This document shows, in pieces, positions 1 through 64,000 of a stretch of 64,000 nt of DNA. This DNA is from Bacteroidetes bacterium GWF2_40_14 (lineage in GTDB: Bacteria; Bacteroidota; Bacteroidia; Bacteroidales; UBA932), in NCBI GenBank assembly GCA_001769195.1, contig MEOK01000019.1, positions 8,715 through 72,714 on the forward strand, given 5' to 3'. Every line of letters starts with the position of its first letter. Positions within the stretch are counted from its first letter, which is position 1. Both the position numbers and the translations under genes were made by a program. The notes beneath the pieces are model-generated. The model was given only the letters and a program-made list of their open reading frames with translations, was not told where the DNA came from and did no database searches.

Positions 1-223
1 ATCCTGTTACAAACGCAAGTGCGGCCTCACCGGGCAGACCTACAATATTGAATACAGGGCTTATCAACTCAGAGAACCAAGGCAGGATGTTGAAGTATCT
101 CAGAAAAAGGATTCCTAATGATATAAGTACTGTTACCTTAATGAGCCAAAGGCAGGTCCTTAGGGTTTTTGGCAGTATTTCCTTTACCGAGTCAATCGCT
201 CTCTGTTTTGCAGATCTTTCCAT
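1..223 (-). CDS. Nucleoside-recognition (Gate) domain membrane protein, N-terminal part
   Basis: This is the first 74 codons of a minus-strand gene that runs off the left edge of the window. The protein starts MERSAKQRAIDSVKEILPKT and continues into a hydrophobic segment and then a proline/glycine-rich stretch (SPVFNIVGLPGEAALAFVTG). That pattern matches the Gate (nucleoside recognition) membrane proteins related to SpmA/SpmB and to the core of FeoB. The transported substrate of such proteins is generally unknown. It lies 39 bp downstream of the rubrerythrin gene on the same strand, with its own -7-like element just upstream of the ATG. The family call rests on a short N-terminal piece only. 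Confidence 0.6.
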   Translation of the reverse strand, partial: MERSAKQRAIDSVKEILPKTLRTCLWLIKVTVLISLGILFLRYFNILPWFSELISPVFNIVGLPGEAALAFVTG

Positions 224-239
224 ATTTTGAAATAATCCG

Positions 240-247
240 CAAATATA
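240..247 (-). promoter_or_regulatory. Bacteroidota -7 element for the Gate-domain gene
   Basis: On the minus strand this reads TATATTTG, a full match to the Bacteroidota -7 consensus TAnnTTTG. It sits 16 bp before the ATG of the Gate-domain gene. I see no convincing TTTG at the -33 position, so this is a candidate only. Confidence 0.4.
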
Positions 248-262
248 GGTTAAATAAGACTC

Positions 263-841
263 TTAGTAATTATTTTTCTTAGGCTCAAAATAGGCTTTTG
301 GATGGTCGCAGGCAGGACAGTTTTCCAGTGCCTTCTTTCCTTTGTGAACATAACCGCAGTTACGGCACTGCCATTCAATCTCCTCTTCTCTTTCGAAGAA
401 CTTATCCTCAACCAGACGTGCAAGAAGTATCCTGTATCTTGCTTCGTGCTCAGCCTCAACCTTTGCAATCATCTTAAATGCAGTGGCTACTCTTGGAAAG
501 CCCTCCTCCATTGCAATTCTTGCAAATTCAGGATAAAGGTCGGCCCACTCTTCATGTTCCCCGTCAGCTGCTGCTGCCAGATTTTCTTTTGTTGTTGATA
601 TCATTCCGGCAGGATAGCTTGCTGTAATTTCAACCATTCCACCCTCCAGAAACTTGAAAAATCTTTTGGCGTGCTCCTTCTCCTGTTCTGCAGTCTCAGC
701 AAAAACGTCTGCAATCTTTTCAAAACCCTCTTTTTTAGCCACACTGGTAAAATAGGTATATCTGGTCCTTGCCTGTGATTCGCCGGCAAATGCCTTTAAA
801 AGATTCTGTTCTGTTTTTGTTCCTTTAATACTTTTTTCCAT
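263..841 (-). CDS. rbr: Rubrerythrin
   Basis: 192-residue rubrerythrin, a non-haem di-iron peroxidase that detoxifies hydrogen peroxide in anaerobes using electrons from reduced rubredoxin-type centres. Residues 1-140 form the ferritin-like four-helix domain, with iron-ligand helices around FAGESQARTRY and AETAEQEKEHAKRFF and a second pair around EGFPRVATAFKMIAKVEAEHE. The C-terminus carries a rubredoxin-like iron site with cysteines 159, 162, 175 and 178 (CRNC...CPAC). Length and domain order are those of classical rubrerythrin. It is transcribed divergently from the Xaa-Pro aminopeptidase gene across a 100-bp gap with back-to-back -7 elements. Its presence fits an anaerobic or microaerophilic lifestyle. 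Confidence 0.95.
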   Translation of the reverse strand: MEKSIKGTKTEQNLLKAFAGESQARTRYTYFTSVAKKEGFEKIADVFAETAEQEKEHAKRFFKFLEGGMVEITASYPAGMISTTKENLAAAADGEHEEWADLYPEFARIAMEEGFPRVATAFKMIAKVEAEHEARYRILLARLVEDKFFEREEEIEWQCRNCGYVHKGKKALENCPACDHPKAYFEPKKNNY

Positions 842-878
842 AAAAATTTCTTTAAATATTAATAATAGTCATCTGATA

Positions 879-915
879 CAAATTTAGCAAAATTCTTGTT
901 TGATTTGTACATTTG
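879..915. promoter_or_regulatory. Divergent -7 elements for rbr and the aminopeptidase gene
   Basis: Two Bacteroidota -7 elements lie back to back. On the minus strand TAAATTTG (879-886) faces rbr. On the plus strand TACATTTG (908-915) faces the aminopeptidase gene, whose ATG is at 942. Both match TAnnTTTG. The -33 boxes are weak (TTTA at 883-886 for the plus promoter, overlapping the minus -7). The two transcripts would start within about 50 bp of each other. Confidence 0.5.
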
Positions 916-941
916 CATAAATACATTTTAATTATCATTCC

Positions 942-2732
942 ATGCAAAACAGTAGATTGGAACTCATCCGTTCCTATATGTCGGACAATCATTTGTCGGC
1001 TTTTATTGTGCCTTCTAACGACACCCATTTCGGGGAGTATATACAGGACCATTACAAATGTCTTGAGTGGCTCTCGGGCTTTAACGGCTCTGCTGGAACG
1101 GTTGTGGTTACAATAGAGGAGGCTGCTCTCTGGACAGATTCCAGATACTTTGTGCAGGCAGATAAACAGCTTTCAGGGTCTGGTATTCAACTTAAGAAGA
1201 TGAAGATGCCGGGTACAGAGTCTGTTGAGAGATGGCTGACTGACAGGTTGCCTGCCAATTCAAAGGTGGGTATAGATGCCGGGCTCTTCTCGGTTGCAGA
1301 TTATCACTCCCTTAAGGAGCAGCTGCTTCCGCTGGAACTGACATTGTGCGACGACCCTTTTGTTCAGATTTGGAGTGACCGTCCCGCAGTATATTCAAAT
1401 GAGATAATACATTACGATACCAAATACAGTGGCGAGACTACTTCTTCCAAACACAGAAGGGTTGTAGACGCAATTGGTTATAATGGCAACTTTATCTATA
1501 TGGTCTCTTCGTGTGACGATATTGCCTGGCTATGCAATATAAGGGGAAGCGATGTCGAATTCAACACTCTTGCTATGTCCTATGCTGCCATTACAAAGGA
1601 TGCTGTCATTCTGTTCGTTGGGAGGGACGCGGTATCAGGGGAGTTGGAAAATATACTTAACTCTCAGGGTGTGGAAGTTAAGGATTATGACCAGTTTGCA
1701 AGCTTCATGCTGGCATATCCTAAAGATTATGTACGTATAGCATCCAGAGATAAGATATCAATCAGGAACTATTCTGCTTCTGTAAAAAACGGGGCGAGCT
1801 TCGTCTCTGACAAGCTGAGGGGAGGGGTTATTGCAAATCTTAAGACAAGAAAGAATAAAACGGAGATTGAGGGGTTTAGAAAAGCAATGCTTCTCGATTC
1901 TGTGTCCTGGATAAAACTGTGGATGTATCTTGAGGAGAGTATGAAGGGGTCAGACAACGTTATCACCGAGTGGGAAGTGGCATGTAAAATCAAATCATTC
2001 AGGGCAATGTCTGAGCATTACATGGGTGAGAGCTTTTGCCCCATTGTAGCTTTTGGCAAGAACGGGGCGCTGCCACACTATGAACCTTCTGCCAGTGAGA
2101 GTGATGTTATTGGAAAGGAGGGTATTTTACTTATAGATACCGGCGGGCAGTATATTTTCGGGACCACTGATACTACAAGAACATTTGCTCTTGGTGAGCC
2201 TACCAGGGAGCAGATGAGGGACTATACTCTGGTTCTGAAGGGTATGATAAACCTGAGTATGGCTAAGTTCCCGAAGGGCACAAGAGGAGCTTCACTTGAT
2301 GTGCTGGCCAGGGGACCTATCTGTTCCGCTGCAAAGATTTATCTTCACGGCACAGGTCATGGGATTGGCCACTACCTTTGTGTTCACGAGGGACCTCAAA
2401 GCATTCGCATGGAGGAGAATCCTGTTATTCTGGAGACAGGCATGGTTATATCTAATGAACCTGCTGTTTATGAGGCAGGAAGCTATGGAATTAGGATCGA
2501 GAACACCATACTGTGTACAGAGTGGACAGAGAGCAAGTATGGGGTCTTTTATCAGTTTGAGGCATTAAACCTTATTCCAATTGACAAGCGGCCAATAATA
2601 AAGGAGTTGCTGGGTAAAGAGGCAACAGATTGGCTCAACGACTATCACTCTGCCGTTTACGAAAAAATCTCTCCTTTGTTGGACGAACAGGAGAAAATTT
2701 GGCTAGCGGCTATGACGGCTAATATTGATTGA
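942..2732 (+). CDS. Xaa-Pro aminopeptidase (peptidase M24B)
   Basis: 596-residue aminopeptidase P-type enzyme that removes N-terminal residues preceding proline. It has the long three-domain form (two creatinase-like N-terminal domains, then a pita-bread M24 catalytic domain from about residue 320). Metal ligands can be read in order: the aspartates in LIDTGGQYIFGTTDTTRTF, the histidine in LHGTGHGIGHYLCVHEGP, and the glutamates in ISNEPAVYE and GIRIENT. No signal peptide is visible, so it is probably cytosolic and used to recycle peptides. The ATG at 942 follows the -7 element at 908-915 by a normal distance. The last 30 bp overlap tail-to-tail with the convergent LysM gene. Confidence 0.93.
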   Translation: MQNSRLELIRSYMSDNHLSAFIVPSNDTHFGEYIQDHYKCLEWLSGFNGSAGTVVVTIEEAALWTDSRYFVQADKQLSGSGIQLKKMKMPGTESVERWLTDRLPANSKVGIDAGLFSVADYHSLKEQLLPLELTLCDDPFVQIWSDRPAVYSNEIIHYDTKYSGETTSSKHRRVVDAIGYNGNFIYMVSSCDDIAWLCNIRGSDVEFNTLAMSYAAITKDAVILFVGRDAVSGELENILNSQGVEVKDYDQFASFMLAYPKDYVRIASRDKISIRNYSASVKNGASFVSDKLRGGVIANLKTRKNKTEIEGFRKAMLLDSVSWIKLWMYLEESMKGSDNVITEWEVACKIKSFRAMSEHYMGESFCPIVAFGKNGALPHYEPSASESDVIGKEGILLIDTGGQYIFGTTDTTRTFALGEPTREQMRDYTLVLKGMINLSMAKFPKGTRGASLDVLARGPICSAAKIYLHGTGHGIGHYLCVHEGPQSIRMEENPVILETGMVISNEPAVYEAGSYGIRIENTILCTEWTESKYGVFYQFEALNLIPIDKRPIIKELLGKEATDWLNDYHSAVYEKISPLLDEQEKIWLAAMTANID

Positions 2733-4349
2733 ATAGTCGGGATTATAAATAATCAGCCTTGAAGCCTTGTTTATAAACCCGTTATTGCTTCCGCTGCGTT
2801 CAAACACCATGTCTGTCTGCAGCAGGTTTCTCTGATACCTTTCAAGCTTTCTGGAAAAATTGGTTCCCAAAGTATTGAGGGCACCCATGAAATAGTATGC
2901 AATATCGTATGCCTGAAAAGAGTAGGGGGTGGGTTCCGTTCCATAGAGGGCCCTGTATCTTGCCAGAAATTTCTTTACGTTTTCATCTGAATAGTCTACG
3001 TAATACTGCAGCGATATGTGAAGGTTCATAGAGTGAAAGTAATTAATGTCCACACTTTCGAAGCTTCTCCATCTGTTGGTTCCGTATAGTGTTATCTGAT
3101 AATTGTTTCGTGTGTTAAGAAGGTTGAGGTTCCTTAAAACGTCTGAGACAAAGCCTTCTGAATTTGAGACAACTATTACATCATTCATATTCTCCTTAGA
3201 AAGCTTTTCGGCCATCTGAGGACCTACAGAACGGCCCGACAATAAATTGTATGACAGAGAGTTATACTGTATTCGCTTATTATTGAGTATCTCTTTTGTC
3301 ATATCCACAAGATCCTGGTCCGCATTTGACGACTCAAAAATAAGGGTTACATGGTTTCTGGGTGTAAGGTTTTTCAGAAGAGCAAGCTGCTGGCTGTATG
3401 GGCTGGAACTTGCCTGGAAAAAATCGGGATGGTTCTCTGCGAGAGCATCGGTCTTTGGATCCATTGGCGATACAAGCGGTATGTTCCTCTCTGATGCGTA
3501 GTTGAGAATTGGTTCCACCTCGTTCATGAACACTGGCCCTATTATTATGTCGCTGCCATCAAGTCTGCCCGACTGCGCAAGCAGGCTGCTGTTCTTGAAG
3601 TCTGAGAGGTCGAAAACCTTTATGTTGGCATTCATTCCCTCAGATTTGAGCTCTTGTGCTGCTAACAGGAACCCCTGATAGAAATCGAGGTAGTTGTTGT
3701 TGCCGTCCTGGGGGGTATCGGTATTGTTGCTTCCGATTGGCAGGATAAGAGACACTTCGTAGGTATGCTTTCTCTCCGACCTGACAGGCATTACATTATC
3801 CGGCACTCTCTCTGTCTCCTTTTTTATCTCATTGCCTGATTCAGTTACTGTTCTTGCAACAGGCTCTGTAACAATATTCTCCTCCTCTATGACAACATTC
3901 GCCGGCACAGGTATCATTAGCTCCTGACGTGTTCTTATTGTTCTGTTATTGAGAGAATTGATCTTTATTATATCCTCTTCTGAAACATTGTATTTCCTTG
4001 CAATGGACTCGAGAGTCTCATACCATCTTACAATGTGTTTTTTGAAATCAGGCTTTGCCACCTCATTCCGGACTTTTAGCTCAGATGTCCTTATATAAAT
4101 TGTCTCTCCCTCCTTAAGCCCGCTTTTTAACACAGGATTGTCATTAATTATAGTAATTGCACTAATTCCATAGGCCTTGCTTATAGAAAATATAGTCTGA
4201 TCCTTTACTACCTTATGAATATAAAACTCTATGCCATCGCGCTCTGTCTTCTCTTTGGAGACAACAACTGCAGCAGGAGTAAACTGACCAAAAAGATCAG
4301 TTGTGCAAAAAAGGGAGAGCGAAAGGATTATTGTAACAAGATATCTCAT
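2703..4349 (-). CDS. Secreted LysM protein with periplasmic-binding-like domain
   Basis: 548-residue exported protein. A signal peptide covers about residues 1-22. Two LysM repeats follow at about 44-87 ([19 protein letters not shown]) and 104-148 ([19 protein letters not shown]), which usually bind peptidoglycan. After a charged linker, residues 190-540 look like a type 1 periplasmic-binding fold of the amino-acid ABC-transporter substrate-binding kind (SLILPIGSN..., [25 protein letters not shown]). There is no ABC transporter next to it, so transport is not implied; a cell-wall-linked sensor or scaffold is equally possible. It is last in an apparent operon OmpH-like, glycosyltransferase, purC, LysM; its ATG overlaps the purC stop by 4 bp. 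Confidence 0.75.
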
Positions 4350-5296
4350 AATCTTGCAAGCATGTTTTTAATGTTTGTCTCTATTCTCTCATATATATCT
4401 TTATTATACTCTGCACGTTCAAAGGTGTTGCCTGTAATGTGCTCGTATAGCTCTATATATCTGTCAGAGATAGACTTTACTATTTCATCTGTCATCTCCG
4501 GTACGGTTTGTCCGGTCTGTCCGGAAAAATTGTTTTCCATGAGCCACTCCCTTACAAACTCTTTCGAGAGCTGCTTCTGAGGTAGTCCCTTTGCAAACAG
4601 CTCATCGTAGCTGCTGCTGTAAAAATATCTGGATGAGTCAGGGGTGTGAATCTCGTCAATAAGGTAAATCTTGTCGCCCTTCTTTCCAAATTCATACTTT
4701 GTGTCAACTAGTATGAGTCCTCTCTCTGCAGCTATTTCTGATCCTCTTTGGAATAGTGCAAGTGCATACTCCTCCAGTTTCAGATAATCGGCTTCGTTTA
4801 CAAGTCCGCTTGAGATAATCTCCTCTCTTGAGATATCCTGATCATGTGTCCCTATCTCTGCTTTTGTTGTTGGAGTCAGAATTGGGGTGGCAAACTTCTG
4901 GTGCTCCTTCATTCCATCGGGTATAGCTACTCCGCAGATATCGCGTGCACCTGCCTTGTATGCTCTCCATGAACTTCCTGTAAGATAGGCTCTTACAATC
5001 ATTTCTACAGGAAAGCCGGTGCATTTGTGACCAACTGTCACCATAGGGTCCGGTGAGGCGATTTTCCAGTTTGGAACTATGTCGGCGGTGCTGTCCAGAA
5101 ACTTTGATGCAATCTGATTTAGTACCTGTCCCTTGTAAGGAATACCCTTGGGCAATACAACATCAAATGCAGATATTCTGTCTGTGGCTACCATAACAAG
5201 ATAGTCGTCGCCTATACTGTATACGTCTCTCACTTTGCCTACATATTTGCCGCTCTGTTTTGGAAAATCGAATTCTGTCCTGGTAATTGCATTCAT
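4346..5296 (-). CDS. purC: Phosphoribosylaminoimidazole-succinocarboxamide synthase
   Basis: 316-residue SAICAR synthetase, which condenses CAIR with aspartate using ATP in purine biosynthesis. Recognisable blocks are [20 protein letters not shown] and [18 protein letters not shown] at the N-terminus, [18 protein letters not shown] in the middle, [12 protein letters not shown], and [14 protein letters not shown] near residue 225. Length matches the longer PurC form common in Bacteroidota and eukaryotes. It is 16 bp downstream of the glycosyltransferase gene and overlaps the LysM gene by 4 bp, suggesting co-transcription. The functional link to its neighbours is not evident. Confidence 0.95.
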
Positions 5297-5312
5297 TTTT
5301 ATAAAAATATAT

Positions 5313-6431
5313 TTATAGGGTTTTGTAAAAATCTAATAGTTTATTGGAAAAACCGCTCCATGAGAGCTTATCCTTCTCTTTAATAATGTTTTGGGCAAGA
5401 CTCTCCCGGAGTTCCCTGCCAAAGTAATCTTCAATTGCATTTTTGATTGCCAACGGTTCAACTGCATCAACAACTATGCCAGTTCCCGGAGCCTCAATTG
5501 CCTCCTTCAAACCTCCTACATTGGTTGTAATCATTGGAAGATCAAAGTGGTATGAGATTGCGCTTATCCCGCTCTGTGTTGCCGACCTGTAAGGAAGTAC
5601 GCATACATCGCTGGCAGAGAAGAATAGTGGAACCTCCTTGTCGCTTATATATCTTGTAAATAGTCTGACTCTCTCTCTGTTGGGCGATTTGTCAATTTGT
5701 GCCTGATAACCATCGAAACTTCCGTATGGCTCTCCGGCAATTATGAGCTGATAGGTGTCGTCCAGTTGTGAAAATGCATCTATAAGAATATCGAGCCCCT
5801 TGTAATCTCTTATGAGTCCGAAGAAGAGAATGTTTTTCTTTCCATTTTCCAGACACAGCTCTGTTATAGCTACTTCTCTGTCAACCTTGTTTCCGAAGTG
5901 GTTGTAAAGAGGGTGGGGGGTACTAATGAACTTTGCATCTGGCTTGTAAGAAAGAAGATCCTTGCCTACAGAATCTGATAGTACTACAAATCCGTCGTTT
6001 GAACTTAGGTAGTATCTGGTAAATGGGGCATCAAAAAACCTATGTTCGTGAGGAACGACGTTGTCCAGAATTGATATAACCTTTGTCTTTTTCAGTTGGT
6101 TCCTGCCTACATAACCCTGAGAAGGGGCAAAGTACGACATCCAGTAACGCATAAGCAGGAGATCGGGCTCCCATTGGCGTAATGCCCTGGCTGTGGAGAT
6201 GTAGCTTAACGGGTTTATTGTGTCCAGAAGAGGGGTGCTTTCTACTTTTACCGCCGGATCATCCTTCCCGACAAATTGTGTTTTGCCGGGAAACAGGAGA
6301 CCGGGATACTGTCGCTTGAAGTTGAAAGCCTTTACCTCGTGGGATTTACTTAGTTCTTGAAAAATATTGGCATTGAACTGGGCGATACCACCTCTGTATG
6401 GGTAAAAGCATGATAATATTGCAATTCTCAC
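5313..6431 (-). CDS. Family 4-type glycosyltransferase
   Basis: 372-residue GT-B fold glycosyltransferase, probably GT4. The N-terminal Rossmann domain begins [20 protein letters not shown], with the glycine-rich loop typical of the acceptor side. The C-terminal nucleotide-sugar domain begins near residue 200 ([20 protein letters not shown]) and contains the donor-binding stretch [20 protein letters not shown] followed by [15 protein letters not shown]. Acceptor and sugar cannot be read from the sequence. It is the second gene of the operon that starts with the OmpH-like gene (10-bp gap) and precedes purC (16-bp gap). No other polysaccharide genes are nearby, so a lone role in envelope glycan assembly is inference. 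Confidence 0.85.
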
Positions 6432-6441
6432 CCAATATTTG

Positions 6442-7050
6442 TTATTTTTTTCCTTTGGTTGCCACGTACTCTTCGTTAAGTCCGTTTACAACAGAATTGG
6501 TAATGTTTAATGTAGAGTCACCTTTAAGGATTGTGTTGGTTGCACCCGAAGTGTTCAGGATTAATGAAAACTTTTTGTCTTCGTTATATTTGACAAGGTA
6601 TTTGTCAAGTGCATCCATGACCCTTCTGAAAAGAACTTGTTGCTCTTCCTGCATCTCCATCTGTTTTTGCTGGCTCAGACTCTGGAGCTCCTGTTCACGG
6701 ACTCCGAGTTGTTGTTGTTGAGCCTCTGCCTGGGCGCGGGTAATGAGACCTTTCTGAACTTTTTCCTGAAAATCTTTGACATCGCGTTCGAACGCTCTGC
6801 TTTTTTTGGTTAAATCGTCCTGAATTGTCTGTGCTTTAGCTTCCAGTTCAGACTTAAGGTCGTTGAACATGTCAAACTGATTTACCAGAGAATCGATCTG
6901 AATGTAAACAATACTGCCCGAAGCAGTTACTGCTTCTCCGGTTGCCGAATTTGAAGCCGAAGAACCAGACTTGGAAGTGAAATGTAAAATAAACAGTACA
7001 ACTACTGCTACCGATAGAACCACATTGGTTATTAAAGAGGCGTTTTTCAT
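6442..7050 (-). CDS. OmpH/Skp-like envelope protein
   Basis: 202-residue protein of the OmpH (Skp) family. An N-terminal hydrophobic segment (about residues 8-25, NVVLSVAVVVLFILHF) is either an uncleaved anchor or a signal sequence. The middle (about 50-150) is a long charged and glutamine-rich coiled coil containing QAEAQQQQLGVREQELQSLS. The C-terminus has the conserved end KKFSLILNTSGATNTILKGD. Skp proteins hold unfolded outer-membrane proteins in the periplasm. This copy differs from the two beside bamA because it has a membrane anchor-like start and no lipobox. It leads a four-gene operon; a -7 element lies at 7073-7080. Confidence 0.82.
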   Translation of the reverse strand: MKNASLITNVVLSVAVVVLFILHFTSKSGSSASNSATGEAVTASGSIVYIQIDSLVNQFDMFNDLKSELEAKAQTIQDDLTKKSRAFERDVKDFQEKVQKGLITRAQAEAQQQQLGVREQELQSLSQQKQMEMQEEQQVLFRRVMDALDKYLVKYNEDKKFSLILNTSGATNTILKGDSTLNITNSVVNGLNEEYVATKGKK

Positions 7051-7072
7051 TTGGATTTTGATATTAATGTGA

Positions 7073-7080
7073 CAAATATA
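7073..7080 (-). promoter_or_regulatory. Bacteroidota -7 element for the OmpH-like operon
   Basis: The minus strand reads TATATTTG, a full match to TAnnTTTG, 22 bp before the ATG of the OmpH-like gene and directly after the pdxJ stop codon. This suggests that the OmpH-like, glycosyltransferase, purC and LysM genes have their own promoter separate from pdxJ. No good -33 box was seen. Confidence 0.45.
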
Positions 7081-7081
7081 A

Positions 7082-7801
7082 TTAATAATTTTTTAACTGT
7101 CTAATATATGACTGGATAGTATTTTCCAAACCCATATATAGTGCATCACAAATAAGAGCGTGGCCTATTGAGACCTCCAGCAGGTTGGGAATCTGCCTGA
7201 AAAAATAGTTAAGGTTCTCAAGGTTAAGGTCGTGCCCGGCGTTTACGCCAAGTGCCACCTTCTCTGCTTCGGTGGCGGCCTTGACAAAAGGCTCTATTGC
7301 AGCCTCCTTGTTCTCATTGAAAAGTGTTGCATAGGACTCCGTATAAAGTTCAATTCTGTCGCAACCAGTGTCGGCAGCATATTTAATCATTTCTGTATCC
7401 GGGTCTACAAAAACAGATGTTCTTATACCCTCTTCTCTGAAGAGTTTGCAGGTGCGTGTCAGAAAATCCTTATGGGTTTTTGTATCCCATCCGCAGTTTG
7501 ATGTAATTACGTCGTGTGAGTCCGGAACCAGAGTCACCTGGGCAGGATGCAGCTCGAGAACCAGCTTTATGAATGACTTAATGGGGTTGCCCTCAATATT
7601 GAATTCTGTGGTGAGAATCGGTTTCAGATTCCTCGCATCGCTATATCTGATGTGCCTTTCGTCCGGTCTTGGATGTATGGTTATTCCTTGTGCCCCGAAT
7701 CTTTCACAATCCATTGCAGCCTGAATGACATCGGGCAGGTTTCCTCCGCGGGCATTTCTGAGCGTGGCGAATTTGTTTATATTTACGCTTAATTTTGTCA
7801 T
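7082..7801 (-). CDS. pdxJ: Pyridoxine 5'-phosphate synthase
   Basis: 239-residue PdxJ, which joins 3-amino-2-oxopropyl phosphate and 1-deoxy-D-xylulose 5-phosphate to make pyridoxine phosphate. It is a cytosolic TIM barrel. Family signatures include [20 protein letters not shown] at the N-terminus, the [15 protein letters not shown] block, [19 protein letters not shown], and [11 protein letters not shown] near residue 190. I place the start at the ATG at 7801, because the family begins MTKLSVNIN and because the -7 element at 7810-7817 would put transcription start after the longer alternative at 7831. The substrate DXP is made by dxs, also in this window but 45 kb away. Confidence 0.95.
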
Positions 7802-7809
7802 AGTGGCTG

Positions 7810-7827
7810 CAAATTTATGTATTTTTG
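7810..7827. promoter_or_regulatory. Divergent pdxJ/nadK -7 elements
   Basis: Minus-strand TAAATTTG (7810-7817) lies only 8 bp before the pdxJ ATG. Plus-strand TATTTTTG (7820-7827) lies 20 bp before the nadK ATG at 7848. Both match TAnnTTTG. A TTTG at 7794-7797 is near the -33 distance for nadK (22-bp spacer). The pdxJ transcript would have almost no leader. Confidence 0.55.
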
Positions 7828-7847
7828 ACAATTATTATACCAAAATC

Positions 7848-8729
7848 ATGAAGATCGCAATTTTTGCACGAGAGATTGATGCTGCCTGGAGAGACAGGCT
7901 ATGTTATATTTTCAAGGCGTTGGAGGGTAAAGGCATTCTGCTTTGCTACTACAAACCCTTTTATGAAAAGGTCAGGGAAGAGTATCGAATGAAGGTTCCT
8001 CACGGAGAGACCTTTTCCAACCATAGTGAATTACCGGAAGAGACCGACATTTTTTTGTGTTTCGGAGGGGACGGTACCTTTCTTGAGTCACTCACCTTCA
8101 TAAGGGAGAGGGCAATTCCGGTTGCAGGTGTCAACTTTGGCCGTCTTGGGTTCCTTACCAGTACTAACATGGAACCAAGCTTTTCATGGATAGATGATCT
8201 TCTTGCAGGCAACTTTAAAATTGAGAAAAGGACAATTTTAAAGATTGAGTCTCCGGTACTTCCGGAGGATTTTTATCCTTATGCAATAAATGAGATGTCG
8301 GTACAGAGAAAGGGGCCATCTATGCTCTCGGTGAATGTAAACATCAACAACCATGAACTGCCTGCTTACTGGGGGGACGGACTATTGGTGGCAAGCCCCA
8401 CGGGTTCCACTGCTTACTCACTGAGTGCAGGTGGCCCTATAGTAATGCCAGCATCTAAGATTCTGATAATTGCACCTATTGCCCCGCATAACCTTAATGT
8501 GAGGCCCATGGTGGTGCCGGAAGATTCTGTCTTAGATATAACGGTATGGTCACGATTGGCTGAGGTTACTCTTAGCATGGACAACAGGTCTTTGACAATA
8601 TCATCCGGTGACTCTTTCAGAATATCAAAGGCAGAATACGATCTTAATTATATTTCCTTCCCATCCAGTAGCTTTATCGGAGCCCTCAAGGACAAGCTAA
8701 GATGGGGTGAGGATAGAAGGAACAACTAA
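7848..8729 (+). CDS. nadK: NAD kinase
   Basis: 293-residue NAD kinase that phosphorylates NAD to NADP using ATP. The catalytic GGDGT loop is seen in FLCFGGDGTFLESL. Downstream come the NE motif (YAINEMSVQRKGPSML), the DGLLVASPTGSTAYSLSAGG block that binds NAD, and the C-terminal PHNLNVRPMVVPED region. An open frame extends upstream to 7725, but that extension overlaps pdxJ. The ATG at 7848 gives MKIAIFAREID, as expected for the family, and sits just after the -7 element at 7820-7827. The gene begins a plus-strand run with uppS 15 bp downstream. Confidence 0.95.
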   Translation: MKIAIFAREIDAAWRDRLCYIFKALEGKGILLCYYKPFYEKVREEYRMKVPHGETFSNHSELPEETDIFLCFGGDGTFLESLTFIRERAIPVAGVNFGRLGFLTSTNMEPSFSWIDDLLAGNFKIEKRTILKIESPVLPEDFYPYAINEMSVQRKGPSMLSVNVNINNHELPAYWGDGLLVASPTGSTAYSLSAGGPIVMPASKILIIAPIAPHNLNVRPMVVPEDSVLDITVWSRLAEVTLSMDNRSLTISSGDSFRISKAEYDLNYISFPSSSFIGALKDKLRWGEDRRNN

Positions 8730-8744
8730 AAATAAATCCGGCAG

Positions 8745-9479
8745 ATGAGCAAGATACCAAGACACGTGACAATAATAATGGACGGAAACGGAAGATGGGC
8801 CAGAAAAAAAGGTCTGGACAGACTTTATGGACACAAGGAGGGGGTTGAATCTGTAAGAGCCGTTACAGAATTTGCTGCTGAGCAGGGGATAGGCTTCCTG
8901 AGTCTCTTTGCATTTTCTGAGGAGAACTGGAACAGACCAAATTACGAGATTATGGGGTTGATGGAACTTATGATTGATGCAATTGCTGCAGAGACTCCTA
9001 CACTAATGAAGAATAATGTGAGATTCAGGGTTGTGGGCAATCTTTCAAAACTTTCAGATACCTTGAAGGCAAAAATAGGGCAGACAGAAAAGCTCTCAGA
9101 ACAGAACAACGGTCTCAATCTTATTGTGTTTTTAAGTTACAGCGGCAAATGGGACCTTCTTCAGGCAACCGGTAAGTATGCTCATGAAGTTCTTAAAGCA
9201 AAGGAAAATAACACATCTGCTCCCGAATTGACTCCGGATTATTTCGATACTCTCCTAAGTACCTCAGGCATCCCTGATCCTGACCTTCTTATAAGAACAA
9301 GCGGGGAGCAGAGGATAAGCAATTACCTTCTCTGGCAGACCGCTTATACCGAATTTTATTTCACTGATGTTCTTTGGCCCGATTTTCGCAAAAATGACTT
9401 TCAGAAAGCTCTTGACCACTTTTCAGAAAGAGAGAGAAGATTTGGAAAAACAGGAGACCAGATAAATAATCTAAATTAA
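8745..9479 (+). CDS. uppS: Isoprenyl transferase (undecaprenyl diphosphate synthase)
   Basis: 244-residue cis-prenyltransferase that builds undecaprenyl diphosphate, the lipid carrier for peptidoglycan and other envelope glycans. The pyrophosphate-binding start is HVTIIMDGNGRWARKKGLDR, followed by GHKEGVESVR; the catalytic aspartate is in IIMDG. Other family blocks are LFAFSEENWNRP near residue 65 and the C-terminal GIPDPDLLIRTSGEQRISNY with FTDVLWPDF. Length is usual. It sits between nadK (15-bp gap) and bamA (57 bp to the chosen bamA start), a common envelope-gene arrangement. Confidence 0.96.
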   Translation: MSKIPRHVTIIMDGNGRWARKKGLDRLYGHKEGVESVRAVTEFAAEQGIGFLSLFAFSEENWNRPNYEIMGLMELMIDAIAAETPTLMKNNVRFRVVGNLSKLSDTLKAKIGQTEKLSEQNNGLNLIVFLSYSGKWDLLQATGKYAHEVLKAKENNTSAPELTPDYFDTLLSTSGIPDPDLLIRTSGEQRISNYLLWQTAYTEFYFTDVLWPDFRKNDFQKALDHFSERERRFGKTGDQINNLN

Positions 9480-9504
9480 CAGGCATTGAATACAAATAAA
9501 AGCT

Positions 9505-9512
9505 TATATTTG
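9505..9512 (+). promoter_or_regulatory. -7 element upstream of bamA
   Basis: TATATTTG matches the Bacteroidota -7 consensus and lies 24 bp before the ATG at 9537. It supports that ATG over the in-frame TTG at 9486, which would be upstream of the predicted transcription start. The -33 region is not a good match, so read-through from uppS is also likely. Confidence 0.4.
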
Positions 9513-9536
9513 CGTTTTCACAGTCAGAAATTGCAA

Positions 9537-12041
9537 ATGAAGTCGTTAGCAGTAGTTTTACTAGTAGCAATAATTGCGCCTTTTAACAAGGTATCAGCCC
9601 AGGATAGTTCAATTGTAAGATCTACGATCGTAGATTACAATCAGCCAAAAGATTATATCATTGGAGGGATCAAGGTTTCAGGTATACAATACCTCAGGCC
9701 TGATCAGGTTTTATCTTATACAGGATTTGCCGTGGGCGATACTGTCAGGATTCCAAGTGAAGAGGTTTCGGCGGTTTTAAAGAGAATATGGATGTCCAAA
9801 TGGTTTTCAGATGTCTCTCTGTTCATAGATTATACTGTTAAGGATACTGCCTATCTCAATATATTCCTGCGTGAGCGTCCAAGGGTTTCCAGATGGGAAT
9901 TTGAAGGTATAAAGAACACGGAGAAGTCTGATCTTAATGATAAACTAAAGTTAAGAAGGGGAAGCGAGCTTTCTGACTATCTTGTAACTTCTACTTCAGA
10001 AATAATAAGGAAGTATTATGTGGACAAAGGTTTCCTTCAGACAGAGGTTAACGTTAAACAGGAGATGGATACAACTGTCCAGAATGCCGTTAAGGTTACA
10101 TTCTGTGTTGACAGAAAGACAAAAGTCAAAATCAAGAGTATCATTTTTGAAGGTAACGACAATCTAAAAGGCTCAAAGCTAGCCTCTGCCATGAAAAAGA
10201 CAAAGGACATGAGACTTTGGAACTTTTTCTCGAGCAAGAAGTTTAATGAAAAGGAGTACGACAAGGATAAAGGGCTTCTTATTGAGAAATATAGCGAAAG
10301 AGGTTACAGAGATGCCAAGATTGCCAAAGATTCCATCTATTATATAGAAGAGGGAAGGATGGGCATCAATTTTAAAATTGATGAGGGTAAGAGATACTAT
10401 TTCAGAGATATAGTTTGGACAGGTAACTCAATTTTTACAACAGAACATCTGAATAGCATTCTACGTATAAAGAAAGGTGATGTATATGATGTAGTATCCA
10501 TGGAAAAGAGGCTCTTTAGTGCAGAAGAGGGCAATGTTACCAAACTTTACACAGATAACGGATATCTCTTTTTCCGGGTTTCTCCTGTTGAAGTTAAGAT
10601 TGACGGTGATTCTGTTGACCTTGAGATGAGAATTTATGAAGGAAAGCCTGCAACATTTAATAGGATAATTATTAACGGCAATAGCATTACTCACGAAAAG
10701 ATTGCAAGAAGGGAGCTCTTTACAAAACCGGGTTACCTGTATAGTCAGTCTCAGGTAGAGCGTTCACTCAGGGAGCTTGCGTCTATGGGACATTTTGAAC
10801 CGGAGAAATTAAGTACGCCTAGCGCAATAAGCATAATACCAGATCAGAACAACAATACTGTTGACGTTTCCTACAATGTTGAGGAGAAGTCTAACAGTCA
10901 GTTCGAAATTGCCGGTGGTTGGGGTGGAAATACATTTGTAGGAACCCTTGGGCTTAGCTTCAATAACTTCTCCATTAAGAGGGTTTTCAAGAAATCGGCA
11001 TGGCGTCCTGTTCCGCTTGGAGATGGACAACAGCTCGCTATCAGGTTCCAGACAAACGGTTCATATTATACTGCTCTCACAGCAAGCTTTACAGAGCCTT
11101 GGCTGTTCGGGAACAAACCAACATCGCTGAATGTCTCTACATACTATACAAGGCAGACAAACTCATCATACTTCTATCAGAACTCGAATCAGAGTATGGA
11201 GGTGTTTGGAGCCACCATTGGAATAGGAACAAGATTGAAATGGCCGGATAACTGGTTCGTATTATACAATGAATTGAGTGCACAATCTTACAGGCTCACC
11301 GATTGGCAGTACAACTTCCTTTTCTCGGACGGTCTTTCGAATAACATCAGTTACAAGATAAGACTTCAGAGGAACTCAACTGACCAGCCTGTTTACCCGA
11401 GAAGTGGTTCTGACTTCCAGCTTGGCCTTCAGATTACTCCTCCTTATTCGTCTTTCAGGGCTGCTGATACAGATTACAAGAACATGACCGATGCAAAGAA
11501 GTACAAATGGATAGAGTATCATAAATGGACATTCAAGGGTACACAATACACAGCTCTTACAGGTGATCTTGTTCTGATGACCCGTGCTTACTTCGGGTAT
11601 CTTGGTCTTTACAACCGTAAACTTGGTTATTCTCCGTTCGAAGGTTTTGTGGTAGGTGGCGACGGTATGTCGGGCTACAATACTTATGGTTCTGAGGTTG
11701 TTGGTCTGAGAGGATATGCAAACTCTTCTCTTACCCCTATGGTGAACAATGCTTATGCAGGAAATGTATATGACAAATTCACACTTGAATTGCGATATCC
11801 GCTTGTGTTGCAGGCTCAGTCTACTATTTATGCTTTATTGTTCCTTGAGGGCGGTAACTCGTGGTCAGACATTAGAGACTTCAATCCTTTCTCAATCAAG
11901 AGGTCCGCTGGTTTTGGCGTAAGGGTTCTTCTTCCTATTGTAGGTATGCTTGGTATTGACTGGGGATACGGTTTCGATCCTGTTGCAGGCAAGGCTAAAG
12001 GCGGCAGCAACTTCCACTTTGTTATAGGTCAGCAGTTTTAA
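9537..12041 (+). CDS. bamA: Outer membrane protein assembly factor BamA (Omp85)
   Basis: 834-residue Omp85 protein, the central insertase of the outer-membrane beta-barrel assembly machine. A signal peptide (MKSLAVVLLVAIIAPFNKVSA) covers about residues 1-21. Tandem POTRA domains follow to roughly residue 440, with typical blocks such as IKVSGIQYLRPDQVL, WEFEGIKNTEKSDLNDKL and FNRIIINGNSITHEKI. The C-terminal half is a beta-barrel ending in NFHFVIGQQF, with a terminal aromatic as for outer-membrane barrels. The GLRGY motif around residue 722 corresponds to the conserved loop-6 (V)RG(F/Y) signature. It is followed by two Skp-like chaperone genes, the expected functional partners. Confidence 0.95.
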   Translation: MKSLAVVLLVAIIAPFNKVSAQDSSIVRSTIVDYNQPKDYIIGGIKVSGIQYLRPDQVLSYTGFAVGDTVRIPSEEVSAVLKRIWMSKWFSDVSLFIDYTVKDTAYLNIFLRERPRVSRWEFEGIKNTEKSDLNDKLKLRRGSELSDYLVTSTSEIIRKYYVDKGFLQTEVNVKQEMDTTVQNAVKVTFCVDRKTKVKIKSIIFEGNDNLKGSKLASAMKKTKDMRLWNFFSSKKFNEKEYDKDKGLLIEKYSERGYRDAKIAKDSIYYIEEGRMGINFKIDEGKRYYFRDIVWTGNSIFTTEHLNSILRIKKGDVYDVVSMEKRLFSAEEGNVTKLYTDNGYLFFRVSPVEVKIDGDSVDLEMRIYEGKPATFNRIIINGNSITHEKIARRELFTKPGYLYSQSQVERSLRELASMGHFEPEKLSTPSAISIIPDQNNNTVDVSYNVEEKSNSQFEIAGGWGGNTFVGTLGLSFNNFSIKRVFKKSAWRPVPLGDGQQLAIRFQTNGSYYTALTASFTEPWLFGNKPTSLNVSTYYTRQTNSSYFYQNSNQSMEVFGATIGIGTRLKWPDNWFVLYNELSAQSYRLTDWQYNFLFSDGLSNNISYKIRLQRNSTDQPVYPRSGSDFQLGLQITPPYSSFRAADTDYKNMTDAKKYKWIEYHKWTFKGTQYTALTGDLVLMTRAYFGYLGLYNRKLGYSPFEGFVVGGDGMSGYNTYGSEVVGLRGYANSSLTPMVNNAYAGNVYDKFTLELRYPLVLQAQSTIYALLFLEGGNSWSDIRDFNPFSIKRSAGFGVRVLLPIVGMLGIDWGYGFDPVAGKAKGGSNFHFVIGQQF

Positions 12042-12062
12042 TAACGCTTAATTGAATATATT

Positions 12063-12575
12063 ATGAGAAAATTATTTTTATTGACTCTTGTAATTCTTGC
12101 CTCATCGGCGATTGTCAAAGCGCAGACGTTCGGGTACTTAAATACAGAAAAAATTCTGGAGCGTATTCCGGAATACAATAATGCACAACAGCAGATTGAC
12201 AGATTGAAAAAACAATATGAGGCACAGATTGATGCTGAAATGAAGGTTGTAGAGAGTATGTACAATCAGTATCAGGCAGAAAAACAGGCTCTTTCAGGTT
12301 CTCAAAGAGAGATAAGAGAGGGTGAAATTATTAAAAAGGAGAGATCGGCCAAGGAGTTGCAAAAAACCTTTTTCGGACAGGAAGGAGCTCTTTCAAAAAG
12401 GTCACTGGAACTTTTAACTCCCATTAAAGAGAGGGTTCAGACAGCTATCGAAAAAGTGGCAGCAGAGGGTGGCATAATTTTGGTATTTGATATTGCAACA
12501 ACTCAGGGAATTATTTATAATAATCCAGCTAATGACTTAACAGCCAAAGTATTAAAAAAACTCAACATACTTTAG
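12063..12575 (+). CDS. OmpH/Skp family periplasmic chaperone (first copy)
   Basis: 170-residue secreted Skp-like protein. The signal peptide is about residues 1-21 (ends IVKAQT). The conserved start FGYLNTEKILERIPEYNNA is followed by a long helical coiled coil and the C-terminal beta segment GGIILVFDIATTQGIIYNNP. Skp trimers bind unfolded outer-membrane proteins between the Sec translocon and BamA. The gene follows bamA by 21 bp and precedes a second family member by 21 bp, so the three are probably one transcript. Confidence 0.9.
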   Translation: MRKLFLLTLVILASSAIVKAQTFGYLNTEKILERIPEYNNAQQQIDRLKKQYEAQIDAEMKVVESMYNQYQAEKQALSGSQREIREGEIIKKERSAKELQKTFFGQEGALSKRSLELLTPIKERVQTAIEKVAAEGGIILVFDIATTQGIIYNNPANDLTAKVLKKLNIL

Positions 12576-12596
12576 AAACCAATAATATTTATCAAT

Positions 12597-13187
12597 ATGA
12601 AACATTTTTCAAAATTTTTACTGATTCTTTTTGTTTTTGCGACCAGCACATCTTTTGCTCAAACGTTCAAATTCGGACATATCAATTCTCAGGAGCTGAT
12701 TGCCCTTATGCCTGACAGAGACAGCGCTGTTCTTAAAATGGACAAATACGGAAAGCAGCTTCAACAGGATATGGACGATATTCAAGCTGAATTCCAGACA
12801 AAAATGAACATCTTTCAGCAAAAACAGGCAACATGGACAGCAGTGGTTCTGGAAGACAAACAGAAGGAACTTCAGCAGATTCAAGCCAGATTTGAAGCTT
12901 TTCAAACAAATGCACAACAGGAGTATCAGCAAATGCAGCAGATACTTTTTGCTCCTGTATATCAGAAAGCAAATGAGACCTTGATTAAAATCGGGAAAGA
13001 TAACGGCTATACCTACATTTTTGACGTTTCAACAGGATCAATTCCTTTCTTTAACGAGGCACAGAGCACAGACGTAATGCCTATGGCAAAAACAATGCTT
13101 AAGATTCCTGCAGATAAGAAACCTATGGCTATCCCTTCTCCGGCCGATCAAGCCGCCGCACAGGGACAGACAAAAGCAACCAAATAA
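12597..13187 (+). CDS. OmpH/Skp family periplasmic chaperone (second copy)
   Basis: 196-residue secreted paralogue of the preceding gene. The signal peptide spans about residues 1-21 (ATSTSFAQ). It shares the FGHINSQELIALMPDRDSA start and the closing DNGYTYIFDVSTGSIPFFN. The coiled-coil region is rich in Gln, and the C-terminus has an added low-complexity tail (PADQAAAQGQTKATK) absent from the first copy. It is the last gene before the terminator at 13219-13248. Tandem Skp-like genes downstream of bamA are common in Bacteroidota. Confidence 0.9.
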   Translation: MKHFSKFLLILFVFATSTSFAQTFKFGHINSQELIALMPDRDSAVLKMDKYGKQLQQDMDDIQAEFQTKMNIFQQKQATWTAVVLEDKQKELQQIQARFEAFQTNAQQEYQQMQQILFAPVYQKANETLIKIGKDNGYTYIFDVSTGSIPFFNEAQSTDVMPMAKTMLKIPADKKPMAIPSPADQAAAQGQTKATK

Positions 13188-13218
13188 TATGGTTTTATAA
13201 GATTTTTTTTAACTTTAT

Positions 13219-13248
13219 GGCCGCTCTTTAATAGGGCGGCCGTTTTTT
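13219..13248 (+). terminator. Intrinsic terminator after bamA-ompH-ompH
   Basis: GGCCGCTC (13219-13226) pairs with GGGCGGCC (13234-13241), including one G-U pair, around the loop TTTAATA. Six T follow (13243-13248). The murI ATG begins at the very next base. Confidence 0.85.
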
Positions 13249-14067
13249 ATGAAAAATTGTAAGGCAAATAAATCACTCATAGCAATATTTGATTCCGGAG
13301 TTGGGGGGCTTTCTGTCTGGAGAGAGCTAACAGCAATTCTGCCAGGTTTTCATTTCATATATCTGGCCGATAATGCGTATTGTCCCTACGGACCAAGACC
13401 ACAGGAGGATATAATAGCACGTACAAAATTAATTGCCGATTTCTTTATTTCACATGGAGCATCACTTATAGTTGTTGCGTGTAATACAGCAACTGCTGCC
13501 GCAATTGATTCCCTGAGGATGAGTTACGATATTCCTTTCATTGGCATGGAACCAGCAGTAAAGACAGCAGCGCTACATTCAAAAACCGGGGTTATAGGTG
13601 TCCTTGCCACTTTAGGGACATTTAACGGCAAACTATATCACAGGACGCTGGAGCGCTTTGCTTCTGATATAAAAGTCATAGAAAAGGCAGGAACCGGTCT
13701 TGTGGAGCTGGTTGAGGCAGGAAAGACATCAGCACCTGAAACAAGAGAACTTCTAAAGCTTTATATAGATCCAATGCTTGAGGAGGGGGCAGACCATATT
13801 GTGCTGGGCTGTACACATTACCCATTTCTTACAGATGAAATAAAAAAAATTACGGGGGACAATGTTGTGATTGTCGACCCTGCTCCTGCAGTTGCTCTTC
13901 ATACATACAATACTTTACAACAACACGGAGTGGTTTCGGAAGAGAAACCCGATCCACTCACTCAAACCATATTTTATTCAACTGGACCTAAGGAAAACCT
14001 GATAAGAGTTGCGAGAAGCATTCTTAATGCAATTCCTGACGAGCAATTTATAGAAAAATCATTCTAA
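13249..14067 (+). CDS. murI: Glutamate racemase
   Basis: 272-residue glutamate racemase, which supplies D-glutamate for peptidoglycan. The two-cysteine, cofactor-independent active site is visible: the first catalytic Cys in [12 protein letters not shown] and the second in [10 protein letters not shown]. The substrate loop [14 protein letters not shown] starts at residue 11. No in-frame start exists upstream (TAA at 13210), so the ATG at 13249 is the only option. That ATG directly follows the U-tract of the upstream terminator, leaving no room for a ribosome-binding site outside the terminator. The pyrophosphatase gene starts 11 bp downstream. Confidence 0.95.
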
Positions 14068-14078
14068 AACCATATTCT

Positions 14079-16286
14079 ATGACAACAGAAATTCTATTCT
14101 ATTTTGTGCCGGTGGCTGCCTTGGTGGCGCTGGTATTTGCCTACTATTTTTTTAAACAGATGATGAAGGAGAGCGAGGGGACAGACACTATGAAGGAGAT
14201 TGCTGATCATGTAAGAAAGGGAGCAATGGCCTATCTTAAGCAACAATACAAAGTTGTTGTTATTGTGTTTATTATTATTAGTCTGTTTTTTGCCTTTATG
14301 GCCTATGGTCTGGGTGTCCAAAATCCATGGGTGCCTTTTGCTTTCCTTACCGGGGGTTTCTTCTCGGGTCTTGCAGGTTTTATTGGCATGAAGACTGCTA
14401 CCTATGCCTCTGCAAGAACTGCAAATGCTGCTATGCGATCACTCAATAGTGGATTAAGGCTTGCTTTCCGTTCAGGGGCTGTAATGGGTCTTGTTGTTGT
14501 AGGTCTGGGTTTATTGGATATATCTTTATGGTACCTGCTTCTCGATCATTTTGTTGATATTACAGGAGCACAGAAACTGGTTGTGATTACTACCACAATG
14601 CTTACATTTGGTATGGGTGCTTCTACTCAGGCTCTTTTTGCCAGAGTGGGTGGTGGTATTTATACAAAAGCAGCTGACGTAGGTGCTGACCTTGTTGGTA
14701 AGGTTGAGGCAGGTATTCCTGAGGATGATCCTCGTAATCCTGCTACAATTGCGGACAATGTTGGAGATAATGTAGGTGATGTTGCAGGTATGGGCGCAGA
14801 TCTTTATGAGTCATATTGTGGCTCAATCCTGGCAACTGCTGCATTGGGTGCCTCTGCATTTTATATCTCTCCGGATCTTCAGATGAAGGCTGTTTTTGCA
14901 CCAATGCTAATTGCTGCTGTCGGAATCATTCTTTCAATTATTGGAATATTTGTAGTCAAGACTAAAGAGGGAGCAGGAATGAAGGAACTTCTCCACTCTC
15001 TGGGCTTTGGTGTTAATCTTAGTTCTGTCCTCATTGCTGTCTCTACATTTGGAATACTTTACATTTTACAGATTGATAACTGGATAGGAATCTCCTTCTC
15101 GGTTGTAACAGGCCTTGTGGCAGGTATTATTATAGGTCAGTCAACCGAATATTATACTTCTCATTCTTATAAGCCGACTCAAAGGATAGCTGAGAGTTCA
15201 AATACTGGCCCTGCAACCGTAATTATTTCGGGCATTGGTTTGGGTATGATATCTACTGCTATTCCTGTAATCACTATTGCCACTGCTATTATAATCTCTT
15301 TCCTGTGTGCCATCAATTTTGACGTAACCGGTATGCTTACTGCTCATAATCTTAGCCTTGGTCTTTATGGTATAGGTATCGCTGCAGTGGGTATGCTCTC
15401 TACTTTGGGAATTACTCTTGCCACTGATGCTTATGGTCCAATCGCAGACAATGCTGGCGGAAACGCAGAGATGAGCAAGCTTGATCCTGAAGTTCGTAAA
15501 CGTACAGATGTGCTTGATGCTTTGGGGAATACAACAGCTGCTACAGGTAAAGGTTTTGCAATTGGTTCTGCTGCTCTAACTGCATTGGCTCTTCTTGCTT
15601 CATATCTTGAGGAGGTAAAAATTGGTCTGGCTCATATAGGACAAACAACCATAGAAGTTGCCGGCAGAGTTGTAAATGTTGCTGAGGCTACTATTCCTGA
15701 TTTTATGGAATATTATCAGATTAACCTTATGAACCCAAAAGTTCTGGCAGGTGTGTTCATAGGTTCTATGATGTCTTTCCTGTTCTGCGGTCTTACAATG
15801 AATGCAGTGGGCCGTGCAGCTCAGAAAATGGTAGAGGAGGTTCGCCGTCAGTTCAGGGAGATACCTGGTATTCTTCTGGGTACTGGCACTCCTGATTATG
15901 CAAGATGTGTAGAGATATCTACAAAGGGTGCGCAGAAAGAGATGTTGTTTCCATCGCTGTTAGCCATAATAGTTCCTGTAGTGACAGGGGTTATTTTTGG
16001 CGTTTCAGGAGTAATGGGTCTGTTGGTTGGAGGTCTGGGAGCAGGCTTCGTACTGGCTGTTTTCATGGCAAATGCCGGAGGTGCATGGGACAACGCAAAG
16101 AAGTATGTAGAAGAAGGTAATCTTGGAGGCAAGGGCTCAGACAGCCATAAAGCAACTATTGTAGGTGATACAGTAGGTGATCCTTTCAAAGACACATCAG
16201 GACCATCACTGAATATCCTTATCAAACTCATGAGTATGGTATCCATTGTTATGGCAGGCCTTACCGTAGCTTACAGTATATTCTAG
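14079..16286 (+). CDS. hppA: Membrane-bound ion-translocating pyrophosphatase
   Basis: 735-residue integral membrane pyrophosphatase (about 16 membrane segments) that couples PPi hydrolysis to H+ and/or Na+ pumping. The PPi/Mg-binding motifs are present: [49 protein letters not shown] and, at the C-terminus, [14 protein letters not shown]. The [10 protein letters not shown] motif (residues 483-492) carries Ala at position 487, where potassium-independent enzymes have Lys, so this should be the K+-dependent class. Members from Bacteroidota include Na+ and dual Na+/H+ pumps; which ion is moved here cannot be read with certainty. It follows murI by 11 bp and ends before a strong inverted repeat. 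Confidence 0.95.
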
Positions 16287-16339
16287 GGTATACGGGAGAG
16301 GGTATCCGGGGACGCGCATTGTGTTCCAGACAAAAAGTT

Positions 16340-16390
16340 AAGTGTGGAGTAAAATCGATTGATATTGGTTCTACTCCACACTTCTTTGTT
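16340..16390. terminator. Inverted repeat, probable terminator after hppA
   Basis: A perfect 12-bp inverted repeat (AAGTGTGGAGTA at 16340-16351 and TACTCCACACTT at 16372-16383) encloses a 20-bp loop. A T-rich stretch follows on the plus strand (CTTTGTTTT), and an A-run precedes it, so it could act in both directions. The stem is longer and less GC-rich than a textbook terminator. Confidence 0.55.
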
Positions 16391-16433
16391 TTATTGGTAT
16401 ATCGCTGATGTAATGTCGTTGGAGCGATAAATT

Positions 16434-16662
16434 TTACGCATAACGCATAAAAACTTCAAGGGAGTTTTTTGAAATTTCCCACATGTCAAATATATTCATG
16501 ACCGTGTTGAAAATTGGTGTAGAGGAGGATTCACAGAGCTCAATAAGGTATGTGTCGGCAAGATTTGCCTCCACCTGGTTTTTTATTCAGCTGTAAATTA
16601 GACATCTACTAACACCTTTGGTAATGCCGTTAGTAAATGACAGATTAGTAGGCAAATAAGCA
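16434..16662 (-). pseudogene. Possible remnant of a protein-coding gene
   Basis: One minus-strand frame reads like protein, with a single internal stop. The downstream part contains NQVEANLADTYLIELCESSS and then NTVMNIFDMWEISKNSLEVF, ending MRYA before a TAA at 16434-16436. There is no start codon in context, and I do not recognise the family. It could be a decayed C-terminus or a chance reading. Confidence 0.25.
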
Positions 16663-16712
16663 TTGCTCTCATTTCCAATGAAGTGCTACCCGCTTTGGCA
16701 GAGTATGTTGGG

Positions 16713-16768
16713 AAAAAAACAAGCGGAAATTGGTAGTAGCTGTTAATAAGCTAACTATCAATCTCCGC
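16713..16768 (-). terminator. Long-stem terminator after the TlpA-like gene
   Basis: On the minus strand GCGGAGATTG pairs with CAATTTCCGC (one G-U). The stem continues through TAGT/ACTA and AGCT/AGCT with small interruptions, and is followed by TTGTTTTTTT. It lies about 20 bp after the stop codon of the TlpA-like gene. A T-run on the other side (16773-16778) may allow bidirectional use. Confidence 0.8.
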
Positions 16769-16790
16769 ATCTGTTTTTTAGCGTAGTTTA

Positions 16791-17918
16791 CTATTTAACG
16801 CCTAAGTACTCCTTCAGGAAAGGAACCATCTCCTCTTCAGAAACTTTACGTTTAACGATTTTTCCGCTTTGATCAATAAATATATTCTGAGGGATATATC
16901 TTACATGATATAATTTTGCAGGTGCGCAATCCCAGTATTGTAAATCAGAAACCTGAGTCCAGGTTAGCTTGTCCTCTTTAATTGCTTTGTTCCAAAGTTC
17001 TGCGTCTTTGTCAAGGGAAACTCCGATTATACCAAAACCAGCCTTATTGAATTGTTTGTAAATCCCGGTAAGAGTTGGATTGAAATTACGGCAAGGGCCA
17101 CACCAGCCTGCCCAGAAATCAATCATTGTAATCTTGTTTTGTGAATATATGCTTGATAGTGAAACAGGGTTTCCGCTTGGATCGTTTAGTGTGAATTCGG
17201 GTGCTTGCATTCCAGGCTCCAGACCCTTTAGTGTTACTATAGCTGCTTCAAGTTCTGTAAGGAAACGGTTGCCTGTAAATTCAGGAAGGGCTTTGAAACC
17301 AGCTATTTTAGCTTCCATATCAGGAATAGGATAATCTTCTACATTTTGGTTGAATTGGGTCAGAGAGTAGAATGAATTTGGATTAGTTGCCAGAAAAGTA
17401 GAATCCAGAACCTTTACCTCTTTCTGGTAACTGTCATAGATAGTAGAAATTTCTTTTTTCCTCTCTTCTGTAGTCTCCTTCTTATAGTATTCCTTCATCA
17501 GAGAATCTAGACCGAACTTGGCAACAACCTCATCTTTCTGTTTTTTAAGAGCAACAACAAGGTCATTTGTTACCCCACCGGTAACAACGGCTTTTCCCAG
17601 TTCTTCAACAGAAGCTTCGATTTTGATCTGTGAATTGTCCAGGAATAACTGAATTCTGCCCTTCTTGCCATCAATAGATATTGCATAAGTCTCAGGGGTT
17701 ACAACTTTTCCTTCAAAAACGAATTTACCATCAACAAGATCTGCTGTGTCTTTAATCGCTTCTGTTCTTGAAAAGTTTGTCAGATAAACTTTACCGGTAG
17801 TCAGACTATCACCAGTAACGGTTCCTTCGATGGTATATCCATCGGTTTTTGGTGCTGCACAGGCAACTATGCCAAAAACAGCAGCAATAAAGAGTAATTT
17901 TTTCATTTTCTTTTTCAT
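16791..17918 (-). CDS. TlpA-like thiol-disulfide oxidoreductase lipoprotein with DUF4369 domain
   Basis: 375-residue exported protein. The start MKKKMKKLLFIAAVFGIVAC gives a lipoprotein signal with the lipid-anchor Cys at residue 20. Residues about 28-125 resemble the DUF4369 beta domain (YTIEGTVTGDSLTTGKVYLT), and about 240-375 form an AhpC/TSA-TlpA thioredoxin fold. The redox motif is WCGPC, with Cys273 and Cys276. Such proteins reduce periplasmic disulfides, for example during cytochrome maturation or redox homeostasis. The open frame extends upstream to 18020, but that extension overlaps the neighbouring gene and lacks a signal peptide, so the ATG at 17918 is preferred. It lies 37 bp downstream of the gamma-carbonic-anhydrase-like gene. 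Confidence 0.88.
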   Translation of the reverse strand: MKKKMKKLLFIAAVFGIVACAAPKTDGYTIEGTVTGDSLTTGKVYLTNFSRTEAIKDTADLVDGKFVFEGKVVTPETYAISIDGKKGRIQLFLDNSQIKIEASVEELGKAVVTGGVTNDLVVALKKQKDEVVAKFGLDSLMKEYYKKETTEERKKEISTIYDSYQKEVKVLDSTFLATNPNSFYSLTQFNQNVEDYPIPDMEAKIAGFKALPEFTGNRFLTELEAAIVTLKGLEPGMQAPEFTLNDPSGNPVSLSSIYSQNKITMIDFWAGWCGPCRNFNPTLTGIYKQFNKAGFGIIGVSLDKDAELWNKAIKEDKLTWTQVSDLQYWDCAPAKLYHVRYIPQNIFIDQSGKIVKRKVSEEEMVPFLKEYLGVK

Positions 17919-17955
17919 GTTGGTTTTAAGAAGTTTATAATATTGTGGATAGAGA

Positions 17956-18486
17956 TTATTTGTTGTTTTGTGGCTCATCATTAAGGTACCAACTCTTGTA
18001 CATGAGATACCCCTGAGCATTTTTATGAGCAGATTCTCCTATCTCGGCAGATGCATCCTTGACCTTTTTAGCGGGGATTCCTGCGTATACACCCGGCTCA
18101 AGTACAACATTGCTAAGAACCACAGCTCCGGCGGCAATTATCGTATTATCACGAATGACGGAATTATCCATTAAAATTGCGCCCATTCCTACAAGGACGT
18201 TGTTCCCTACTTTTGCTCCGTGAATAATTGCATTATGGCCCACAGAAACGTCGTTCCCAATTTCAACAACCGATCTCTTGTGAAGGGTGTGTAATACGGC
18301 TCCATCCTGAATATTCACCCTATCCCCGATTATTATTGGGTTCACATCTCCTCTTAATACTGCACTGTACCAAATACTGCAATCATCTCCTATAATTACA
18401 TCTCCAATTATTGCAGCAGTCTCTGCAATAAAACAATTCTTCCCTATTACAGGTGTTATTCCGTTTAATTCTCTAATTACCGACAT
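17956..18486 (-). CDS. Gamma carbonic anhydrase-like hexapeptide-repeat protein
   Basis: 176-residue left-handed beta-helix protein of the gamma-carbonic-anhydrase/PaaY/YrdA group. Hexapeptide repeats run from about residue 20 to 140 (for example GDVIIGDDCSIWYSAVLRGD). Candidate zinc ligands are the His in AVLHTLH and the two His in VGHNAIIHG. Activity as a carbonic anhydrase is documented for only part of this family, so hydration of CO2 is possible but unproven here. It starts MSVIRELNG and has two -7 elements immediately upstream. Confidence 0.85.
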   Translation of the reverse strand: MSVIRELNGITPVIGKNCFIAETAAIIGDVIIGDDCSIWYSAVLRGDVNPIIIGDRVNIQDGAVLHTLHKRSVVEIGNDVSVGHNAIIHGAKVGNNVLVGMGAILMDNSVIRDNTIIAAGAVVLSNVVLEPGVYAGIPAKKVKDASAEIGESAHKNAQGYLMYKSWYLNDEPQNNK

Positions 18487-18503
18487 TGATTTTGATTATT
18501 TAA

Positions 18504-18519
18504 CAAATATACAAATTTA
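18504..18519 (-). promoter_or_regulatory. Tandem -7 elements for the gamma-CA-like gene
   Basis: The minus strand reads TAAATTTG directly followed by TATATTTG, both full matches to TAnnTTTG, ending 17 bp before the ATG. Either could be used, giving a leader of at most about 20 nt. Confidence 0.5.
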
Positions 18520-18680
18520 TGATAACGAATTATAATTGGCAAATTAGTCAAATTTGCTCAATTCTTGTAAATCTATAAGTATTAGAGAGTAATTTGCTTA
18601 TGATATCTTATAATAAAGTAAATGTTTAATATTAATTTAACATTTGAGAAGAAAAAGGTTTTTTGAACAAGAATAATATC

Positions 18681-18688
18681 TACATTTG
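18681..18688 (+). promoter_or_regulatory. -7 element upstream of korA
   Basis: TACATTTG matches TAnnTTTG and ends at the G of the in-frame GTG at 18688. Transcription would start near 18695, downstream of that GTG, which argues for the ATG at 18715 as the korA start. A TTTG at 18662-18665 is closer than the usual -33 spacing. Confidence 0.5.
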
Positions 18689-18714
18689 TGGATAAATTTG
18701 ATAAAATATTTCAT

Positions 18715-20550
18715 ATGCAACACAAAGTTATTGATACTAAAGAAGTTGTAGTAAGATTTACAGGGGACTCAGGAGACGGAATGCAGCTTACCGGTACTCT
18801 GTTTGCCGATGCTTCAGCATTGTACGGAAATGACATCTCTACGTTTCCAGATTTTCCGGCCGAAATCCGCGCACCTCAAGGTACTGTTTCAGGAGTTTCA
18901 GGTTTTCAGGTTAATATTGGAAGCGGAGAAATATGCACACCAGGTGATTTTTGTGATGTTCTGGTTGCTATGAACCCTGCTGCTTTAAGAGCAAATGCCA
19001 AATGGACCAAACCAACAGCCAGTATAATTCTAGACTCAGATACATTCGACGAGAAAGGTATAATCAAGGCAGGATTTCAGACAATGGACCCTGTTAAAGA
19101 ATTGAAAATTGAGGATAGAAATATAATATTTGCAGCAATCTCTTCGTTGACAAAAGAGAGCCTTAAGGATAGCGGACTTGATGCAAAAACAATCCTCCGT
19201 TCAAAGAATATGTTCACATTGGGTATGTGTTATTACATGTTTAACCGCCCGATGGAGTTTACATTCAAATATCTGGAGACTAAATTCAGAAAAAAACCGG
19301 AACTGATTGAGCCAAATAAAAAGGTTCTTAAGGATGGATACAATTATGCCTCCAACATTCAGGCTATTCCTAATACTTACACAATTCAGCCGGCAAAGCT
19401 CGAAAAGGGGACATACAGAAACGTCAATGGAAACCAGGCAACTGCTTGGGGACTTCTTGCTGCATCAGAAAAATCGGGAAGACCACTGTTCTGTGGTTCT
19501 TATCCTATAACTCCTGCAACAAGTATACTTGAGGAACTTGCTCTCCGTAAGGATCTTAATGCCAAGACTCTTCAGTGCGAAGATGAAATAGCTGGTATTT
19601 GCACATCAATTGGTGCTGCATATGCAGGAAATTTTGCTGTCACTACAACATCGGGTCCGGGACTCTCTCTTAAATGCGAGGCTCTTGGTTTGGCTATGAT
19701 TACCGAACTTCCATTAGTTATAGTTGACGTTCAGAGAGGTGGACCTTCTACAGGCATTCCAACTAAAACCGAGCAAACAGACCTTAACCAGGCTCTTTAC
19801 GGAAGAAACGGAGAGTGTCCTATTGCAGTGATTGCATCCCATTCCCCCTCACATTGTTTCGATGCTGCATTTTACGCAGGAAAGTTTGCAATGGAGCACA
19901 TGATGCCGGTTATACTTCTTACCGAAGGTTTTCTGGGAAATGGTTCTGAACCATGGAAAATTCCAAGCATGAAGGATTATCCGGAAATAAACCCTCCCAT
20001 TTTAACAGAACCACAGGAAACTCCTTTCTGGCCCTATAAGAGAGATGAACTGAGAATGGCCAGAAGATGGGCATTTCCGGGAACTCTGGGTCTGGAGCAC
20101 AGAATAGGGGGTCTTGAGAAAAATAACAACGGAAGTGTATCATCCGATCCACTTGTCCATGAGAGAATGTGTGCTGAGAGAGCAGAAAAGGTGGCAAGAA
20201 TGGCCAACTTCATTCCTGATCAAACAGTTATAGGCGATGAAAAGGGTGATGTTCTTATTGTTGGATGGGGTGGAACATTCGGGCATCTCTATACTGCCGT
20301 AAAAGAGCTTCATATAGAGGGTAAAAAGGTAAGTCTGGCTCACTTCGACTACATTTTCCCTCTACCAAAAAATACCGCTGAAATTTTTGCAAACTTTAAG
20401 AAGATTATTGTCTGTGAATTGAACAGTGGGCAGTTTGCTGATTATCTAAAGGCAAGACATCAGCAATTTACTTATCATCAGTGCAACAAAGTACAGGGTC
20501 AGCCTTTTATAGTAAAAGAGATTGTGGACGCAGTAAATGCAATTCTCTAA
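18715..20550 (+). CDS. korA: 2-oxoacid:ferredoxin oxidoreductase, alpha/gamma subunit
   Basis: 611-residue fused gamma-alpha subunit of a 2-oxoacid:acceptor oxidoreductase, most like the 2-oxoglutarate:ferredoxin enzyme of Bacteroidota. The N-terminal gamma domain carries RFTGDSGDGMQLTGTLFADA and the coenzyme A-side residues. The alpha (pyrimidine-binding) domain starts near residue 240, with GSYPITPATSILEELA and TTSGPGLSLKCEALGLAM. A GTG start at 18688 would add nine residues; the ATG at 18715 fits the promoter position. In anaerobes the complex often runs reductively, from succinyl-CoA to 2-oxoglutarate. korB overlaps or directly follows. The specific 2-oxoacid is inferred from similarity and from gdhA downstream. 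Confidence 0.88.
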   Translation: MQHKVIDTKEVVVRFTGDSGDGMQLTGTLFADASALYGNDISTFPDFPAEIRAPQGTVSGVSGFQVNIGSGEICTPGDFCDVLVAMNPAALRANAKWTKPTASIILDSDTFDEKGIIKAGFQTMDPVKELKIEDRNIIFAAISSLTKESLKDSGLDAKTILRSKNMFTLGMCYYMFNRPMEFTFKYLETKFRKKPELIEPNKKVLKDGYNYASNIQAIPNTYTIQPAKLEKGTYRNVNGNQATAWGLLAASEKSGRPLFCGSYPITPATSILEELALRKDLNAKTLQCEDEIAGICTSIGAAYAGNFAVTTTSGPGLSLKCEALGLAMITELPLVIVDVQRGGPSTGIPTKTEQTDLNQALYGRNGECPIAVIASHSPSHCFDAAFYAGKFAMEHMMPVILLTEGFLGNGSEPWKIPSMKDYPEINPPILTEPQETPFWPYKRDELRMARRWAFPGTLGLEHRIGGLEKNNNGSVSSDPLVHERMCAERAEKVARMANFIPDQTVIGDEKGDVLIVGWGGTFGHLYTAVKELHIEGKKVSLAHFDYIFPLPKNTAEIFANFKKIIVCELNSGQFADYLKARHQQFTYHQCNKVQGQPFIVKEIVDAVNAIL

Positions 20551-20578
20551 TTGGTTTAACAAGAAAATTTTAAAAGAG

Positions 20579-21595
20579 ATGAAATATACACCGCAAGATT
20601 TTAAAAGCAGTCAAGAGGTTAAATGGTGCCCGGGTTGCGGCGACTATGCGATCCTTGCTTCGGTTCAAAGAGCTATGCCTGATATTTGCGAAGCCTTGAA
20701 CTACACCAGAGAGAGATTTGTCTTTGTTTCCGGAATAGGTTGTTCTTCGCGTTTCCCATATTATATGAACACATATGGTTTCCATGGCATTCATGGACGT
20801 GCATCTGCAATTGCAACGGGAGTGAAGGTGGCAAACCCTACTCTTACTGTATGGCAAATAACAGGTGACGGAGACGCTCTCGCAATTGGTGGAAATCACT
20901 TTATTCACGCTATACGAAGAAACATAGACATCAACATTATCCTGTTCAATAATCAGATATACGGACTTACAAAGGGGCAGTATTCTCCTACATCAAGGCT
21001 GGGAATTGTTACTAAAACCTCTCCATACGGTACAGTTGAGCATCCTTTTAATCCCGGAGCATTGATCCTGGGGGCAAGAGGAACTTTCTTTGCCAGAAGC
21101 ATTGATGTGGAGATAAAGCTGACACAAGATATTATGGTTGCATGTGCAAAACATGACGGAACTGCTGTTACCGAAGTACTTGTAAACTGTGTTATTTTCA
21201 ACGATAAGACTCATTCAGAAATAACTGATAAAGAATATCGTGCAGACAGGACAATCATACTTAAGCATGGAGAACCTATGATTTTCGGGAAGGACAGGGA
21301 TAAGGGTCTGATGCTGGAAGGTATGAAACTCAAAGTTGTAAAATTGGGTGAGAATGGCATTACTGAGAAGGATCTCATGGTGCATGATGCAGAAGAGGAG
21401 AATCCCGGTATGCATTCAATGCTTATAGATATGAAATACCCTGAATTTCCTGTTGCCCTTGGAGTTATACGTGCAGTAAAAGACAAGACTTACGACGACA
21501 ACGTGCGTGATCAGGTTATAGATGTAAGGGAGCATGCTCAGATTCACAATATGGACGAGCTTCTCCGCAGCGGAGCAACCTGGGAAGTAAAATAG
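20579..21595 (+). CDS. korB: 2-oxoacid:ferredoxin oxidoreductase, beta subunit
   Basis: 338-residue beta subunit carrying thiamine diphosphate and an iron-sulfur site. VKWCPGCGDYAILASVQRAM near the N-terminus has the CPGC cysteines. The thiamine-diphosphate motif is GDGDALAIGGNHFIHAIRRN followed by NNQIYGLTKGQYSPTS. I choose the ATG at 20579 (MKYTPQDFKSS) because the upstream in-frame ATG at 20537 lies inside korA and adds a non-conserved stretch. The pair korA-korB is tightly linked. No separate delta/ferredoxin subunit gene is present. The downstream gene is glutamate dehydrogenase, which uses 2-oxoglutarate. Confidence 0.9.
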   Translation: MKYTPQDFKSSQEVKWCPGCGDYAILASVQRAMPDICEALNYTRERFVFVSGIGCSSRFPYYMNTYGFHGIHGRASAIATGVKVANPTLTVWQITGDGDALAIGGNHFIHAIRRNIDINIILFNNQIYGLTKGQYSPTSRLGIVTKTSPYGTVEHPFNPGALILGARGTFFARSIDVEIKLTQDIMVACAKHDGTAVTEVLVNCVIFNDKTHSEITDKEYRADRTIILKHGEPMIFGKDRDKGLMLEGMKLKVVKLGENGITEKDLMVHDAEEENPGMHSMLIDMKYPEFPVALGVIRAVKDKTYDDNVRDQVIDVREHAQIHNMDELLRSGATWEVK

Positions 21596-21644
21596 AGATT
21601 CCACAAATAATATTCAATAACTTATAAATCAAATTAAATCTATT

Positions 21645-22982
21645 ATGAAAGTAGCAGAGATTATGGCCTCGCTGGAAAAAAAGTATGGTCATGAAAAAGA
21701 GTACTTACAAGCAGTTCACGAGGTTCTAGAATCAATTGAAACAATTTACAATCAACATCCCGAGTTCGAGAAAGCTAAGATCGTAGAGAGACTGGTTGAA
21801 CCAGACCGTATTTTTACATTCCGTGTAACATGGCAGGACGACAAAGGTGAAGTTTTGACTAACCTGGGTTACCGTGTTCAGTTCAGCAACGCAATCGGCC
21901 CATACAAAGGCGGTTTCCGTTTTCATCCTTCAGTAACCCCTTCAATTCTTAAATTCCTGGGTTTTGAGCAGACATTCAAAAATGCTTTGACTACTCTCCC
22001 TATGGGTGGAGCTAAAGGTGGTTCTGATTTCAACCCTAAGGGTAAATCAGACGCAGAAATAATGCGTTTCTGCCAGGCTTTTATTACTGAATTGTGGCGT
22101 AACATAGGTCCTGACACAGATGTTCCTGCAGGTGACATAGGAGTTGGTGGAAAAGAGATTGGTTTCATGTACGGTTGGTACAAGAAACTTGCTCGTGAGA
22201 ATACTGGCGTTTTGACAGGTAAAGGTTCAACATGGGGTGGATCTCTTATCCGTCCTGAGGCTACTGGTTTTGGTGGTGTTTACTTTGTAAATCATATGCT
22301 TAAGACTAGAGGAATTGACATCAAAGGCAAAACAGTATCTGTATCTGGTTTTGGTAATGTTGCATGGGGTGCTGCCCTTAAAGCAACTGAACTGGGGGCT
22401 AAGGTAATTGCTCTTTCAGGTCCTGATGGCGTTATAATTGACGAAGCTGGTATGACAGAAGAGAAAATTGCATATATGCTTGACCTTCGTGCTACTAACA
22501 ATGACGTTGTTGCTCCTTATGCAACCAAGTTCCCGGGATCAAAATTTGTAGCCGGCAAAAAATCATGGATCGTTAAGGTTGACATAGCTCTTCCATGCGC
22601 ATTCCAGAACGAACTTAACGGTGACGATGCAAAACAGCTTATTGCTAACGGAGTGACATGTGTTGGTGAAATCTCAAACATGGGTTGCACACCTGAGGCT
22701 ATTGCAGAATTTGTAAATGCTAAGGTTCTTTATGCTCCCGGTAAGGCAGTAAATGCAGGTGGAGTTGCTGTTTCAGGTCTTGAAATGACTCAGAACGCAA
22801 TGCATATCAGTTGGACAGCAGAAGAGGTTGATGCAAAACTTAAACAAATCATGTTAAGTATTCATGATGCTTGTGTTAAATACGGAACACAGAAAGATGG
22901 TTACATCAACTATGTAAACGGAGCTAACATCGCAGGTTTCATGAAGGTTGCCCAGGCAACTTTGGAGCAAGGTCTTTGCTAA
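21645..22982 (+). CDS. gdhA: Glutamate dehydrogenase, hexameric NADP-type
   Basis: 445-residue glutamate dehydrogenase that interconverts 2-oxoglutarate plus ammonia with glutamate. The catalytic region contains GPYKGGFRFHPSV and the active-site lysine block PMGGAKGGSDFNPKGKSD; the dinucleotide-binding fold has VSVSGFGNVAWGAA. Length and sequence fit the 50-kDa bacterial hexameric enzymes, usually NADP(H)-specific; cofactor choice is inferred. It lies 49 bp after korB with no obvious terminator between, so 2-oxoglutarate synthesis and ammonia assimilation may be co-expressed. It is convergent with the lanthipeptide cluster, which begins 84 bp downstream. Confidence 0.95.
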   Translation: MKVAEIMASLEKKYGHEKEYLQAVHEVLESIETIYNQHPEFEKAKIVERLVEPDRIFTFRVTWQDDKGEVLTNLGYRVQFSNAIGPYKGGFRFHPSVTPSILKFLGFEQTFKNALTTLPMGGAKGGSDFNPKGKSDAEIMRFCQAFITELWRNIGPDTDVPAGDIGVGGKEIGFMYGWYKKLARENTGVLTGKGSTWGGSLIRPEATGFGGVYFVNHMLKTRGIDIKGKTVSVSGFGNVAWGAALKATELGAKVIALSGPDGVIIDEAGMTEEKIAYMLDLRATNNDVVAPYATKFPGSKFVAGKKSWIVKVDIALPCAFQNELNGDDAKQLIANGVTCVGEISNMGCTPEAIAEFVNAKVLYAPGKAVNAGGVAVSGLEMTQNAMHISWTAEEVDAKLKQIMLSIHDACVKYGTQKDGYINYVNGANIAGFMKVAQATLEQGLC

Positions 22983-23066
22983 GCAAATGTACTTAAAAGG
23001 AATTTACATATAGATTTTATTTCAGTACTACCTAATGATTAGATAATTAGTTTATCATAATATAAA

Positions 23067-24371
23067 TTATTGGGCGGTACTGATTTTACCAAATAGTACT
23101 TTAAAAGGTAAAATAAATCTTTCAAATAACCTGCTTTTTTGTGTTACAATTTCACCTGTTCCATCCATTCGTTGTATCATAATAAGCTTTTCTTTATAAC
23201 TAGATTGTAATCCAAAGGGAAATATTATATCAGCTCCATAGAAACCTTCTTCTGGAACTGATGAAAGACTTTTGATTTGGCCTTTAAGTATCCCGTACTC
23301 CATAGATGGATAGCTATTTAGTTTAACATTAACTTTCTGTCCAATAGCTATTTTCCCGAACCCAATAGAAGGTATATACATCTTTCCTATTACAGAACTA
23401 GAATCTTTAGGTACCACGCTAGCTAATCTTTGACCAATTTGAATACTTTGGTTATTACTCCAATATTTTGTAAATGAAATCTGTCCTGAAATAGGTGTAA
23501 AGAGTAGATATTTATCTTTCCATAAGTTGATTTGAGAGAGCAGTAACTGACGAATTTTGTATAATTCAAGATTATATAACGTGATTTCATTCTCTTGTTG
23601 GATTATCAATTCAACAAGTGATTGTTCCATTTGCATGATACTTAGCTCTGTATTCTTAATTGTAACTTCATATCCAGCAGATACATTCTTTTTCTGAATC
23701 AATGATTGCGTGGAGCGTTCAAAATCAAGAGATGATATAACTTTACTTGCGAAAAGAATGGAATCCCGATCAAATTTTTTCTTTTCATAAACCAAGTCCT
23801 CAGTAATAATTTTTTTCTGATCAATTTGTTTCTGGTAATACTCTTTGTTCTTATTAATCTGAGCTCTAAGAAGTGTCCTATTTTTTGATAGATGGTCACT
23901 TTCAGTATAATGTTTATAATCCATATACAAACGTTTTAGTTCCGAATAATGTTCCTGCAATTCTCCCAGAAGATATTCTTTTTCAATCCATTTGCTATTT
24001 TTGTTAGTTATAAAATAATCAATACTTTTTTCAGTAAGATTATGTTCAACTTCTAAAACAGAGGCATAATGAGATGTGTTATAGATCAGCGCAATTACAT
24101 CTCCTTCGACTACACTGTCGCCATCTTTTACAAATAGACTATCTATACGACCCTGAGTTTTTATGATAATATCTACAGGTGGGTTTGCAGTTGTAATTGT
24201 GATTGGACCAACTATTGTTTGAGGATATTGGATGTAATATGAACCAATCAACATTACTATAAAGATTAAAAAAATTCCCCCCATACCCTTGCGAATAATC
24301 CATTTGGGAACCTTTCCCATTATTTCATTAGCTTCTTCGCTATGGAAATCTACTAAATTGTTTTCTGACAT
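23067..24371 (-). CDS. HlyD-family membrane fusion adaptor of the lanthipeptide exporter
   Basis: 434-residue periplasmic adaptor. A cytoplasmic N-terminus is followed by one membrane segment (about residues 28-47, GGIFLIFIVMLIGSYYI). A biotinyl-lipoyl-like half-motif comes next (IIKTQGRIDSLFVKDGDSVV), then a long coiled coil (about 95-270) and the second half (LLFTPISGQISFTKYWSNNQ). Such proteins link an inner-membrane ABC exporter to an outer-membrane channel. The ATG at 24371 (MSENNLVDF) is preferred over one six codons upstream that overlaps the transporter gene. It is the last gene of the cluster. No TolC-like partner is encoded nearby, so a genomic OMF must be shared if the product is secreted. 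Confidence 0.9.
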   Translation of the reverse strand: MSENNLVDFHSEEANEIMGKVPKWIIRKGMGGIFLIFIVMLIGSYYIQYPQTIVGPITITTANPPVDIIIKTQGRIDSLFVKDGDSVVEGDVIALIYNTSHYASVLEVEHNLTEKSIDYFITNKNSKWIEKEYLLGELQEHYSELKRLYMDYKHYTESDHLSKNRTLLRAQINKNKEYYQKQIDQKKIITEDLVYEKKKFDRDSILFASKVISSLDFERSTQSLIQKKNVSAGYEVTIKNTELSIMQMEQSLVELIIQQENEITLYNLELYKIRQLLLSQINLWKDKYLLFTPISGQISFTKYWSNNQSIQIGQRLASVVPKDSSSVIGKMYIPSIGFGKIAIGQKVNVKLNSYPSMEYGILKGQIKSLSSVPEEGFYGADIIFPFGLQSSYKEKLIMIQRMDGTGEIVTQKSRLFERFILPFKVLFGKISTAQ

Positions 24372-24378
24372 AGTATAA

Positions 24379-26583
24379 TTAATTACCAAGTTCCAATTGA
24401 TCTTGAATAAGATTATAATAAAAACCTCTTTTACTTACTAGCTTCATATGTGATCCTTCCTCAATAATCACTCCTTTATTAAGGACAACAATATTATCTG
24501 CTTTCTTAATTGTGCTTAATCTGTGTGCTACAATAATAACCGTTTTCCCCTTAAAAAAGTCTGCTAAATATTCCAATATTATTTTTTCATTAGTTGCATC
24601 CAATGAGTTAGTTGCTTCATCAAAGAAAATATAATCGGCATTTTTATAAACAGCTCTAGCAATTAGTAATCGTTGCTTCTGACCAGTACTAAGACCATGA
24701 CCTTCTTCTCCAATTACTGTGTTGTACCGAAGGGGTAATGCTTCAATAAAATCGCTAATATTTGAGATCTTAGCTGCTTTTTCAACACGCTCATTGTCAC
24801 ACTGATCAGCAACTGTAATATTAGAAAGGATAGTATCGGAAAAAATGCGACCCTCCTGCATTACAGCGCCACAACATTTTCTCCAACTGCTATCACTATA
24901 CTTATTAAAAGGAATGCCACCAAGTAATATGTCACCTTCGGAAGGATAATAAAATTTTAAAAGCAGTTTTATTAGAGTAGATTTCCCGCTACCACTCGTC
25001 CCGACTATAGCGGTTGTTTTGCCATATGGGATTTTTAAGTTAATATTATTTAAAACCTTATCAGAATTTGGACCCTCGTACTGAAATATCACATTTTTAA
25101 ACTCAATATCTTTTCCTTTTGGAATGTCCTTAATATTTATTACTGTATTAGGTTCTTCATCTTCTTTAGTATGAATTTCATTAAGACGTTCTAAAGAAAT
25201 TTTTGCATCTTGAGAAGCTTGAATGAACCCGATAAATTGAGAAAGTGGGGCGTTCATTTGTCCAATAATATATTGTAGTGCCATCATCATTCCAAGAGTT
25301 ATATCTCCACTAATAACAGCCTTTGCAGCTAAAAAAGAGATAAAGACATTTTTTAGTTGGTCGATAAATAATCCGCCAACTTCCTGCATTTGACCTAATG
25401 CAAGACTTTTAATACTAATCTTATATAACTTCACTTGTATTCGCTCCCAGGACCATCTTTTTTGTTTCTCGTAATTATTAAGTTTGATCTCCTGCATGTC
25501 TGTGATTAATCGATATATATTACTTTGATTCGCTGCAGATTCCTGAAAACGCATATAATCTAACTTTCTTCTTTGTTTCATGAAAAGTATAATCCAGCTA
25601 ACATAAAAGATGCTACCAATAAAGAAGATTCCCCAAATCAACAAACTGAAACTTGCCATTAAACAACTATATACAATGAAAGTAATAATTGCCATAACTA
25701 TACTAATCAGTGATCCTGTAAGGAAATTTTGAATGCGACTGTAATCTCCCATTCGTTGCGTTATATCACCAATCATCTTCTTATCAAAATATGCTATTGG
25801 TAGCCGCATCAATTTACTTAAGAAATCTGAAATCAAGGAAATACTAATTCTTGTTGTTATATGTAGCATCAACCATCCTCTAATCAAGTTATTTATCATT
25901 TGACCAACACTCAACATTACTTGTGCAATTAAAATGACGATAACAATATCTAAGTCGCTATTTCCAATACCAGAATCTACAACCGCTTGTGTAAGAAAAG
26001 GGAAGATCAGACTTAAAATACTGGAAGTTAAAAGGCCAAAAAACAACTGAACAAAATATTTTTTGTACGGACGGAGATAATTTAATAAAAAAAGAAATTT
26101 AATTCCATCATATTTCTGATCAACTTCCTCGTAAAACTTTGGAGTTGGTTCTAAAAGTAACACAGTACCACTTTTTTCTCCAATATTATTGAGTGATGAC
26201 AACCAAGATCTGAGAAAAACATCTTTGTCATATTTTAAAAGACCATGTGCTGGATCTGATATATAAATATTATCAGGTTTGACTCCTCTCCCTTTCTTAA
26301 TATCATAAATCACGATAAAATGTTGCTGATTCCAGTGAGCAATACAAGGAAGGTTAACATCATCTCGCAATTGATCCCATGTCAGTTTTGCACCATAAGT
26401 ACGAAATCCGATACTTTCAGCAGCATCACTGATGTCCAACATAGAGACACCTTCTCTAGTAACATAACATTTATCGCGAAGATACTGTGAAGGGTAACTA
26501 TTACCATAATATTTTGCTATTATTCGCAAACACGTTGCTCCACAGTCCATTGACTCTAACTGTTTGTAAAAAGGAAATCCCAT
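24379..26583 (-). CDS. Peptidase C39 ABC exporter (bifunctional LanT-type)
   Basis: 734-residue ABC exporter with an N-terminal cysteine protease that cleaves double-glycine leaders. The C39 domain (1-125) has the oxyanion Gln8, catalytic Cys14 in MDCGATCL, His88 in NQQHFIV and Asp110 in ISDPAHG. Six membrane segments cover about residues 165-450. The nucleotide-binding domain has Walker A at 528-536 (GTSGSGKST), signature LSTGQ at 631-635, Walker B ending DE at 655-656, and the switch His at about 687. All catalytic residues are present, so it should both trim and transport the precursor, whose leader ends in Gly-Gly. It lies 116 bp after the LanB C-terminal gene. Confidence 0.95.
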   Translation of the reverse strand: MGFPFYKQLESMDCGATCLRIIAKYYGNSYPSQYLRDKCYVTREGVSMLDISDAAESIGFRTYGAKLTWDQLRDDVNLPCIAHWNQQHFIVIYDIKKGRGVKPDNIYISDPAHGLLKYDKDVFLRSWLSSLNNIGEKSGTVLLLEPTPKFYEEVDQKYDGIKFLFLLNYLRPYKKYFVQLFFGLLTSSILSLIFPFLTQAVVDSGIGNSDLDIVIVILIAQVMLSVGQMINNLIRGWLMLHITTRISISLISDFLSKLMRLPIAYFDKKMIGDITQRMGDYSRIQNFLTGSLISIVMAIITFIVYSCLMASFSLLIWGIFFIGSIFYVSWIILFMKQRRKLDYMRFQESAANQSNIYRLITDMQEIKLNNYEKQKRWSWERIQVKLYKISIKSLALGQMQEVGGLFIDQLKNVFISFLAAKAVISGDITLGMMMALQYIIGQMNAPLSQFIGFIQASQDAKISLERLNEIHTKEDEEPNTVINIKDIPKGKDIEFKNVIFQYEGPNSDKVLNNINLKIPYGKTTAIVGTSGSGKSTLIKLLLKFYYPSEGDILLGGIPFNKYSDSSWRKCCGAVMQEGRIFSDTILSNITVADQCDNERVEKAAKISNISDFIEALPLRYNTVIGEEGHGLSTGQKQRLLIARAVYKNADYIFFDEATNSLDATNEKIILEYLADFFKGKTVIIVAHRLSTIKKADNIVVLNKGVIIEEGSHMKLVSKRGFYYNLIQDQLELGN

Positions 26584-26699
26584 CTTAAAAGAAAAATTAT
26601 TATTTTTTGTAATTACTTTATGAGACTATTATATGATATTTATTTAAATTTTTTTATTGAAACTTTCTGTATCCTATAGACTGATTAAATGTGAATTAT

Positions 26700-27563
26700 T
26701 CATTTCTTCATATGGCTTACAGAGTGTTTCAATTTTTCCATATATCCATAAAAAATGAGACTATAAAGAATTGTTTCATATTTATTCTGATTATTACGAA
26801 ATAATCGGTTAATTGACATGTGTACTATACTCTCAAACATATTCCTTAGTATAGTATCAGTCATATGATTTAAATTTTTTATAGACTGAATTTGAGAAGT
26901 GAATTCCTTTACGTTTAGTTCTGATATTTTTGTTAAGTCATTATTTGTTGAAAGTATTGTCGAAATTTCATCTTTGTTTTCGTAATATTTTCTCTTAATT
27001 TGATCTGCTACGCTTTTAAATTTTGCGTTTTCAGGAATGAACCTTCTAAATAAATCATTAAAAATTTCAACACGAGTTTCGATTTTATAATTGAATAAAT
27101 TGGAATAGAAGTCTAGTAATAAAATCCCATACTTCCATCTATCTTCTTCGTGAATATCGTTATTTAATGTTGTCAATATCTTAATTATTGCTACAGAATC
27201 GTATTCAAAGAGAGATTCTACAAATTCAATTCCTTCTTCATCTCCATATCTCTCCATTTCTCTAAAATAAGTATCGAGCTGAATTTTCCATATAATACCG
27301 TTACTTACATAGCTTTGAATTTGTTCGCAAAAATATTTATAAACAAGATAATTGTTCTCTGCTGTAATACATTTGAATCGTATCCTTAGATGATAATCTT
27401 CTTCAAAATATCTAATATAGAACCATTTAGATATAAGGTTCATTTTTTTTAATTTGTAGGCGATTTTATAGACAGAATTAATAAGAACATTATCAGAATC
27501 TCTTATATTACAAAAAATCTTAAAGTAAGCCCATTCTTCGTTTGGGAAAAAAACACGTTTCAT
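26700..27563 (-). CDS. Lanthipeptide dehydratase, C-terminal elimination part (thiopeptide-type, SpaB_C-like)
   Basis: 287-residue protein resembling the stand-alone 'thiopeptide-type bacteriocin biosynthesis' domain that forms the C-terminal lyase of full LanB enzymes. The typical opening is seen: WAYFKIFCNIRDSDNVLINS followed by KWFYIRYFEEDYHLRIRFK, and further in QLDTYFREMERYGDEEGIEF with the conserved E-R-Y-G segment. In the known pathway this domain eliminates glutamate from glutamylated Ser/Thr to give dehydroamino acids. It starts immediately after the stop codon of the glutamylation-domain gene, so the two almost certainly form one split dehydratase. Confidence 0.88.
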   Translation of the reverse strand: MKRVFFPNEEWAYFKIFCNIRDSDNVLINSVYKIAYKLKKMNLISKWFYIRYFEEDYHLRIRFKCITAENNYLVYKYFCEQIQSYVSNGIIWKIQLDTYFREMERYGDEEGIEFVESLFEYDSVAIIKILTTLNNDIHEEDRWKYGILLLDFYSNLFNYKIETRVEIFNDLFRRFIPENAKFKSVADQIKRKYYENKDEISTILSTNNDLTKISELNVKEFTSQIQSIKNLNHMTDTILRNMFESIVHMSINRLFRNNQNKYETILYSLIFYGYMEKLKHSVSHMKK

Positions 27564-29747
27564 TTATTTTTTTTTAAAAAGAACAAGAATCTCATTCGTA
27601 TAAATTTCTTCTATTTGAGATAGAAGGCGATCAGCATATAAAAATTCATTAACCGTTATATTATTATATTGTTTGATTGCATTAAGCAGTATTTTTATAT
27701 TGTGCCACTCTTTTATATTTAGTAATAATTCATTATCTCCTGTAGAAAAAGTTATTAATTCTGGGATTGCTCTCTTTATTCTCCATTTCTCGAACTTCTC
27801 CATCCCGATATATTCAGGTTCATTAAAGAAATCTTTTACTTCTATATAATTAATTCGCCAACAAGCTTTTGATATAATGGAGTTTCCGAATACTACTCTC
27901 GGAAGGTATTTACATTCACTTAATACAACGGGCCATTCAAAAAAACTAGATGAGGTTTTTGTTTTATAATCTTCAAAGTCGCATAAAAAACGATATATTG
28001 GTAATGAGCTTGATTGGTAGTAATGTGCGTTACATAGGCGAGGAATAACCTCCTTGTTATTCTTTTTGGAGAATAAAAGAAGTTTCTTTTTTACAATTCT
28101 AAGAGAAAGATCGTTTATGTCTATAATATTATTACTTGAAACTGTTGAACGTGATAAATAGGGAATTTCATAGTCATATATGGGAGGGTGCTGAGCAATA
28201 TTTCCTAGTCGATTCTCTGGGATATGAAGTATTTCAGCAAAAATTGTCTCTGGACTATGGATATTATCAAGTTGTGCGAAATCTTTAATTATTGACAATA
28301 TTTTTTTATCCAAATATGCAAAGCGTGCTGTTAGCTGAATCGCATTCTTGCCTATGCCCCTAAAATATATGCATAAATCTTTCTCTGTCCCAGATATATA
28401 CTGAATTATACATGCAAAAGAATTTTGATTAAATGAAATCTTGCGATATTCAATAGGGATATCTTCCCATTCAAAATTTATAACATCATTTTTGTTATCC
28501 AGAAAGTCAAGATATTTCTTAAGTATTAAATCACAAACCCAATTCCATTGTACATTTGTACTTCTTATTTCAGATGGGAAGGATATGTTATTGAAAATAG
28601 GGCAAATACTATTTGACATTCCAAATTCTTGATCGACAGGATATCCAATTCCTAAATCAGGATCGAGAGCTGTAACTAGGTCAATAGTTTGAGAGCCATA
28701 TCTTTGCTCAAATTTTTTGCAAAAACTGTCAATTGTACTTGACTTGATAGATGAAAATGCAGCTAAAAATGAAGCTGTATGTTTTACTTCTTTTCTAACG
28801 TCATAACTCAATCGGTTATCACAATAATTTGTGAGATAATCCACCTGAAACAAATTATTTTCGTTAAATTTTATTCCTAAATTAAAAGCAAGATCCTTAA
28901 TATTTAAGATTTGTTCAATATTAGCGCAACTATCATTATTTTGGGAATACTTAACTGCTTCATTAATAAAAACAGTTATATCTTTGTCAAGAACATGGTT
29001 ATTTTGAAATATCTTGAGAATAGTTTGCAAAAGAAATGGGTCTGTGACTGATATGTCTATGTTTGTTGTAATAACTTGATTATGGACTAATTCGTAAAAA
29101 GCTGTTTTTGCTTCTTTTTTTGTCGCTCCATTGTTAAGGAATATTAATTCAATCTCACGATATGTTATCCCATTTTTAGATTTGTTAAGTAATTCCTCTA
29201 AACAGGGAGTTTTGCAAATTTGACTTAAAATATATCTTCTTTTTTTGCGCATCCCAAACTCATATTCTACATAACGATATTGATTTGCAATCTCGTACAA
29301 TGTAGAATTAACTTTATATATTAGATATTTGTGGATATTACTACTCCCTTTTAATTTCTCAATTAACTCACTAAGAAAAGCATTATCTAATCGAATTAAT
29401 TTCTTTGCTATTTTTTTTTCCTCATTCCTTGTTATAATGTTTTTTCCATCATAAAATTCACCAATATTTATACCAGCAAATAACCCGAATGGGGTACATC
29501 TATAAGTTAACCGAGAAAGGTATTTTGTCAAACTTATAAACTCTTTTTCTCTTATTTTATTTTCTTTTCTATAAAGAAAGTAATAAAAATCGGGAGAACT
29601 TATATATATAGCTTCCTTTATAATTTCATTTGAGAACAAATTTAGAATGTTTTCTCTGTAATTTCCGGTAAATTGTGTATACCATGTGTTTAAAGAAAAT
29701 AATGGACTTCTAATAACATAATAATCGATAATGTCGTGACTCCTCAT
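27564..29747 (-). CDS. Lanthipeptide dehydratase, N-terminal glutamylation part (LanB)
   Basis: 727-residue Lant_dehydr_N-type protein. In characterised class I systems this part uses glutamyl-tRNA to glutamylate Ser and Thr of the precursor. The N-terminal blocks expected for the family are present: FLYRKENKIREKEFISLTKY, then RLTYRCTPFGLFAGINIGEF. The middle contains CKKFEQRYGSQTIDL and DPDLGIGYPVD. It lacks the SpaB_C-like elimination domain, which is the next gene, so the dehydratase is split as in pinensin and thiopeptide systems. Its ATG overlaps the lanC stop by 4 bp. About 65-70% AT by eye, unlike the housekeeping genes. Confidence 0.9.
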   Translation of the reverse strand: MRSHDIIDYYVIRSPLFSLNTWYTQFTGNYRENILNLFSNEIIKEAIYISSPDFYYFLYRKENKIREKEFISLTKYLSRLTYRCTPFGLFAGINIGEFYDGKNIITRNEEKKIAKKLIRLDNAFLSELIEKLKGSSNIHKYLIYKVNSTLYEIANQYRYVEYEFGMRKKRRYILSQICKTPCLEELLNKSKNGITYREIELIFLNNGATKKEAKTAFYELVHNQVITTNIDISVTDPFLLQTILKIFQNNHVLDKDITVFINEAVKYSQNNDSCANIEQILNIKDLAFNLGIKFNENNLFQVDYLTNYCDNRLSYDVRKEVKHTASFLAAFSSIKSSTIDSFCKKFEQRYGSQTIDLVTALDPDLGIGYPVDQEFGMSNSICPIFNNISFPSEIRSTNVQWNWVCDLILKKYLDFLDNKNDVINFEWEDIPIEYRKISFNQNSFACIIQYISGTEKDLCIYFRGIGKNAIQLTARFAYLDKKILSIIKDFAQLDNIHSPETIFAEILHIPENRLGNIAQHPPIYDYEIPYLSRSTVSSNNIIDINDLSLRIVKKKLLLFSKKNNKEVIPRLCNAHYYQSSSLPIYRFLCDFEDYKTKTSSSFFEWPVVLSECKYLPRVVFGNSIISKACWRINYIEVKDFFNEPEYIGMEKFEKWRIKRAIPELITFSTGDNELLLNIKEWHNIKILLNAIKQYNNITVNEFLYADRLLSQIEEIYTNEILVLFKKK

Positions 29748-30961
29748 AAAGTTTTATCATTTAATAATAAACATTCTTCCCAGTTATTTAATCTGCCATC
29801 TAAACGGGACAAAAGTACTAGCCCAATTCCGCTTAGACCTAATAGAAATCCTTTACTAAGATAGGGACCTCCATCTATTTCATGTTTCCAGGCATATACT
29901 TTTTCAATATTCCCACATTTAATAATTTCATTAATTGTAAAGGCAAACCAATAATCAGCAGCCTCTTTGAAAATAATATCATTAGTCATAAGAAATATTT
30001 CATCAAAGAAGATTATAAGCCCAGAACTACCATGGCATATACTAAAATCTTTTATAAAATTGGAGGCGGGATCTCTTCTCTGCGCACAATTAATAAGTAC
30101 TCTATGTCCGATTTCTATGTAATGCTTATTTTTTAATAGTATCCCTGATTTTAAAATAGATAGACCTACACCCAAATCTCCATAACACCATGCTAGTCTG
30201 CTATATTCTGTAGATTTTGAGTTGGGGGTTACAAAATTTGGGAAGAAAGATCCTATTAAACTAGCATTTTGCATAATTTCGATAAAATAATTTACGCCTC
30301 CTTCAATTAACCTACAAATAATGTCGTTATTATCTGTTTGAAAATTTGCAAGTTTGATTAAATATAGAATTATACTTGGCATACCATGCGCCAAACCGAT
30401 GTTATAACTGATGGATTTTCGGACAGAATCTTTATATTCCCATTTATATATATTGCCCTCCGTTTTACATGTTTGTAAGAAAAAAGTTACATATTGATCG
30501 GTTATTGCTTTTCTCGACATAAAATTTTCTAATACTAATCCTAATCCAATATTGCCATGCAATAGGTCGTAGTTTCTTTCAGAAGAATTTGTTTTAAATT
30601 GATCTTGTAATAAATATTGATATGAATTAATTTTATTTTCATCTAATTCAACTATTGATTTTTTTTTTAGATGAAAAAGTGTCCATAAAAACCATTGAAA
30701 GTCGTTTGATTTGTTTCTATTTTGCGAGTTATTTAAAAAGGACATTTCGTTTTCTAGGTAATTACTACCGACCAGAAAACTTTTTTCATCTCCCGAGTAT
30801 AAAAAATCATAAAAGAAAAAAAGAGAAGCACCAGATTTACCATTAAAGAAACCAGTAGTTTCAATGGGGTTGTTGAATATAAACTTCTTAATTTCAAGAA
30901 TAATTTCCCTGACAATAAATTGATTGGGTACTAACATTTGGCGAGAATAATAAAATTCCAT
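29744..30961 (-). CDS. Lanthionine synthetase C-like cyclase (LanC)
   Basis: 405-residue LanC-like alpha-toroid protein that adds Cys thiols to dehydrated residues to form lanthionine rings. Repeated helix-barrel motifs are visible: LLHGNIGLGLVLE, GLAHGMPSIILYL, WCYGDLGVGLSIL, CHGSSGLIIFFD and GFLLGLSGIGLVLL. The zinc ligands expected from NisC are present: Cys259 in CYGDLG, Cys309 and His310 in CHGSSG. The start ATG at 30959-30961 lies inside a perfect inverted repeat (30954-30999), so its translation is probably reduced by structure. It directly follows the precursor gene and overlaps the LanB gene by 4 bp. Confidence 0.93.
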   Translation of the reverse strand: MEFYYSRQMLVPNQFIVREIILEIKKFIFNNPIETTGFFNGKSGASLFFFYDFLYSGDEKSFLVGSNYLENEMSFLNNSQNRNKSNDFQWFLWTLFHLKKKSIVELDENKINSYQYLLQDQFKTNSSERNYDLLHGNIGLGLVLENFMSRKAITDQYVTFFLQTCKTEGNIYKWEYKDSVRKSISYNIGLAHGMPSIILYLIKLANFQTDNNDIICRLIEGGVNYFIEIMQNASLIGSFFPNFVTPNSKSTEYSRLAWCYGDLGVGLSILKSGILLKNKHYIEIGHRVLINCAQRRDPASNFIKDFSICHGSSGLIIFFDEIFLMTNDIIFKEAADYWFAFTINEIIKCGNIEKVYAWKHEIDGGPYLSKGFLLGLSGIGLVLLSRLDGRLNNWEECLLLNDKTL

Positions 30962-30999
30962 TTAGGATGATCATTACAATCAAACTCCTAAATGGAATT
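30954..30999 (-). promoter_or_regulatory. Stem-loop between precursor gene and lanC, covering the lanC start codon
   Basis: AATTCCATTTAGGA (30954-30967) and TCCTAAATGGAATT (30986-30999) are perfect complements, 14 bp each, around an 18-nt loop. In the mRNA the lanC ATG is buried in the 3' arm. There is no U-tract after it, so it is not a normal terminator. A role in limiting lanC translation or in stabilising the upstream precursor mRNA is inference. Confidence 0.7.
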
Positions 31000-31042
31000 C
31001 GATAATATATATAACGTCTACAGTACTTTTTGAGTGTTTAAA

Positions 31043-31291
31043 CTAAAAAATACAATTATCTTCTGTTGTATTGCACCCAAAATGACTGTTTGGATCTGTA
31101 CTACATGTCGCCATTGCAGTTGTCGGAACGATGGTATCAAGTGGGCATACTAAGCAATCTGTTTCTTCGGTTGATGGTTCCTTAAGAACATTTGAATCAG
31201 GGCATGTTCCTCCCTTAAGGGAGTTTTGTCGATTGCGGCTCAATTCAAGAATAGTTTCTTTTTTCAAATCGAATTCAAATTTTTTTTTCAT
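31043..31291 (-). CDS. Lanthipeptide precursor with double-glycine leader (LanA)
   Basis: 82-residue precursor. The leader is residues 1-28, MKKKFEFDLKKETILELSRN followed by RQNSLKGG. It matches the Bacteroidota pattern of class I lanthipeptide leaders (K-rich start, hydrophobic L/I spacing, T-I, terminal GG). C39 cleavage after Gly28 would release a 54-residue core starting TCPDSNVLKEPSTEETDCLV. The core has six Cys (positions 2, 18, 21, 35, 45, 52 of the core) and fourteen Ser/Thr, the ingredients for up to six (methyl)lanthionines. It is acidic: nine Asp/Glu against one Lys. An upstream in-frame ATG at 31339 adds 16 hydrophobic residues; I prefer 31291, the leader-type start. It is first in the operon. 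Confidence 0.9.
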   Translation of the reverse strand: MKKKFEFDLKKETILELSRNRQNSLKGGTCPDSNVLKEPSTEETDCLVCPLDTIVPTTAMATCSTDPNSHFGCNTTEDNCIF

Positions 31292-31362
31292 AATACAATA
31301 ATTTAATTTATTAATAATTATAGAGCACAGTAGTACCACTAGAATTAGTATACTATATGTAA

Positions 31363-31394
31363 CAAATATATGTAATTTATTTTTAAAGTTAAAA
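31363..31394 (-). promoter_or_regulatory. Promoter of the lanthipeptide precursor operon
   Basis: On the minus strand a TTTT at the -33 position (31391-31394) is followed after 20 bp by TATATTTG (31363-31370), a full -7 match. The transcript would start near 31356, giving a leader of about 65 nt before the precursor ATG at 31291. Confidence 0.65.
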
Positions 31395-31663
31395 TTTTTG
31401 CAATCATTTTCAGTACTTTAAACAGTTTGCTGATCCCTTAAGTGTGATTTATTCCAACCCTGCATAGTCTAGTCTTACAATACTAAAAAGACTCAGAGGG
31501 AAAAACAATAAAAACTACTATTTATATGAATTATCAATACATTTAAAGATTATTTAAAATAGTGAAATTTATACTTAAATTAAGGCTGAAACTTTGGAAT
31601 TATGTATCAGATTGTCGTCAAAAGAGAGAAATTCATTAAATTATTGTCACTGATCTATATCTG
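31395..31663. other. Gene-free stretch between the lanthipeptide promoter and the susD terminator
   Basis: Together with the lanA promoter and leader, the gap from 31292 to 31726 is 435 bp. In this part I find no reading frame longer than about ten codons, no second precursor, no tRNA and no obvious repeat. It is AT-rich like the cluster. Confidence 0.6.
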
Positions 31664-31703
31664 AATTAAAAAAATAAAGGCTGCCCAGAAAAGTTGGACA
31701 GCC
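31664..31703 (-). terminator. Terminator after susD
   Basis: On the minus strand GGCTGTCCA (31695-31703) pairs with TGGGCAGCC (31679-31687) with one mismatch. The 7-nt loop is followed by TTTATTTTTTT. It ends the susC-susD transcript. Confidence 0.85.
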
Positions 31704-31726
31704 CTATATTAGAATAATTAAATGAT

Positions 31727-33166
31727 TTATAGAGGATTCTGAACCATGTTAGGGTTTGAGTCAATCTCCTGCTTAGGTATTAAGAACACAAGGTTCTTGT
31801 CCCCTGCAGGGAAGTTTGATGCAGCGTTCCATAATGATTCTGTATGACCAAGACCTCTGCGGTCCAAACCGGTGTTAAGACGTTTGATGTCGAAGAATCT
31901 TTGTCCTTCACCCCAAAGGTCGGCCCTGCGGTGCATAAGGATATGATCAATAAGAGCCTGGCCTGTTAGAGTAGATTTAACATAAGATGGATCTCTCTTT
32001 GAAATCAGATTAAATAATACTGTCTGTGCAGCAGGATCGCCACCGCGACGTGCTTCAGCTTCGGCTTCAATCAGGTACATTTCACCAGCTTTGATGTACA
32101 GATAGTCGTTTGTCCACTCACCCCAGCCTGAGAATTTGTCTCCAACTCTAGGTTTGCCGGCTATTGTATAGTGACATGCCTTTCTTGCATCTGTATTACT
32201 CATGAAGTTGTATACAGCAGTACTCAACAGCTTGTGGTTTCCTAAACTTGCATATCCACCAAAATAAGGGTCGATATGCGAGAAGAATGATGCATAACTG
32301 GTTTGTTGTTCATCTATAAGAACAGCACCCCATATCCACTCTGTAGAGGCTTTGTTGAAACCGTAGTTGTAATCTGCTTCAAGTGATGTACCTGCTCTTG
32401 CAGCTTGTGCGTAAGTAACCGCAGCTGGATAATCACCGGTTGTCAAAGCAACTCTTGCAGCAATGGCGTTTGCTACATTCAGGTTGATGTGAGATACATT
32501 AGGCCTTGATGTTGTATTACCAGTAAGTAGTGTAATAGCATCTGTAAGGTCCTTTTTAATCTGAGTATAAACAGCAGCTACAGTACTTCTTGGCAGTGCT
32601 TCTGAATTTGAAACCAACACAAGAGGAACACCAAGGTGAGAGTTTGCTCCACCTGGTACATATCTGTCTGCATAGTACTGAACAAGATTGTAATGAGAAT
32701 AAGCTCTGTATACTAAAGCCTGAGCCTTGATATTGTCTCTTTTTGGTTTTTGTGCGTCAAAAACAGATATCTTGTCAATATTTGCCAGAAGCAGATTTGA
32801 GTTGTTGATAAGGTCGTAGTAGTATGACCATACATACTCAAGATTTAATGAGTTTATATTACGGTGCTCGATATATTGGTACCAGCTGACAAACCATCCG
32901 TAACCCCTCTCTGTAGAGTAGAAGTCTTCACCCAAAACATCATTTATATAATCACATGACTTTTGACCAAACCTATCGTGAGTGCCATAAAAGTAATAGG
33001 TTGCCCTGTGAATACCTTCGAGCAGTGTCTGGGCTCCGGTGAGAGTGGTAAAGAGGTCTTTCTCTGCTATACTTGCAGATGGAGCTGTCTCTAAGTACTC
33101 TTTGTTACAAGAGGCAAGGCTTAGAGTAGCGAGTAATAAAACTAGTATATATTTTTTCATATTCAT
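31727..33166 (-). CDS. SusD/RagB-family nutrient-binding outer-membrane lipoprotein
   Basis: 479-residue surface lipoprotein. The signal MNMKKYILVLLLATLSLASC places the lipid Cys at residue 20. The TPR-like SusD fold is recognised by AQALVYRAYSHYNLVQYYAD and LMHRRADLWGEGQRFFDIKR near the C-terminus. SusD proteins cap the partner SusC barrel and bind the substrate (glycan or peptide) before TonB-dependent import. The gene is 5 bp downstream of susC. No glycoside hydrolase or sigma/anti-sigma pair is next to it; the divergent neighbour is a secreted M64 peptidase, so peptide or glycoprotein uptake is plausible but not shown. Confidence 0.93.
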   Translation of the reverse strand: MNMKKYILVLLLATLSLASCNKEYLETAPSASIAEKDLFTTLTGAQTLLEGIHRATYYFYGTHDRFGQKSCDYINDVLGEDFYSTERGYGWFVSWYQYIEHRNINSLNLEYVWSYYYDLINNSNLLLANIDKISVFDAQKPKRDNIKAQALVYRAYSHYNLVQYYADRYVPGGANSHLGVPLVLVSNSEALPRSTVAAVYTQIKKDLTDAITLLTGNTTSRPNVSHINLNVANAIAARVALTTGDYPAAVTYAQAARAGTSLEADYNYGFNKASTEWIWGAVLIDEQQTSYASFFSHIDPYFGGYASLGNHKLLSTAVYNFMSNTDARKACHYTIAGKPRVGDKFSGWGEWTNDYLYIKAGEMYLIEAEAEARRGGDPAAQTVLFNLISKRDPSYVKSTLTGQALIDHILMHRRADLWGEGQRFFDIKRLNTGLDRRGLGHTESLWNAASNFPAGDKNLVFLIPKQEIDSNPNMVQNPL

Positions 33167-33171
33167 ATCAG

Positions 33172-36100
33172 TTAAAATGTAATATTAAGTCCAAGAGAAA
33201 CAATCTTTGAAGGAATGTAGGTGTGGTCCGCAGTTCCGTTAAAGGTTTGTTGTGGATCCAGTCCCTTTCTTGCAGCAAATAGTGCAAGATTGTCGCCTGT
33301 TGCATATATTCTAACAGAAGCAATGTCAAGCTTCTTAAGAAGTTTAGCAGGAATTGTATAGCCTAAAGTTACATTTCTGAAAGAAAGGTAACTGGCACTT
33401 ACCAACCATCGACTCGAAGCTGCAGTTGCTGCAGTATATGCATTTTGCAATCTAGGAACATTTGTTTTAGTATTCTCAGGAGTCCAACGGTCAGCAATAT
33501 CTACATGCATTGCAGAACCAAAAGCACCCGGATGCATCAAGGCCGCATAGTTGGTGTCGTATATTTTACCACCAAGTTGGAATGTTACAAATAAAGACAG
33601 GTCAAATCCATATGCTCTGATTGTGTTTGTGATACCACCGTATAAATCAGGAATTGACGAACCTTTGTAGTAGTAAGAGGCAGCATTCTGGTCCTTTGTA
33701 GTCTCTTTTCCTGTAACATTGCCATCGGTATCTTTAATGTCCTTGTAATACAGCGCACTCCCGTCAGTTGCATCTACTCCCGCATAATCACGCAGCCAGA
33801 AATCGTATACTGAATGGCCAACAGAAAGTTTCTTCGTTCCTGAGATAATCTCCTGTGGTTTTCCTGCAGGGTCAAGAGGCATCTTTGTAATCTCGTTTTT
33901 GTAGCCTGTTGCGTTTATATCCAAGGTCCATTTGAATTTATTGGCTTTAACTATATCACCGGACAGAGTAATTTCAAAGCCATTGTTCTTCATTGTTCCT
34001 ATATTGGCCCATTTTGTGCTGATGCCTGTAGATTGTGGAAGTGGAACCTGGAAAAGAAGGTTGCTTGATTGTCTCTGGAAATATTCAACCTGACCACGTA
34101 ATCTGTTCCATAAAGAAAATTCGATACCTACGTTAAGGTTGGCGTTTTTCTCCCATTTCAAATCCGGATTTGGCAGCTGAGCGTAAAGAGATCCATTATA
34201 ATTTCCATTGTTCCTGTCGTCGATAGAGTACAGACTTTGATATCCGTAATAGTTAACTGTACCATCGGTGTTTCTTATGTCATCATTACCTTGCTGACCA
34301 TAAGAAAATTTAAATTTCAAATCATCTACAAAATTGATGTCGGCCAGGAAAGACTCTTGTTTAAGTCTCCATGAGGCACCTAATGACCAGAAACCTCCCC
34401 AACGTGACTGACTGGCGAATCTTGATGTTCCATCATAACGATATGAGGCAGATAGGAAGTATTTATTCTGGAGTGAATAGCTTGCTTGTCCAAAATAGCC
34501 TTCCTGAGTATAGATGTTATTTGTTGAAGCAGAACCCTCCGCTACAGAGCCTGCTATAAGTTCATTTGATAGAATCTTAAAACCTGTTCTTGTTGCCCAA
34601 AGATTATTGTCGCGAAGTTGGTAATTTTCGTGACCTGCCAGAATATTGATGTTATGTTCGCCGAATGTTTTGTTGTAGGTCAATACCTGATTGAAAGTAT
34701 ACGAATTAGTTTTAAGATAATCTTTTGTAGATCTGCCGGATACACCTTCAGCATCACCAAACTGATTGTTCTGATAAGTAGTTTTGTAAATGTTACTTAT
34801 ATCTGTGCTACCGGAAATTTTAAGAGTAAAATCCTTAAGGAAAGTAAATTCACCTGAAACTCTTGCAGAAAGCTGGTTTCTGGTATTTGATCTGTTATCC
34901 AGAGGAAGAGTAACTATAAGGTTAGAGTTTGGAGCATAAGGTCTTGTGTGTCCGGCCCATTTGTAAACCGATGAACCACCACCCATATCATAAGCAGGAG
35001 AACCATCTGACATATTGATAATCTTGCCTTCTGCATCTCTCTGATAAATAGGATAGATAGGTCCCATCATCCTTCCATAGTAGAATGGGTTTGTTGTATA
35101 TGTACCCTCAGCAAGGAATCCGCTCTGATTTGCTGAATAGCCAGATAAACCAGCCTCTATCTTAAACCATTTGTTGACTTTTGAAACCATGCTTACACGA
35201 CCTGTGAACCTGTCGTAATCTGACCATTTAACATAACCTTTTTCTTTGATGTAACCAAATGAAGAAAAGTAAGTGGTATTATCTGAACCACCGTTTACAG
35301 ATACATTATAATCTTGTCTAAGGCCAGCTTGAGAAAGAGCATCAATCCAGTCGTCCTGATAAAGTAGTTTTGCACTGGCATTAAGTTTGCCATCTATTCC
35401 AACAACCTGGTCTGCAGCAACGTTAAATGGATTGTAGTACCCTAATTTTGCAACTATACCACTTGAAGTAGCACCACTTGCCTGAGCGCGGGCAGCTGCA
35501 TCGGTCATTCCACCGGCAATAACGCGGGCGTTTTTCCAGCCTTCCCACATGTACTCATAGTATTTCTGCGGGCCAACTCTGTCATACTCCGGTACAGACC
35601 TTGAAGTAGCACCAATGTTGACTTTTGCTGTAACTGATGTTTTGCCTACTTTGCCTTTTTTTGTAGTAACCATGATAACGCCATTGGCACCACGAGAACC
35701 GTAAAGAGCAGCAGCTGCTGCATCCTTCAGTACACTGATAGATTCAATGTCATCCGTTCCTATGGCATTGATGTCACCATCATATGCAGCACCGTCAACA
35801 ACATAAAGAGGAGCACTTGATGAATAAACTGAACCAATACCACGAATTCTGATTGAGGCAGAAGAACCTGGCTGACCGGATCCGCCAACAACCTGAACCC
35901 CTGCCACTGCACCGGCAAGAGATTTTGTAAGGTTTGTTGACTGAATCTTTTCAATTTGTTCTTTTTTAACTACAGCAGCCGAACCTGTGTAAGAAGATCT
36001 CTTGACTGTTCCGTATGCAACTACAAGAACGTCTTCCAGTAACATTGCATCTTGTTGTAGTTTTACGTTGATAACGGAGAAATTACCAACTGTAACCAAC

Positions 36101-36342
36101 TCTGTTTTCATACCAATAAAAGAGAACTCTAGTATTGCACCACGAGTTGCAGCTATTGAGTATTTTCCGTCCAGGTTTGTAACAGTTCCCGATGTTGTTC
36201 CCTGAATCCTGACAGATGCTCCTATTACAGGAGAGCCATCAGTAGCATCAGTAACAGTTCCTGTCACCTGAAGAGTCTGTGCCGAGAGCACATTCCCAGC
36301 CACTAAAAGCAGTGTGGCGAGAAGTAATCTGATTTTTTTCAT
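33172..36342 (-). CDS. SusC/RagA-family TonB-linked outer-membrane transporter
   Basis: 1056-residue TonB-dependent barrel. A signal peptide covers 1-21 (ends NVLSAQ). A carboxypeptidase-regulatory-like beta domain follows at about 25-110 (VTGTVTDATDGSPVIGASVR), then the plug from about 120, with LYVVDGAAYDG and SVLKDAAAAALYGSRGANG, the signature of SusC plugs. The rest is the 22-strand barrel ending SKIVSLGLNITF. The partner is susD. Substrate cannot be read from the sequence. The 236-bp gap to the divergent peptidase gene contains no perfect -7 match on this strand. Confidence 0.95.
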   Translation of the reverse strand: MKKIRLLLATLLLVAGNVLSAQTLQVTGTVTDATDGSPVIGASVRIQGTTSGTVTNLDGKYSIAATRGAILEFSFIGMKTELVTVGNFSVINVKLQQDAMLLEDVLVVAYGTVKRSSYTGSAAVVKKEQIEKIQSTNLTKSLAGAVAGVQVVGGSGQPGSSASIRIRGIGSVYSSSAPLYVVDGAAYDGDINAIGTDDIESISVLKDAAAAALYGSRGANGVIMVTTKKGKVGKTSVTAKVNIGATSRSVPEYDRVGPQKYYEYMWEGWKNARVIAGGMTDAAARAQASGATSSGIVAKLGYYNPFNVAADQVVGIDGKLNASAKLLYQDDWIDALSQAGLRQDYNVSVNGGSDNTTYFSSFGYIKEKGYVKWSDYDRFTGRVSMVSKVNKWFKIEAGLSGYSANQSGFLAEGTYTTNPFYYGRMMGPIYPIYQRDAEGKIINMSDGSPAYDMGGGSSVYKWAGHTRPYAPNSNLIVTLPLDNRSNTRNQLSARVSGEFTFLKDFTLKISGSTDISNIYKTTYQNNQFGDAEGVSGRSTKDYLKTNSYTFNQVLTYNKTFGEHNINILAGHENYQLRDNNLWATRTGFKILSNELIAGSVAEGSASTNNIYTQEGYFGQASYSLQNKYFLSASYRYDGTSRFASQSRWGGFWSLGASWRLKQESFLADINFVDDLKFKFSYGQQGNDDIRNTDGTVNYYGYQSLYSIDDRNNGNYNGSLYAQLPNPDLKWEKNANLNVGIEFSLWNRLRGQVEYFQRQSSNLLFQVPLPQSTGISTKWANIGTMKNNGFEITLSGDIVKANKFKWTLDINATGYKNEITKMPLDPAGKPQEIISGTKKLSVGHSVYDFWLRDYAGVDATDGSALYYKDIKDTDGNVTGKETTKDQNAASYYYKGSSIPDLYGGITNTIRAYGFDLSLFVTFQLGGKIYDTNYAALMHPGAFGSAMHVDIADRWTPENTKTNVPRLQNAYTAATAASSRWLVSASYLSFRNVTLGYTIPAKLLKKLDIASVRIYATGDNLALFAARKGLDPQQTFNGTADHTYIPSKIVSLGLNITF

Positions 36343-36507
36343 TTAGATAAGTTTTGGTTAATAATTAAAAAATTTAGGTTTGTATAAAAAAAGTAATCAT
36401 TTCAAATATTGGGAAATCCCCCTAATTTAAAAGGATTTGCATGCGAATATAAGAATATTTTTTCTAAGTACAAAGAGCTAATGAGCAATAAACTGACAAT
36501 AATTATC

Positions 36508-36539
36508 TTTTCCTGTTAAACTTTTTATAACTATTTTTG
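36508..36539 (+). promoter_or_regulatory. Promoter of the M64 peptidase lipoprotein gene
   Basis: TTTT at 36508-36511, a 20-bp spacer and TATTTTTG at 36532-36539 match the Bacteroidota -33/-7 arrangement. The in-frame TTG at 36537 lies within the -7 element, supporting the ATG at 36579 as the true start. Confidence 0.6.
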
Positions 36540-36578
36540 TCTAAATTCGTTTTACTTACAACAAATAGTAGCCATATA

Positions 36579-38477
36579 ATGAAAATCAATTTATATATAT
36601 TATCATCCTTACTTATATCTCTTGTTATATTAAGTTGTAAAAAAGAGGTAACTCCGACACTTTCTTTGTCGGCAAATCAGGCAGACATTGCGAATGTTGA
36701 TGGTAAAACTGAGATATCAGTTACTTCAAACAGTAACTGGACTGCTACAATATCGGATATATGGTGCACTATCACACCTAAAAGCGGAAATGGAAATGGT
36801 GTGATAACAATAACAGCATCCAACAACTATTCCTCAGAGGCAAGAACTGCATCTCTTCAGGTTGTTTGTCAGGAACTTAAAAAGACAACGGTTATTAACC
36901 AGAGTTTTTCTCAGCTGACAGTAGATTCGGAAAACCTGATTTTTGTAAAGGAGGCCGGAACAAAGAGTATGTCAATATTGTCCAATACACAATGGCAACT
37001 GGATATGTCGTCAACTGCTTCATGGCTCACTGCTAATATAACAAGTGGCCAAGGTAATGGAAGTGTAAGCTTTACTGTCCAGGCAAATACAGCAGGACCT
37101 GCAAGGTCGACAACGGTAATAATAAAGTATGGTATTTCGCAGAAAGTGATAACCATATCACAGAATAAGAGTCAGAATACTGCCCCTGCAGCCCCGGCAA
37201 CCTTGACTCCTGCAGACAGGGCAACAAATGCAAAGACAATTCCAGCTTTCACATGGACTGCTTCATTGGACCCTGAAAATGACCCTGTTACATATACTGT
37301 GTCATACACAAAAGACAATATCAACTGGACTGAGCTAACAACCACAGCTACACTGTTGTATCTGAAGTCTCATCTCAGCGAAAGCACCCTTTACAGCTGG
37401 AAGGTAAAGGCAACCGACTCAGAGGGGGCATCATCTACATCGGCTGTTGCAACCTTCACTACAGGTCTAAAAAGCGGATATGCCGACGGGGAGTACAGGA
37501 TTCATATGAACTCAACTGCAGGAGTCAATGGAAAGGCAGCTGAGATATTGTTTCTTGGTGACGGATACACGGCTGCTGACTTTCAGGAGGGAGGACTGTT
37601 TGAACAGCACATAACAGAGGGTATAGACCACTTCTTTAGCATAGAGCCATACAAGAGCTACAAAAACTACTTCAGGGTATACAAACAGGCAGCATATTCC
37701 AACGACAGCGGGGTTACTCAGGTAGACAAGAGCATAACCAAAAGTACAGCATTCAGCTCTAGTTTCAATGGTGGGTCCTCAATATCTGCAAATAATGATG
37801 AGGTTTTCCGTTATGCAAAAATGATTCCGGGAGTAGACGATGCTAGACTTAAGAAAATGCTGGTGATTCTTGTAATCAATCAGGACAGATATGCAGGTAC
37901 AACATTCATGTGGAGTGACGGAACAGCAGTTGCTCTTTGTCCTGTCAGCAAGTCGGCTTCGGATGGCAGCAAGTTCAAGAATGTGATATGGCACGAGGCG
38001 GGCGGACATGGATTCGGTGGATTGGGTGATGAGTATATTAATTTCACCAATCAGACATTGCCGGCAGCAAACAAGACAGAGGCTATCAACTGGAGCAGTT
38101 ACGGATTCTTTGCAAATATTGAGGTGACTTCAGACTCAACAGCTGTCAAATGGAAGCACTTCTTCAAGAGGCAGGGATATGACGAAAAGTTGGGAGGAAG
38201 AGTTGGTATCTATCAGGGTGCATATTACTACTCATTTGGTGCCTGGAGGCCCGAAGTGTCGAGTTGTATGATACACAACGAGCAATATTATAATGCGCCA
38301 AGCAGGGAGGCCATGGTAAGGAAGATTCTTACAAACTCCGGCTACACATACGATCTTGATGAATTCATAAGACTGGATGTGCAGAAGATGCCTGTAAATG
38401 CAGTGATGGTTTATACCAAGAGTGTTAATCCTTTGTTGTTTGTTCCACTCGCTCCTCCTGTTTTTATAAGGAGATAA
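36579..38477 (+). CDS. BACON-domain M64 peptidase lipoprotein (IgA-peptidase-like)
   Basis: 632-residue exported lipoprotein, with lipid Cys at residue 20 (LLISLVILSC). Two BACON beta-sandwich domains follow at about 28-108 (VTSNSNWTATISDIWCTITP) and 112-195 (STASWLTANITSGQGNGS), often used for carbohydrate or mucin contact. A fibronectin-III-like domain lies at about 200-295, and an M64 zinc peptidase at about 300-610. The metal motif is HEAGGHGFGGLGDEY (residues 472-486), with His472, Glu473, His477 and Asp484/Glu485. The spacing is HExxxH. Founding M64 members cleave IgA; the substrate here is unknown. It is divergent from the susCD pair. Confidence 0.88.
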   Translation: MKINLYILSSLLISLVILSCKKEVTPTLSLSANQADIANVDGKTEISVTSNSNWTATISDIWCTITPKSGNGNGVITITASNNYSSEARTASLQVVCQELKKTTVINQSFSQLTVDSENLIFVKEAGTKSMSILSNTQWQLDMSSTASWLTANITSGQGNGSVSFTVQANTAGPARSTTVIIKYGISQKVITISQNKSQNTAPAAPATLTPADRATNAKTIPAFTWTASLDPENDPVTYTVSYTKDNINWTELTTTATLLYLKSHLSESTLYSWKVKATDSEGASSTSAVATFTTGLKSGYADGEYRIHMNSTAGVNGKAAEILFLGDGYTAADFQEGGLFEQHITEGIDHFFSIEPYKSYKNYFRVYKQAAYSNDSGVTQVDKSITKSTAFSSSFNGGSSISANNDEVFRYAKMIPGVDDARLKKMLVILVINQDRYAGTTFMWSDGTAVALCPVSKSASDGSKFKNVIWHEAGGHGFGGLGDEYINFTNQTLPAANKTEAINWSSYGFFANIEVTSDSTAVKWKHFFKRQGYDEKLGGRVGIYQGAYYYSFGAWRPEVSSCMIHNEQYYNAPSREAMVRKILTNSGYTYDLDEFIRLDVQKMPVNAVMVYTKSVNPLLFVPLAPPVFIRR

Positions 38478-38502
38478 TTGGAATTATCTGATAATGACAA
38501 AT

Positions 38503-38535
38503 AAAAAGGCCGGCTCAATTCGAACCGGCCTTTTT
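38503..38535. terminator. Bidirectional terminator between the M64 gene and rpoC
   Basis: AAAAAGGCCGG (38503-38513) and CCGGCCTTTTT (38525-38535) form an 11-bp perfect stem with U-tracts on both strands. It serves the two convergent genes on either side. Confidence 0.92.
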
Positions 38536-38561
38536 ACACCAAAAATTTGTTTGTACTTAAC

Positions 38562-41500
38562 TTACTCTTTTTTACTTTTAACCATCCTCTGATAGTCATC
38601 CATAGAGGCTACAATCACCTTTTCAAACTCTCTGGTACCGGTACCTGCTGGAATTAAATGTCCGCAAATAACGTTCTCCTTGAGCCCTTCCAGATAATCC
38701 TTCTTTCCATGGATCGCTGCTTCACTCAGAACCTTTGTGGTTTCCTGGAATGATGCAGCCGACATAAAGCTGGTTGTGCGAAGAGCGGCGCGTGTTATAC
38801 CCTGAAGTATCTGATTTGAAGTTGCAGGCATTGCGTCACGAGCTTCAACGGTCTTAAGATCCTTACGCTTAAGTATTGAATTTTCGTCGCGAAGTCTGCG
38901 AACAGTAACTATTTGACCCGGTTTTAATTCGGCAGAATCTCCTGCGTCAAGAATAACCTTTTTGTCATATATATTGTCGTTTTCATGCATGAAGTCCCAT
39001 CTGTCCACAAGTTGTTCAGGCAAGAAGCGGGTATCGCCCGGATCTACTATCTCAAGCTTGCGCATCATCTGACGGACAATTATCTCAAAATGCTTGTCAT
39101 TGATCTTCACACCCTGCATACGGTAAACCTCCTGAATTTCGTTCACGATATATTCCTGAACCTTGGTCGGACCCTGGATTGCCAGAATATCAGTAGGTGA
39201 GATAGCACCATCGGAAAGAGGCATACCTGCTCTCACATAGTCGTTCTCCTGTACCAGAATCTGTTTTGAAAGCGGAACCGAGTAGCGTTTCTCTTCTCCT
39301 GTCTTGGATCTGATAACAATTTCGCGGTTACCTCTCTTAATCTTGCCCATCAGAATCTCACCGTTTATCTCGGCAACAATTGCCGGATTAGACGGATTAC
39401 GGGCTTCGAACAACTCAGTTACACGTGGAAGACCACCTGTGATGTCACCGGATTTACCGATAGCTCTTGGAATCTTTACAAGAATATCACCAATCTTTAC
39501 CTTTTTCCCATTTTCGACCATGATATGAGCGCCTACAGGCAGGTTGTACTGCTTGAGGTCAATCTTGTCATCCATTATCTTAATAGTAGGGTTTTTGGAT
39601 TTATCGCGGGATTCAATTACTACCTTCTCTTTGTGCAATGAGTATTCATCAGCTGCCTCTTCTCTGTATGTGACACCTTCTATAAGACTGTCAAATACTG
39701 CTTTACCGGCAGTTTCAGCTATGGTTACAGCGTTGTATGCATCCCATTCGCAAATTCTGTCACCCTTTTTAACATGGTCTCCATCTTTGTAATAAAGTGT
39801 GGCACCATAAGGAACAAATTGTTGTGAAAGTGTAATGCCGGTGTTATGGTCAACTATACGCATTTCTGCAGTACGGCCTATAACAACCTCTTGCAGGCCA
39901 CCATCAGCTACTCTTGAGATAGTACGAAGCTCGTCAAATTCGAGGCGACCATCGTATCTTGCAATGATTTCATTTTCTGAAGCGATGCTTGATGCAGTAC
40001 CACCGACGTGGAATGTTCTCAGAGTTAATTGTGTACCTGGTTCACCGATAGATTGGGCTGCTATAACACCAACAACCTCGCCCTTCTGAACCATTCTTCC
40101 GGTTGAGAGGTTACGTCCATAACATTTGGCGCATGCACCTTTGCGTGACTCGCATGTAAGTACGGAACGGATTTCTACCTGTTCTATTGGAAGGGTCTGG
40201 ATAAGTGAAGCAATATCTTCTGTTATCTGCTCACCTGCCTCAATAATCCTGTCTCCTGTGAGCGGATTGTAGATATCGTGAACTGTGGTTCTTCCCAGAA
40301 TCCTGTCATATAGAGATTCTACAATCTCGTCCTTATTCTTTATAGCGGTTGCCACAAGACCGCGAAGTGTACCGCAGTCGTCCTCATTTATAATCACATC
40401 ATGCGATACGTCAACAAGACGGCGTGTAAGGTAACCTGCATCGGCAGTCTTAAGAGCTGTATCGGCAAGACCCTTTCTTGCTCCGTGGGTTGATATAAAG
40501 TACTCAAGAACGGAAAGACCCTCCTTGAAGTTGGATAAGATTGGATTTTCGATAATCTCGGCACTTGATGAACCGGACTTCTGAGGCTTGGCCATCAGAC
40601 CACGCATACCAGAGAGCTGACGAATCTGCTCTTTGGAACCACGAGCGCCCGAGTGAAGCATCATATATACCGGGTTGAATCCCTGTTTGTCTTCTGCAAT
40701 CCTTTTTTCTACAATATTTGTAAGTTTTGAGTTGGTTGTGGTCCAGATGTCAATAATCTGGTTATACCTTTCATTATTGGTAATAAGACCATTGTTGTAT
40801 GAGAACATAATGTTCTCTACTGCCTTGTAACCCTCTTCTACAAGTTCTTGTTTTTCTGCAGGAATTATTACGTCATCAAGGTTGAATGAAAGACCTCCCC
40901 TGAATGCCATCATGTAACCGATCTCTTTGATATCGTCAAGAAATTGTGCAGTTCTTGCCACTCCGGCTACCTTAAGCACATTTCCGATAATATCCCTCAA
41001 AGATTTTTTGGTCAATACTTCATTTATATAGCCAACTTCCTTTGGAACAACCTGATTGAACAGGATTCTTCCGGCTGTTGTCTTTCTGAGAGCATAACCT
41101 TTTGACAGATCCATAAAGTCTTTTGGTAACCTTACTTCAATCTCAGCATGAAGTTCTACTCTTCCTTCGTTGTTGCCAATAACAACCTCTTCCGGGCCAT
41201 AGAATTTCATACCCTCGCCTTTTGCTCCGGCACGTTGTTTTGTTATATAATACAGACCAAGAACCATGTCCTGTGAAGGTACGGTAATAGGAGCTCCGTT
41301 GGCAGGGTTAAGAATGTTGTGTGAGCCAAGCATCAAGAGTTGTGCCTCCAGAATTGCTGCATTTCCTAACGGAAGGTGGACAGCCATCTGGTCACCGTCA
41401 AAGTCGGCGTTGAAAGCTGTACATGAAAGTGGATGAAGTTGTATGGCTTTTCCCTCTATCAGTTTAGGCTGGAATGCCTGGATACCGAGTCTGTGCAGGG

Positions 41501-42818
41501 TAGGGGCACGGTTTAGGAGAACCGGGTGACCCTTCATTACATTCTCCAGAATATCCCATATAACCGGATCTTTCCTGTCTACTATCTTCTTGGCAGATTT
41601 TACTGTCTTTACAATACCTCTTTCAATCAGTTTCCTTATTACAAATGGTTTGAAAAGTTCTGCTGCCATGTCTTTTGGAATACCGCACTCGTGCATCTTC
41701 AACTCGGGACCAACGACAATTACAGAACGTGCCGAGTAGTCTACCCTTTTACCTAAAAGGTTCTGACGGAAACGTCCTTGTTTACCTTTTAAGCTGTCAG
41801 ATAGAGACTTAAGTGTACGGTTTGCCTCTGTTTTAACTGCATTGGATTTGCGTGAGTTATCGAATAGTGAATCTACAGCCTCCTGAAGCATCCTCTTCTC
41901 ATTCCTGAGAATAACCTCCGGAGCCTTAATCTCGATAAGTCTCTTCAAACGGTTGTTGCGGATGATTACTCTGCGATAAAGGTCGTTAAGGTCGGATGTT
42001 GCAAATCTACCTCCATCCAATGGAACCAAAGGGCGAAGTTCAGGGGGAATCACAGGGATGACTTTCATAATCATCCATTCAGGATTATTTATCTCCCTTG
42101 ATTCGCGGAAGGCCTCTACTACACTGAGTCTCTTTAAGGCATCTGCTTTTCTTTGCTGCGATGTTTCAGTTTCAGTCTTGTGTCTGAGTTCATAAGAGAG
42201 TTCGTCGAGGTTTATTCTGGCCAACATCTTATAAATTGCATCGGCACCCATTCCTGCAAGGAATTTGTTTGGATCCATATCGTCCAGCAACTGGTTCTCT
42301 CTTGGAAGCGACTCAAGGATATTAAGATACTCGTCTTCTGTAAGGAAGTCATTTGTCTTAATTCCTTCTTTCTCTTTTATTCCCGGTTGTATCACAACAT
42401 AACGCTCATAATAGATAATACCCTCCAGCTTTTTGGAAGGGATACCCAGAAGATACCCTATCTTGTTAGGAGTTGAGCGAAAGTACCAGATATGTGCAAC
42501 CGGTACAGTAAGGTTTATATGACCCATTCTCTCGCGACGTACCTTTTTCTCAGTTACTTCAACACCGCATCGGTCACAAATAATTCCACGATAACGGATT
42601 CTCTTGTATTTTCCGCAATGACATTCATAGTCCTTGTAAGGACCAAAAATCCGCTCGCAGAAGAGACCATCTCTCTCTGGTTTATAGGTACGATAGTTTA
42701 CTGTTTCTGGCTTTAAGACTTCACCTGAGGATTTCTCAAGGATCTCTTCCGGCGAAGCTAAGCCTATAGTAATTTGGTTGAAATTGCTTTTAACCTTAAT
42801 CTCTTTTTTGAAAGACAT
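38562..42818 (-). CDS. rpoC: DNA-directed RNA polymerase beta' subunit
   Basis: 1418-residue beta' subunit. The N-terminal zinc site ([20 protein letters not shown]) and the catalytic magnesium loop [14 protein letters not shown] are intact. A second zinc site is seen in [19 protein letters not shown]. The trigger-loop and bridge-helix regions are present ([16 protein letters not shown]). Length is typical for Bacteroidota. It follows rpoB by 38 bp and ends at the bidirectional terminator. No frameshift or intein is seen. Confidence 0.99.
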
Positions 42819-42856
42819 ATTATTGTGTTATCAAATTTTCAAATACTATTAACAAA

Positions 42857-45800
42857 TTAGTCCAGTGTAACGCTGAGCCCGAGACCACGCAGTTCATGCA
42901 GCAACACGTTCAATGACTCCGGTATGCCAGGTGTCGGCATAGGGTCGCCCTTTACAATTGCTTCATAAGCTCTTGATCTTCCAACTACGTCGTCAGACTT
43001 GATAGTAAGGATCTCCTGAAGGATATTGGCAGCACCAAATGCTTCAAGTGCCCATACCTCCATCTCTCCGAATCTCTGACCGCCAAACTGTGCTTTACCA
43101 CCAAGCGGTTGTTGAGTTATAAGAGAGTAAGGACCAATTGAACGGGCGTGCATCTTGTCATCAACCATGTGTCCGAGTTTAAGCATGTAGATCACACCTA
43201 CAGTTGCAGGTTGGTCAAACAGTTCTCCTGTTCCGCCGTCCCTAAGGTATGATTTACCAAACCTTGGAACTCCTGCCTTGATGGTGAAGTCACAGATCTC
43301 GTCCAGAGTGGCTCCGTCAAAGATAGGAGTGCTGAAACGTTGACCAAGTTCTACTCCGGCCCAACCTAGAACAGTTTCGTATATCTGACCAAGGTTCATA
43401 CGGGAAGGTACACCAAGTGGGTTAAGAACGATATCTACAGTTGTACCGTCTTCAAGAAACGGCATATCCTCGTCTCTTACAACTTTGGCTACAATACCTT
43501 TGTTTCCGTGACGTCCTGCCATTTTATCTCCAACCTTGATCTTCCTTTTTTTAGCAACATATACCTTAGCCAATTGCATTATACCTGTTGGCAGTTCGTC
43601 ACCAATTGTAAGATTGTACTTGATTCTCTTAAGCTCGGCATCATACTCCTTATGAGCAATAAGATAATTGTTTATCAGTTGCTTTATAAGGTTGTTAGTA
43701 TTTTTGTCTGCTGTCCATTTGACAGGATTGATGTTTTCATAATCAATCTTTTCAATTACATCATATTTGAAATCAGCATTTTTGCCAATGATTTCAACGC
43801 CATAAAGGTCACTTATACCCTGAGAAGCTTTGCCTTCAAGAATTGAGAAGAGTCTTTCGAGGAAGTTCTGACGAAGAATGGCTGCTTTTCTGTTAAAGCT
43901 CTCTTCTGCGTGTTGTATCTGATTTTTTGAAACAGATTTCCCTTTTTTGTTGTTCTCTTTAGCTACTCTTGAGAATAGTCTCTTATCTATTATGGTTCCT
44001 CTCAACGATGGAGATGCCTTTAGAGAAGCGTCCTTTACATCACCGGCTTTATCACCAAAGATGGCCCTGAGCAGTTTCTCTTCCGGAGAAGGGTCACTTT
44101 CGCCTTTAGGGGTGATCTTACCGATAAGGATATCACCGGGTTCGATGTTTGCACCTATTCTTATGATACCGTTTTCGTCAAGATCCTTGGTAGCCTCTTC
44201 ACTTACATTAGGAATATCAGATGTAAGTTCCTCCATACCACGTTTGGTATCGCGGACCTCCATTATATATTCGTCTACATGTATAGAAGTAAACACATCC
44301 TCTCTTAAAAGCCTTTCAGACAAAACTATTGCATCTTCAAAGTTATATCCCTTCCATGGCATGAATGCCACTTTAAGATTGCGTCCCAGAGCTAGTTCTC
44401 CATTCTGAGTTGCGTATCCGTCTGTCATTATCTGACCGGCAAAAACTTTTTCTCCCTTTCTTACAATTGGCTTAAGGGTTATTGATGTGTTCTGATTTGT
44501 CTTTCTGTAAAGAGGAAGCTTATAAACTGTTATTTCAGGTTCAAAACTTACAAATCTTTCGCTCTCTGTCTGTTCGTACCTAACGTGTATCTCACGTGCA
44601 TCAACATATACAATCTCACCCTTGCCTCTGGCATTGATCTGGGTTCTCGAGTCTTTTACAACCGGTCCCTCAAGGCCTGTTCCTACTATAGGTGCTTCAG
44701 GTTTGATCAGCGGAACAGCTTGGCGCATCATGTTTGATCCCATCAGGGCACGGTTTGCGTCGTCATGTTCAAGGAAAGGAATGAGTGATGCTGCTATTGA
44801 AGCAATCTGGTTAGGCGATACGTCAACCAGGTTTACATCCTCCTTGCCCACTACAGGATAGTCAGCTTCAAAACGGCATTTGATCCTCTCGTCGGTCATG
44901 TTCCCGTTCTCGTCTATATGTACGTTTGCCTGAGCTACCATCTTCTCCTCTTCCTCCTCTGCGCTCATGTAGACGCAACCCTTGACAGTCATGTCCACAA
45001 CACCGTTTTCTACCTTGCGGTATGGGGTCTCAATGAACCCAAGGTCGTTGATTTTTGCATAAACACAAAGAGACGATATAAGTCCGATGTTTGGTCCTTC
45101 AGGAGTCTCAATGGGACACAGACGTCCATAGTGAGTATAGTGAACGTCACGAACCTCAAAACCAGCTCTGTCTCTGGAAAGACCGCCTGGTCCCAAAGCA
45201 GAAAGACGACGCTTGTGTGTCATCTCTGCAAGAGGATTGGTCTGGTCCATAAACTGCGACAGCTGACTTGTACCGAAAAACGAGTTGATTACAGAAGATA
45301 GAGTCTTTGCATTAATAAGGTCGATAGGAGTGAAGACCTCATTGTCCCTTACATTCATTCTCTCCCTTATGGTACGTGCCATGCGGGAAAGTCCTACACT
45401 GAACTGATTTGCAAGTTGTTCGCCTACTGTCCTGATACGGCGGTTACTCAAGTGGTCAATATCGTCAACAGTAGCTTTTGAATTGATTAGCTGAATCAGG
45501 TAACGTATTATCTCAATAATATCTGCTTTAGTAAGTACCCGGGTCTCGTCGGATGTGGTAAGATTGAGTTTGTGATTCAACCGGTATCTTCCAACTTGTC
45601 CAAGGTCATACCTCTTGTCAGAGAAGAATAGCTTGTCTATTACATCTCTTGCAGTGGCCTCATCTGGTGGTTCAGAGTTACGAAGCTGTCTGTATGTGTA
45701 GAATACGGCTTCTTTCTCAGAGTTACACTGGTCTTTCTGTAATGTATTATGTATAATGGCGAAATCACTTATGTTAGCTTCCTCCTTATGAACAAGGATT

Positions 45801-46675
45801 GTGCTGACACCCGATTCCAGAATAATATCCAGGTGGTGCTCATCGAGGACTGTTTCACGGTCCAGAACGATTTCGTTTCTCTCTATGTAAACAACCTCTC
45901 CAGTATCCTCGTCTACGAAATCTTCGTTCCATGTTTTCAACACTCTGGCAGCAAGTTTGCTTCCCAGGCATTTCTTAATGTTGGCCTTAGTTACTTTTAT
46001 CTCGTTGGCAAGGCCAAAAATGTCAAGGATATCCTTGTCACTTTCATAACCGATTGCTCTGAGCAATGTTGTAACAGGTAACTTTTTCTTTCTGTCGATA
46101 TATGCATACATCACATTGTTGATGTCTGTTGCAAATTCGATCCACGATCCCTTGAATGGGATAATTCGTGCTGAATATAGTTTGGTTCCATTTGCGTGCA
46201 CACTCTGTCCGAAGAATACACCAGGTGAACGGTGTAATTGTGACACTACAATTCTTTCTGAACCATTGATTACAAATGTACCTCTTGGGGTCATGTATGG
46301 GATTGTCCCGAGGTAAACATCCTGAATAACCGTATCGAAATCTTCATGTTCCGGGTCTGTACAGAACAACTTGAGTTTTGCTTTAAGAGGAACGCTATAA
46401 GTTAAACCTCTTTCCAAACACTCCTCGATCGAATAACGAGGGGGGTCAATAAAATAGTCAATAAACTCAAGAACAAAATTATTACGGGTATCTGTAATAG
46501 GGAAGATTTCCTGAAAAACCTTGAAAAGGCCTTCGTTCTTACGATTCTCCGGAGTAGTTTCAAGTTGGAAGAAATCCTTGAAAGACTTCAGCTGCACCTC
46601 TAAGAAATCTGGATAATCCAGGAGGGCTTTGGAAGTCGCGAATGTAATCCGCTGATTATTTGTTTTTTGCGACAT
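42857..46675 (-). CDS. rpoB: DNA-directed RNA polymerase beta subunit
   Basis: 1272-residue beta subunit of RNA polymerase. The rifampicin-pocket region reads [20 protein letters not shown] and [20 protein letters not shown], with wild-type-looking residues at the usual resistance positions. The C-terminal clamp part includes [20 protein letters not shown]. It is separated from rplL by 103 bp that contain an attenuator-like hairpin. The antisense frames on the plus strand are shadows. Confidence 0.99.
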
Positions 46676-46713
46676 TGTTTGTGGATTGGTTGAAAATATT
46701 CTAAAATAACGAC

Positions 46714-46742
46714 AAAAAGGCTTAGAGCCTTAAATGGCTCTA
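46714..46742 (-). terminator. Attenuator-like hairpin between rplL and rpoB
   Basis: On the minus strand TAGAGCC (46736-46742) pairs with GGCTCTA (46723-46729), with a 6-nt loop, followed by a short U-run (46714-46718). A smaller CCCG/CGGG hairpin lies just upstream at 46757-46769. A partial terminator at this site is known in enteric bacteria to lower rpoBC expression relative to ribosomal proteins. Confidence 0.6.
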
Positions 46743-46778
46743 AACCTGATAGTGTGCCCGATTAACGGGATTTTGGAG

Positions 46779-47153
46779 TTATTTAACTTCAACTTCTCCG
46801 CCTGCCTCTTCTAATTGAGCTTTTACTTGTTCAGCTTCTGCTTTTGAAACTTTTTCCTTGATAGCCTTAGGGGCTTGATCAACCAGGTCTTTAGCCTCTT
46901 TCAACCCTAAACCTGTAATTTCTTTTACAGCTTTAACGATTTGTAGTTTAGCCTGACCAGCTGAAATAAGGATAACATCGAACTGAGTCTGTTCTACTTC
47001 AACAGCTGCAGCAGCAGCCGCCGGAGCAGCAACAGCTACGGCAGCTGCTGCAGGTTCAATTCCATATTCATCTTTAAGGATTTTTGCCAATTCTTGTACA
47101 TCTTTTACAGACAGGTTAACTAATTCTTCTGCAAATTTTTTGATATCTGCCAT
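46779..47153 (-). CDS. rplL: 50S ribosomal protein L7/L12
   Basis: 124-residue stalk protein L7/L12, present in multiple copies on L10, where it recruits translation factors. The N-terminal dimerisation helix is followed by an alanine-rich hinge (about residues 34-52) and the factor-binding C-terminal domain ([36 protein letters not shown]). It lies 32 bp downstream of rplJ. Confidence 0.99.
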
Positions 47154-47185
47154 GGTTATAAATTTTTAAAACGTTTAAAATTCTT

Positions 47186-47710
47186 TTATTCTTTTTCTGA
47201 TAGGGTCTTTACAATACCTGCTATCTTACCACCTGCATTTGATTGAAGCGCAGAGATAACATTTTGTGCAGGAGATTGAAGAAGACCGATAATGTCACCG
47301 ATAAGTTCTTCGCGTGATTTAATGGATACCAATGCGTCAAGCTGATTTTCACCAACATATGCGCATTCTTGTACCAAGGCTCCTTTCAGGACTGGTTTGC
47401 CATTTTTCTTGCCAAACTCCTGAATCAGTTTTGCAGGGGCACTTGCTGCCTCTGTGAACATAACTGCGGTAGGACCTTCGAGTACAGGGAATAGTAACTC
47501 AGCGTCAGTCAAGGCCATTTTTTCCAAAGCTTTACGAAGAAGGGTGTTTTTAACAACAACCAGCTTTATCTGCTTTTCAAAGCAAGCACGACGTAATTTT
47601 GCTGTTTTATCTGCATTCAAGCCAGATATATCAGTTAAATAGAAATTAGGTGTTTGCTCTAATTGTGCTGCCAGACTCTCAATAATTTGTTTTTTTTCCT
47701 CTTTTTTCAT
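47186..47710 (-). CDS. rplJ: 50S ribosomal protein L10
   Basis: 174-residue L10, the stalk base that carries L7/L12. Family blocks include KKQIIESLAAQLEQTPNFYL at the N-terminus and VVKNTLLRKALEK near residue 50. In many bacteria the L10-L7/L12 complex represses its own operon; no leader structure was examined here. It lies 12 bp downstream of rplA. Confidence 0.98.
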   Translation of the reverse strand: MKKEEKKQIIESLAAQLEQTPNFYLTDISGLNADKTAKLRRACFEKQIKLVVVKNTLLRKALEKMALTDAELLFPVLEGPTAVMFTEAASAPAKLIQEFGKKNGKPVLKGALVQECAYVGENQLDALVSIKSREELIGDIIGLLQSPAQNVISALQSNAGGKIAGIVKTLSEKE

Positions 47711-47722
47711 AAAACATATTTA

Positions 47723-48424
47723 TTATTCAGCAGCACTTATAGTCTTGCTATCGATATTTATACCAGGGCTCATTGTAGAGGACAAAAAGATGCTCCTTAC
47801 ATAAGTTCCCTTCAATGCCTGAGGTTTTAATTTGACAACTGTATTCAGGAATTCTATCGCATTCTCAGTAAGAGAAGAAGATGGGAATGAAACCTTACCT
47901 ATACTTGCATGTACAATACCTTGTTTGTCTACCTTAAAGTCAATCTTACCGGCTTTTACCTCGGTGACAGCTTTTCCGACATCCATGGTAACAGTACCAG
48001 TCTTAGGGTTTGGCATCAAGCCACGTGGACCGAGGATACGACCAATAGCACCTATTTTAGCCATCACCGATGGGGTGCAAATGATTACATCTATATCTGT
48101 CCAGCCATTCTTGATTTTATCAATATAGTCGTCAAGTCCGACCATGTCAGCACCAGCTTCTGTAGCCTCTGCTTCCTTGTCCGGAGTACATAGTACCAAT
48201 ACACGAACTGTCTTGCCTGTTCCATGAGGAAGAGTCACGACGCCGCGTACCATCTGGTTCGCCTTACGAGGGTCTACTCCTAAACGGACAGCAATATCAA
48301 CCGAAGCATCAAATTTGGTGAAAGAGAGTTCTTTTACCAAATCACAAGCCTCAGCCAACTTATACTGTTTAGAAGGGTCTACCTTTGCGTATACTACTTT
48401 TTGATTTTTTGTTAGCTTACTCAT
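47723..48424 (-). CDS. rplA: 50S ribosomal protein L1
   Basis: 233-residue L1, which binds 23S rRNA at the E-site stalk. Recognisable blocks are [20 protein letters not shown] and [17 protein letters not shown]. It lies 14 bp downstream of rplK in the standard rplKAJL order. Confidence 0.99.
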
Positions 48425-48438
48425 TTTCGCAGGATTTA

Positions 48439-48885
48439 TTAGTTAACATCGTCGGGAAATGCTCCGGAAACAGTAATACCCATACTTCTTGCTGTACCCG
48501 CAACCATAGACATGGCCGACTTAAGGGTAAAAGCGTTCATATCGGGCATTTTATCTGTTGCTATAGCACGGATTTGTTCCCAAGTGACAGAGCCTACCTT
48601 TTTTCTGTTAGGTTCGGCAGATCCTGACTGGATCTTCGCAGCTTCTTTCAACTGTACGGCAACGGGGGGTTGTTTTACGATAAATATAAAAGACTTATCG
48701 CTGTAAACAGTGATAATGACCGGTAATATCTTACCTGCCTTATCTTGGGTGCGAGCGTTGAACTGCTTGCAAAAATCCATTATGTTTACACCCTTCGAAC
48801 CCAAAGCGGGCCCTACCGGTGGTGAGGGATTAGCTGCGCCGCCTTTAATCTGCAATTTAATGAGAGCGGCAACTTCTTTAGCCAT
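48439..48885 (-). CDS. rplK: 50S ribosomal protein L11
   Basis: 148-residue L11 of the GTPase-associated centre. The N-terminal domain has [20 protein letters not shown], and the C-terminal RNA-binding domain ends [17 protein letters not shown]. It lies 12 bp downstream of nusG. Confidence 0.99.
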
Positions 48886-48897
48886 AATGTTTATTGT

Positions 48898-49452
48898 TTA
48901 TTCTTTTACTACTTGAACAAAATTTAACTCCAAAAGAGTTTTCCTTCCAAAAATTTTCACCATAACCTTCAGCTTTTTCTTGTCTTCGATTATCTCTTCA
49001 ACAGTTCCGTCGAAACCGTTGAAAGGACCATCTATAACCTTCACTGCTTCTCCTGTGATGAAAGGAGTGATATTCTCTTCCTCCATATCTACAAGCTCGT
49101 CTACGCGTCCTAAAATGCGGTTGACTTCAGACACACGAAGTGGAACAGGTTCTTTGTCTTTTCCAGCTTTTTCTGTCAGAAAGCCTGAAACATGGGGCAG
49201 GTTCCTTATGAGATGCTGTATCTCTCCGGTCAGCGCAGCTTCTATGAGAATGTAGCCTGGATAGAAAATTCTCTCCATACTCACTTTCTTACCATTTTTT
49301 ACCTGGTAAATTTTCTCTGTGGGAATTAGAACCTGGGAAACATAGTCCTGGAGATTCAATCTCTTGATCTCGTTTTCTATGTACTCTTTAGCCTTTTTCT
49401 CCTTTCCACCGGCAGCTCTGATGACATACCATTTTTTGGAAATTTCACTCAT
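48898..49452 (-). CDS. nusG: Transcription termination/antitermination factor NusG
   Basis: 184-residue NusG that binds RNA polymerase and links it to Rho or the ribosome. The NGN domain (KKWYVIRAAGGKEKKAKEYI, then VSMERIFYPGYILIEA) is followed by a C-terminal KOW domain (VKVIDGPFNGFDGTVEEIIE). It lies 4 bp downstream of secE. Confidence 0.98.
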   Translation of the reverse strand: MSEISKKWYVIRAAGGKEKKAKEYIENEIKRLNLQDYVSQVLIPTEKIYQVKNGKKVSMERIFYPGYILIEAALTGEIQHLIRNLPHVSGFLTEKAGKDKEPVPLRVSEVNRILGRVDELVDMEEENITPFITGEAVKVIDGPFNGFDGTVEEIIEDKKKLKVMVKIFGRKTLLELNFVQVVKE

Positions 49453-49456
49453 AAGT

Positions 49457-49651
49457 TTAGTACAACATCTTGTAAATAAAAGTCATAATGTTTCTGAAAC
49501 CAAGGTCCATAGCAAAAATGACTAAAGCAAAAATAAGCGAAGCTATCATAACAACGATAGCTGAACCCTGCAGTTGGCTCCATGAAGGCCAACTAACTTT
49601 TTTTACCAGTTCAATGTACGATTCTTGAAGATACAACTTAATCTTGTTCAT
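49457..49651 (-). CDS. secE: Preprotein translocase subunit SecE
   Basis: 64-residue single-spanning SecE, which clamps SecY. The amphipathic segment YIELVKKVSWPSWSQLQGSA is followed by one membrane helix (IVVMIASLIFALVIFAMDLG). The short form is usual outside enterics. It lies between tRNA-Trp and nusG. Confidence 0.97.
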   Translation of the reverse strand: MNKIKLYLQESYIELVKKVSWPSWSQLQGSAIVVMIASLIFALVIFAMDLGFRNIMTFIYKMLY

Positions 49652-49736
49652 TTTTTTTTGATTATCGTCTGAAACAAAGGAAGCAATTTCTGTCTCATCC
49701 GGATTATTTACTACTGGATCGTAACCCCCAGTATTG

Positions 49737-49807
49737 CAGGGGCAGAGAGATTCGAACTCCCATCAACGGTTTTGGAGACCGCTATTCTACCCTTGAACTA
49801 TGCCCCT
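49737..49807 (-). tRNA. tRNA-Trp (CCA anticodon)
   Basis: A full cloverleaf can be drawn: acceptor stem AGGGGCA/TGCCCCT, anticodon loop CTCCAAA with anticodon CCA, T-loop TTCGAAT. The discriminator is G and the 3' CCA is not encoded. It is placed between tuf and secE. Confidence 0.96.
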
Positions 49808-49814
49808 AAAATAT

Positions 49815-49848
49815 CAAGTCAGCCACTCCCGTGGGGTTGACTGACTTG
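49815..49848 (-). other. Stem-loop between tuf and tRNA-Trp
   Basis: CAAGTCAG (49815-49822) and CTGACTTG (49841-49848) form an 8-bp stem, with partial pairing inside. The U-tract is weak (ATATTTT), so it may be a leaky terminator or an RNA-processing site ahead of the tRNA. Confidence 0.5.
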
Positions 49849-49855
49849 TTGTAAT

Positions 49856-51043
49856 TTAGTCTAGGATCTCAGTTACCTGACCTGCTCCAACTGTACGGCC
49901 ACCTTCGCGGATTGCAAAACGCAAACCTTGGTTGATAGCTACAGGATAGATCAGTTCAACTGTAATTGTAACGTTATCACCCGGCATAACCATCTCTGTT
50001 CCTTCCGGAAGCATGATCTCACCAGTAATATCCAGTGTACGGATAAAGAACTGAGGACGATACCTGTTGTGGAAAGGAGTGTGACGGCCACCTTCGTCTT
50101 TCTTAAGAACGTAGATCTCAGCCTTGAACATCTTATGAGGAGTGATTGTTCCTGGTTTGGCAATAACCTGACCACGTTTGATATCTTTTTTGTCAATACC
50201 GCGAAGAAGCAAACCAACGTTATCACCTGCTTCACCTCTGTCAAGAATCTTACGGAACATCTCAACACCTGTAACAACAGATTTTCTTGGTTCTTCGCCA
50301 AGACCGATAACCTGAATTTCTTCACCTGTCTTGATAACACCTGTTTCAATACGACCAGTTGCAACTGTACCACGACCAGTGATCGAGAATACGTCCTCAA
50401 CAGGCATAAGGAAAGGTTTTTCGTTTTCACGAGGAGGAATTGGAATAAATGAGTCAACAGCATCCATAAGTTCCATAACCTTAGCTTCCCACTGAGGGTC
50501 ACCGTTAAGTGCACCAAGTGCAGAACCGCGGATTACTGGTGCATTGTCACCATCATATTTATAGAATGTAAGAAGTTCGCGTACTTCCATTTCAACAAGG
50601 TCAATCATCTCAGGATCATCAACAATGTCAACTTTGTTAAGAAATACAACAATCTTAGGAACGTTTACCTGACGGGCAAGAAGAATGTGCTCACGTGTCT
50701 GGGGCATTGGACCATCAGTTGCAGCTACCACAATAATAGCGCCGTCCATCTGAGCAGCACCTGTAACCATGTTTTTAACATAGTCGGCGTGTCCCGGACA
50801 GTCTACGTGTGCGTAGTGACGTGTTGCTGTAGAGTATTCAATGTGTGCAGTGTTGATAGTTATACCACGCTCTTTTTCTTCAGGAGCGTTGTCGATAGAA
50901 TCAAATGTACGGATCTCAGAAAGACCTTTACGTGCTAAAACCATTGTGATAGCAGCAGTCAAGGTAGTCTTGCCATGGTCAACGTGACCGATGGTTCCGA
51001 TGTTTACGTGCGGCTTGTCCCTTTTGTAAGTTTCTTTTGCCAT
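49856..51043 (-). CDS. tuf: Elongation factor Tu
   Basis: 395-residue EF-Tu, the GTPase that delivers aminoacyl-tRNA to the ribosome. The P-loop is [14 protein letters not shown]; the switch region includes [13 protein letters not shown] and [12 protein letters not shown]; the guanine-specificity motif is NKVD. Domains 2 and 3 are complete, ending [14 protein letters not shown]. It lies directly after four tRNA genes and before tRNA-Trp, the same arrangement as around tufB in enteric bacteria. Confidence 0.99.
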
Positions 51044-51087
51044 AATAATAGAATTTAATTTATAATGAATTTATTACACACTTGTAG

Positions 51088-51159
51088 AGCCGGTGATGGG
51101 AATTGAACCCATGGCCTCTTCCTTACCAAGGAAGCGCTCTACCTCTGAGCTACACTGGC
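51088..51159 (-). tRNA. tRNA-Thr (GGT anticodon)
   Basis: Cloverleaf with acceptor GCCAGTG/CACCGGC (one A-C mismatch), anticodon stem CTTCC/GGAAG around TTGGTAA (anticodon GGT), and T-loop TTCAATT. CCA is not encoded. It is 44 bp upstream of tuf. Confidence 0.95.
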
Positions 51160-51167
51160 TTACTAAG

Positions 51168-51240
51168 AGCGGAAGACGAGGTTCGAACTCGCGACCCTCA
51201 GCTTGGAAGGCTGATGCTCTACCAACTGAGCTACTTCCGC
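51168..51240 (-). tRNA. tRNA-Gly (TCC anticodon)
   Basis: Cloverleaf with acceptor GCGGAAG/CTTCCGC, anticodon stem TCAGC/GCTGA around CTTCCAA (anticodon TCC), and T-loop TTCGAAC. It is separated from tRNA-Thr(GGT) by 8 bp. Confidence 0.96.
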
Positions 51241-51253
51241 AATAAAAAAATAG

Positions 51254-51336
51254 TGGGGAGAGCAGGATTCGAACCTACGAAGGCGTAAGCCAGCAGATTT
51301 ACAGTCTGCCCCAGTTGGCCACTTTGGTATCTCCCC
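51254..51336 (-). tRNA. tRNA-Tyr (GTA anticodon)
   Basis: 83-nt class II tRNA with a long variable arm. The acceptor is GGGGAGA/TCTCCCC, the anticodon loop has GTA flanked by CAGACT and AATCTG, and the T-loop is TTCGAAT. Confidence 0.96.
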
Positions 51337-51363
51337 ATTATTACATTTCCTCAAAAAACTTAG

Positions 51364-51437
51364 AGCCGATGGAGGGATTCGAACCCCCGACCAGCTGATT
51401 ACAAATCAGCTGCTCTGGCCAACTGAGCTACATCGGC
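51364..51437 (-). tRNA. tRNA-Thr (TGT anticodon)
   Basis: Cloverleaf with acceptor GCCGATG/CATCGGC, anticodon stem GCTGA/TCAGC around TTTGTAA (anticodon TGT), and T-loop TTCGAAT. It is the first gene of the tRNA-tuf transcript. Confidence 0.96.
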
Positions 51438-51472
51438 ATTGTTGCCTAACCCCTTTTTCAATTAAGGGACTG

Positions 51473-51503
51473 CAAAGATATAGGTTTTTGCTTAAACTCC
51501 AAA
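51473..51503 (-). promoter_or_regulatory. Promoter of the tRNA-tuf-secE operon
   Basis: On the minus strand TTTG (51500-51503), a 19-bp spacer and TATCTTTG (51473-51480) match the Bacteroidota consensus TTTG-N19-21-TAnnTTTG exactly. It lies 36 bp before tRNA-Thr(TGT). This is the best promoter match in the window. Confidence 0.8.
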
Positions 51504-51530
51504 AAAAATTATCAAATAATCGAAAAATGT

Positions 51531-52841
51531 CTACATAAATACCATAAGTCCTATTCTGTAAGCGAAAAACCCTGATATCCAGGCAACTGCAATAGTAGAA
51601 AAAATTGACAGCAATGCCCATTTCCACGTATTTGTCTCCTTCCTTATTGTATATGCCGTAGCAACACATGGCATGTATAAAAGAGCAAATATCATAAAAG
51701 ACAAAGCATTTGCTTTGTTGAAGACCTTCTCTTCCTTTATCCTGCTCATTAATGATGTATTTGCCCTGACTTTTGCGTGTCGTTCATCTTCTGTATGGTA
51801 TACTACGCCTAATGTGCTTATTATAAATTCTTTTGCGGTTATTCCTGTTACGAGGCTCACGCTCATCTTCCAGTCGAAACCTAGGGGAGCCATTGTTGGC
51901 TGGACAACCTTTCCGAATTGTTCCAGATATGAAACGCGATTAACGTCCGGATTATTCTTATCCTTAAGCGGGAAGTAATCGAGAGCCCATACTATAATTA
52001 CTGCAAGCAGAACAACAGTGCCTATTTTTTTTATGTATTGCCAGGCTGCATCCCACATATTCTTTACTGAGCCTTTCAAAGAGGGTTTTCTGTACAGAGG
52101 AAGTGGTATTTCGTAGTCTTTTATACCAAAGTTGAAAAATATTTTTTTAAATATTATAGCCATCAGTATACCTGTCAAGATACCCCCGAAGTAGAGAAGG
52201 CTTAGTGCGAGAACCTGATTTTGCGGGAAAAAGATACCTGAAAAAAGAAGAAAAGTAGGTATCCTGGCACTGCAGGGTATATATGGTATCATGAGCATTG
52301 TAAGTATCCTGTCGGATTTTCTCTTTATTGTCCTTGTTGCCATAATTGCAGGAACGTTACAGCCAAAACCCATTAGTAACGGTATGAAGGAGCTTCCGTG
52401 CAAACCAATCCGGTGCATATATTTGTCCATTATGGTAGCAGCTCTGGGAAGATACTCGGTCTCTTGCAGGAGCGAAAGGAAGAAGAACAAGATTAGGATA
52501 TTGGGTAGAAAAGCAAGAACGCTGCCTACTCCCATTATAACCCCCTGACTCAGAAAATCGTTGATCCACCCTGCGGATAGGTTGTTGTGGATCAATACTG
52601 CGCCACTATCCATGAGCCATTCAATTCCTGCCTGAGGATATGCCCCAAGGCGAAAAGTGCAGAAAAAGATAAACCAGATTATGAAAATGAAAATAATAAG
52701 CCCCCAGAAAGGATGCGTGAACAAAGAATCAAGCTTTTTTGTATCATGATCTGAAATTCTTCTTTTGTGTTTGGTCTCCTTATGGTACCTGAACTCTTTG
52801 AAGTTCCTTATCTCTGTATTTTTATGATTCTTGTGCGACAT
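51531..52841 (-). CDS. FeoB-like ferrous iron transport domain without the G domain
   Basis: 436-residue polytopic membrane protein that matches the transport half of FeoB. The first Gate block has MGFGCNVPAIMATRTIKRKS, the FeoB_C block has MLMIPYIPCSARIPTFLLFS, and the second Gate region has GFDWKMSVSLVTGITAKEF and YMPCVATAYTIRKET. A charged cytosolic stretch (1-45) resembles the linker before the first helix. The N-terminal GTPase domain that drives and regulates normal FeoB is absent, and the start lies inside the end of dxs (20-bp overlap), so there is no room for it. It may be a split FeoB partner, a G-domain-free transporter, or a truncated copy. No FeoA is nearby. Confidence 0.8.
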   Translation of the reverse strand: MSHKNHKNTEIRNFKEFRYHKETKHKRRISDHDTKKLDSLFTHPFWGLIIFIFIIWFIFFCTFRLGAYPQAGIEWLMDSGAVLIHNNLSAGWINDFLSQGVIMGVGSVLAFLPNILILFFFLSLLQETEYLPRAATIMDKYMHRIGLHGSSFIPLLMGFGCNVPAIMATRTIKRKSDRILTMLMIPYIPCSARIPTFLLFSGIFFPQNQVLALSLLYFGGILTGILMAIIFKKIFFNFGIKDYEIPLPLYRKPSLKGSVKNMWDAAWQYIKKIGTVVLLAVIIVWALDYFPLKDKNNPDVNRVSYLEQFGKVVQPTMAPLGFDWKMSVSLVTGITAKEFIISTLGVVYHTEDERHAKVRANTSLMSRIKEEKVFNKANALSFMIFALLYMPCVATAYTIRKETNTWKWALLSIFSTIAVAWISGFFAYRIGLMVFM

Positions 52842-54690
52842 TCAGGATAGTTTTGTAAATACTGTTCTCATCATATCCGCACTCGGCTTGCAACTCCGGA
52901 ATGGTTCCTTGTTCGATGAACCTGTCAGGAACGCCGAGGCCTATTACCCTGACAGCAAGGGCTCCGGCTGCTACGTACTCGCTCACTGCAGAAAAGAGCC
53001 CTCCAATGACAGATGCATCTTCTACGGTAATAATGATTTTGCATTTTTCTGTTGCATTTTTAAGTGCGTCATTATCTATAGGTTTTATAAAACGCATATC
53101 ATAATGCATTGCAGATATGCCAATATTGTTTGCTCTGCGTACAGCTTCAGCTGCCTTGTTTCCGATTGTACCTATACTAAGTACGGCAATATATACCCCG
53201 TCTGTCAGAAGAGTGGCTTTCCCAATTTCCGTCATCTTGAATTCACCCTTCCAGTCCAGCCCTTCGCCATATCCTCTCGGATATCTTATTACAGTGGACC
53301 CATATTCCGGAAACTGAGCCGAATAGAGCAAGTTTCTCAGTTCTGTCTCATTGATAGGTGCAGATATGGTAAGATTAGGGATACACCTGAAATAGGAGAG
53401 GTCGAATACTCCATGGTGAGTGGCTCCATCCTCGCCAACCAGTCCGCCTCTGTCCAGACAAAATATTACTTTTAGATTTTGAAGGGCCACATCGTGGATG
53501 ACACAATCATATGCCCTTTGCATAAAGCTTGAATATATATTGCAGTAGGGGAGAAAGCCCTGCGATGCAAGACCTGCGGAAAATGTAACAGCATGCTGCT
53601 CGGCTATTCCTACATCAAATGATCTTTTAGGTAGCTCCTTCATTATTATATTCATAGAACAGCCCGAAGGCATAGCAGGAGTTATACCGATGATTTTAGG
53701 ATTCACTTTGGCAAGCTCTAAAAGTGTCTCTCCGAAAACATCCTGGTATTTTGTTCTCGTCTCTTGTTGGTCTGCACTCTTCTTACCTGTGATTTTATCG
53801 AATGTTCCGGGTGCGTGCCAGCCAATCTGATCCAACTCTGCAGGTTTGAATCCTTTTCCTTTTTTTGTAACAATGTGAAGCAGTTTTGGACCCTTTATCT
53901 CTTTAAGACTTGAGAGAGTTGTGATAAGCTGCCCAAGATCATTACCGTCAATTGCGCCGAAATACCTGAATCCCAAGGACTCAAATATGGAACCACTTTT
54001 AAATATGGCAGCCTTTGTACTGAACACAAACTTCTGGATTATGCTCCTGAGCCATTTTGAACCGATAGTTTCCCAGATTTTGTTTTTGAACCTGTTATAT
54101 GACTGTGATGTTGTTAGACGCAAAAGATAGTTGTGCATTGCCCCGACGTTTGGATCAATTGAAATCTGGTTGTCGTTTAGAATGACCAGAATATCTGACT
54201 TGAGGGCACCTGCATTGTTAAGTCCCTCATAAGCCAACCCTCCTGTTAGTGCCCCATCACCAATTATTGCTATTATTTTATCTTTTTTCCCCTGCAGATG
54301 AGATGCTACTGATATTCCCAGTGCCGCAGAAATTGAGGTAGATGAGTGCCCGACGCCAAATGCATCATAAGGACTCTCAGATATTTTTGGGAATCCGCTT
54401 ATTCCCTGATATTTACGATTATTGACAAACTGATCTCTCCTACCTGTAATAATTTTGTGGGAGTATGCCTGGTGACCGACATCCCAAATTAGCTTATCAT
54501 TTGGTGTGTTGTATACATAATGCAAGGCCACCGTCAGTTCTACTGTGCCCAGACTTGCTCCAATATGACCGGGATTATGTGCGCAACATTCAATGATATA
54601 TTCTCTTAATTCGGTGCATACCTTTTGTAGGTCATTATTGTTCAAGTCTTTGAGATCTGCGGGACTATTAATTTTATTAAGAATTTCCAC
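52822..54690 (-). CDS. dxs: 1-deoxy-D-xylulose-5-phosphate synthase
   Basis: 622-residue thiamine-diphosphate enzyme that condenses pyruvate and glyceraldehyde 3-phosphate to DXP, the entry point of the MEP isoprenoid pathway and a precursor of pyridoxal phosphate. The ThDP motif is IGDGALTGGLAYEGLNNAG through NDNQISIDPN. The N-terminal HNPGHIGASLGTVELTVALH and the transketolase-like LDRGGLVGEDGATHHGVFDL are clear. Length is normal. uppS and pdxJ, which depend on its product, are elsewhere in the window. Its 3' end overlaps the FeoB-like gene. Confidence 0.97.
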   Translation of the reverse strand: MEILNKINSPADLKDLNNNDLQKVCTELREYIIECCAHNPGHIGASLGTVELTVALHYVYNTPNDKLIWDVGHQAYSHKIITGRRDQFVNNRKYQGISGFPKISESPYDAFGVGHSSTSISAALGISVASHLQGKKDKIIAIIGDGALTGGLAYEGLNNAGALKSDILVILNDNQISIDPNVGAMHNYLLRLTTSQSYNRFKNKIWETIGSKWLRSIIQKFVFSTKAAIFKSGSIFESLGFRYFGAIDGNDLGQLITTLSSLKEIKGPKLLHIVTKKGKGFKPAELDQIGWHAPGTFDKITGKKSADQQETRTKYQDVFGETLLELAKVNPKIIGITPAMPSGCSMNIIMKELPKRSFDVGIAEQHAVTFSAGLASQGFLPYCNIYSSFMQRAYDCVIHDVALQNLKVIFCLDRGGLVGEDGATHHGVFDLSYFRCIPNLTISAPINETELRNLLYSAQFPEYGSTVIRYPRGYGEGLDWKGEFKMTEIGKATLLTDGVYIAVLSIGTIGNKAAEAVRRANNIGISAMHYDMRFIKPIDNDALKNATEKCKIIITVEDASVIGGLFSAVSEYVAAGALAVRVIGLGVPDRFIEQGTIPELQAECGYDENSIYKTILNVAQES

Positions 54691-54732
54691 TTTTAAGTTC
54701 TCTAAATTTAAAACGCGGCAAGTTACAACATA

Positions 54733-54769
54733 TTTGCCATATGGCAGAATTTAAATTTTATTTTGCCAT
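54733..54769. promoter_or_regulatory. Palindrome and direct repeats between dxs and the MFS genes
   Basis: TGCCATATGGCA (54735-54746) is a perfect 12-bp palindrome. The octamer TTTGCCAT occurs at 54733-54740 and again at 54762-54769, 29 bp apart in the same direction. The position in a divergent intergenic region suggests a regulator-binding site; this is inference. Confidence 0.35.
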
Positions 54770-54832
54770 TTGAAGAAAATACCATATTTTGCTGACCTTT
54801 TATAACAAATAATCACTTAAAATAGTTTAACT

Positions 54833-56209
54833 GTGGAAAAAAAATTACTACTGCTAAGAGATAGGGCCGGAGTCCGTTGGACGGTACTTATCTTGCTGGC
54901 ATCGATGATGTTCTTTGCGTATATGTTCGTGGATGTCTTATCACCGCTGCAAAGCCTGTTGGAAACAGGTAGGGGTTGGACACCTAATACTTACGGAACA
55001 TTTGCGAGTTCAGAGTATTTCTTGAATGTTTTTGCTCTCTTCCTGATTTTTGCCGGGGTAATCCTTGACAAGATAGGCGTTCGTGCAACAGCTCTAGTGT
55101 CCGGAATCATTATGGTTACAGGTGCTGCCATTAAGTTCTATGCAGTAAGTCCTGCTTTTGCAGGAACAGGCCTTGAGCTTTGGCTTAACACATGGTGGAC
55201 ATCGTTCCCTGCATCGGCAAAGCTGGCATCTCTTGGTTTTATGATATTTGGCTGTGGAGTAGAAATGGCGGGTATCACGGTTTCTAAAGGAATTGTTAAG
55301 TGGTTTAAAGATAAAGAACTGGCTCTGGCCATGGGTATAGAGATGGCTATCGCTCGTCTTGGAGTGTTTGCAGTTTTCAGGATATCTCCAAGAATTGCAG
55401 ATTACTACGGGGATATCAGCAAACCGGTGTTATTTGTTCTTATTTTATTGTTTATTGGTTTAATCTGCTTTATGACATACTATTTCTTTGACAAGAAGCT
55501 GGAGAAGCAACTTGGAGAGAGAGGGGATGAGCCTGAAGAACCATTCAAGCTGGGAGATTTAGGCATACTATTTACAAGCAAGACTTTCCTGATTGTATCG
55601 GGACTTTGTGTCTTATATTATTCTGCAATTTTCCCATTCCAGAAGTTTGCTGCAAACATGCTTGAGTGCCGTTTAAATATAAGCAATACAGAGGCAAGCG
55701 ACATATTTTCATACTTCCCTATTGGAGCTATGATTCTTACACCTCTCCTGGGTGCTTACCTCGACCGCAAGGGAAAAGCAGCAACCATGCTAATCCTTGG
55801 CTCCTTGCTTATGATTGCATGTCATATGATTTTTGCTTTGGTTCCTGCTGCTTATTTCACTGAAGTTGTAGCATATTCTGCCATAGTTATTCTTGGTGTG
55901 AGTTTCTCATTGGTTCCTGCTGCTCTTTGGCCATCTGTCCCTAAGCTGGTTGAAAACCGCTATCTTGGTTCTGCATATTCGGTTGTTTTCTGGATTCAGA
56001 ATATTGGCTTGATGTTGTTCCCTATGTTGATAGGATGGTCGTTGACAGTTACAAACAAAGAAGTAGCTAATCCTATGGAGTATGACTATACTGTCCCTAT
56101 GTTAATATTTGCTTCTTTGGGCGTTTTGGCATTCGTGCTTGGTATATGGCTCAAGGCAGAAGATAAAAAGAAGGGTTACGGTTTGGAACTCCCAAATATC
56201 AAGAAGTAA
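54833..56209 (+). CDS. Major facilitator superfamily transporter (first of two)
   Basis: 458-residue MFS carrier with about 12 membrane segments. The GTG at 54833 (MEKKLLLLRDRAGVRWTVL) is the only start before the first helix. The N-terminal half has the loop DKIGVR and the C-terminal half has YLDRKGKAAT, the two MFS loop motifs. The stretch SLVPAALWPSVPKLVENRYL followed by GSAYSVVFWIQNIGL resembles the MFSD1-like branch, whose animal member moves dipeptides; substrate here is unproven. It is followed 20 bp later by a paralogue. Confidence 0.85.
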   Translation: MEKKLLLLRDRAGVRWTVLILLASMMFFAYMFVDVLSPLQSLLETGRGWTPNTYGTFASSEYFLNVFALFLIFAGVILDKIGVRATALVSGIIMVTGAAIKFYAVSPAFAGTGLELWLNTWWTSFPASAKLASLGFMIFGCGVEMAGITVSKGIVKWFKDKELALAMGIEMAIARLGVFAVFRISPRIADYYGDISKPVLFVLILLFIGLICFMTYYFFDKKLEKQLGERGDEPEEPFKLGDLGILFTSKTFLIVSGLCVLYYSAIFPFQKFAANMLECRLNISNTEASDIFSYFPIGAMILTPLLGAYLDRKGKAATMLILGSLLMIACHMIFALVPAAYFTEVVAYSAIVILGVSFSLVPAALWPSVPKLVENRYLGSAYSVVFWIQNIGLMLFPMLIGWSLTVTNKEVANPMEYDYTVPMLIFASLGVLAFVLGIWLKAEDKKKGYGLELPNIKK

Positions 56210-56229
56210 TCTCAGATAATATATAAACT

Positions 56230-57651
56230 ATGAATTCAGCTTTAAAATTACTGAAAAACTCAAGAAGTGCACGGTGGATAGTGCTGATTAGCCTCTCTTT
56301 GCCGATGTTCGCTTCTTACTTCTTTGACGACTTCTTTAGTGGAATCGGTCATATCTTTAATAATCCTCAAAATCTCGATCTTGCATGGAACCTTAGTGAT
56401 TATGGCCTGTATGGAGGTGCTTACTCACTTCTGTGTGTATGGGGAGGTCTTGTAATTTGTGGTATGTTGCTGGACAAATGGGGAGTCAGGTTTACAGGCT
56501 CTCTATTTGTAGGGTTAATGGTTATAGGGTCAATTATTGTTATTTATGCAATATCGGAAACATTTGCACACAGCGGTTTGTATCTTTTGTTGGCTAAAGC
56601 ATTCAATAAACCCTCCCTGGCGCTGGCATATGCAGGATGTGCAATTTTCGGTCTGGGCAGTGAAATTGCCGGCGTAGCCGTAACACGTTCTATAGCAAAA
56701 TGGTTCAAAGGTAAGGAGATGGCTCTGGCAATGGGGCTCCAGCTTGCTTTTGCACGTATGGGTACTGCCACGGCTCTTATTGTTGTTCCTAGGATAGTTA
56801 ACCTTGATCAGGCATACATTCCGTTCTCAGAAACCAGCAAACCTGCTCTTGTGGCCTTAATTCTCATGTGTGTTGCCTTAGTGTTATGGTCTATGTTTGT
56901 TTTCATGGACAGTAAGTACGACAGACAGAATGCAGAAGAGGACAGGAAGAATGATGTTGTTAAGGAGAAGGAGGAGAAATTCAAGTTTTCAGATATTTTA
57001 CGGATTCTGGGTAACAAGCAATTCATCCTTATCTCTTTGCTTTGTGTGTTCTTCTATTGTTGTATAATATCATTCAGACGGTTTGCAACTACAATAATCA
57101 TCCCTCGTTTTGGAATAGAAGGTGAAGTGGCATCTCTTATGGTATCATTGATTCCTTTCGCAACCATGATCTTTACTCCGCTTTTCGGTTCACTCATAGA
57201 TTCAAAGGGAAAGGCGAGCAGCTTTATGATCCTGGGTTCGTTTTTGGTACTAATATCACATCTAATTATTGGTTTTGCTCCGGGCATTGAGTTTTTCGGA
57301 TATCTTGGAGTAGCTATTCTGGGTATTGGTTATTCATTGGTTCCGGCTGCGATGTGGCCTACCGTTCCAAAAATTATTCCGGAAAAGAATCTGGGTACTG
57401 CCTATTCGCTTATTTACTGGATACAGAATATGGGAATGCTGGTTGTGCCGATATTTGTCGGGATAATCATAACTAAGACTACTGAGTCAATTCCAGATAA
57501 GGGTGCTGCAAGCCTGCAATCGGCAGTCAACGCAGAGTACTTCTTTGTTGCTCTTTCATTAGTGGCGATTGCTATTGCATTTATGTTGCGCAGATCATCA
57601 CTGCAGAATCCGCAACTTATGATTGATTTGCCAAACAAACGAAAGAAATAA
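56230..57651 (+). CDS. Major facilitator superfamily transporter (second of two)
   Basis: 473-residue paralogue of the preceding gene, with the same topology. Shared blocks include LLDKWGVRF, SLIDSKGKASSFMI and SLVPAAMWPTVPKIIPEKNL followed by GTAYSLIYWIQNMGM. It differs by a longer charged central loop (about residues 235-255, rich in Glu and Lys). The pair may form a heteromeric or substrate-diversified system; this is speculative. It ends at the terminator at 57665-57696. Confidence 0.85.
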   Translation: MNSALKLLKNSRSARWIVLISLSLPMFASYFFDDFFSGIGHIFNNPQNLDLAWNLSDYGLYGGAYSLLCVWGGLVICGMLLDKWGVRFTGSLFVGLMVIGSIIVIYAISETFAHSGLYLLLAKAFNKPSLALAYAGCAIFGLGSEIAGVAVTRSIAKWFKGKEMALAMGLQLAFARMGTATALIVVPRIVNLDQAYIPFSETSKPALVALILMCVALVLWSMFVFMDSKYDRQNAEEDRKNDVVKEKEEKFKFSDILRILGNKQFILISLLCVFFYCCIISFRRFATTIIIPRFGIEGEVASLMVSLIPFATMIFTPLFGSLIDSKGKASSFMILGSFLVLISHLIIGFAPGIEFFGYLGVAILGIGYSLVPAAMWPTVPKIIPEKNLGTAYSLIYWIQNMGMLVVPIFVGIIITKTTESIPDKGAASLQSAVNAEYFFVALSLVAIAIAFMLRRSSLQNPQLMIDLPNKRKK

Positions 57652-57664
57652 TTTAACTAAGAGG

Positions 57665-57696
57665 GGCTGTCTAAAAAAAAATGGCAGCCTTTTTTA
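57665..57696 (+). terminator. Terminator after the MFS pair
   Basis: GGCTGTC (57665-57671) pairs with GGCAGCC (57683-57689) with one G-U, and seven T follow. Confidence 0.85.
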
Positions 57697-57702
57697 TTTT
57701 TT

Positions 57703-57801
57703 ACGGTTACCTGTATCAGCACGGAAAATCCTCCCCACCTGACGGTGGGTCCCCTCCCTATTCGGGAGCCAATGTTTTCCTTTGCTGATACAGGTAACCG
57801 T
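57703..57801. repeat. 99-bp inverted-repeat element with predicted four-way-junction fold
   Basis: The outer arms are a perfect 19-bp inverted repeat: ACGGTTACCTGTATCAGCA (57703-57721) and its complement (57783-57801). Inside, GGAAAA (57723-57728) pairs with TTTTCC (57775-57780). Two more hairpins sit within that: CCCACC/GGTGGG (57734-57749, 4-nt loop) and CTCCC/GGGAG (57754-57768, 5-nt loop). The whole folds as a cruciform on either strand. It contains no reading frame and is not followed by a T-run. It lies between two normal terminators of convergent genes. Confidence 0.75.
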
Positions 57802-57814
57802 TTAAGAGAACAAT

Positions 57815-57852
57815 AAAAAAGGCCAATTAAAATCGTTTTAGTTGGCCCCTTT
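57815..57852. terminator. Terminator after purA
   Basis: GGCCAATTAAAA (57821-57832) pairs with TTTTAGTTGGCC (57836-57847) with one G-U around the loop TCG. An A-run precedes it, which is the U-tract for the minus strand; a short T-run follows on the plus strand. Confidence 0.85.
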
Positions 57853-57871
57853 TACTTTCGTTATACTTTCT

Positions 57872-59134
57872 TTATCGTATTATTGTTTGTTCCCTGTCGG
57901 GGCCGAGCGAGATGATATTGATCGGTATACCGGTCTCCTTTTCTATGAAGCGGACATATGTCATGAATTCATAAGGCAGGTCGTCCTCTTTTGTGATTTT
58001 TGTGAGGTCTCTTTTCCATCCTTTGAACTCTTTGTATATTGGTTCAATTTCTGCAAAGGTATCGTAGGGTACCTGATCTGTTTTCTTGCCGTCAATTTTA
58101 TACGAGACAGCTATCTTTATAATATCCAATGTATCCATAACGTCAGCCTTCATCATAATCAACTGGTTTACACCGTTAATCATAACTGCATATTTAAGAG
58201 CGACAAGATCTAACCAGCCGGTTCTCCTTGGTCTGCCTGTAGTGGCTCCAAATTCGAAACCGAGTTTACGAAGGTTCTCTCCTGTCTCGTCATTAAGCTC
58301 GGTAGGAAAAGGACCACTGCCAACTCTGGTACAATATGCCTTGAAGATTCCGGATACTGTTCCTATACTTGAAGGGGAGATACCAAGACCGGTACATGCC
58401 CCTGCACAGGTTGTGGTTGATGATGTTACAAATGGGTATGAGCCAAAGTCTACATCAAGCATGGAGCCCTGGGCACCCTCTGCAAGAACACGTTTGTTCT
58501 CATCCAGCATGTGATTTATCGCATATTCTCCGTCAATTAGTGTGAATTGCTTAAGGAAATCTATTGACTCCAACCATTGAGATTCATTCTCGTCAATGTC
58601 GCAAGGGTAATCAAATTGTTTGAGAAAGCTTATATGCTTGTTTTTTAGGGCATAGAACCTTTCTGTGAAGTTAGGAGAGAGAATGTCACCAACCCTGACT
58701 CCATTCCTTCCTGTTTTGTCCATATATGTAGGTCCTATTCCTTTTAAAGTCGATCCTATCTTTGAGGCACCTTTTGAGGCCTCTGAGGCAGCATCAATGA
58801 TTCTGTGTGTTGGTAATATAAGGTGTGCCTTTTTAGAGATAAGCAGGCGCTCCTTGACCGGTACTCCCATCTCCAGCAGTTTGTTACACTCTTCCATAAA
58901 TATTACAGGGTCTAACACAACGCCATTACCAATGATATTTTGTGTGTTTTTTCTGAAAATTCCTGAAGGAATTGAATGAAGAACAAATTTTTTATCTTCG
59001 AACTGTAGCGAATGGCCGGCATTTGGCCCACCCTGAAAACGTGCAATAACCGGATATCCTTTGGCAAGAACATCTACAATCTTTCCTTTCCCCTCATCTC
59101 CCCATTGGAGTCCTAGAATAACATCAACTTTCAT
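57872..59134 (-). CDS. purA: Adenylosuccinate synthetase
   Basis: 420-residue GTP-dependent enzyme that joins IMP and aspartate on the way to AMP. The N-terminal P-loop-like LGLQWGDEGKGKIVDVLAKG is diagnostic, followed by RFQGGPNAGHS and the IMP-site block GIGPTYMDKTGRNGVR. The AEGAQGSMLDVDFGSYPFVT segment is also conserved. It is the last gene of a minus-strand run lysS, RNA methyltransferase, aroE, ssb, purA, 18 bp after ssb. Confidence 0.97.
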   Translation of the reverse strand: MKVDVILGLQWGDEGKGKIVDVLAKGYPVIARFQGGPNAGHSLQFEDKKFVLHSIPSGIFRKNTQNIIGNGVVLDPVIFMEECNKLLEMGVPVKERLLISKKAHLILPTHRIIDAASEASKGASKIGSTLKGIGPTYMDKTGRNGVRVGDILSPNFTERFYALKNKHISFLKQFDYPCDIDENESQWLESIDFLKQFTLIDGEYAINHMLDENKRVLAEGAQGSMLDVDFGSYPFVTSSTTTCAGACTGLGISPSSIGTVSGIFKAYCTRVGSGPFPTELNDETGENLRKLGFEFGATTGRPRRTGWLDLVALKYAVMINGVNQLIMMKADVMDTLDIIKIAVSYKIDGKKTDQVPYDTFAEIEPIYKEFKGWKRDLTKITKEDDLPYEFMTYVRFIEKETGIPINIISLGPDREQTIIR

Positions 59135-59152
59135 AATTATATTTAAAATTTA

Positions 59153-59572
59153 TTAAAAAGGCAGATCGTCTGGTAAATCCTCTCCATAAGATTCTGCCGG
59201 TGCCACAATTTGCTGAATGGTCCGGGGAGCAGGCTGTGATTCCTGTTTTTTGCCCAGTAATTGAATGGAGTCGGCAAGAATCTCCACTGAATACCTTTTC
59301 TGACCCTCTTTGTCCACCCAGTTGTTCGTTTTTATTCTCCCTTCAACAAAGAGTTGGGATCCCTTTTTTACATACTTTTCCACTCTCTCTGCAAGTGCTC
59401 TCCAGCATACTATGTTATGCCATTCTGTCTGCTCCTGCCACTCTCCGTTTTTATCTTTATAGCGCTCTGTTGTAGCGAGAGCAAGGCTGGCGACGACAGA
59501 GTCATTTTCAAGATGGCGAATCTCAGGGTCTTTACCAACATTACCAATCAACATTACCTTATTCAGCGACAT
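59153..59572 (-). CDS. ssb: Single-stranded DNA-binding protein
   Basis: 139-residue SSB that coats single-stranded DNA during replication and repair. The OB-fold covers about 1-105 (NKVMLIGNVGKDPEIRHLEN, EWHNIVCWRALAERVEKYVK, GSQLFVEGRIKTNNW). The acidic tip EDLPDDLPF recruits partner proteins. It has its own -7 element at 59596-59603. Confidence 0.97.
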   Translation of the reverse strand: MSLNKVMLIGNVGKDPEIRHLENDSVVASLALATTERYKDKNGEWQEQTEWHNIVCWRALAERVEKYVKKGSQLFVEGRIKTNNWVDKEGQKRYSVEILADSIQLLGKKQESQPAPRTIQQIVAPAESYGEDLPDDLPF

Positions 59573-59595
59573 AACACGTTCTTATTTGGTATCTA

Positions 59596-59603
59596 CAAAG
59601 ATA
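59596..59603 (-). promoter_or_regulatory. -7 element upstream of ssb
   Basis: The minus strand reads TATCTTTG, a full match to TAnnTTTG, 23 bp before the ssb ATG and just upstream of the aroE stop codon at 59611. It would let ssb and purA be expressed apart from the upstream genes. The -33 box is weak. Confidence 0.45.
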
Positions 59604-59610
59604 AAAAACT

Positions 59611-60366
59611 TTAAATATTATCTAACATTAATCGCATTGAATCAACATTGGGAGAGGTGGATGTAAACAACTGAAATGACTGTACCGCTTGGTTTAATAG
59701 CCAATATTTACCCGATATATATTTTGCATTGCATAGATTTTCTACTTCCGATAACTGAGGTGATTTGTAGTTGGCCTCAAAAACAATTTTTCCGGTAAAA
59801 TCAATTTTATTAAGAATATCTAGTGATAAGGAAAGTGTGTTTATGAAAAGAGTGCAGTGCTTTATTTCGTTTTGCAGGTGTTCGATGCTTTTGTAATGAA
59901 TTCCGGCAGAATCAGAAAAGAGCTTAGCCTTGCTTTCTGACCTGTTCACGATTGTAACACGGCATCCTTCTGCCTTGGCAGCCACCGCTGCGGCCCGTCC
60001 TGCTCCTCCACATCCCAGAACAACAACTTTGTCACCCTTGCATACATAACTCCCTATGCTCTCTTTTACACCGTAAAAATCTGTATTGTATGCCGATATC
60101 TGGTTCCCTTCTTTTAATATGAGATTCGACGCCCCGATAATGTCTGTTAGATGATCCCTCTTGTCTGCATATCTAAGGATATCTTCTTTATATGGGGTTG
60201 TTACATTCAATCCGTTAAAACCTTCATTGTGGAATCTCATTACAGCCTCTTCTACTGTTGCTGCAAAAAGCAGTTCGTATGAATGTACGGAACCTCGATA
60301 GGCTGCCCGGAAGAGGGCAGGACTCAGACTGTGGGAGATAGGGTCTCCAATTAAGGCAAATCGCAT
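59611..60366 (-). CDS. aroE: Shikimate dehydrogenase
   Basis: 251-residue NADP-linked enzyme that reduces 3-dehydroshikimate in aromatic amino-acid synthesis. The substrate domain begins MRFALIGDPISHSLSPALFR, and GLNVTTPYKEDI carries the catalytic Lys. The nucleotide-binding loop is VVLGCGGAGRAAAVAA followed by VTIVNRSESKA. Slightly short but complete. It is 10 bp downstream of the RNA methyltransferase gene. Confidence 0.95.
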   Translation of the reverse strand: MRFALIGDPISHSLSPALFRAAYRGSVHSYELLFAATVEEAVMRFHNEGFNGLNVTTPYKEDILRYADKRDHLTDIIGASNLILKEGNQISAYNTDFYGVKESIGSYVCKGDKVVVLGCGGAGRAAAVAAKAEGCRVTIVNRSESKAKLFSDSAGIHYKSIEHLQNEIKHCTLFINTLSLSLDILNKIDFTGKIVFEANYKSPQLSEVENLCNAKYISGKYWLLNQAVQSFQLFTSTSPNVDSMRLMLDNI

Positions 60367-60376
60367 AAAAAATTAT

Positions 60377-61171
60377 TCAATATTTAAAATCTCTCTGTCT
60401 GAGAGCTTCGAAACACAATATGGCGGTTGAAACCGAAACATTCAGCGAATCTATTGTACCGTTCATTGGAATTTTTATCCTGGCATCTGCTCTCTCTCTC
60501 CAAAATGGTTTCAACCCGTCTGACTCACTGCCCATGACAAGTGCTGTTGGGGAGGTCATGTCGGTTTTGTGATACCATCCGGCAGCCTGCAACTCAGCTG
60601 TTAATATTTTTAATCCGTTACTCTTTAACCATACATAACACTCATCCGATGTACAACTACATACCTGATTCGTGAAAATGCCACCTAGGCTAGACCTTAT
60701 GACATTAGGATTAAAGAGATCTGTAAGAGGGTCACATATGATAACAGCATCCGCTTTTGCAGCATCTGCTGTTCTCAATATAGCTCCAAGGTTCCCGGGT
60801 TTCTCCACCGATTCCAGTACAATCACCAGAGGATTCTCCGATAGCTTTATATCATTTAGTTTAAGTTTTTTCTCCCGCACTATAGCAGTGACGCCTTCTG
60901 TTCCTCCTCTGTAAGCAATCTTTGAGTAAACATTTGAAGTGACTGAATAAAGATGGTTGCAAGTAATATTAGATGCAAGTTCTTGAGGATACTCATCAGA
61001 GAAGAAAAAGAGAGATTCTATTTCATAGCCGTTCCTTATACAAGCTTCCAACTCCCTTATTCCCTCAACAATAAACAAACCCTTCTCCCTGCGCTCTCTG
61101 GATTTCTCCTGAAGCTCAATAAGTTCCTTAATTTTTGGATTCTTTGTAGAAGAGAGGCTGTCTATAAACAT
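60377..61171 (-). CDS. TrmH/SpoU-family RNA 2'-O-methyltransferase
   Basis: 264-residue SPOUT methyltransferase. An N-terminal substrate-binding domain (about 1-105) includes KNPKIKELIELQEKSRERRE and KGLFIVEGIRELE. The C-terminal knotted domain carries the three SpoU motifs: ESVEKPGNLGAILRTADAAK, ALVMGSESDGLKPFW, and IPMNGTIDSLNVSVSTAILC. The target (rRNA or tRNA position) is not determinable. The ATG at 61171 gives MFIDSLSSTKNP; a longer frame from 61213 overlaps lysS and is unlikely. It lies 1 bp after the lysS stop codon. Confidence 0.92.
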   Translation of the reverse strand: MFIDSLSSTKNPKIKELIELQEKSRERREKGLFIVEGIRELEACIRNGYEIESLFFFSDEYPQELASNITCNHLYSVTSNVYSKIAYRGGTEGVTAIVREKKLKLNDIKLSENPLVIVLESVEKPGNLGAILRTADAAKADAVIICDPLTDLFNPNVIRSSLGGIFTNQVCSCTSDECYVWLKSNGLKILTAELQAAGWYHKTDMTSPTALVMGSESDGLKPFWRERADARIKIPMNGTIDSLNVSVSTAILCFEALRQRDFKY

Positions 61172-61172
61172 A

Positions 61173-62687
61173 TTATAAATTTTCGGGACGCATTTGAGGG
61201 AAGAAAAGCACATCCTGTATTGAAGGAGAGTTGGTCATAAACATTGTAAGCCTGTCTATGCCTATGCCCATACCCGATGTAGGAGGCATTCCGTATTCAA
61301 GTGCCCGTACGAAGTCCATGTCAATAAACATAGCCTCATCGTCACCCTTGTCCTTAAGTCTTATCTGGTCCTGGAACCTCTCCAACTGGTCGATAGGATC
61401 ATTGAGCTCGCTGTAGGCATTGGCAAGTTCCTTTCCATTTACAAATAGTTCAAAACGCTCTGTAAGAGAAGGATTTGTCCTGTGCCGTTTGGTAAGAGGC
61501 GAAGTTTCTACCGGATAGTCTGTGATAAATGTAGGCTGAATAAGGTGGTGTTCGCAATACTCACCAAAAATTGCATCTATCATTTTTCCATAACCCATGC
61601 TTTTTGTTACTGGGACATTTATTTTCTCGCAGACAGACCTCAGTTCATCCTCGCTCATTCCGGCTACATCTACCTTTGCATACTCTTTTATGGCATCAAG
61701 CATAGGCAGTCTTCTGTAAGGGGCCTTGAACTCAATCTCCTTGTCACCTAATGTTAGTTGTGTTTTGTTGTGAAGAGCCACTGCTACGTTCTCTATCATC
61801 TTCTCAACAAATTCCATCATCCAGAAGTAGTCTTTATAAGCAACATAAATTTCAAGTACTGTGAATTCCGGGTTATGTGTCCTGTCCATTCCTTCATTCC
61901 GGAAATCCTTTGCAAACTCATAAACACCTGTAAAACCTCCAACTATAAGTCTCTTAAGATAAAGCTCGTTTGCAATGCGCAGGTATAACGGAATATCAAG
62001 TGCATTATGGTGTGATATAAATGGTCTCGCATTTGCTCCACCCGGAATAGGTTGAAGAATAGGAGTTTCAACTTCCAGATATTCATGATCATTAAAGAAG
62101 TTGCGCATGGTATTTATAATCTTGCTACGCTTAACGAATGTATCCCTTACTGCCGGATTAACTATTAGGTCGACATAGCGCATTCGATATCTTAGTTCAG
62201 GATCTGAAAAGGCATCATAAATCTGGTCTTCCTTCTCTTTGACAATTGGCAGCACCCTTAGTGACTTGCTTAGAACCTTCATCTCTTTTGCGTGTATGCT
62301 CAGTTCACCAGTCTGTGTAATAAATGCAAACCCCTTTATACCAATTATGTCCCCAATGTCAAGAAGCTTTTTAAACACAGTGTTGTAAAGTGTCTTATCC
62401 TCTCCCTGACAAATCTCGTCTCTTTTTATATAAACCTGTATTCTCCCTTTTTCATCCTGAAGTTCAATAAAAGCAGCTGCACCCATTATTCTCCGAGTCA
62501 TTATTCTGCCGGCAATTTTTATATCCTGAAGATTCTTTTGCTCCGAGTCATACTGCTCTTTTATCTGCAGGCTAGTGATATTTACTTCGAATGCCTCTGC
62601 CGGATAAGGATTGATACCCAGTTCCTGCATGGCTCTGAGTGAATCCCGTCTGTTCTGTTCTTGCTCGTTTAGTTCTGAATGCTCCAT
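61173..62687 (-). CDS. lysS: Lysyl-tRNA synthetase, class II
   Basis: 504-residue class II LysRS. The N-terminal OB anticodon-binding domain (about 50-160, [20 protein letters not shown]) precedes the catalytic domain. Motif 1 is around [20 protein letters not shown], motif 2 around [18 protein letters not shown], motif 3 [20 protein letters not shown]. It is shorter than Bacteroides homologues that carry an added C-terminal domain, ending at the catalytic core plus [11 protein letters not shown]. The ATG at 62687 ([17 protein letters not shown]) fits the family; one at 62714 would lie within or before the promoter. It heads a five-gene run. Confidence 0.96.
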
Positions 62688-62711
62688 GAAATCAATCTTT
62701 TTAATGAATGG

Positions 62712-62758
62712 CAAAAATAACTTTTTTTATCAACTTCTGAAAATATTAAGTACATTTG
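62712..62758. promoter_or_regulatory. Divergent lysS/recJ promoters
   Basis: Minus-strand TATTTTTG (62712-62719) lies 24 bp before the lysS ATG. Plus-strand TACATTTG (62751-62758) lies 7 bp before the recJ ATG at 62766, so recJ mRNA may be leaderless. Both match TAnnTTTG. For lysS a TTTC lies at the right -33 distance. Confidence 0.6.
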
Positions 62759-62765
62759 CGAGGAT

Positions 62766-64000
62766 ATGGCCTTAGATAAAAAGTGGATAGTAAGAGAACC
62801 GGGCAACCCGGCATTAGTACGTCAGTTGTCTTCTGAATTAGGGGTAGACCAGACGCTGGCAAACCTTTTAGTCCAGAGAAACATAAAATCACAATCGGAG
62901 GCCAGATCATTTCTAAGACCCCAACTTGATCAGCTGCACGACCCATTTCTCATGAAAGATATGGACAAAGCAGTAGAGCGACTTAACTGGGCACTCAATA
63001 AAAGCGAGAAAATACTTATTTATGGTGATTACGATGTAGACGGAACCACTGCTGTAACTCTTGTATATACTTTTTTGCGAAGATATGGTGAAGATAATCT
63101 TGATTATTATATACCTAACAGATATACAGAAGGTTATGGAGTTTCGTACAAGGGTATTGACTGGGCGCATGAAAATGGTTTCTCTCTGATAATCGCACTG
63201 GACTGTGGTATAAAGGCAGTTGAAAAGGTCAAATATGCAAAAGAGAGAGGTATAGATTTCATAATCTGCGACCATCATCTTCCTGACGAGCACCTGCCAG
63301 AAGCTATTGCTGTGCTGGACCCTAAAAGAAATGACTGCAGTTACCCATTCGACGATCTTTCCGGATGTGGTGTAGGGTTTAAATTCATGCAGGCTTTTTC
63401 TAAGACAAAGGGAATTCCTTTTGAGGAGATCCTTCCACTTTTAGATCTTCTGGCTGTGAGCATAGCATCTGACCTTGTATCTATTACAGGAGAAAACAGG
63501 GTTCTTGCCTATTTTGGATTAAAACAGCTGAACTTGTCCCCAAGGAAGGGACTTCTGTCAATTATCAAACTGGCCGGACTAGAAAAGCACATGATTACAG
63601 TCGATGATATTGTATTCAAAATAGGGCCAAGGATAAACGCAGCCGGAAGGATGGAATCGGGCAAGACTGCTGTCGATCTGCTCACCTCAAGAAGCGATGT
63701 AGATGCCAAGACAATAGGTGATACAATTAACACTCACAATAACGACAGAAAGAACGAAGACAGGAAGATAACTCTGGAGGCGAGCGAAATGGCTGCTCTG
63801 GTAAGGAATTTTTCTGAAAAGCGATCGACTGTCGTATACAACCCCGACTGGCACAAGGGTGTGCTTGGGATTGTGGCATCAAGACTCGTTGAAACTTTCT
63901 ATAAACCGACAATTGTATTGTGCCGCTCAAACGGACTTATAACAGGTTCTGCCAGGAGTATCCCGGGATTCGACCTTTATGAGGCAATAGAGCATACTTC
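62766..64000 (+). CDS. recJ: Single-stranded-DNA exonuclease RecJ, N-terminal part
   Basis: The first 411 codons of recJ; the gene runs off the right edge. RecJ degrades single-stranded DNA 5' to 3' in recombination and mismatch repair. DHH-phosphoesterase motifs are in order: LIYGDYDVDGTTAV, the ALDCGIK segment, ICDHHLP and SDLVSITG; the DHHA1 part follows with FKIGPRINAAGRMESG and DWHKGVLGIVASRLVE. The ATG at 62766 is seven bases after the -7 element. No interruption is seen in the visible part. Confidence 0.95.
   Translation, partial: MALDKKWIVREPGNPALVRQLSSELGVDQTLANLLVQRNIKSQSEARSFLRPQLDQLHDPFLMKDMDKAVERLNWALNKSEKILIYGDYDVDGTTAVTLVYTFLRRYGEDNLDYYIPNRYTEGYGVSYKGIDWAHENGFSLIIALDCGIKAVEKVKYAKERGIDFIICDHHLPDEHLPEAIAVLDPKRNDCSYPFDDLSGCGVGFKFMQAFSKTKGIPFEEILPLLDLLAVSIASDLVSITGENRVLAYFGLKQLNLSPRKGLLSIIKLAGLEKHMITVDDIVFKIGPRINAAGRMESGKTAVDLLTSRSDVDAKTIGDTINTHNNDRKNEDRKITLEASEMAALVRNFSEKRSTVVYNPDWHKGVLGIVASRLVETFYKPTIVLCRSNGLITGSARSIPGFDLYEAIEHT

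Follow-up and report, generated by a model that had tools for sequence, protein, structure and literature searches.

In the 64,000-nucleotide window, that is, the whole stretch of DNA analysed, lies what is very probably a Bacteroidota-type gene cluster for the synthesis and export of a class I lanthipeptide; it probably arrived by horizontal transfer. The genes LanA-LanC-LanB(N)-LanB(C)-C39/ABC exporter-HlyD form one compact minus-strand unit at 23067-31291, and all six were found where the original prediction had placed them, on a single strand and in uninterrupted frames. Pathways of this kind are known from the wider phylum, and a specialist's surprise should be modest because the kind is already established; what is new is the member, with its 54-residue core (6 Cys, 14 Ser/Thr), its divergent LanC and LanB-N and its low-GC setting, and the peptide itself looks new. 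The cluster represents a complete candidate pathway for a new thioether-ringed peptide in a bacterial order reported to be without LanB.

In profile searches each of the five large proteins had a family match, with E-values of 4e-33 for PF05147, 1.1e-97 for PF04738, 1.4e-51 for PF14028 and 1.8e-30 for PF03412, placing the LanB- and LanC-like genes in lanthipeptide families rather than in unrelated ones. The LanC cyclase (405 aa; 29744-30961, minus strand) contains WCYG from residue 258 and CHG from residue 309 in alignment with NisC, and its zinc ligands C259, C309 and H310, the C...CH set expected of a class I cyclase, are intact as predicted. It matched PDB 8byk at E 7.2e-12 and NisC (2g02) at E 1e-9, and kept 29 of the 30 columns conserved at 92% or more among 28 length-filtered relatives. 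Coordinates and family matches likewise agree with the earlier view that LanB is divided into two chains, an N-part (727 aa; 27564-29747, minus strand) predicted to be the glutamyl-tRNA-dependent Ser/Thr glutamylating enzyme and a C-part (287 aa; 26700-27563, minus strand) predicted to be the glutamate lyase, so that both the glutamylation and the elimination domains of a class I LanB are present. The N-part matched PDB 9g04 at E 1.3e-31 and 5ehk at E 6.5e-9, and the C-part matched 9g04 at E 2e-12 and NisB (4wd9) at E 1.8e-8. The order LanC-LanBN-LanBC-exporter-HlyD recurred in 8 of 39 fetched loci (6/30 and 2/9), a count in which at least nine of the remaining loci are interrupted by a contig end. 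Family and PDB matches, catalytic residues and gene order elsewhere thus bear out the class I pathway originally proposed.

In the C-part, R60, R62, E102, R105 and H248 align with NisB residues 784, 786, 823, 826 and 961, which bears on two other readings of this half-enzyme. The stand-alone chain could serve as a [4+2] pyridine synthase in a thiopeptide- or pyritide-like pathway instead of as a glutamate lyase; NCBIfam calls it a thiopeptide-type bacteriocin biosynthesis protein, and split LanBs are described as common in thiopeptides (PMC9011353), but it retains the equivalents of the NisB lyase residues, a LanC is present, and neither a YcaO nor a second C-part or pyridine synthase was found among the unit's ORFs, making this role highly improbable. 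Just as slim is the chance of a SapT-like split LanB that performs syn-elimination and yields allo-methyllanthionine. Some split LanBs are reported to carry syn-eliminating lyases (PMC9486935), which are described as having a hydrophobic residue in place of NisB Arg826 and missing the catalytic His (PMC9486935, PMC9011353); both marks are absent from this C-part, in which R105 and H248 are kept. With the residues of an anti-eliminating enzyme still in place in the lyase half, we predict from its sequence an anti-eliminating lyase and ordinary methyllanthionine as the product.

The C39 peptidase-containing ABC transporter (734 aa; 24379-26583, minus strand), predicted to remove the leader and export the peptide, contains C14, H88 and D110, confirming that the C39 catalytic residues are intact. 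The HlyD-type periplasmic adaptor (434 aa; 23067-24371, minus strand), assigned by family match, starts with ATG in these coordinates, whereas the ORF list begins it at an upstream TTG at 24389. Among the unit's ORFs of at least 150 aa, no gene for immunity, regulation, a protease or an outer-membrane protein was seen, and 18 OEP-domain matches in ten frames of the genome are possible outer-membrane partners.

Several of the enzymes are diverged, and the cluster could be a decaying, non-functional relic whose LanA is no longer modified. Columns conserved at 92% or more among length-filtered relatives were kept at 37 of 41 positions in LanB-N (23 relatives; 0.90 versus a leave-one-out median of 0.98), 21 of 28 in LanB-C (23 relatives; 0.75 versus 1.00), 266 of 301 in the exporter (13 relatives; 0.88 versus 0.98) and 32 of 38 in HlyD (10 relatives; 0.84 versus 0.95). 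The seven changed LanB-C columns would fit decay, as would the exporter and HlyD each keeping fewer conserved columns than every relative compared, and the long LanB-N branch (2.17 changes per column, with an odd composition), on account of which we claim no sister group for LanB-N. Against this stand the six uninterrupted frames, the overlapping or abutting genes (LanC and LanB-N share ATGA, and LanB-N and LanB-C abut) and the retained catalytic residues, and we regard a relic as very unlikely.

In a functional class I pathway, LanA would be synthesised with a 28-residue leader, LanB-N would esterify core Ser/Thr residues using glutamate from Glu-tRNA, and LanB-C would remove the glutamate by anti-elimination, giving dehydroalanine and dehydrobutyrine. 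LanC would then close as many as six thioether rings by adding Cys thiols, and the C39 domain of the exporter would cleave after Gly-Gly during export, in which HlyD and a TolC-like outer-membrane protein, its gene lying outside the cluster, presumably take part. Most likely the peptide would act as a secreted antagonist or signal.

The LanA precursor (82 aa; 31043-31291, minus strand) has a 28-aa leader that ends in LKGG, followed by 54 core residues, among them 6 Cys, 10 Thr and 4 Ser, and so provides the linked precursor with a leader and a Ser/Thr/Cys-rich core expected of class I; the Ser/Thr/Cys pattern is present. Its leader motif is F-x-L-x-K-x5-L, in which F replaces the first L of LxLxKx5L, and the leader ends in GG in a cluster that itself encodes a C39 peptidase. 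LanA is the best match in the genome to the NCBIfam model lant_leader_L1a (NF038153), with E 3.9e-4 and 20.5 bits, just below the 22-bit cut-off. Two other matches in the genome (E 0.27 and 0.54) were taken as chance; when E-values up to 1 are admitted, 3 of 14 control genomes also give matches, none of them above the cut-off. The search pattern for precursors in the relatives' loci demands the leader motif, and some of the resulting candidate rows are plainly chance; because the pattern makes the argument circular, motif frequency in those loci was not used as evidence. The core had been described as unlike any recognised lantibiotic and remains unfamiliar: compared with 38 other candidate cores, drawn from 18 loci, it showed no significant similarity to any. 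Shuffling its own core reached the best of these core-to-core scores in 25 of 200 cases, so we claim no core relative for LanA.

For nisin, the leader is of the FxLD type and the protease a separate serine enzyme. The cluster instead combines a GG leader with a C39 exporter and splits into two chains the LanB that is one chain in NisB, while sharing with NisB and NisC the LanB lyase residues and LanC zinc motifs. LahT150 is a C39 protease domain. It was used on PedA15.2 of Pedobacter lusitanus, by description a class I lanthipeptide that, like the predicted product here, comes from Bacteroidota (Bothwell 2021, as cited in PMC12328550). The same source phylum and lanthipeptide class are described for LanI-101 of Runella limosa, whose production in a laboratory host gave a peptide with 4-6 dehydrations and 3 (methyl)lanthionines; the authors report inefficient modification for all of their class I clusters, and mention that certain LanBs depend on the source organism's tRNA-Glu and GluRS (PMC9576775). 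The pinensins of Chitinophaga share the split-LanB class I organisation within Bacteroidota (Mohr et al. 2015, as cited in PMC7268733). The rarity of such systems in this phylum had been overstated, as Bacteroidetes are reported to hold almost 25% of the LanCs of class I (PMC7268733). Class I precursors from that group are described with an LxLxKx5L leader, a GG site, a C39 protease and split LanBs (PMC7268733; NF038153), of which the cluster shares the GG site, a C39 encoded in-cluster and the split LanB. Its leader resembles the motif, with F for the first L, and scores just below the model cut-off; it differs in its core without significant similarity and its Bacteroidales host.

RpoB compared with named genomes placed the host in the order that holds Phocaeicola, supporting the original assignment to Bacteroidales; placement by DNA matches of a Phocaeicola gene was uninformative, giving only short or weak pieces (best 66%). 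LanB genes do occur in this order, the Lant_dehydr_N domain being found in 23 of 295 sampled genomes, which runs against a published survey reporting LanB as absent from Bacteroidales. Here they occupy a small stretch of low GC, possibly one that has moved: the cluster has 30.4% GC, whereas the window outside it has 41.5%, and the lowest of 394 equal-length outside stretches has 40.3%. Lant_dehydr_C was found in none of three other same-genus genomes sampled, one of which (G339) has gdhA followed by susC-susD with the cluster absent between them; the cluster's neighbours are kept in only this one of the three sister genomes, which weakens the case for acquisition. The same pathway might instead have been inherited vertically and lost in sister species, as the Lant_dehydr_C matches in 5 of 59 same-family genomes (its own included, and one of the five as short pieces only) could suggest. 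The 11-point GC contrast argues against this, as does the LanB-N tree, in which the cluster's own sequence, although unsure in placement, stands apart from the sequences of G314 and G327, members of the same family; we consider vertical inheritance unlikely and horizontal acquisition probable.

LanC and LanB-N show 29-35% identity to the nearest sequences found. Across the phylum no donor or closer relative was found (highest LanC identity 34%), and plasmids gave one record, from Spirosoma, at 25%. A pattern search for named LanC relatives returned 36 matches, of which none was a true relative, and the island ends showed AT-rich partial repeat matches, none convincing. Tentatively, and with less than even confidence, we propose that the cluster represents a divergent split-LanB enzyme lineage that has recently passed between Bacteroidota. 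On this reading its product would belong to a new structural family, with as many as six rings in its 54 residues, and would make Bacteroidales, for the first time, a demonstrated source of class I lanthipeptides.

Upstream of LanA, TATATTTG (31363-31370, minus strand), 71 bases ahead of the ATG, fits TAnnTTTG, the Bacteroidota -7 box consensus; no TTTG lies within 27 bases ahead of it, and promoter-like sites showed no excess over shuffles. The LanA/LanC gap contains a strong RNA hairpin (30947-31006, minus strand; z -3.6), the 3' arm of which includes the LanC start codon, possibly acting as an attenuator or transcript-end stabiliser. A terminator-like hairpin follows susD upstream of LanA (31677-31705, minus strand), and eight such hairpins were found in 22900-32000 versus 3.0 expected.

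The minus-strand unit at positions 23067–31291 comprises six unbroken genes, encoding the precursor LanA (31043–31291), LanC (29744–30961; Pfam LANC_like, E 4e-33), the predicted glutamylating N-part of a split LanB, LanB-N (27564–29747; Lant_dehydr_N, E 1.1e-97), its predicted glutamate lyase C-part, LanB-C (26700–27563; Lant_dehydr_C, E 1.4e-51), a C39/ABC exporter (24379–26583; Peptidase_C39, E 1.8e-30) and an HlyD adaptor (23067–24371; HlyD_3, E 2.7e-9). LanC overlaps LanB-N at an ATGA and LanB-N abuts LanB-C, making the arrangement operon-like. By its sequence, we assign the cluster to the known Bacteroidota type of class I lanthipeptide with a split LanB and a GG leader, here with an uncharacterised core. 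Examples of Bacteroidota peptides of this kind that have already been made or characterised are Runella limosa LanI-101 (PMC9576775) and, as cited in PMC12328550, Pedobacter lusitanus PedA15.2. No immunity gene was recognisable among the larger ORFs of the cluster, and antimicrobial, antifungal and signalling roles of the product are all possible, the sequence deciding none of them.

LanA is an 82-aa peptide with the leader MKKKFEFDLKKETILELSRNRQNSLKGG and a 54-aa core containing 6 Cys, 10 Thr and 4 Ser. The leader matched NCBIfam lant_leader_L1a with an E value of 3.9e-4, slightly below the curated cut-off, as the top match genome-wide, with two further matches at chance level; at E values up to 1, the model matched in three of 14 control genomes, never above the cut-off. 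The leader also comes close to the LxLxKx5L motif given in PMC7268733, with F in place of the first L. When the core was compared with 38 other candidate cores, no similarity was significant, the top score being matched by 25 of 200 shuffles. Upstream of LanA lie a terminator-like hairpin following susD (31705–31677) and, 71 bases ahead of the LanA ATG, a TATATTTG box that fits the Bacteroidota −7 consensus; LanA may thus be transcribed from a promoter of its own. The LanA-LanC spacer folds into a hairpin of −29.7 kcal/mol (z −3.6) whose 3′ arm contains the LanC start. Such a hairpin is common after LanA in these clusters, since z was ≤ −2.3 against mononucleotide shuffles in 11 of 13 hand-picked folded spacers downstream of candidate LanA genes, our own included. 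The obvious reading would be attenuation, by which the precursor would be made in excess of the enzymes.

LanB-N resembled PDB entries 9g04 (E 1.3e-31) and 5ehk (E 6.5e-9). In the aligned LanB-C, NisB positions 784, 786, 823, 826 and 961 correspond to R60, R62, E102, R105 and H248, and because these residues agree with the criteria in PMC9486935 and PMC9011353, LanB-C is predicted to be an anti-eliminating lyase. Alignment with NisC revealed that LanC keeps WC(259)YG and C(309)H(310)G. Compared with length-filtered same-order relatives, supplemented for LanC by a few rows from the same class, strongly conserved columns were kept at 29/30 in LanC, 37/41 in LanB-N, 21/28 in LanB-C, 266/301 in the exporter and 32/38 in HlyD, with identities to the nearest aligned relative of 0.29, 0.31, 0.33, 0.57 and 0.36, respectively; local LanC matches reached 33–35% identity in the order sample and 34% in the phylum-wide sample. 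The machinery thus looks intact but divergent. Only LanC equalled its relatives' median for the fraction of conserved columns kept, and doubt about activity arises mainly from the columns lost, the exporter and HlyD falling below every relative. This shortfall would fit a decaying or non-functional relic, a reading we consider very improbable.

The cluster has a GC content of 30.4% versus 41.5% in the remaining window, and Lant_dehydr_C was absent from all three other sampled genomes of the genus. In one of these, G339, gdhA is followed by a 612-base gap, susC-susD on the same strand, then a peptidase gene and rpoC, whereas in the window the cluster sits between gdhA and an inverted susCD; the common flanks share 73–79% DNA identity. 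The inverted pair (31727–36342, versus 5664–10270 of the G339 locus L129) adjoins the cluster. The cluster-free site is visible in this one sister genome only, because gdhA is followed by a different susC-like gene in G224 and has other neighbours in G321. The difference reflects either insertion of the cluster and inversion of susCD in this lineage or loss of the cluster elsewhere, and of the two the low GC speaks for insertion. Inspection by eye of the window's ORFs of at least 150 aa revealed no recognisable integrase or transposase.

RpoB of the window genome was 91–92% identical to that of two MAGs titled "Bacteroidales bacterium" and also to that of HGW-Bacteroidetes-5 and -8. In an RpoB tree of 26 rows from 29 genomes (two lacked a match, and G327, in two pieces, was omitted), Phocaeicola adjoined two genomes classed in the window's order (G258 and G165), and its clade joined the window's clade with support of 96/97, while Bergeyella grouped with same-class genomes; the midpoint root serves display only, four same-order genomes lying on Bergeyella's side. 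Because the Phocaeicola and window clades join, we assign the window to Phocaeicola's order, Bacteroidales as GTDB defines it, more broadly than NCBI does.

A screen of 1,136 Bacteroidales genomes states that LanB is completely absent (PMC10352776). This is not true of the order as sampled here, since domain searches found Lant_dehydr_C and, in 23 of 295 genomes and 19 of 183 genera (own genome counted), Lant_dehydr_N, which was absent from all 14 control genomes. For LanB and lanthipeptides in Bacteroidales, literature from 2020 on, with few subscription journals covered, yielded only that screen and a bacteriocin review (PMC7616364). LanC matches occurred in 20 of the 295 genomes, our own counted, and in 11 of 394 other genomes sampled phylum-wide, all 11 of the same class and outside the order; the few same-order genomes in that sample included none with a match among those listed.

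The full run LanC-LanBN-LanBC-exporter-HlyD, with the genes in this sequence, was found at 8 of 39 loci (L088, L089, L091, L096, L100, L106, L132 and L135), fetched in sets of 30 and 9; contig ends cut at least nine of the loci lacking the full run. Among the eight, one LanB part spread over more than one frame in three, and a contig end cuts HlyD in L135. Other loci were organised differently. Genome G129 (L087) encodes LanB in one unsplit 1071-aa frame, with four LanC genes and three candidate LanAs. L099 of G133 carries LanB-N, LanB-C, a C39 exporter, HlyD and a candidate precursor, with no LanC beside LanB across the 18 kb fetched and no LanC match for the genome in the order search; perhaps its peptides are dehydrated and uncyclised, or the cyclase was missed. 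The split LanB pairs of L102, L103 and L104 (G233, G022 and G136) form their own clade (support 100/100), with neither LanC nor a C39 exporter within the fetched stretches, and may serve some other type of modified peptide; in G022, a LanC is found on a separate contig (L111). Beside LanC and a split LanB, candidate LanA genes stand in tandem, 11 of them at L093 (5485–8435; G186) and 7 at L094 (5227–7094; G082), with very similar leaders and very different Cys-rich cores, an arrangement resembling a combinatorial library of lanthipeptides in Bacteroidales.
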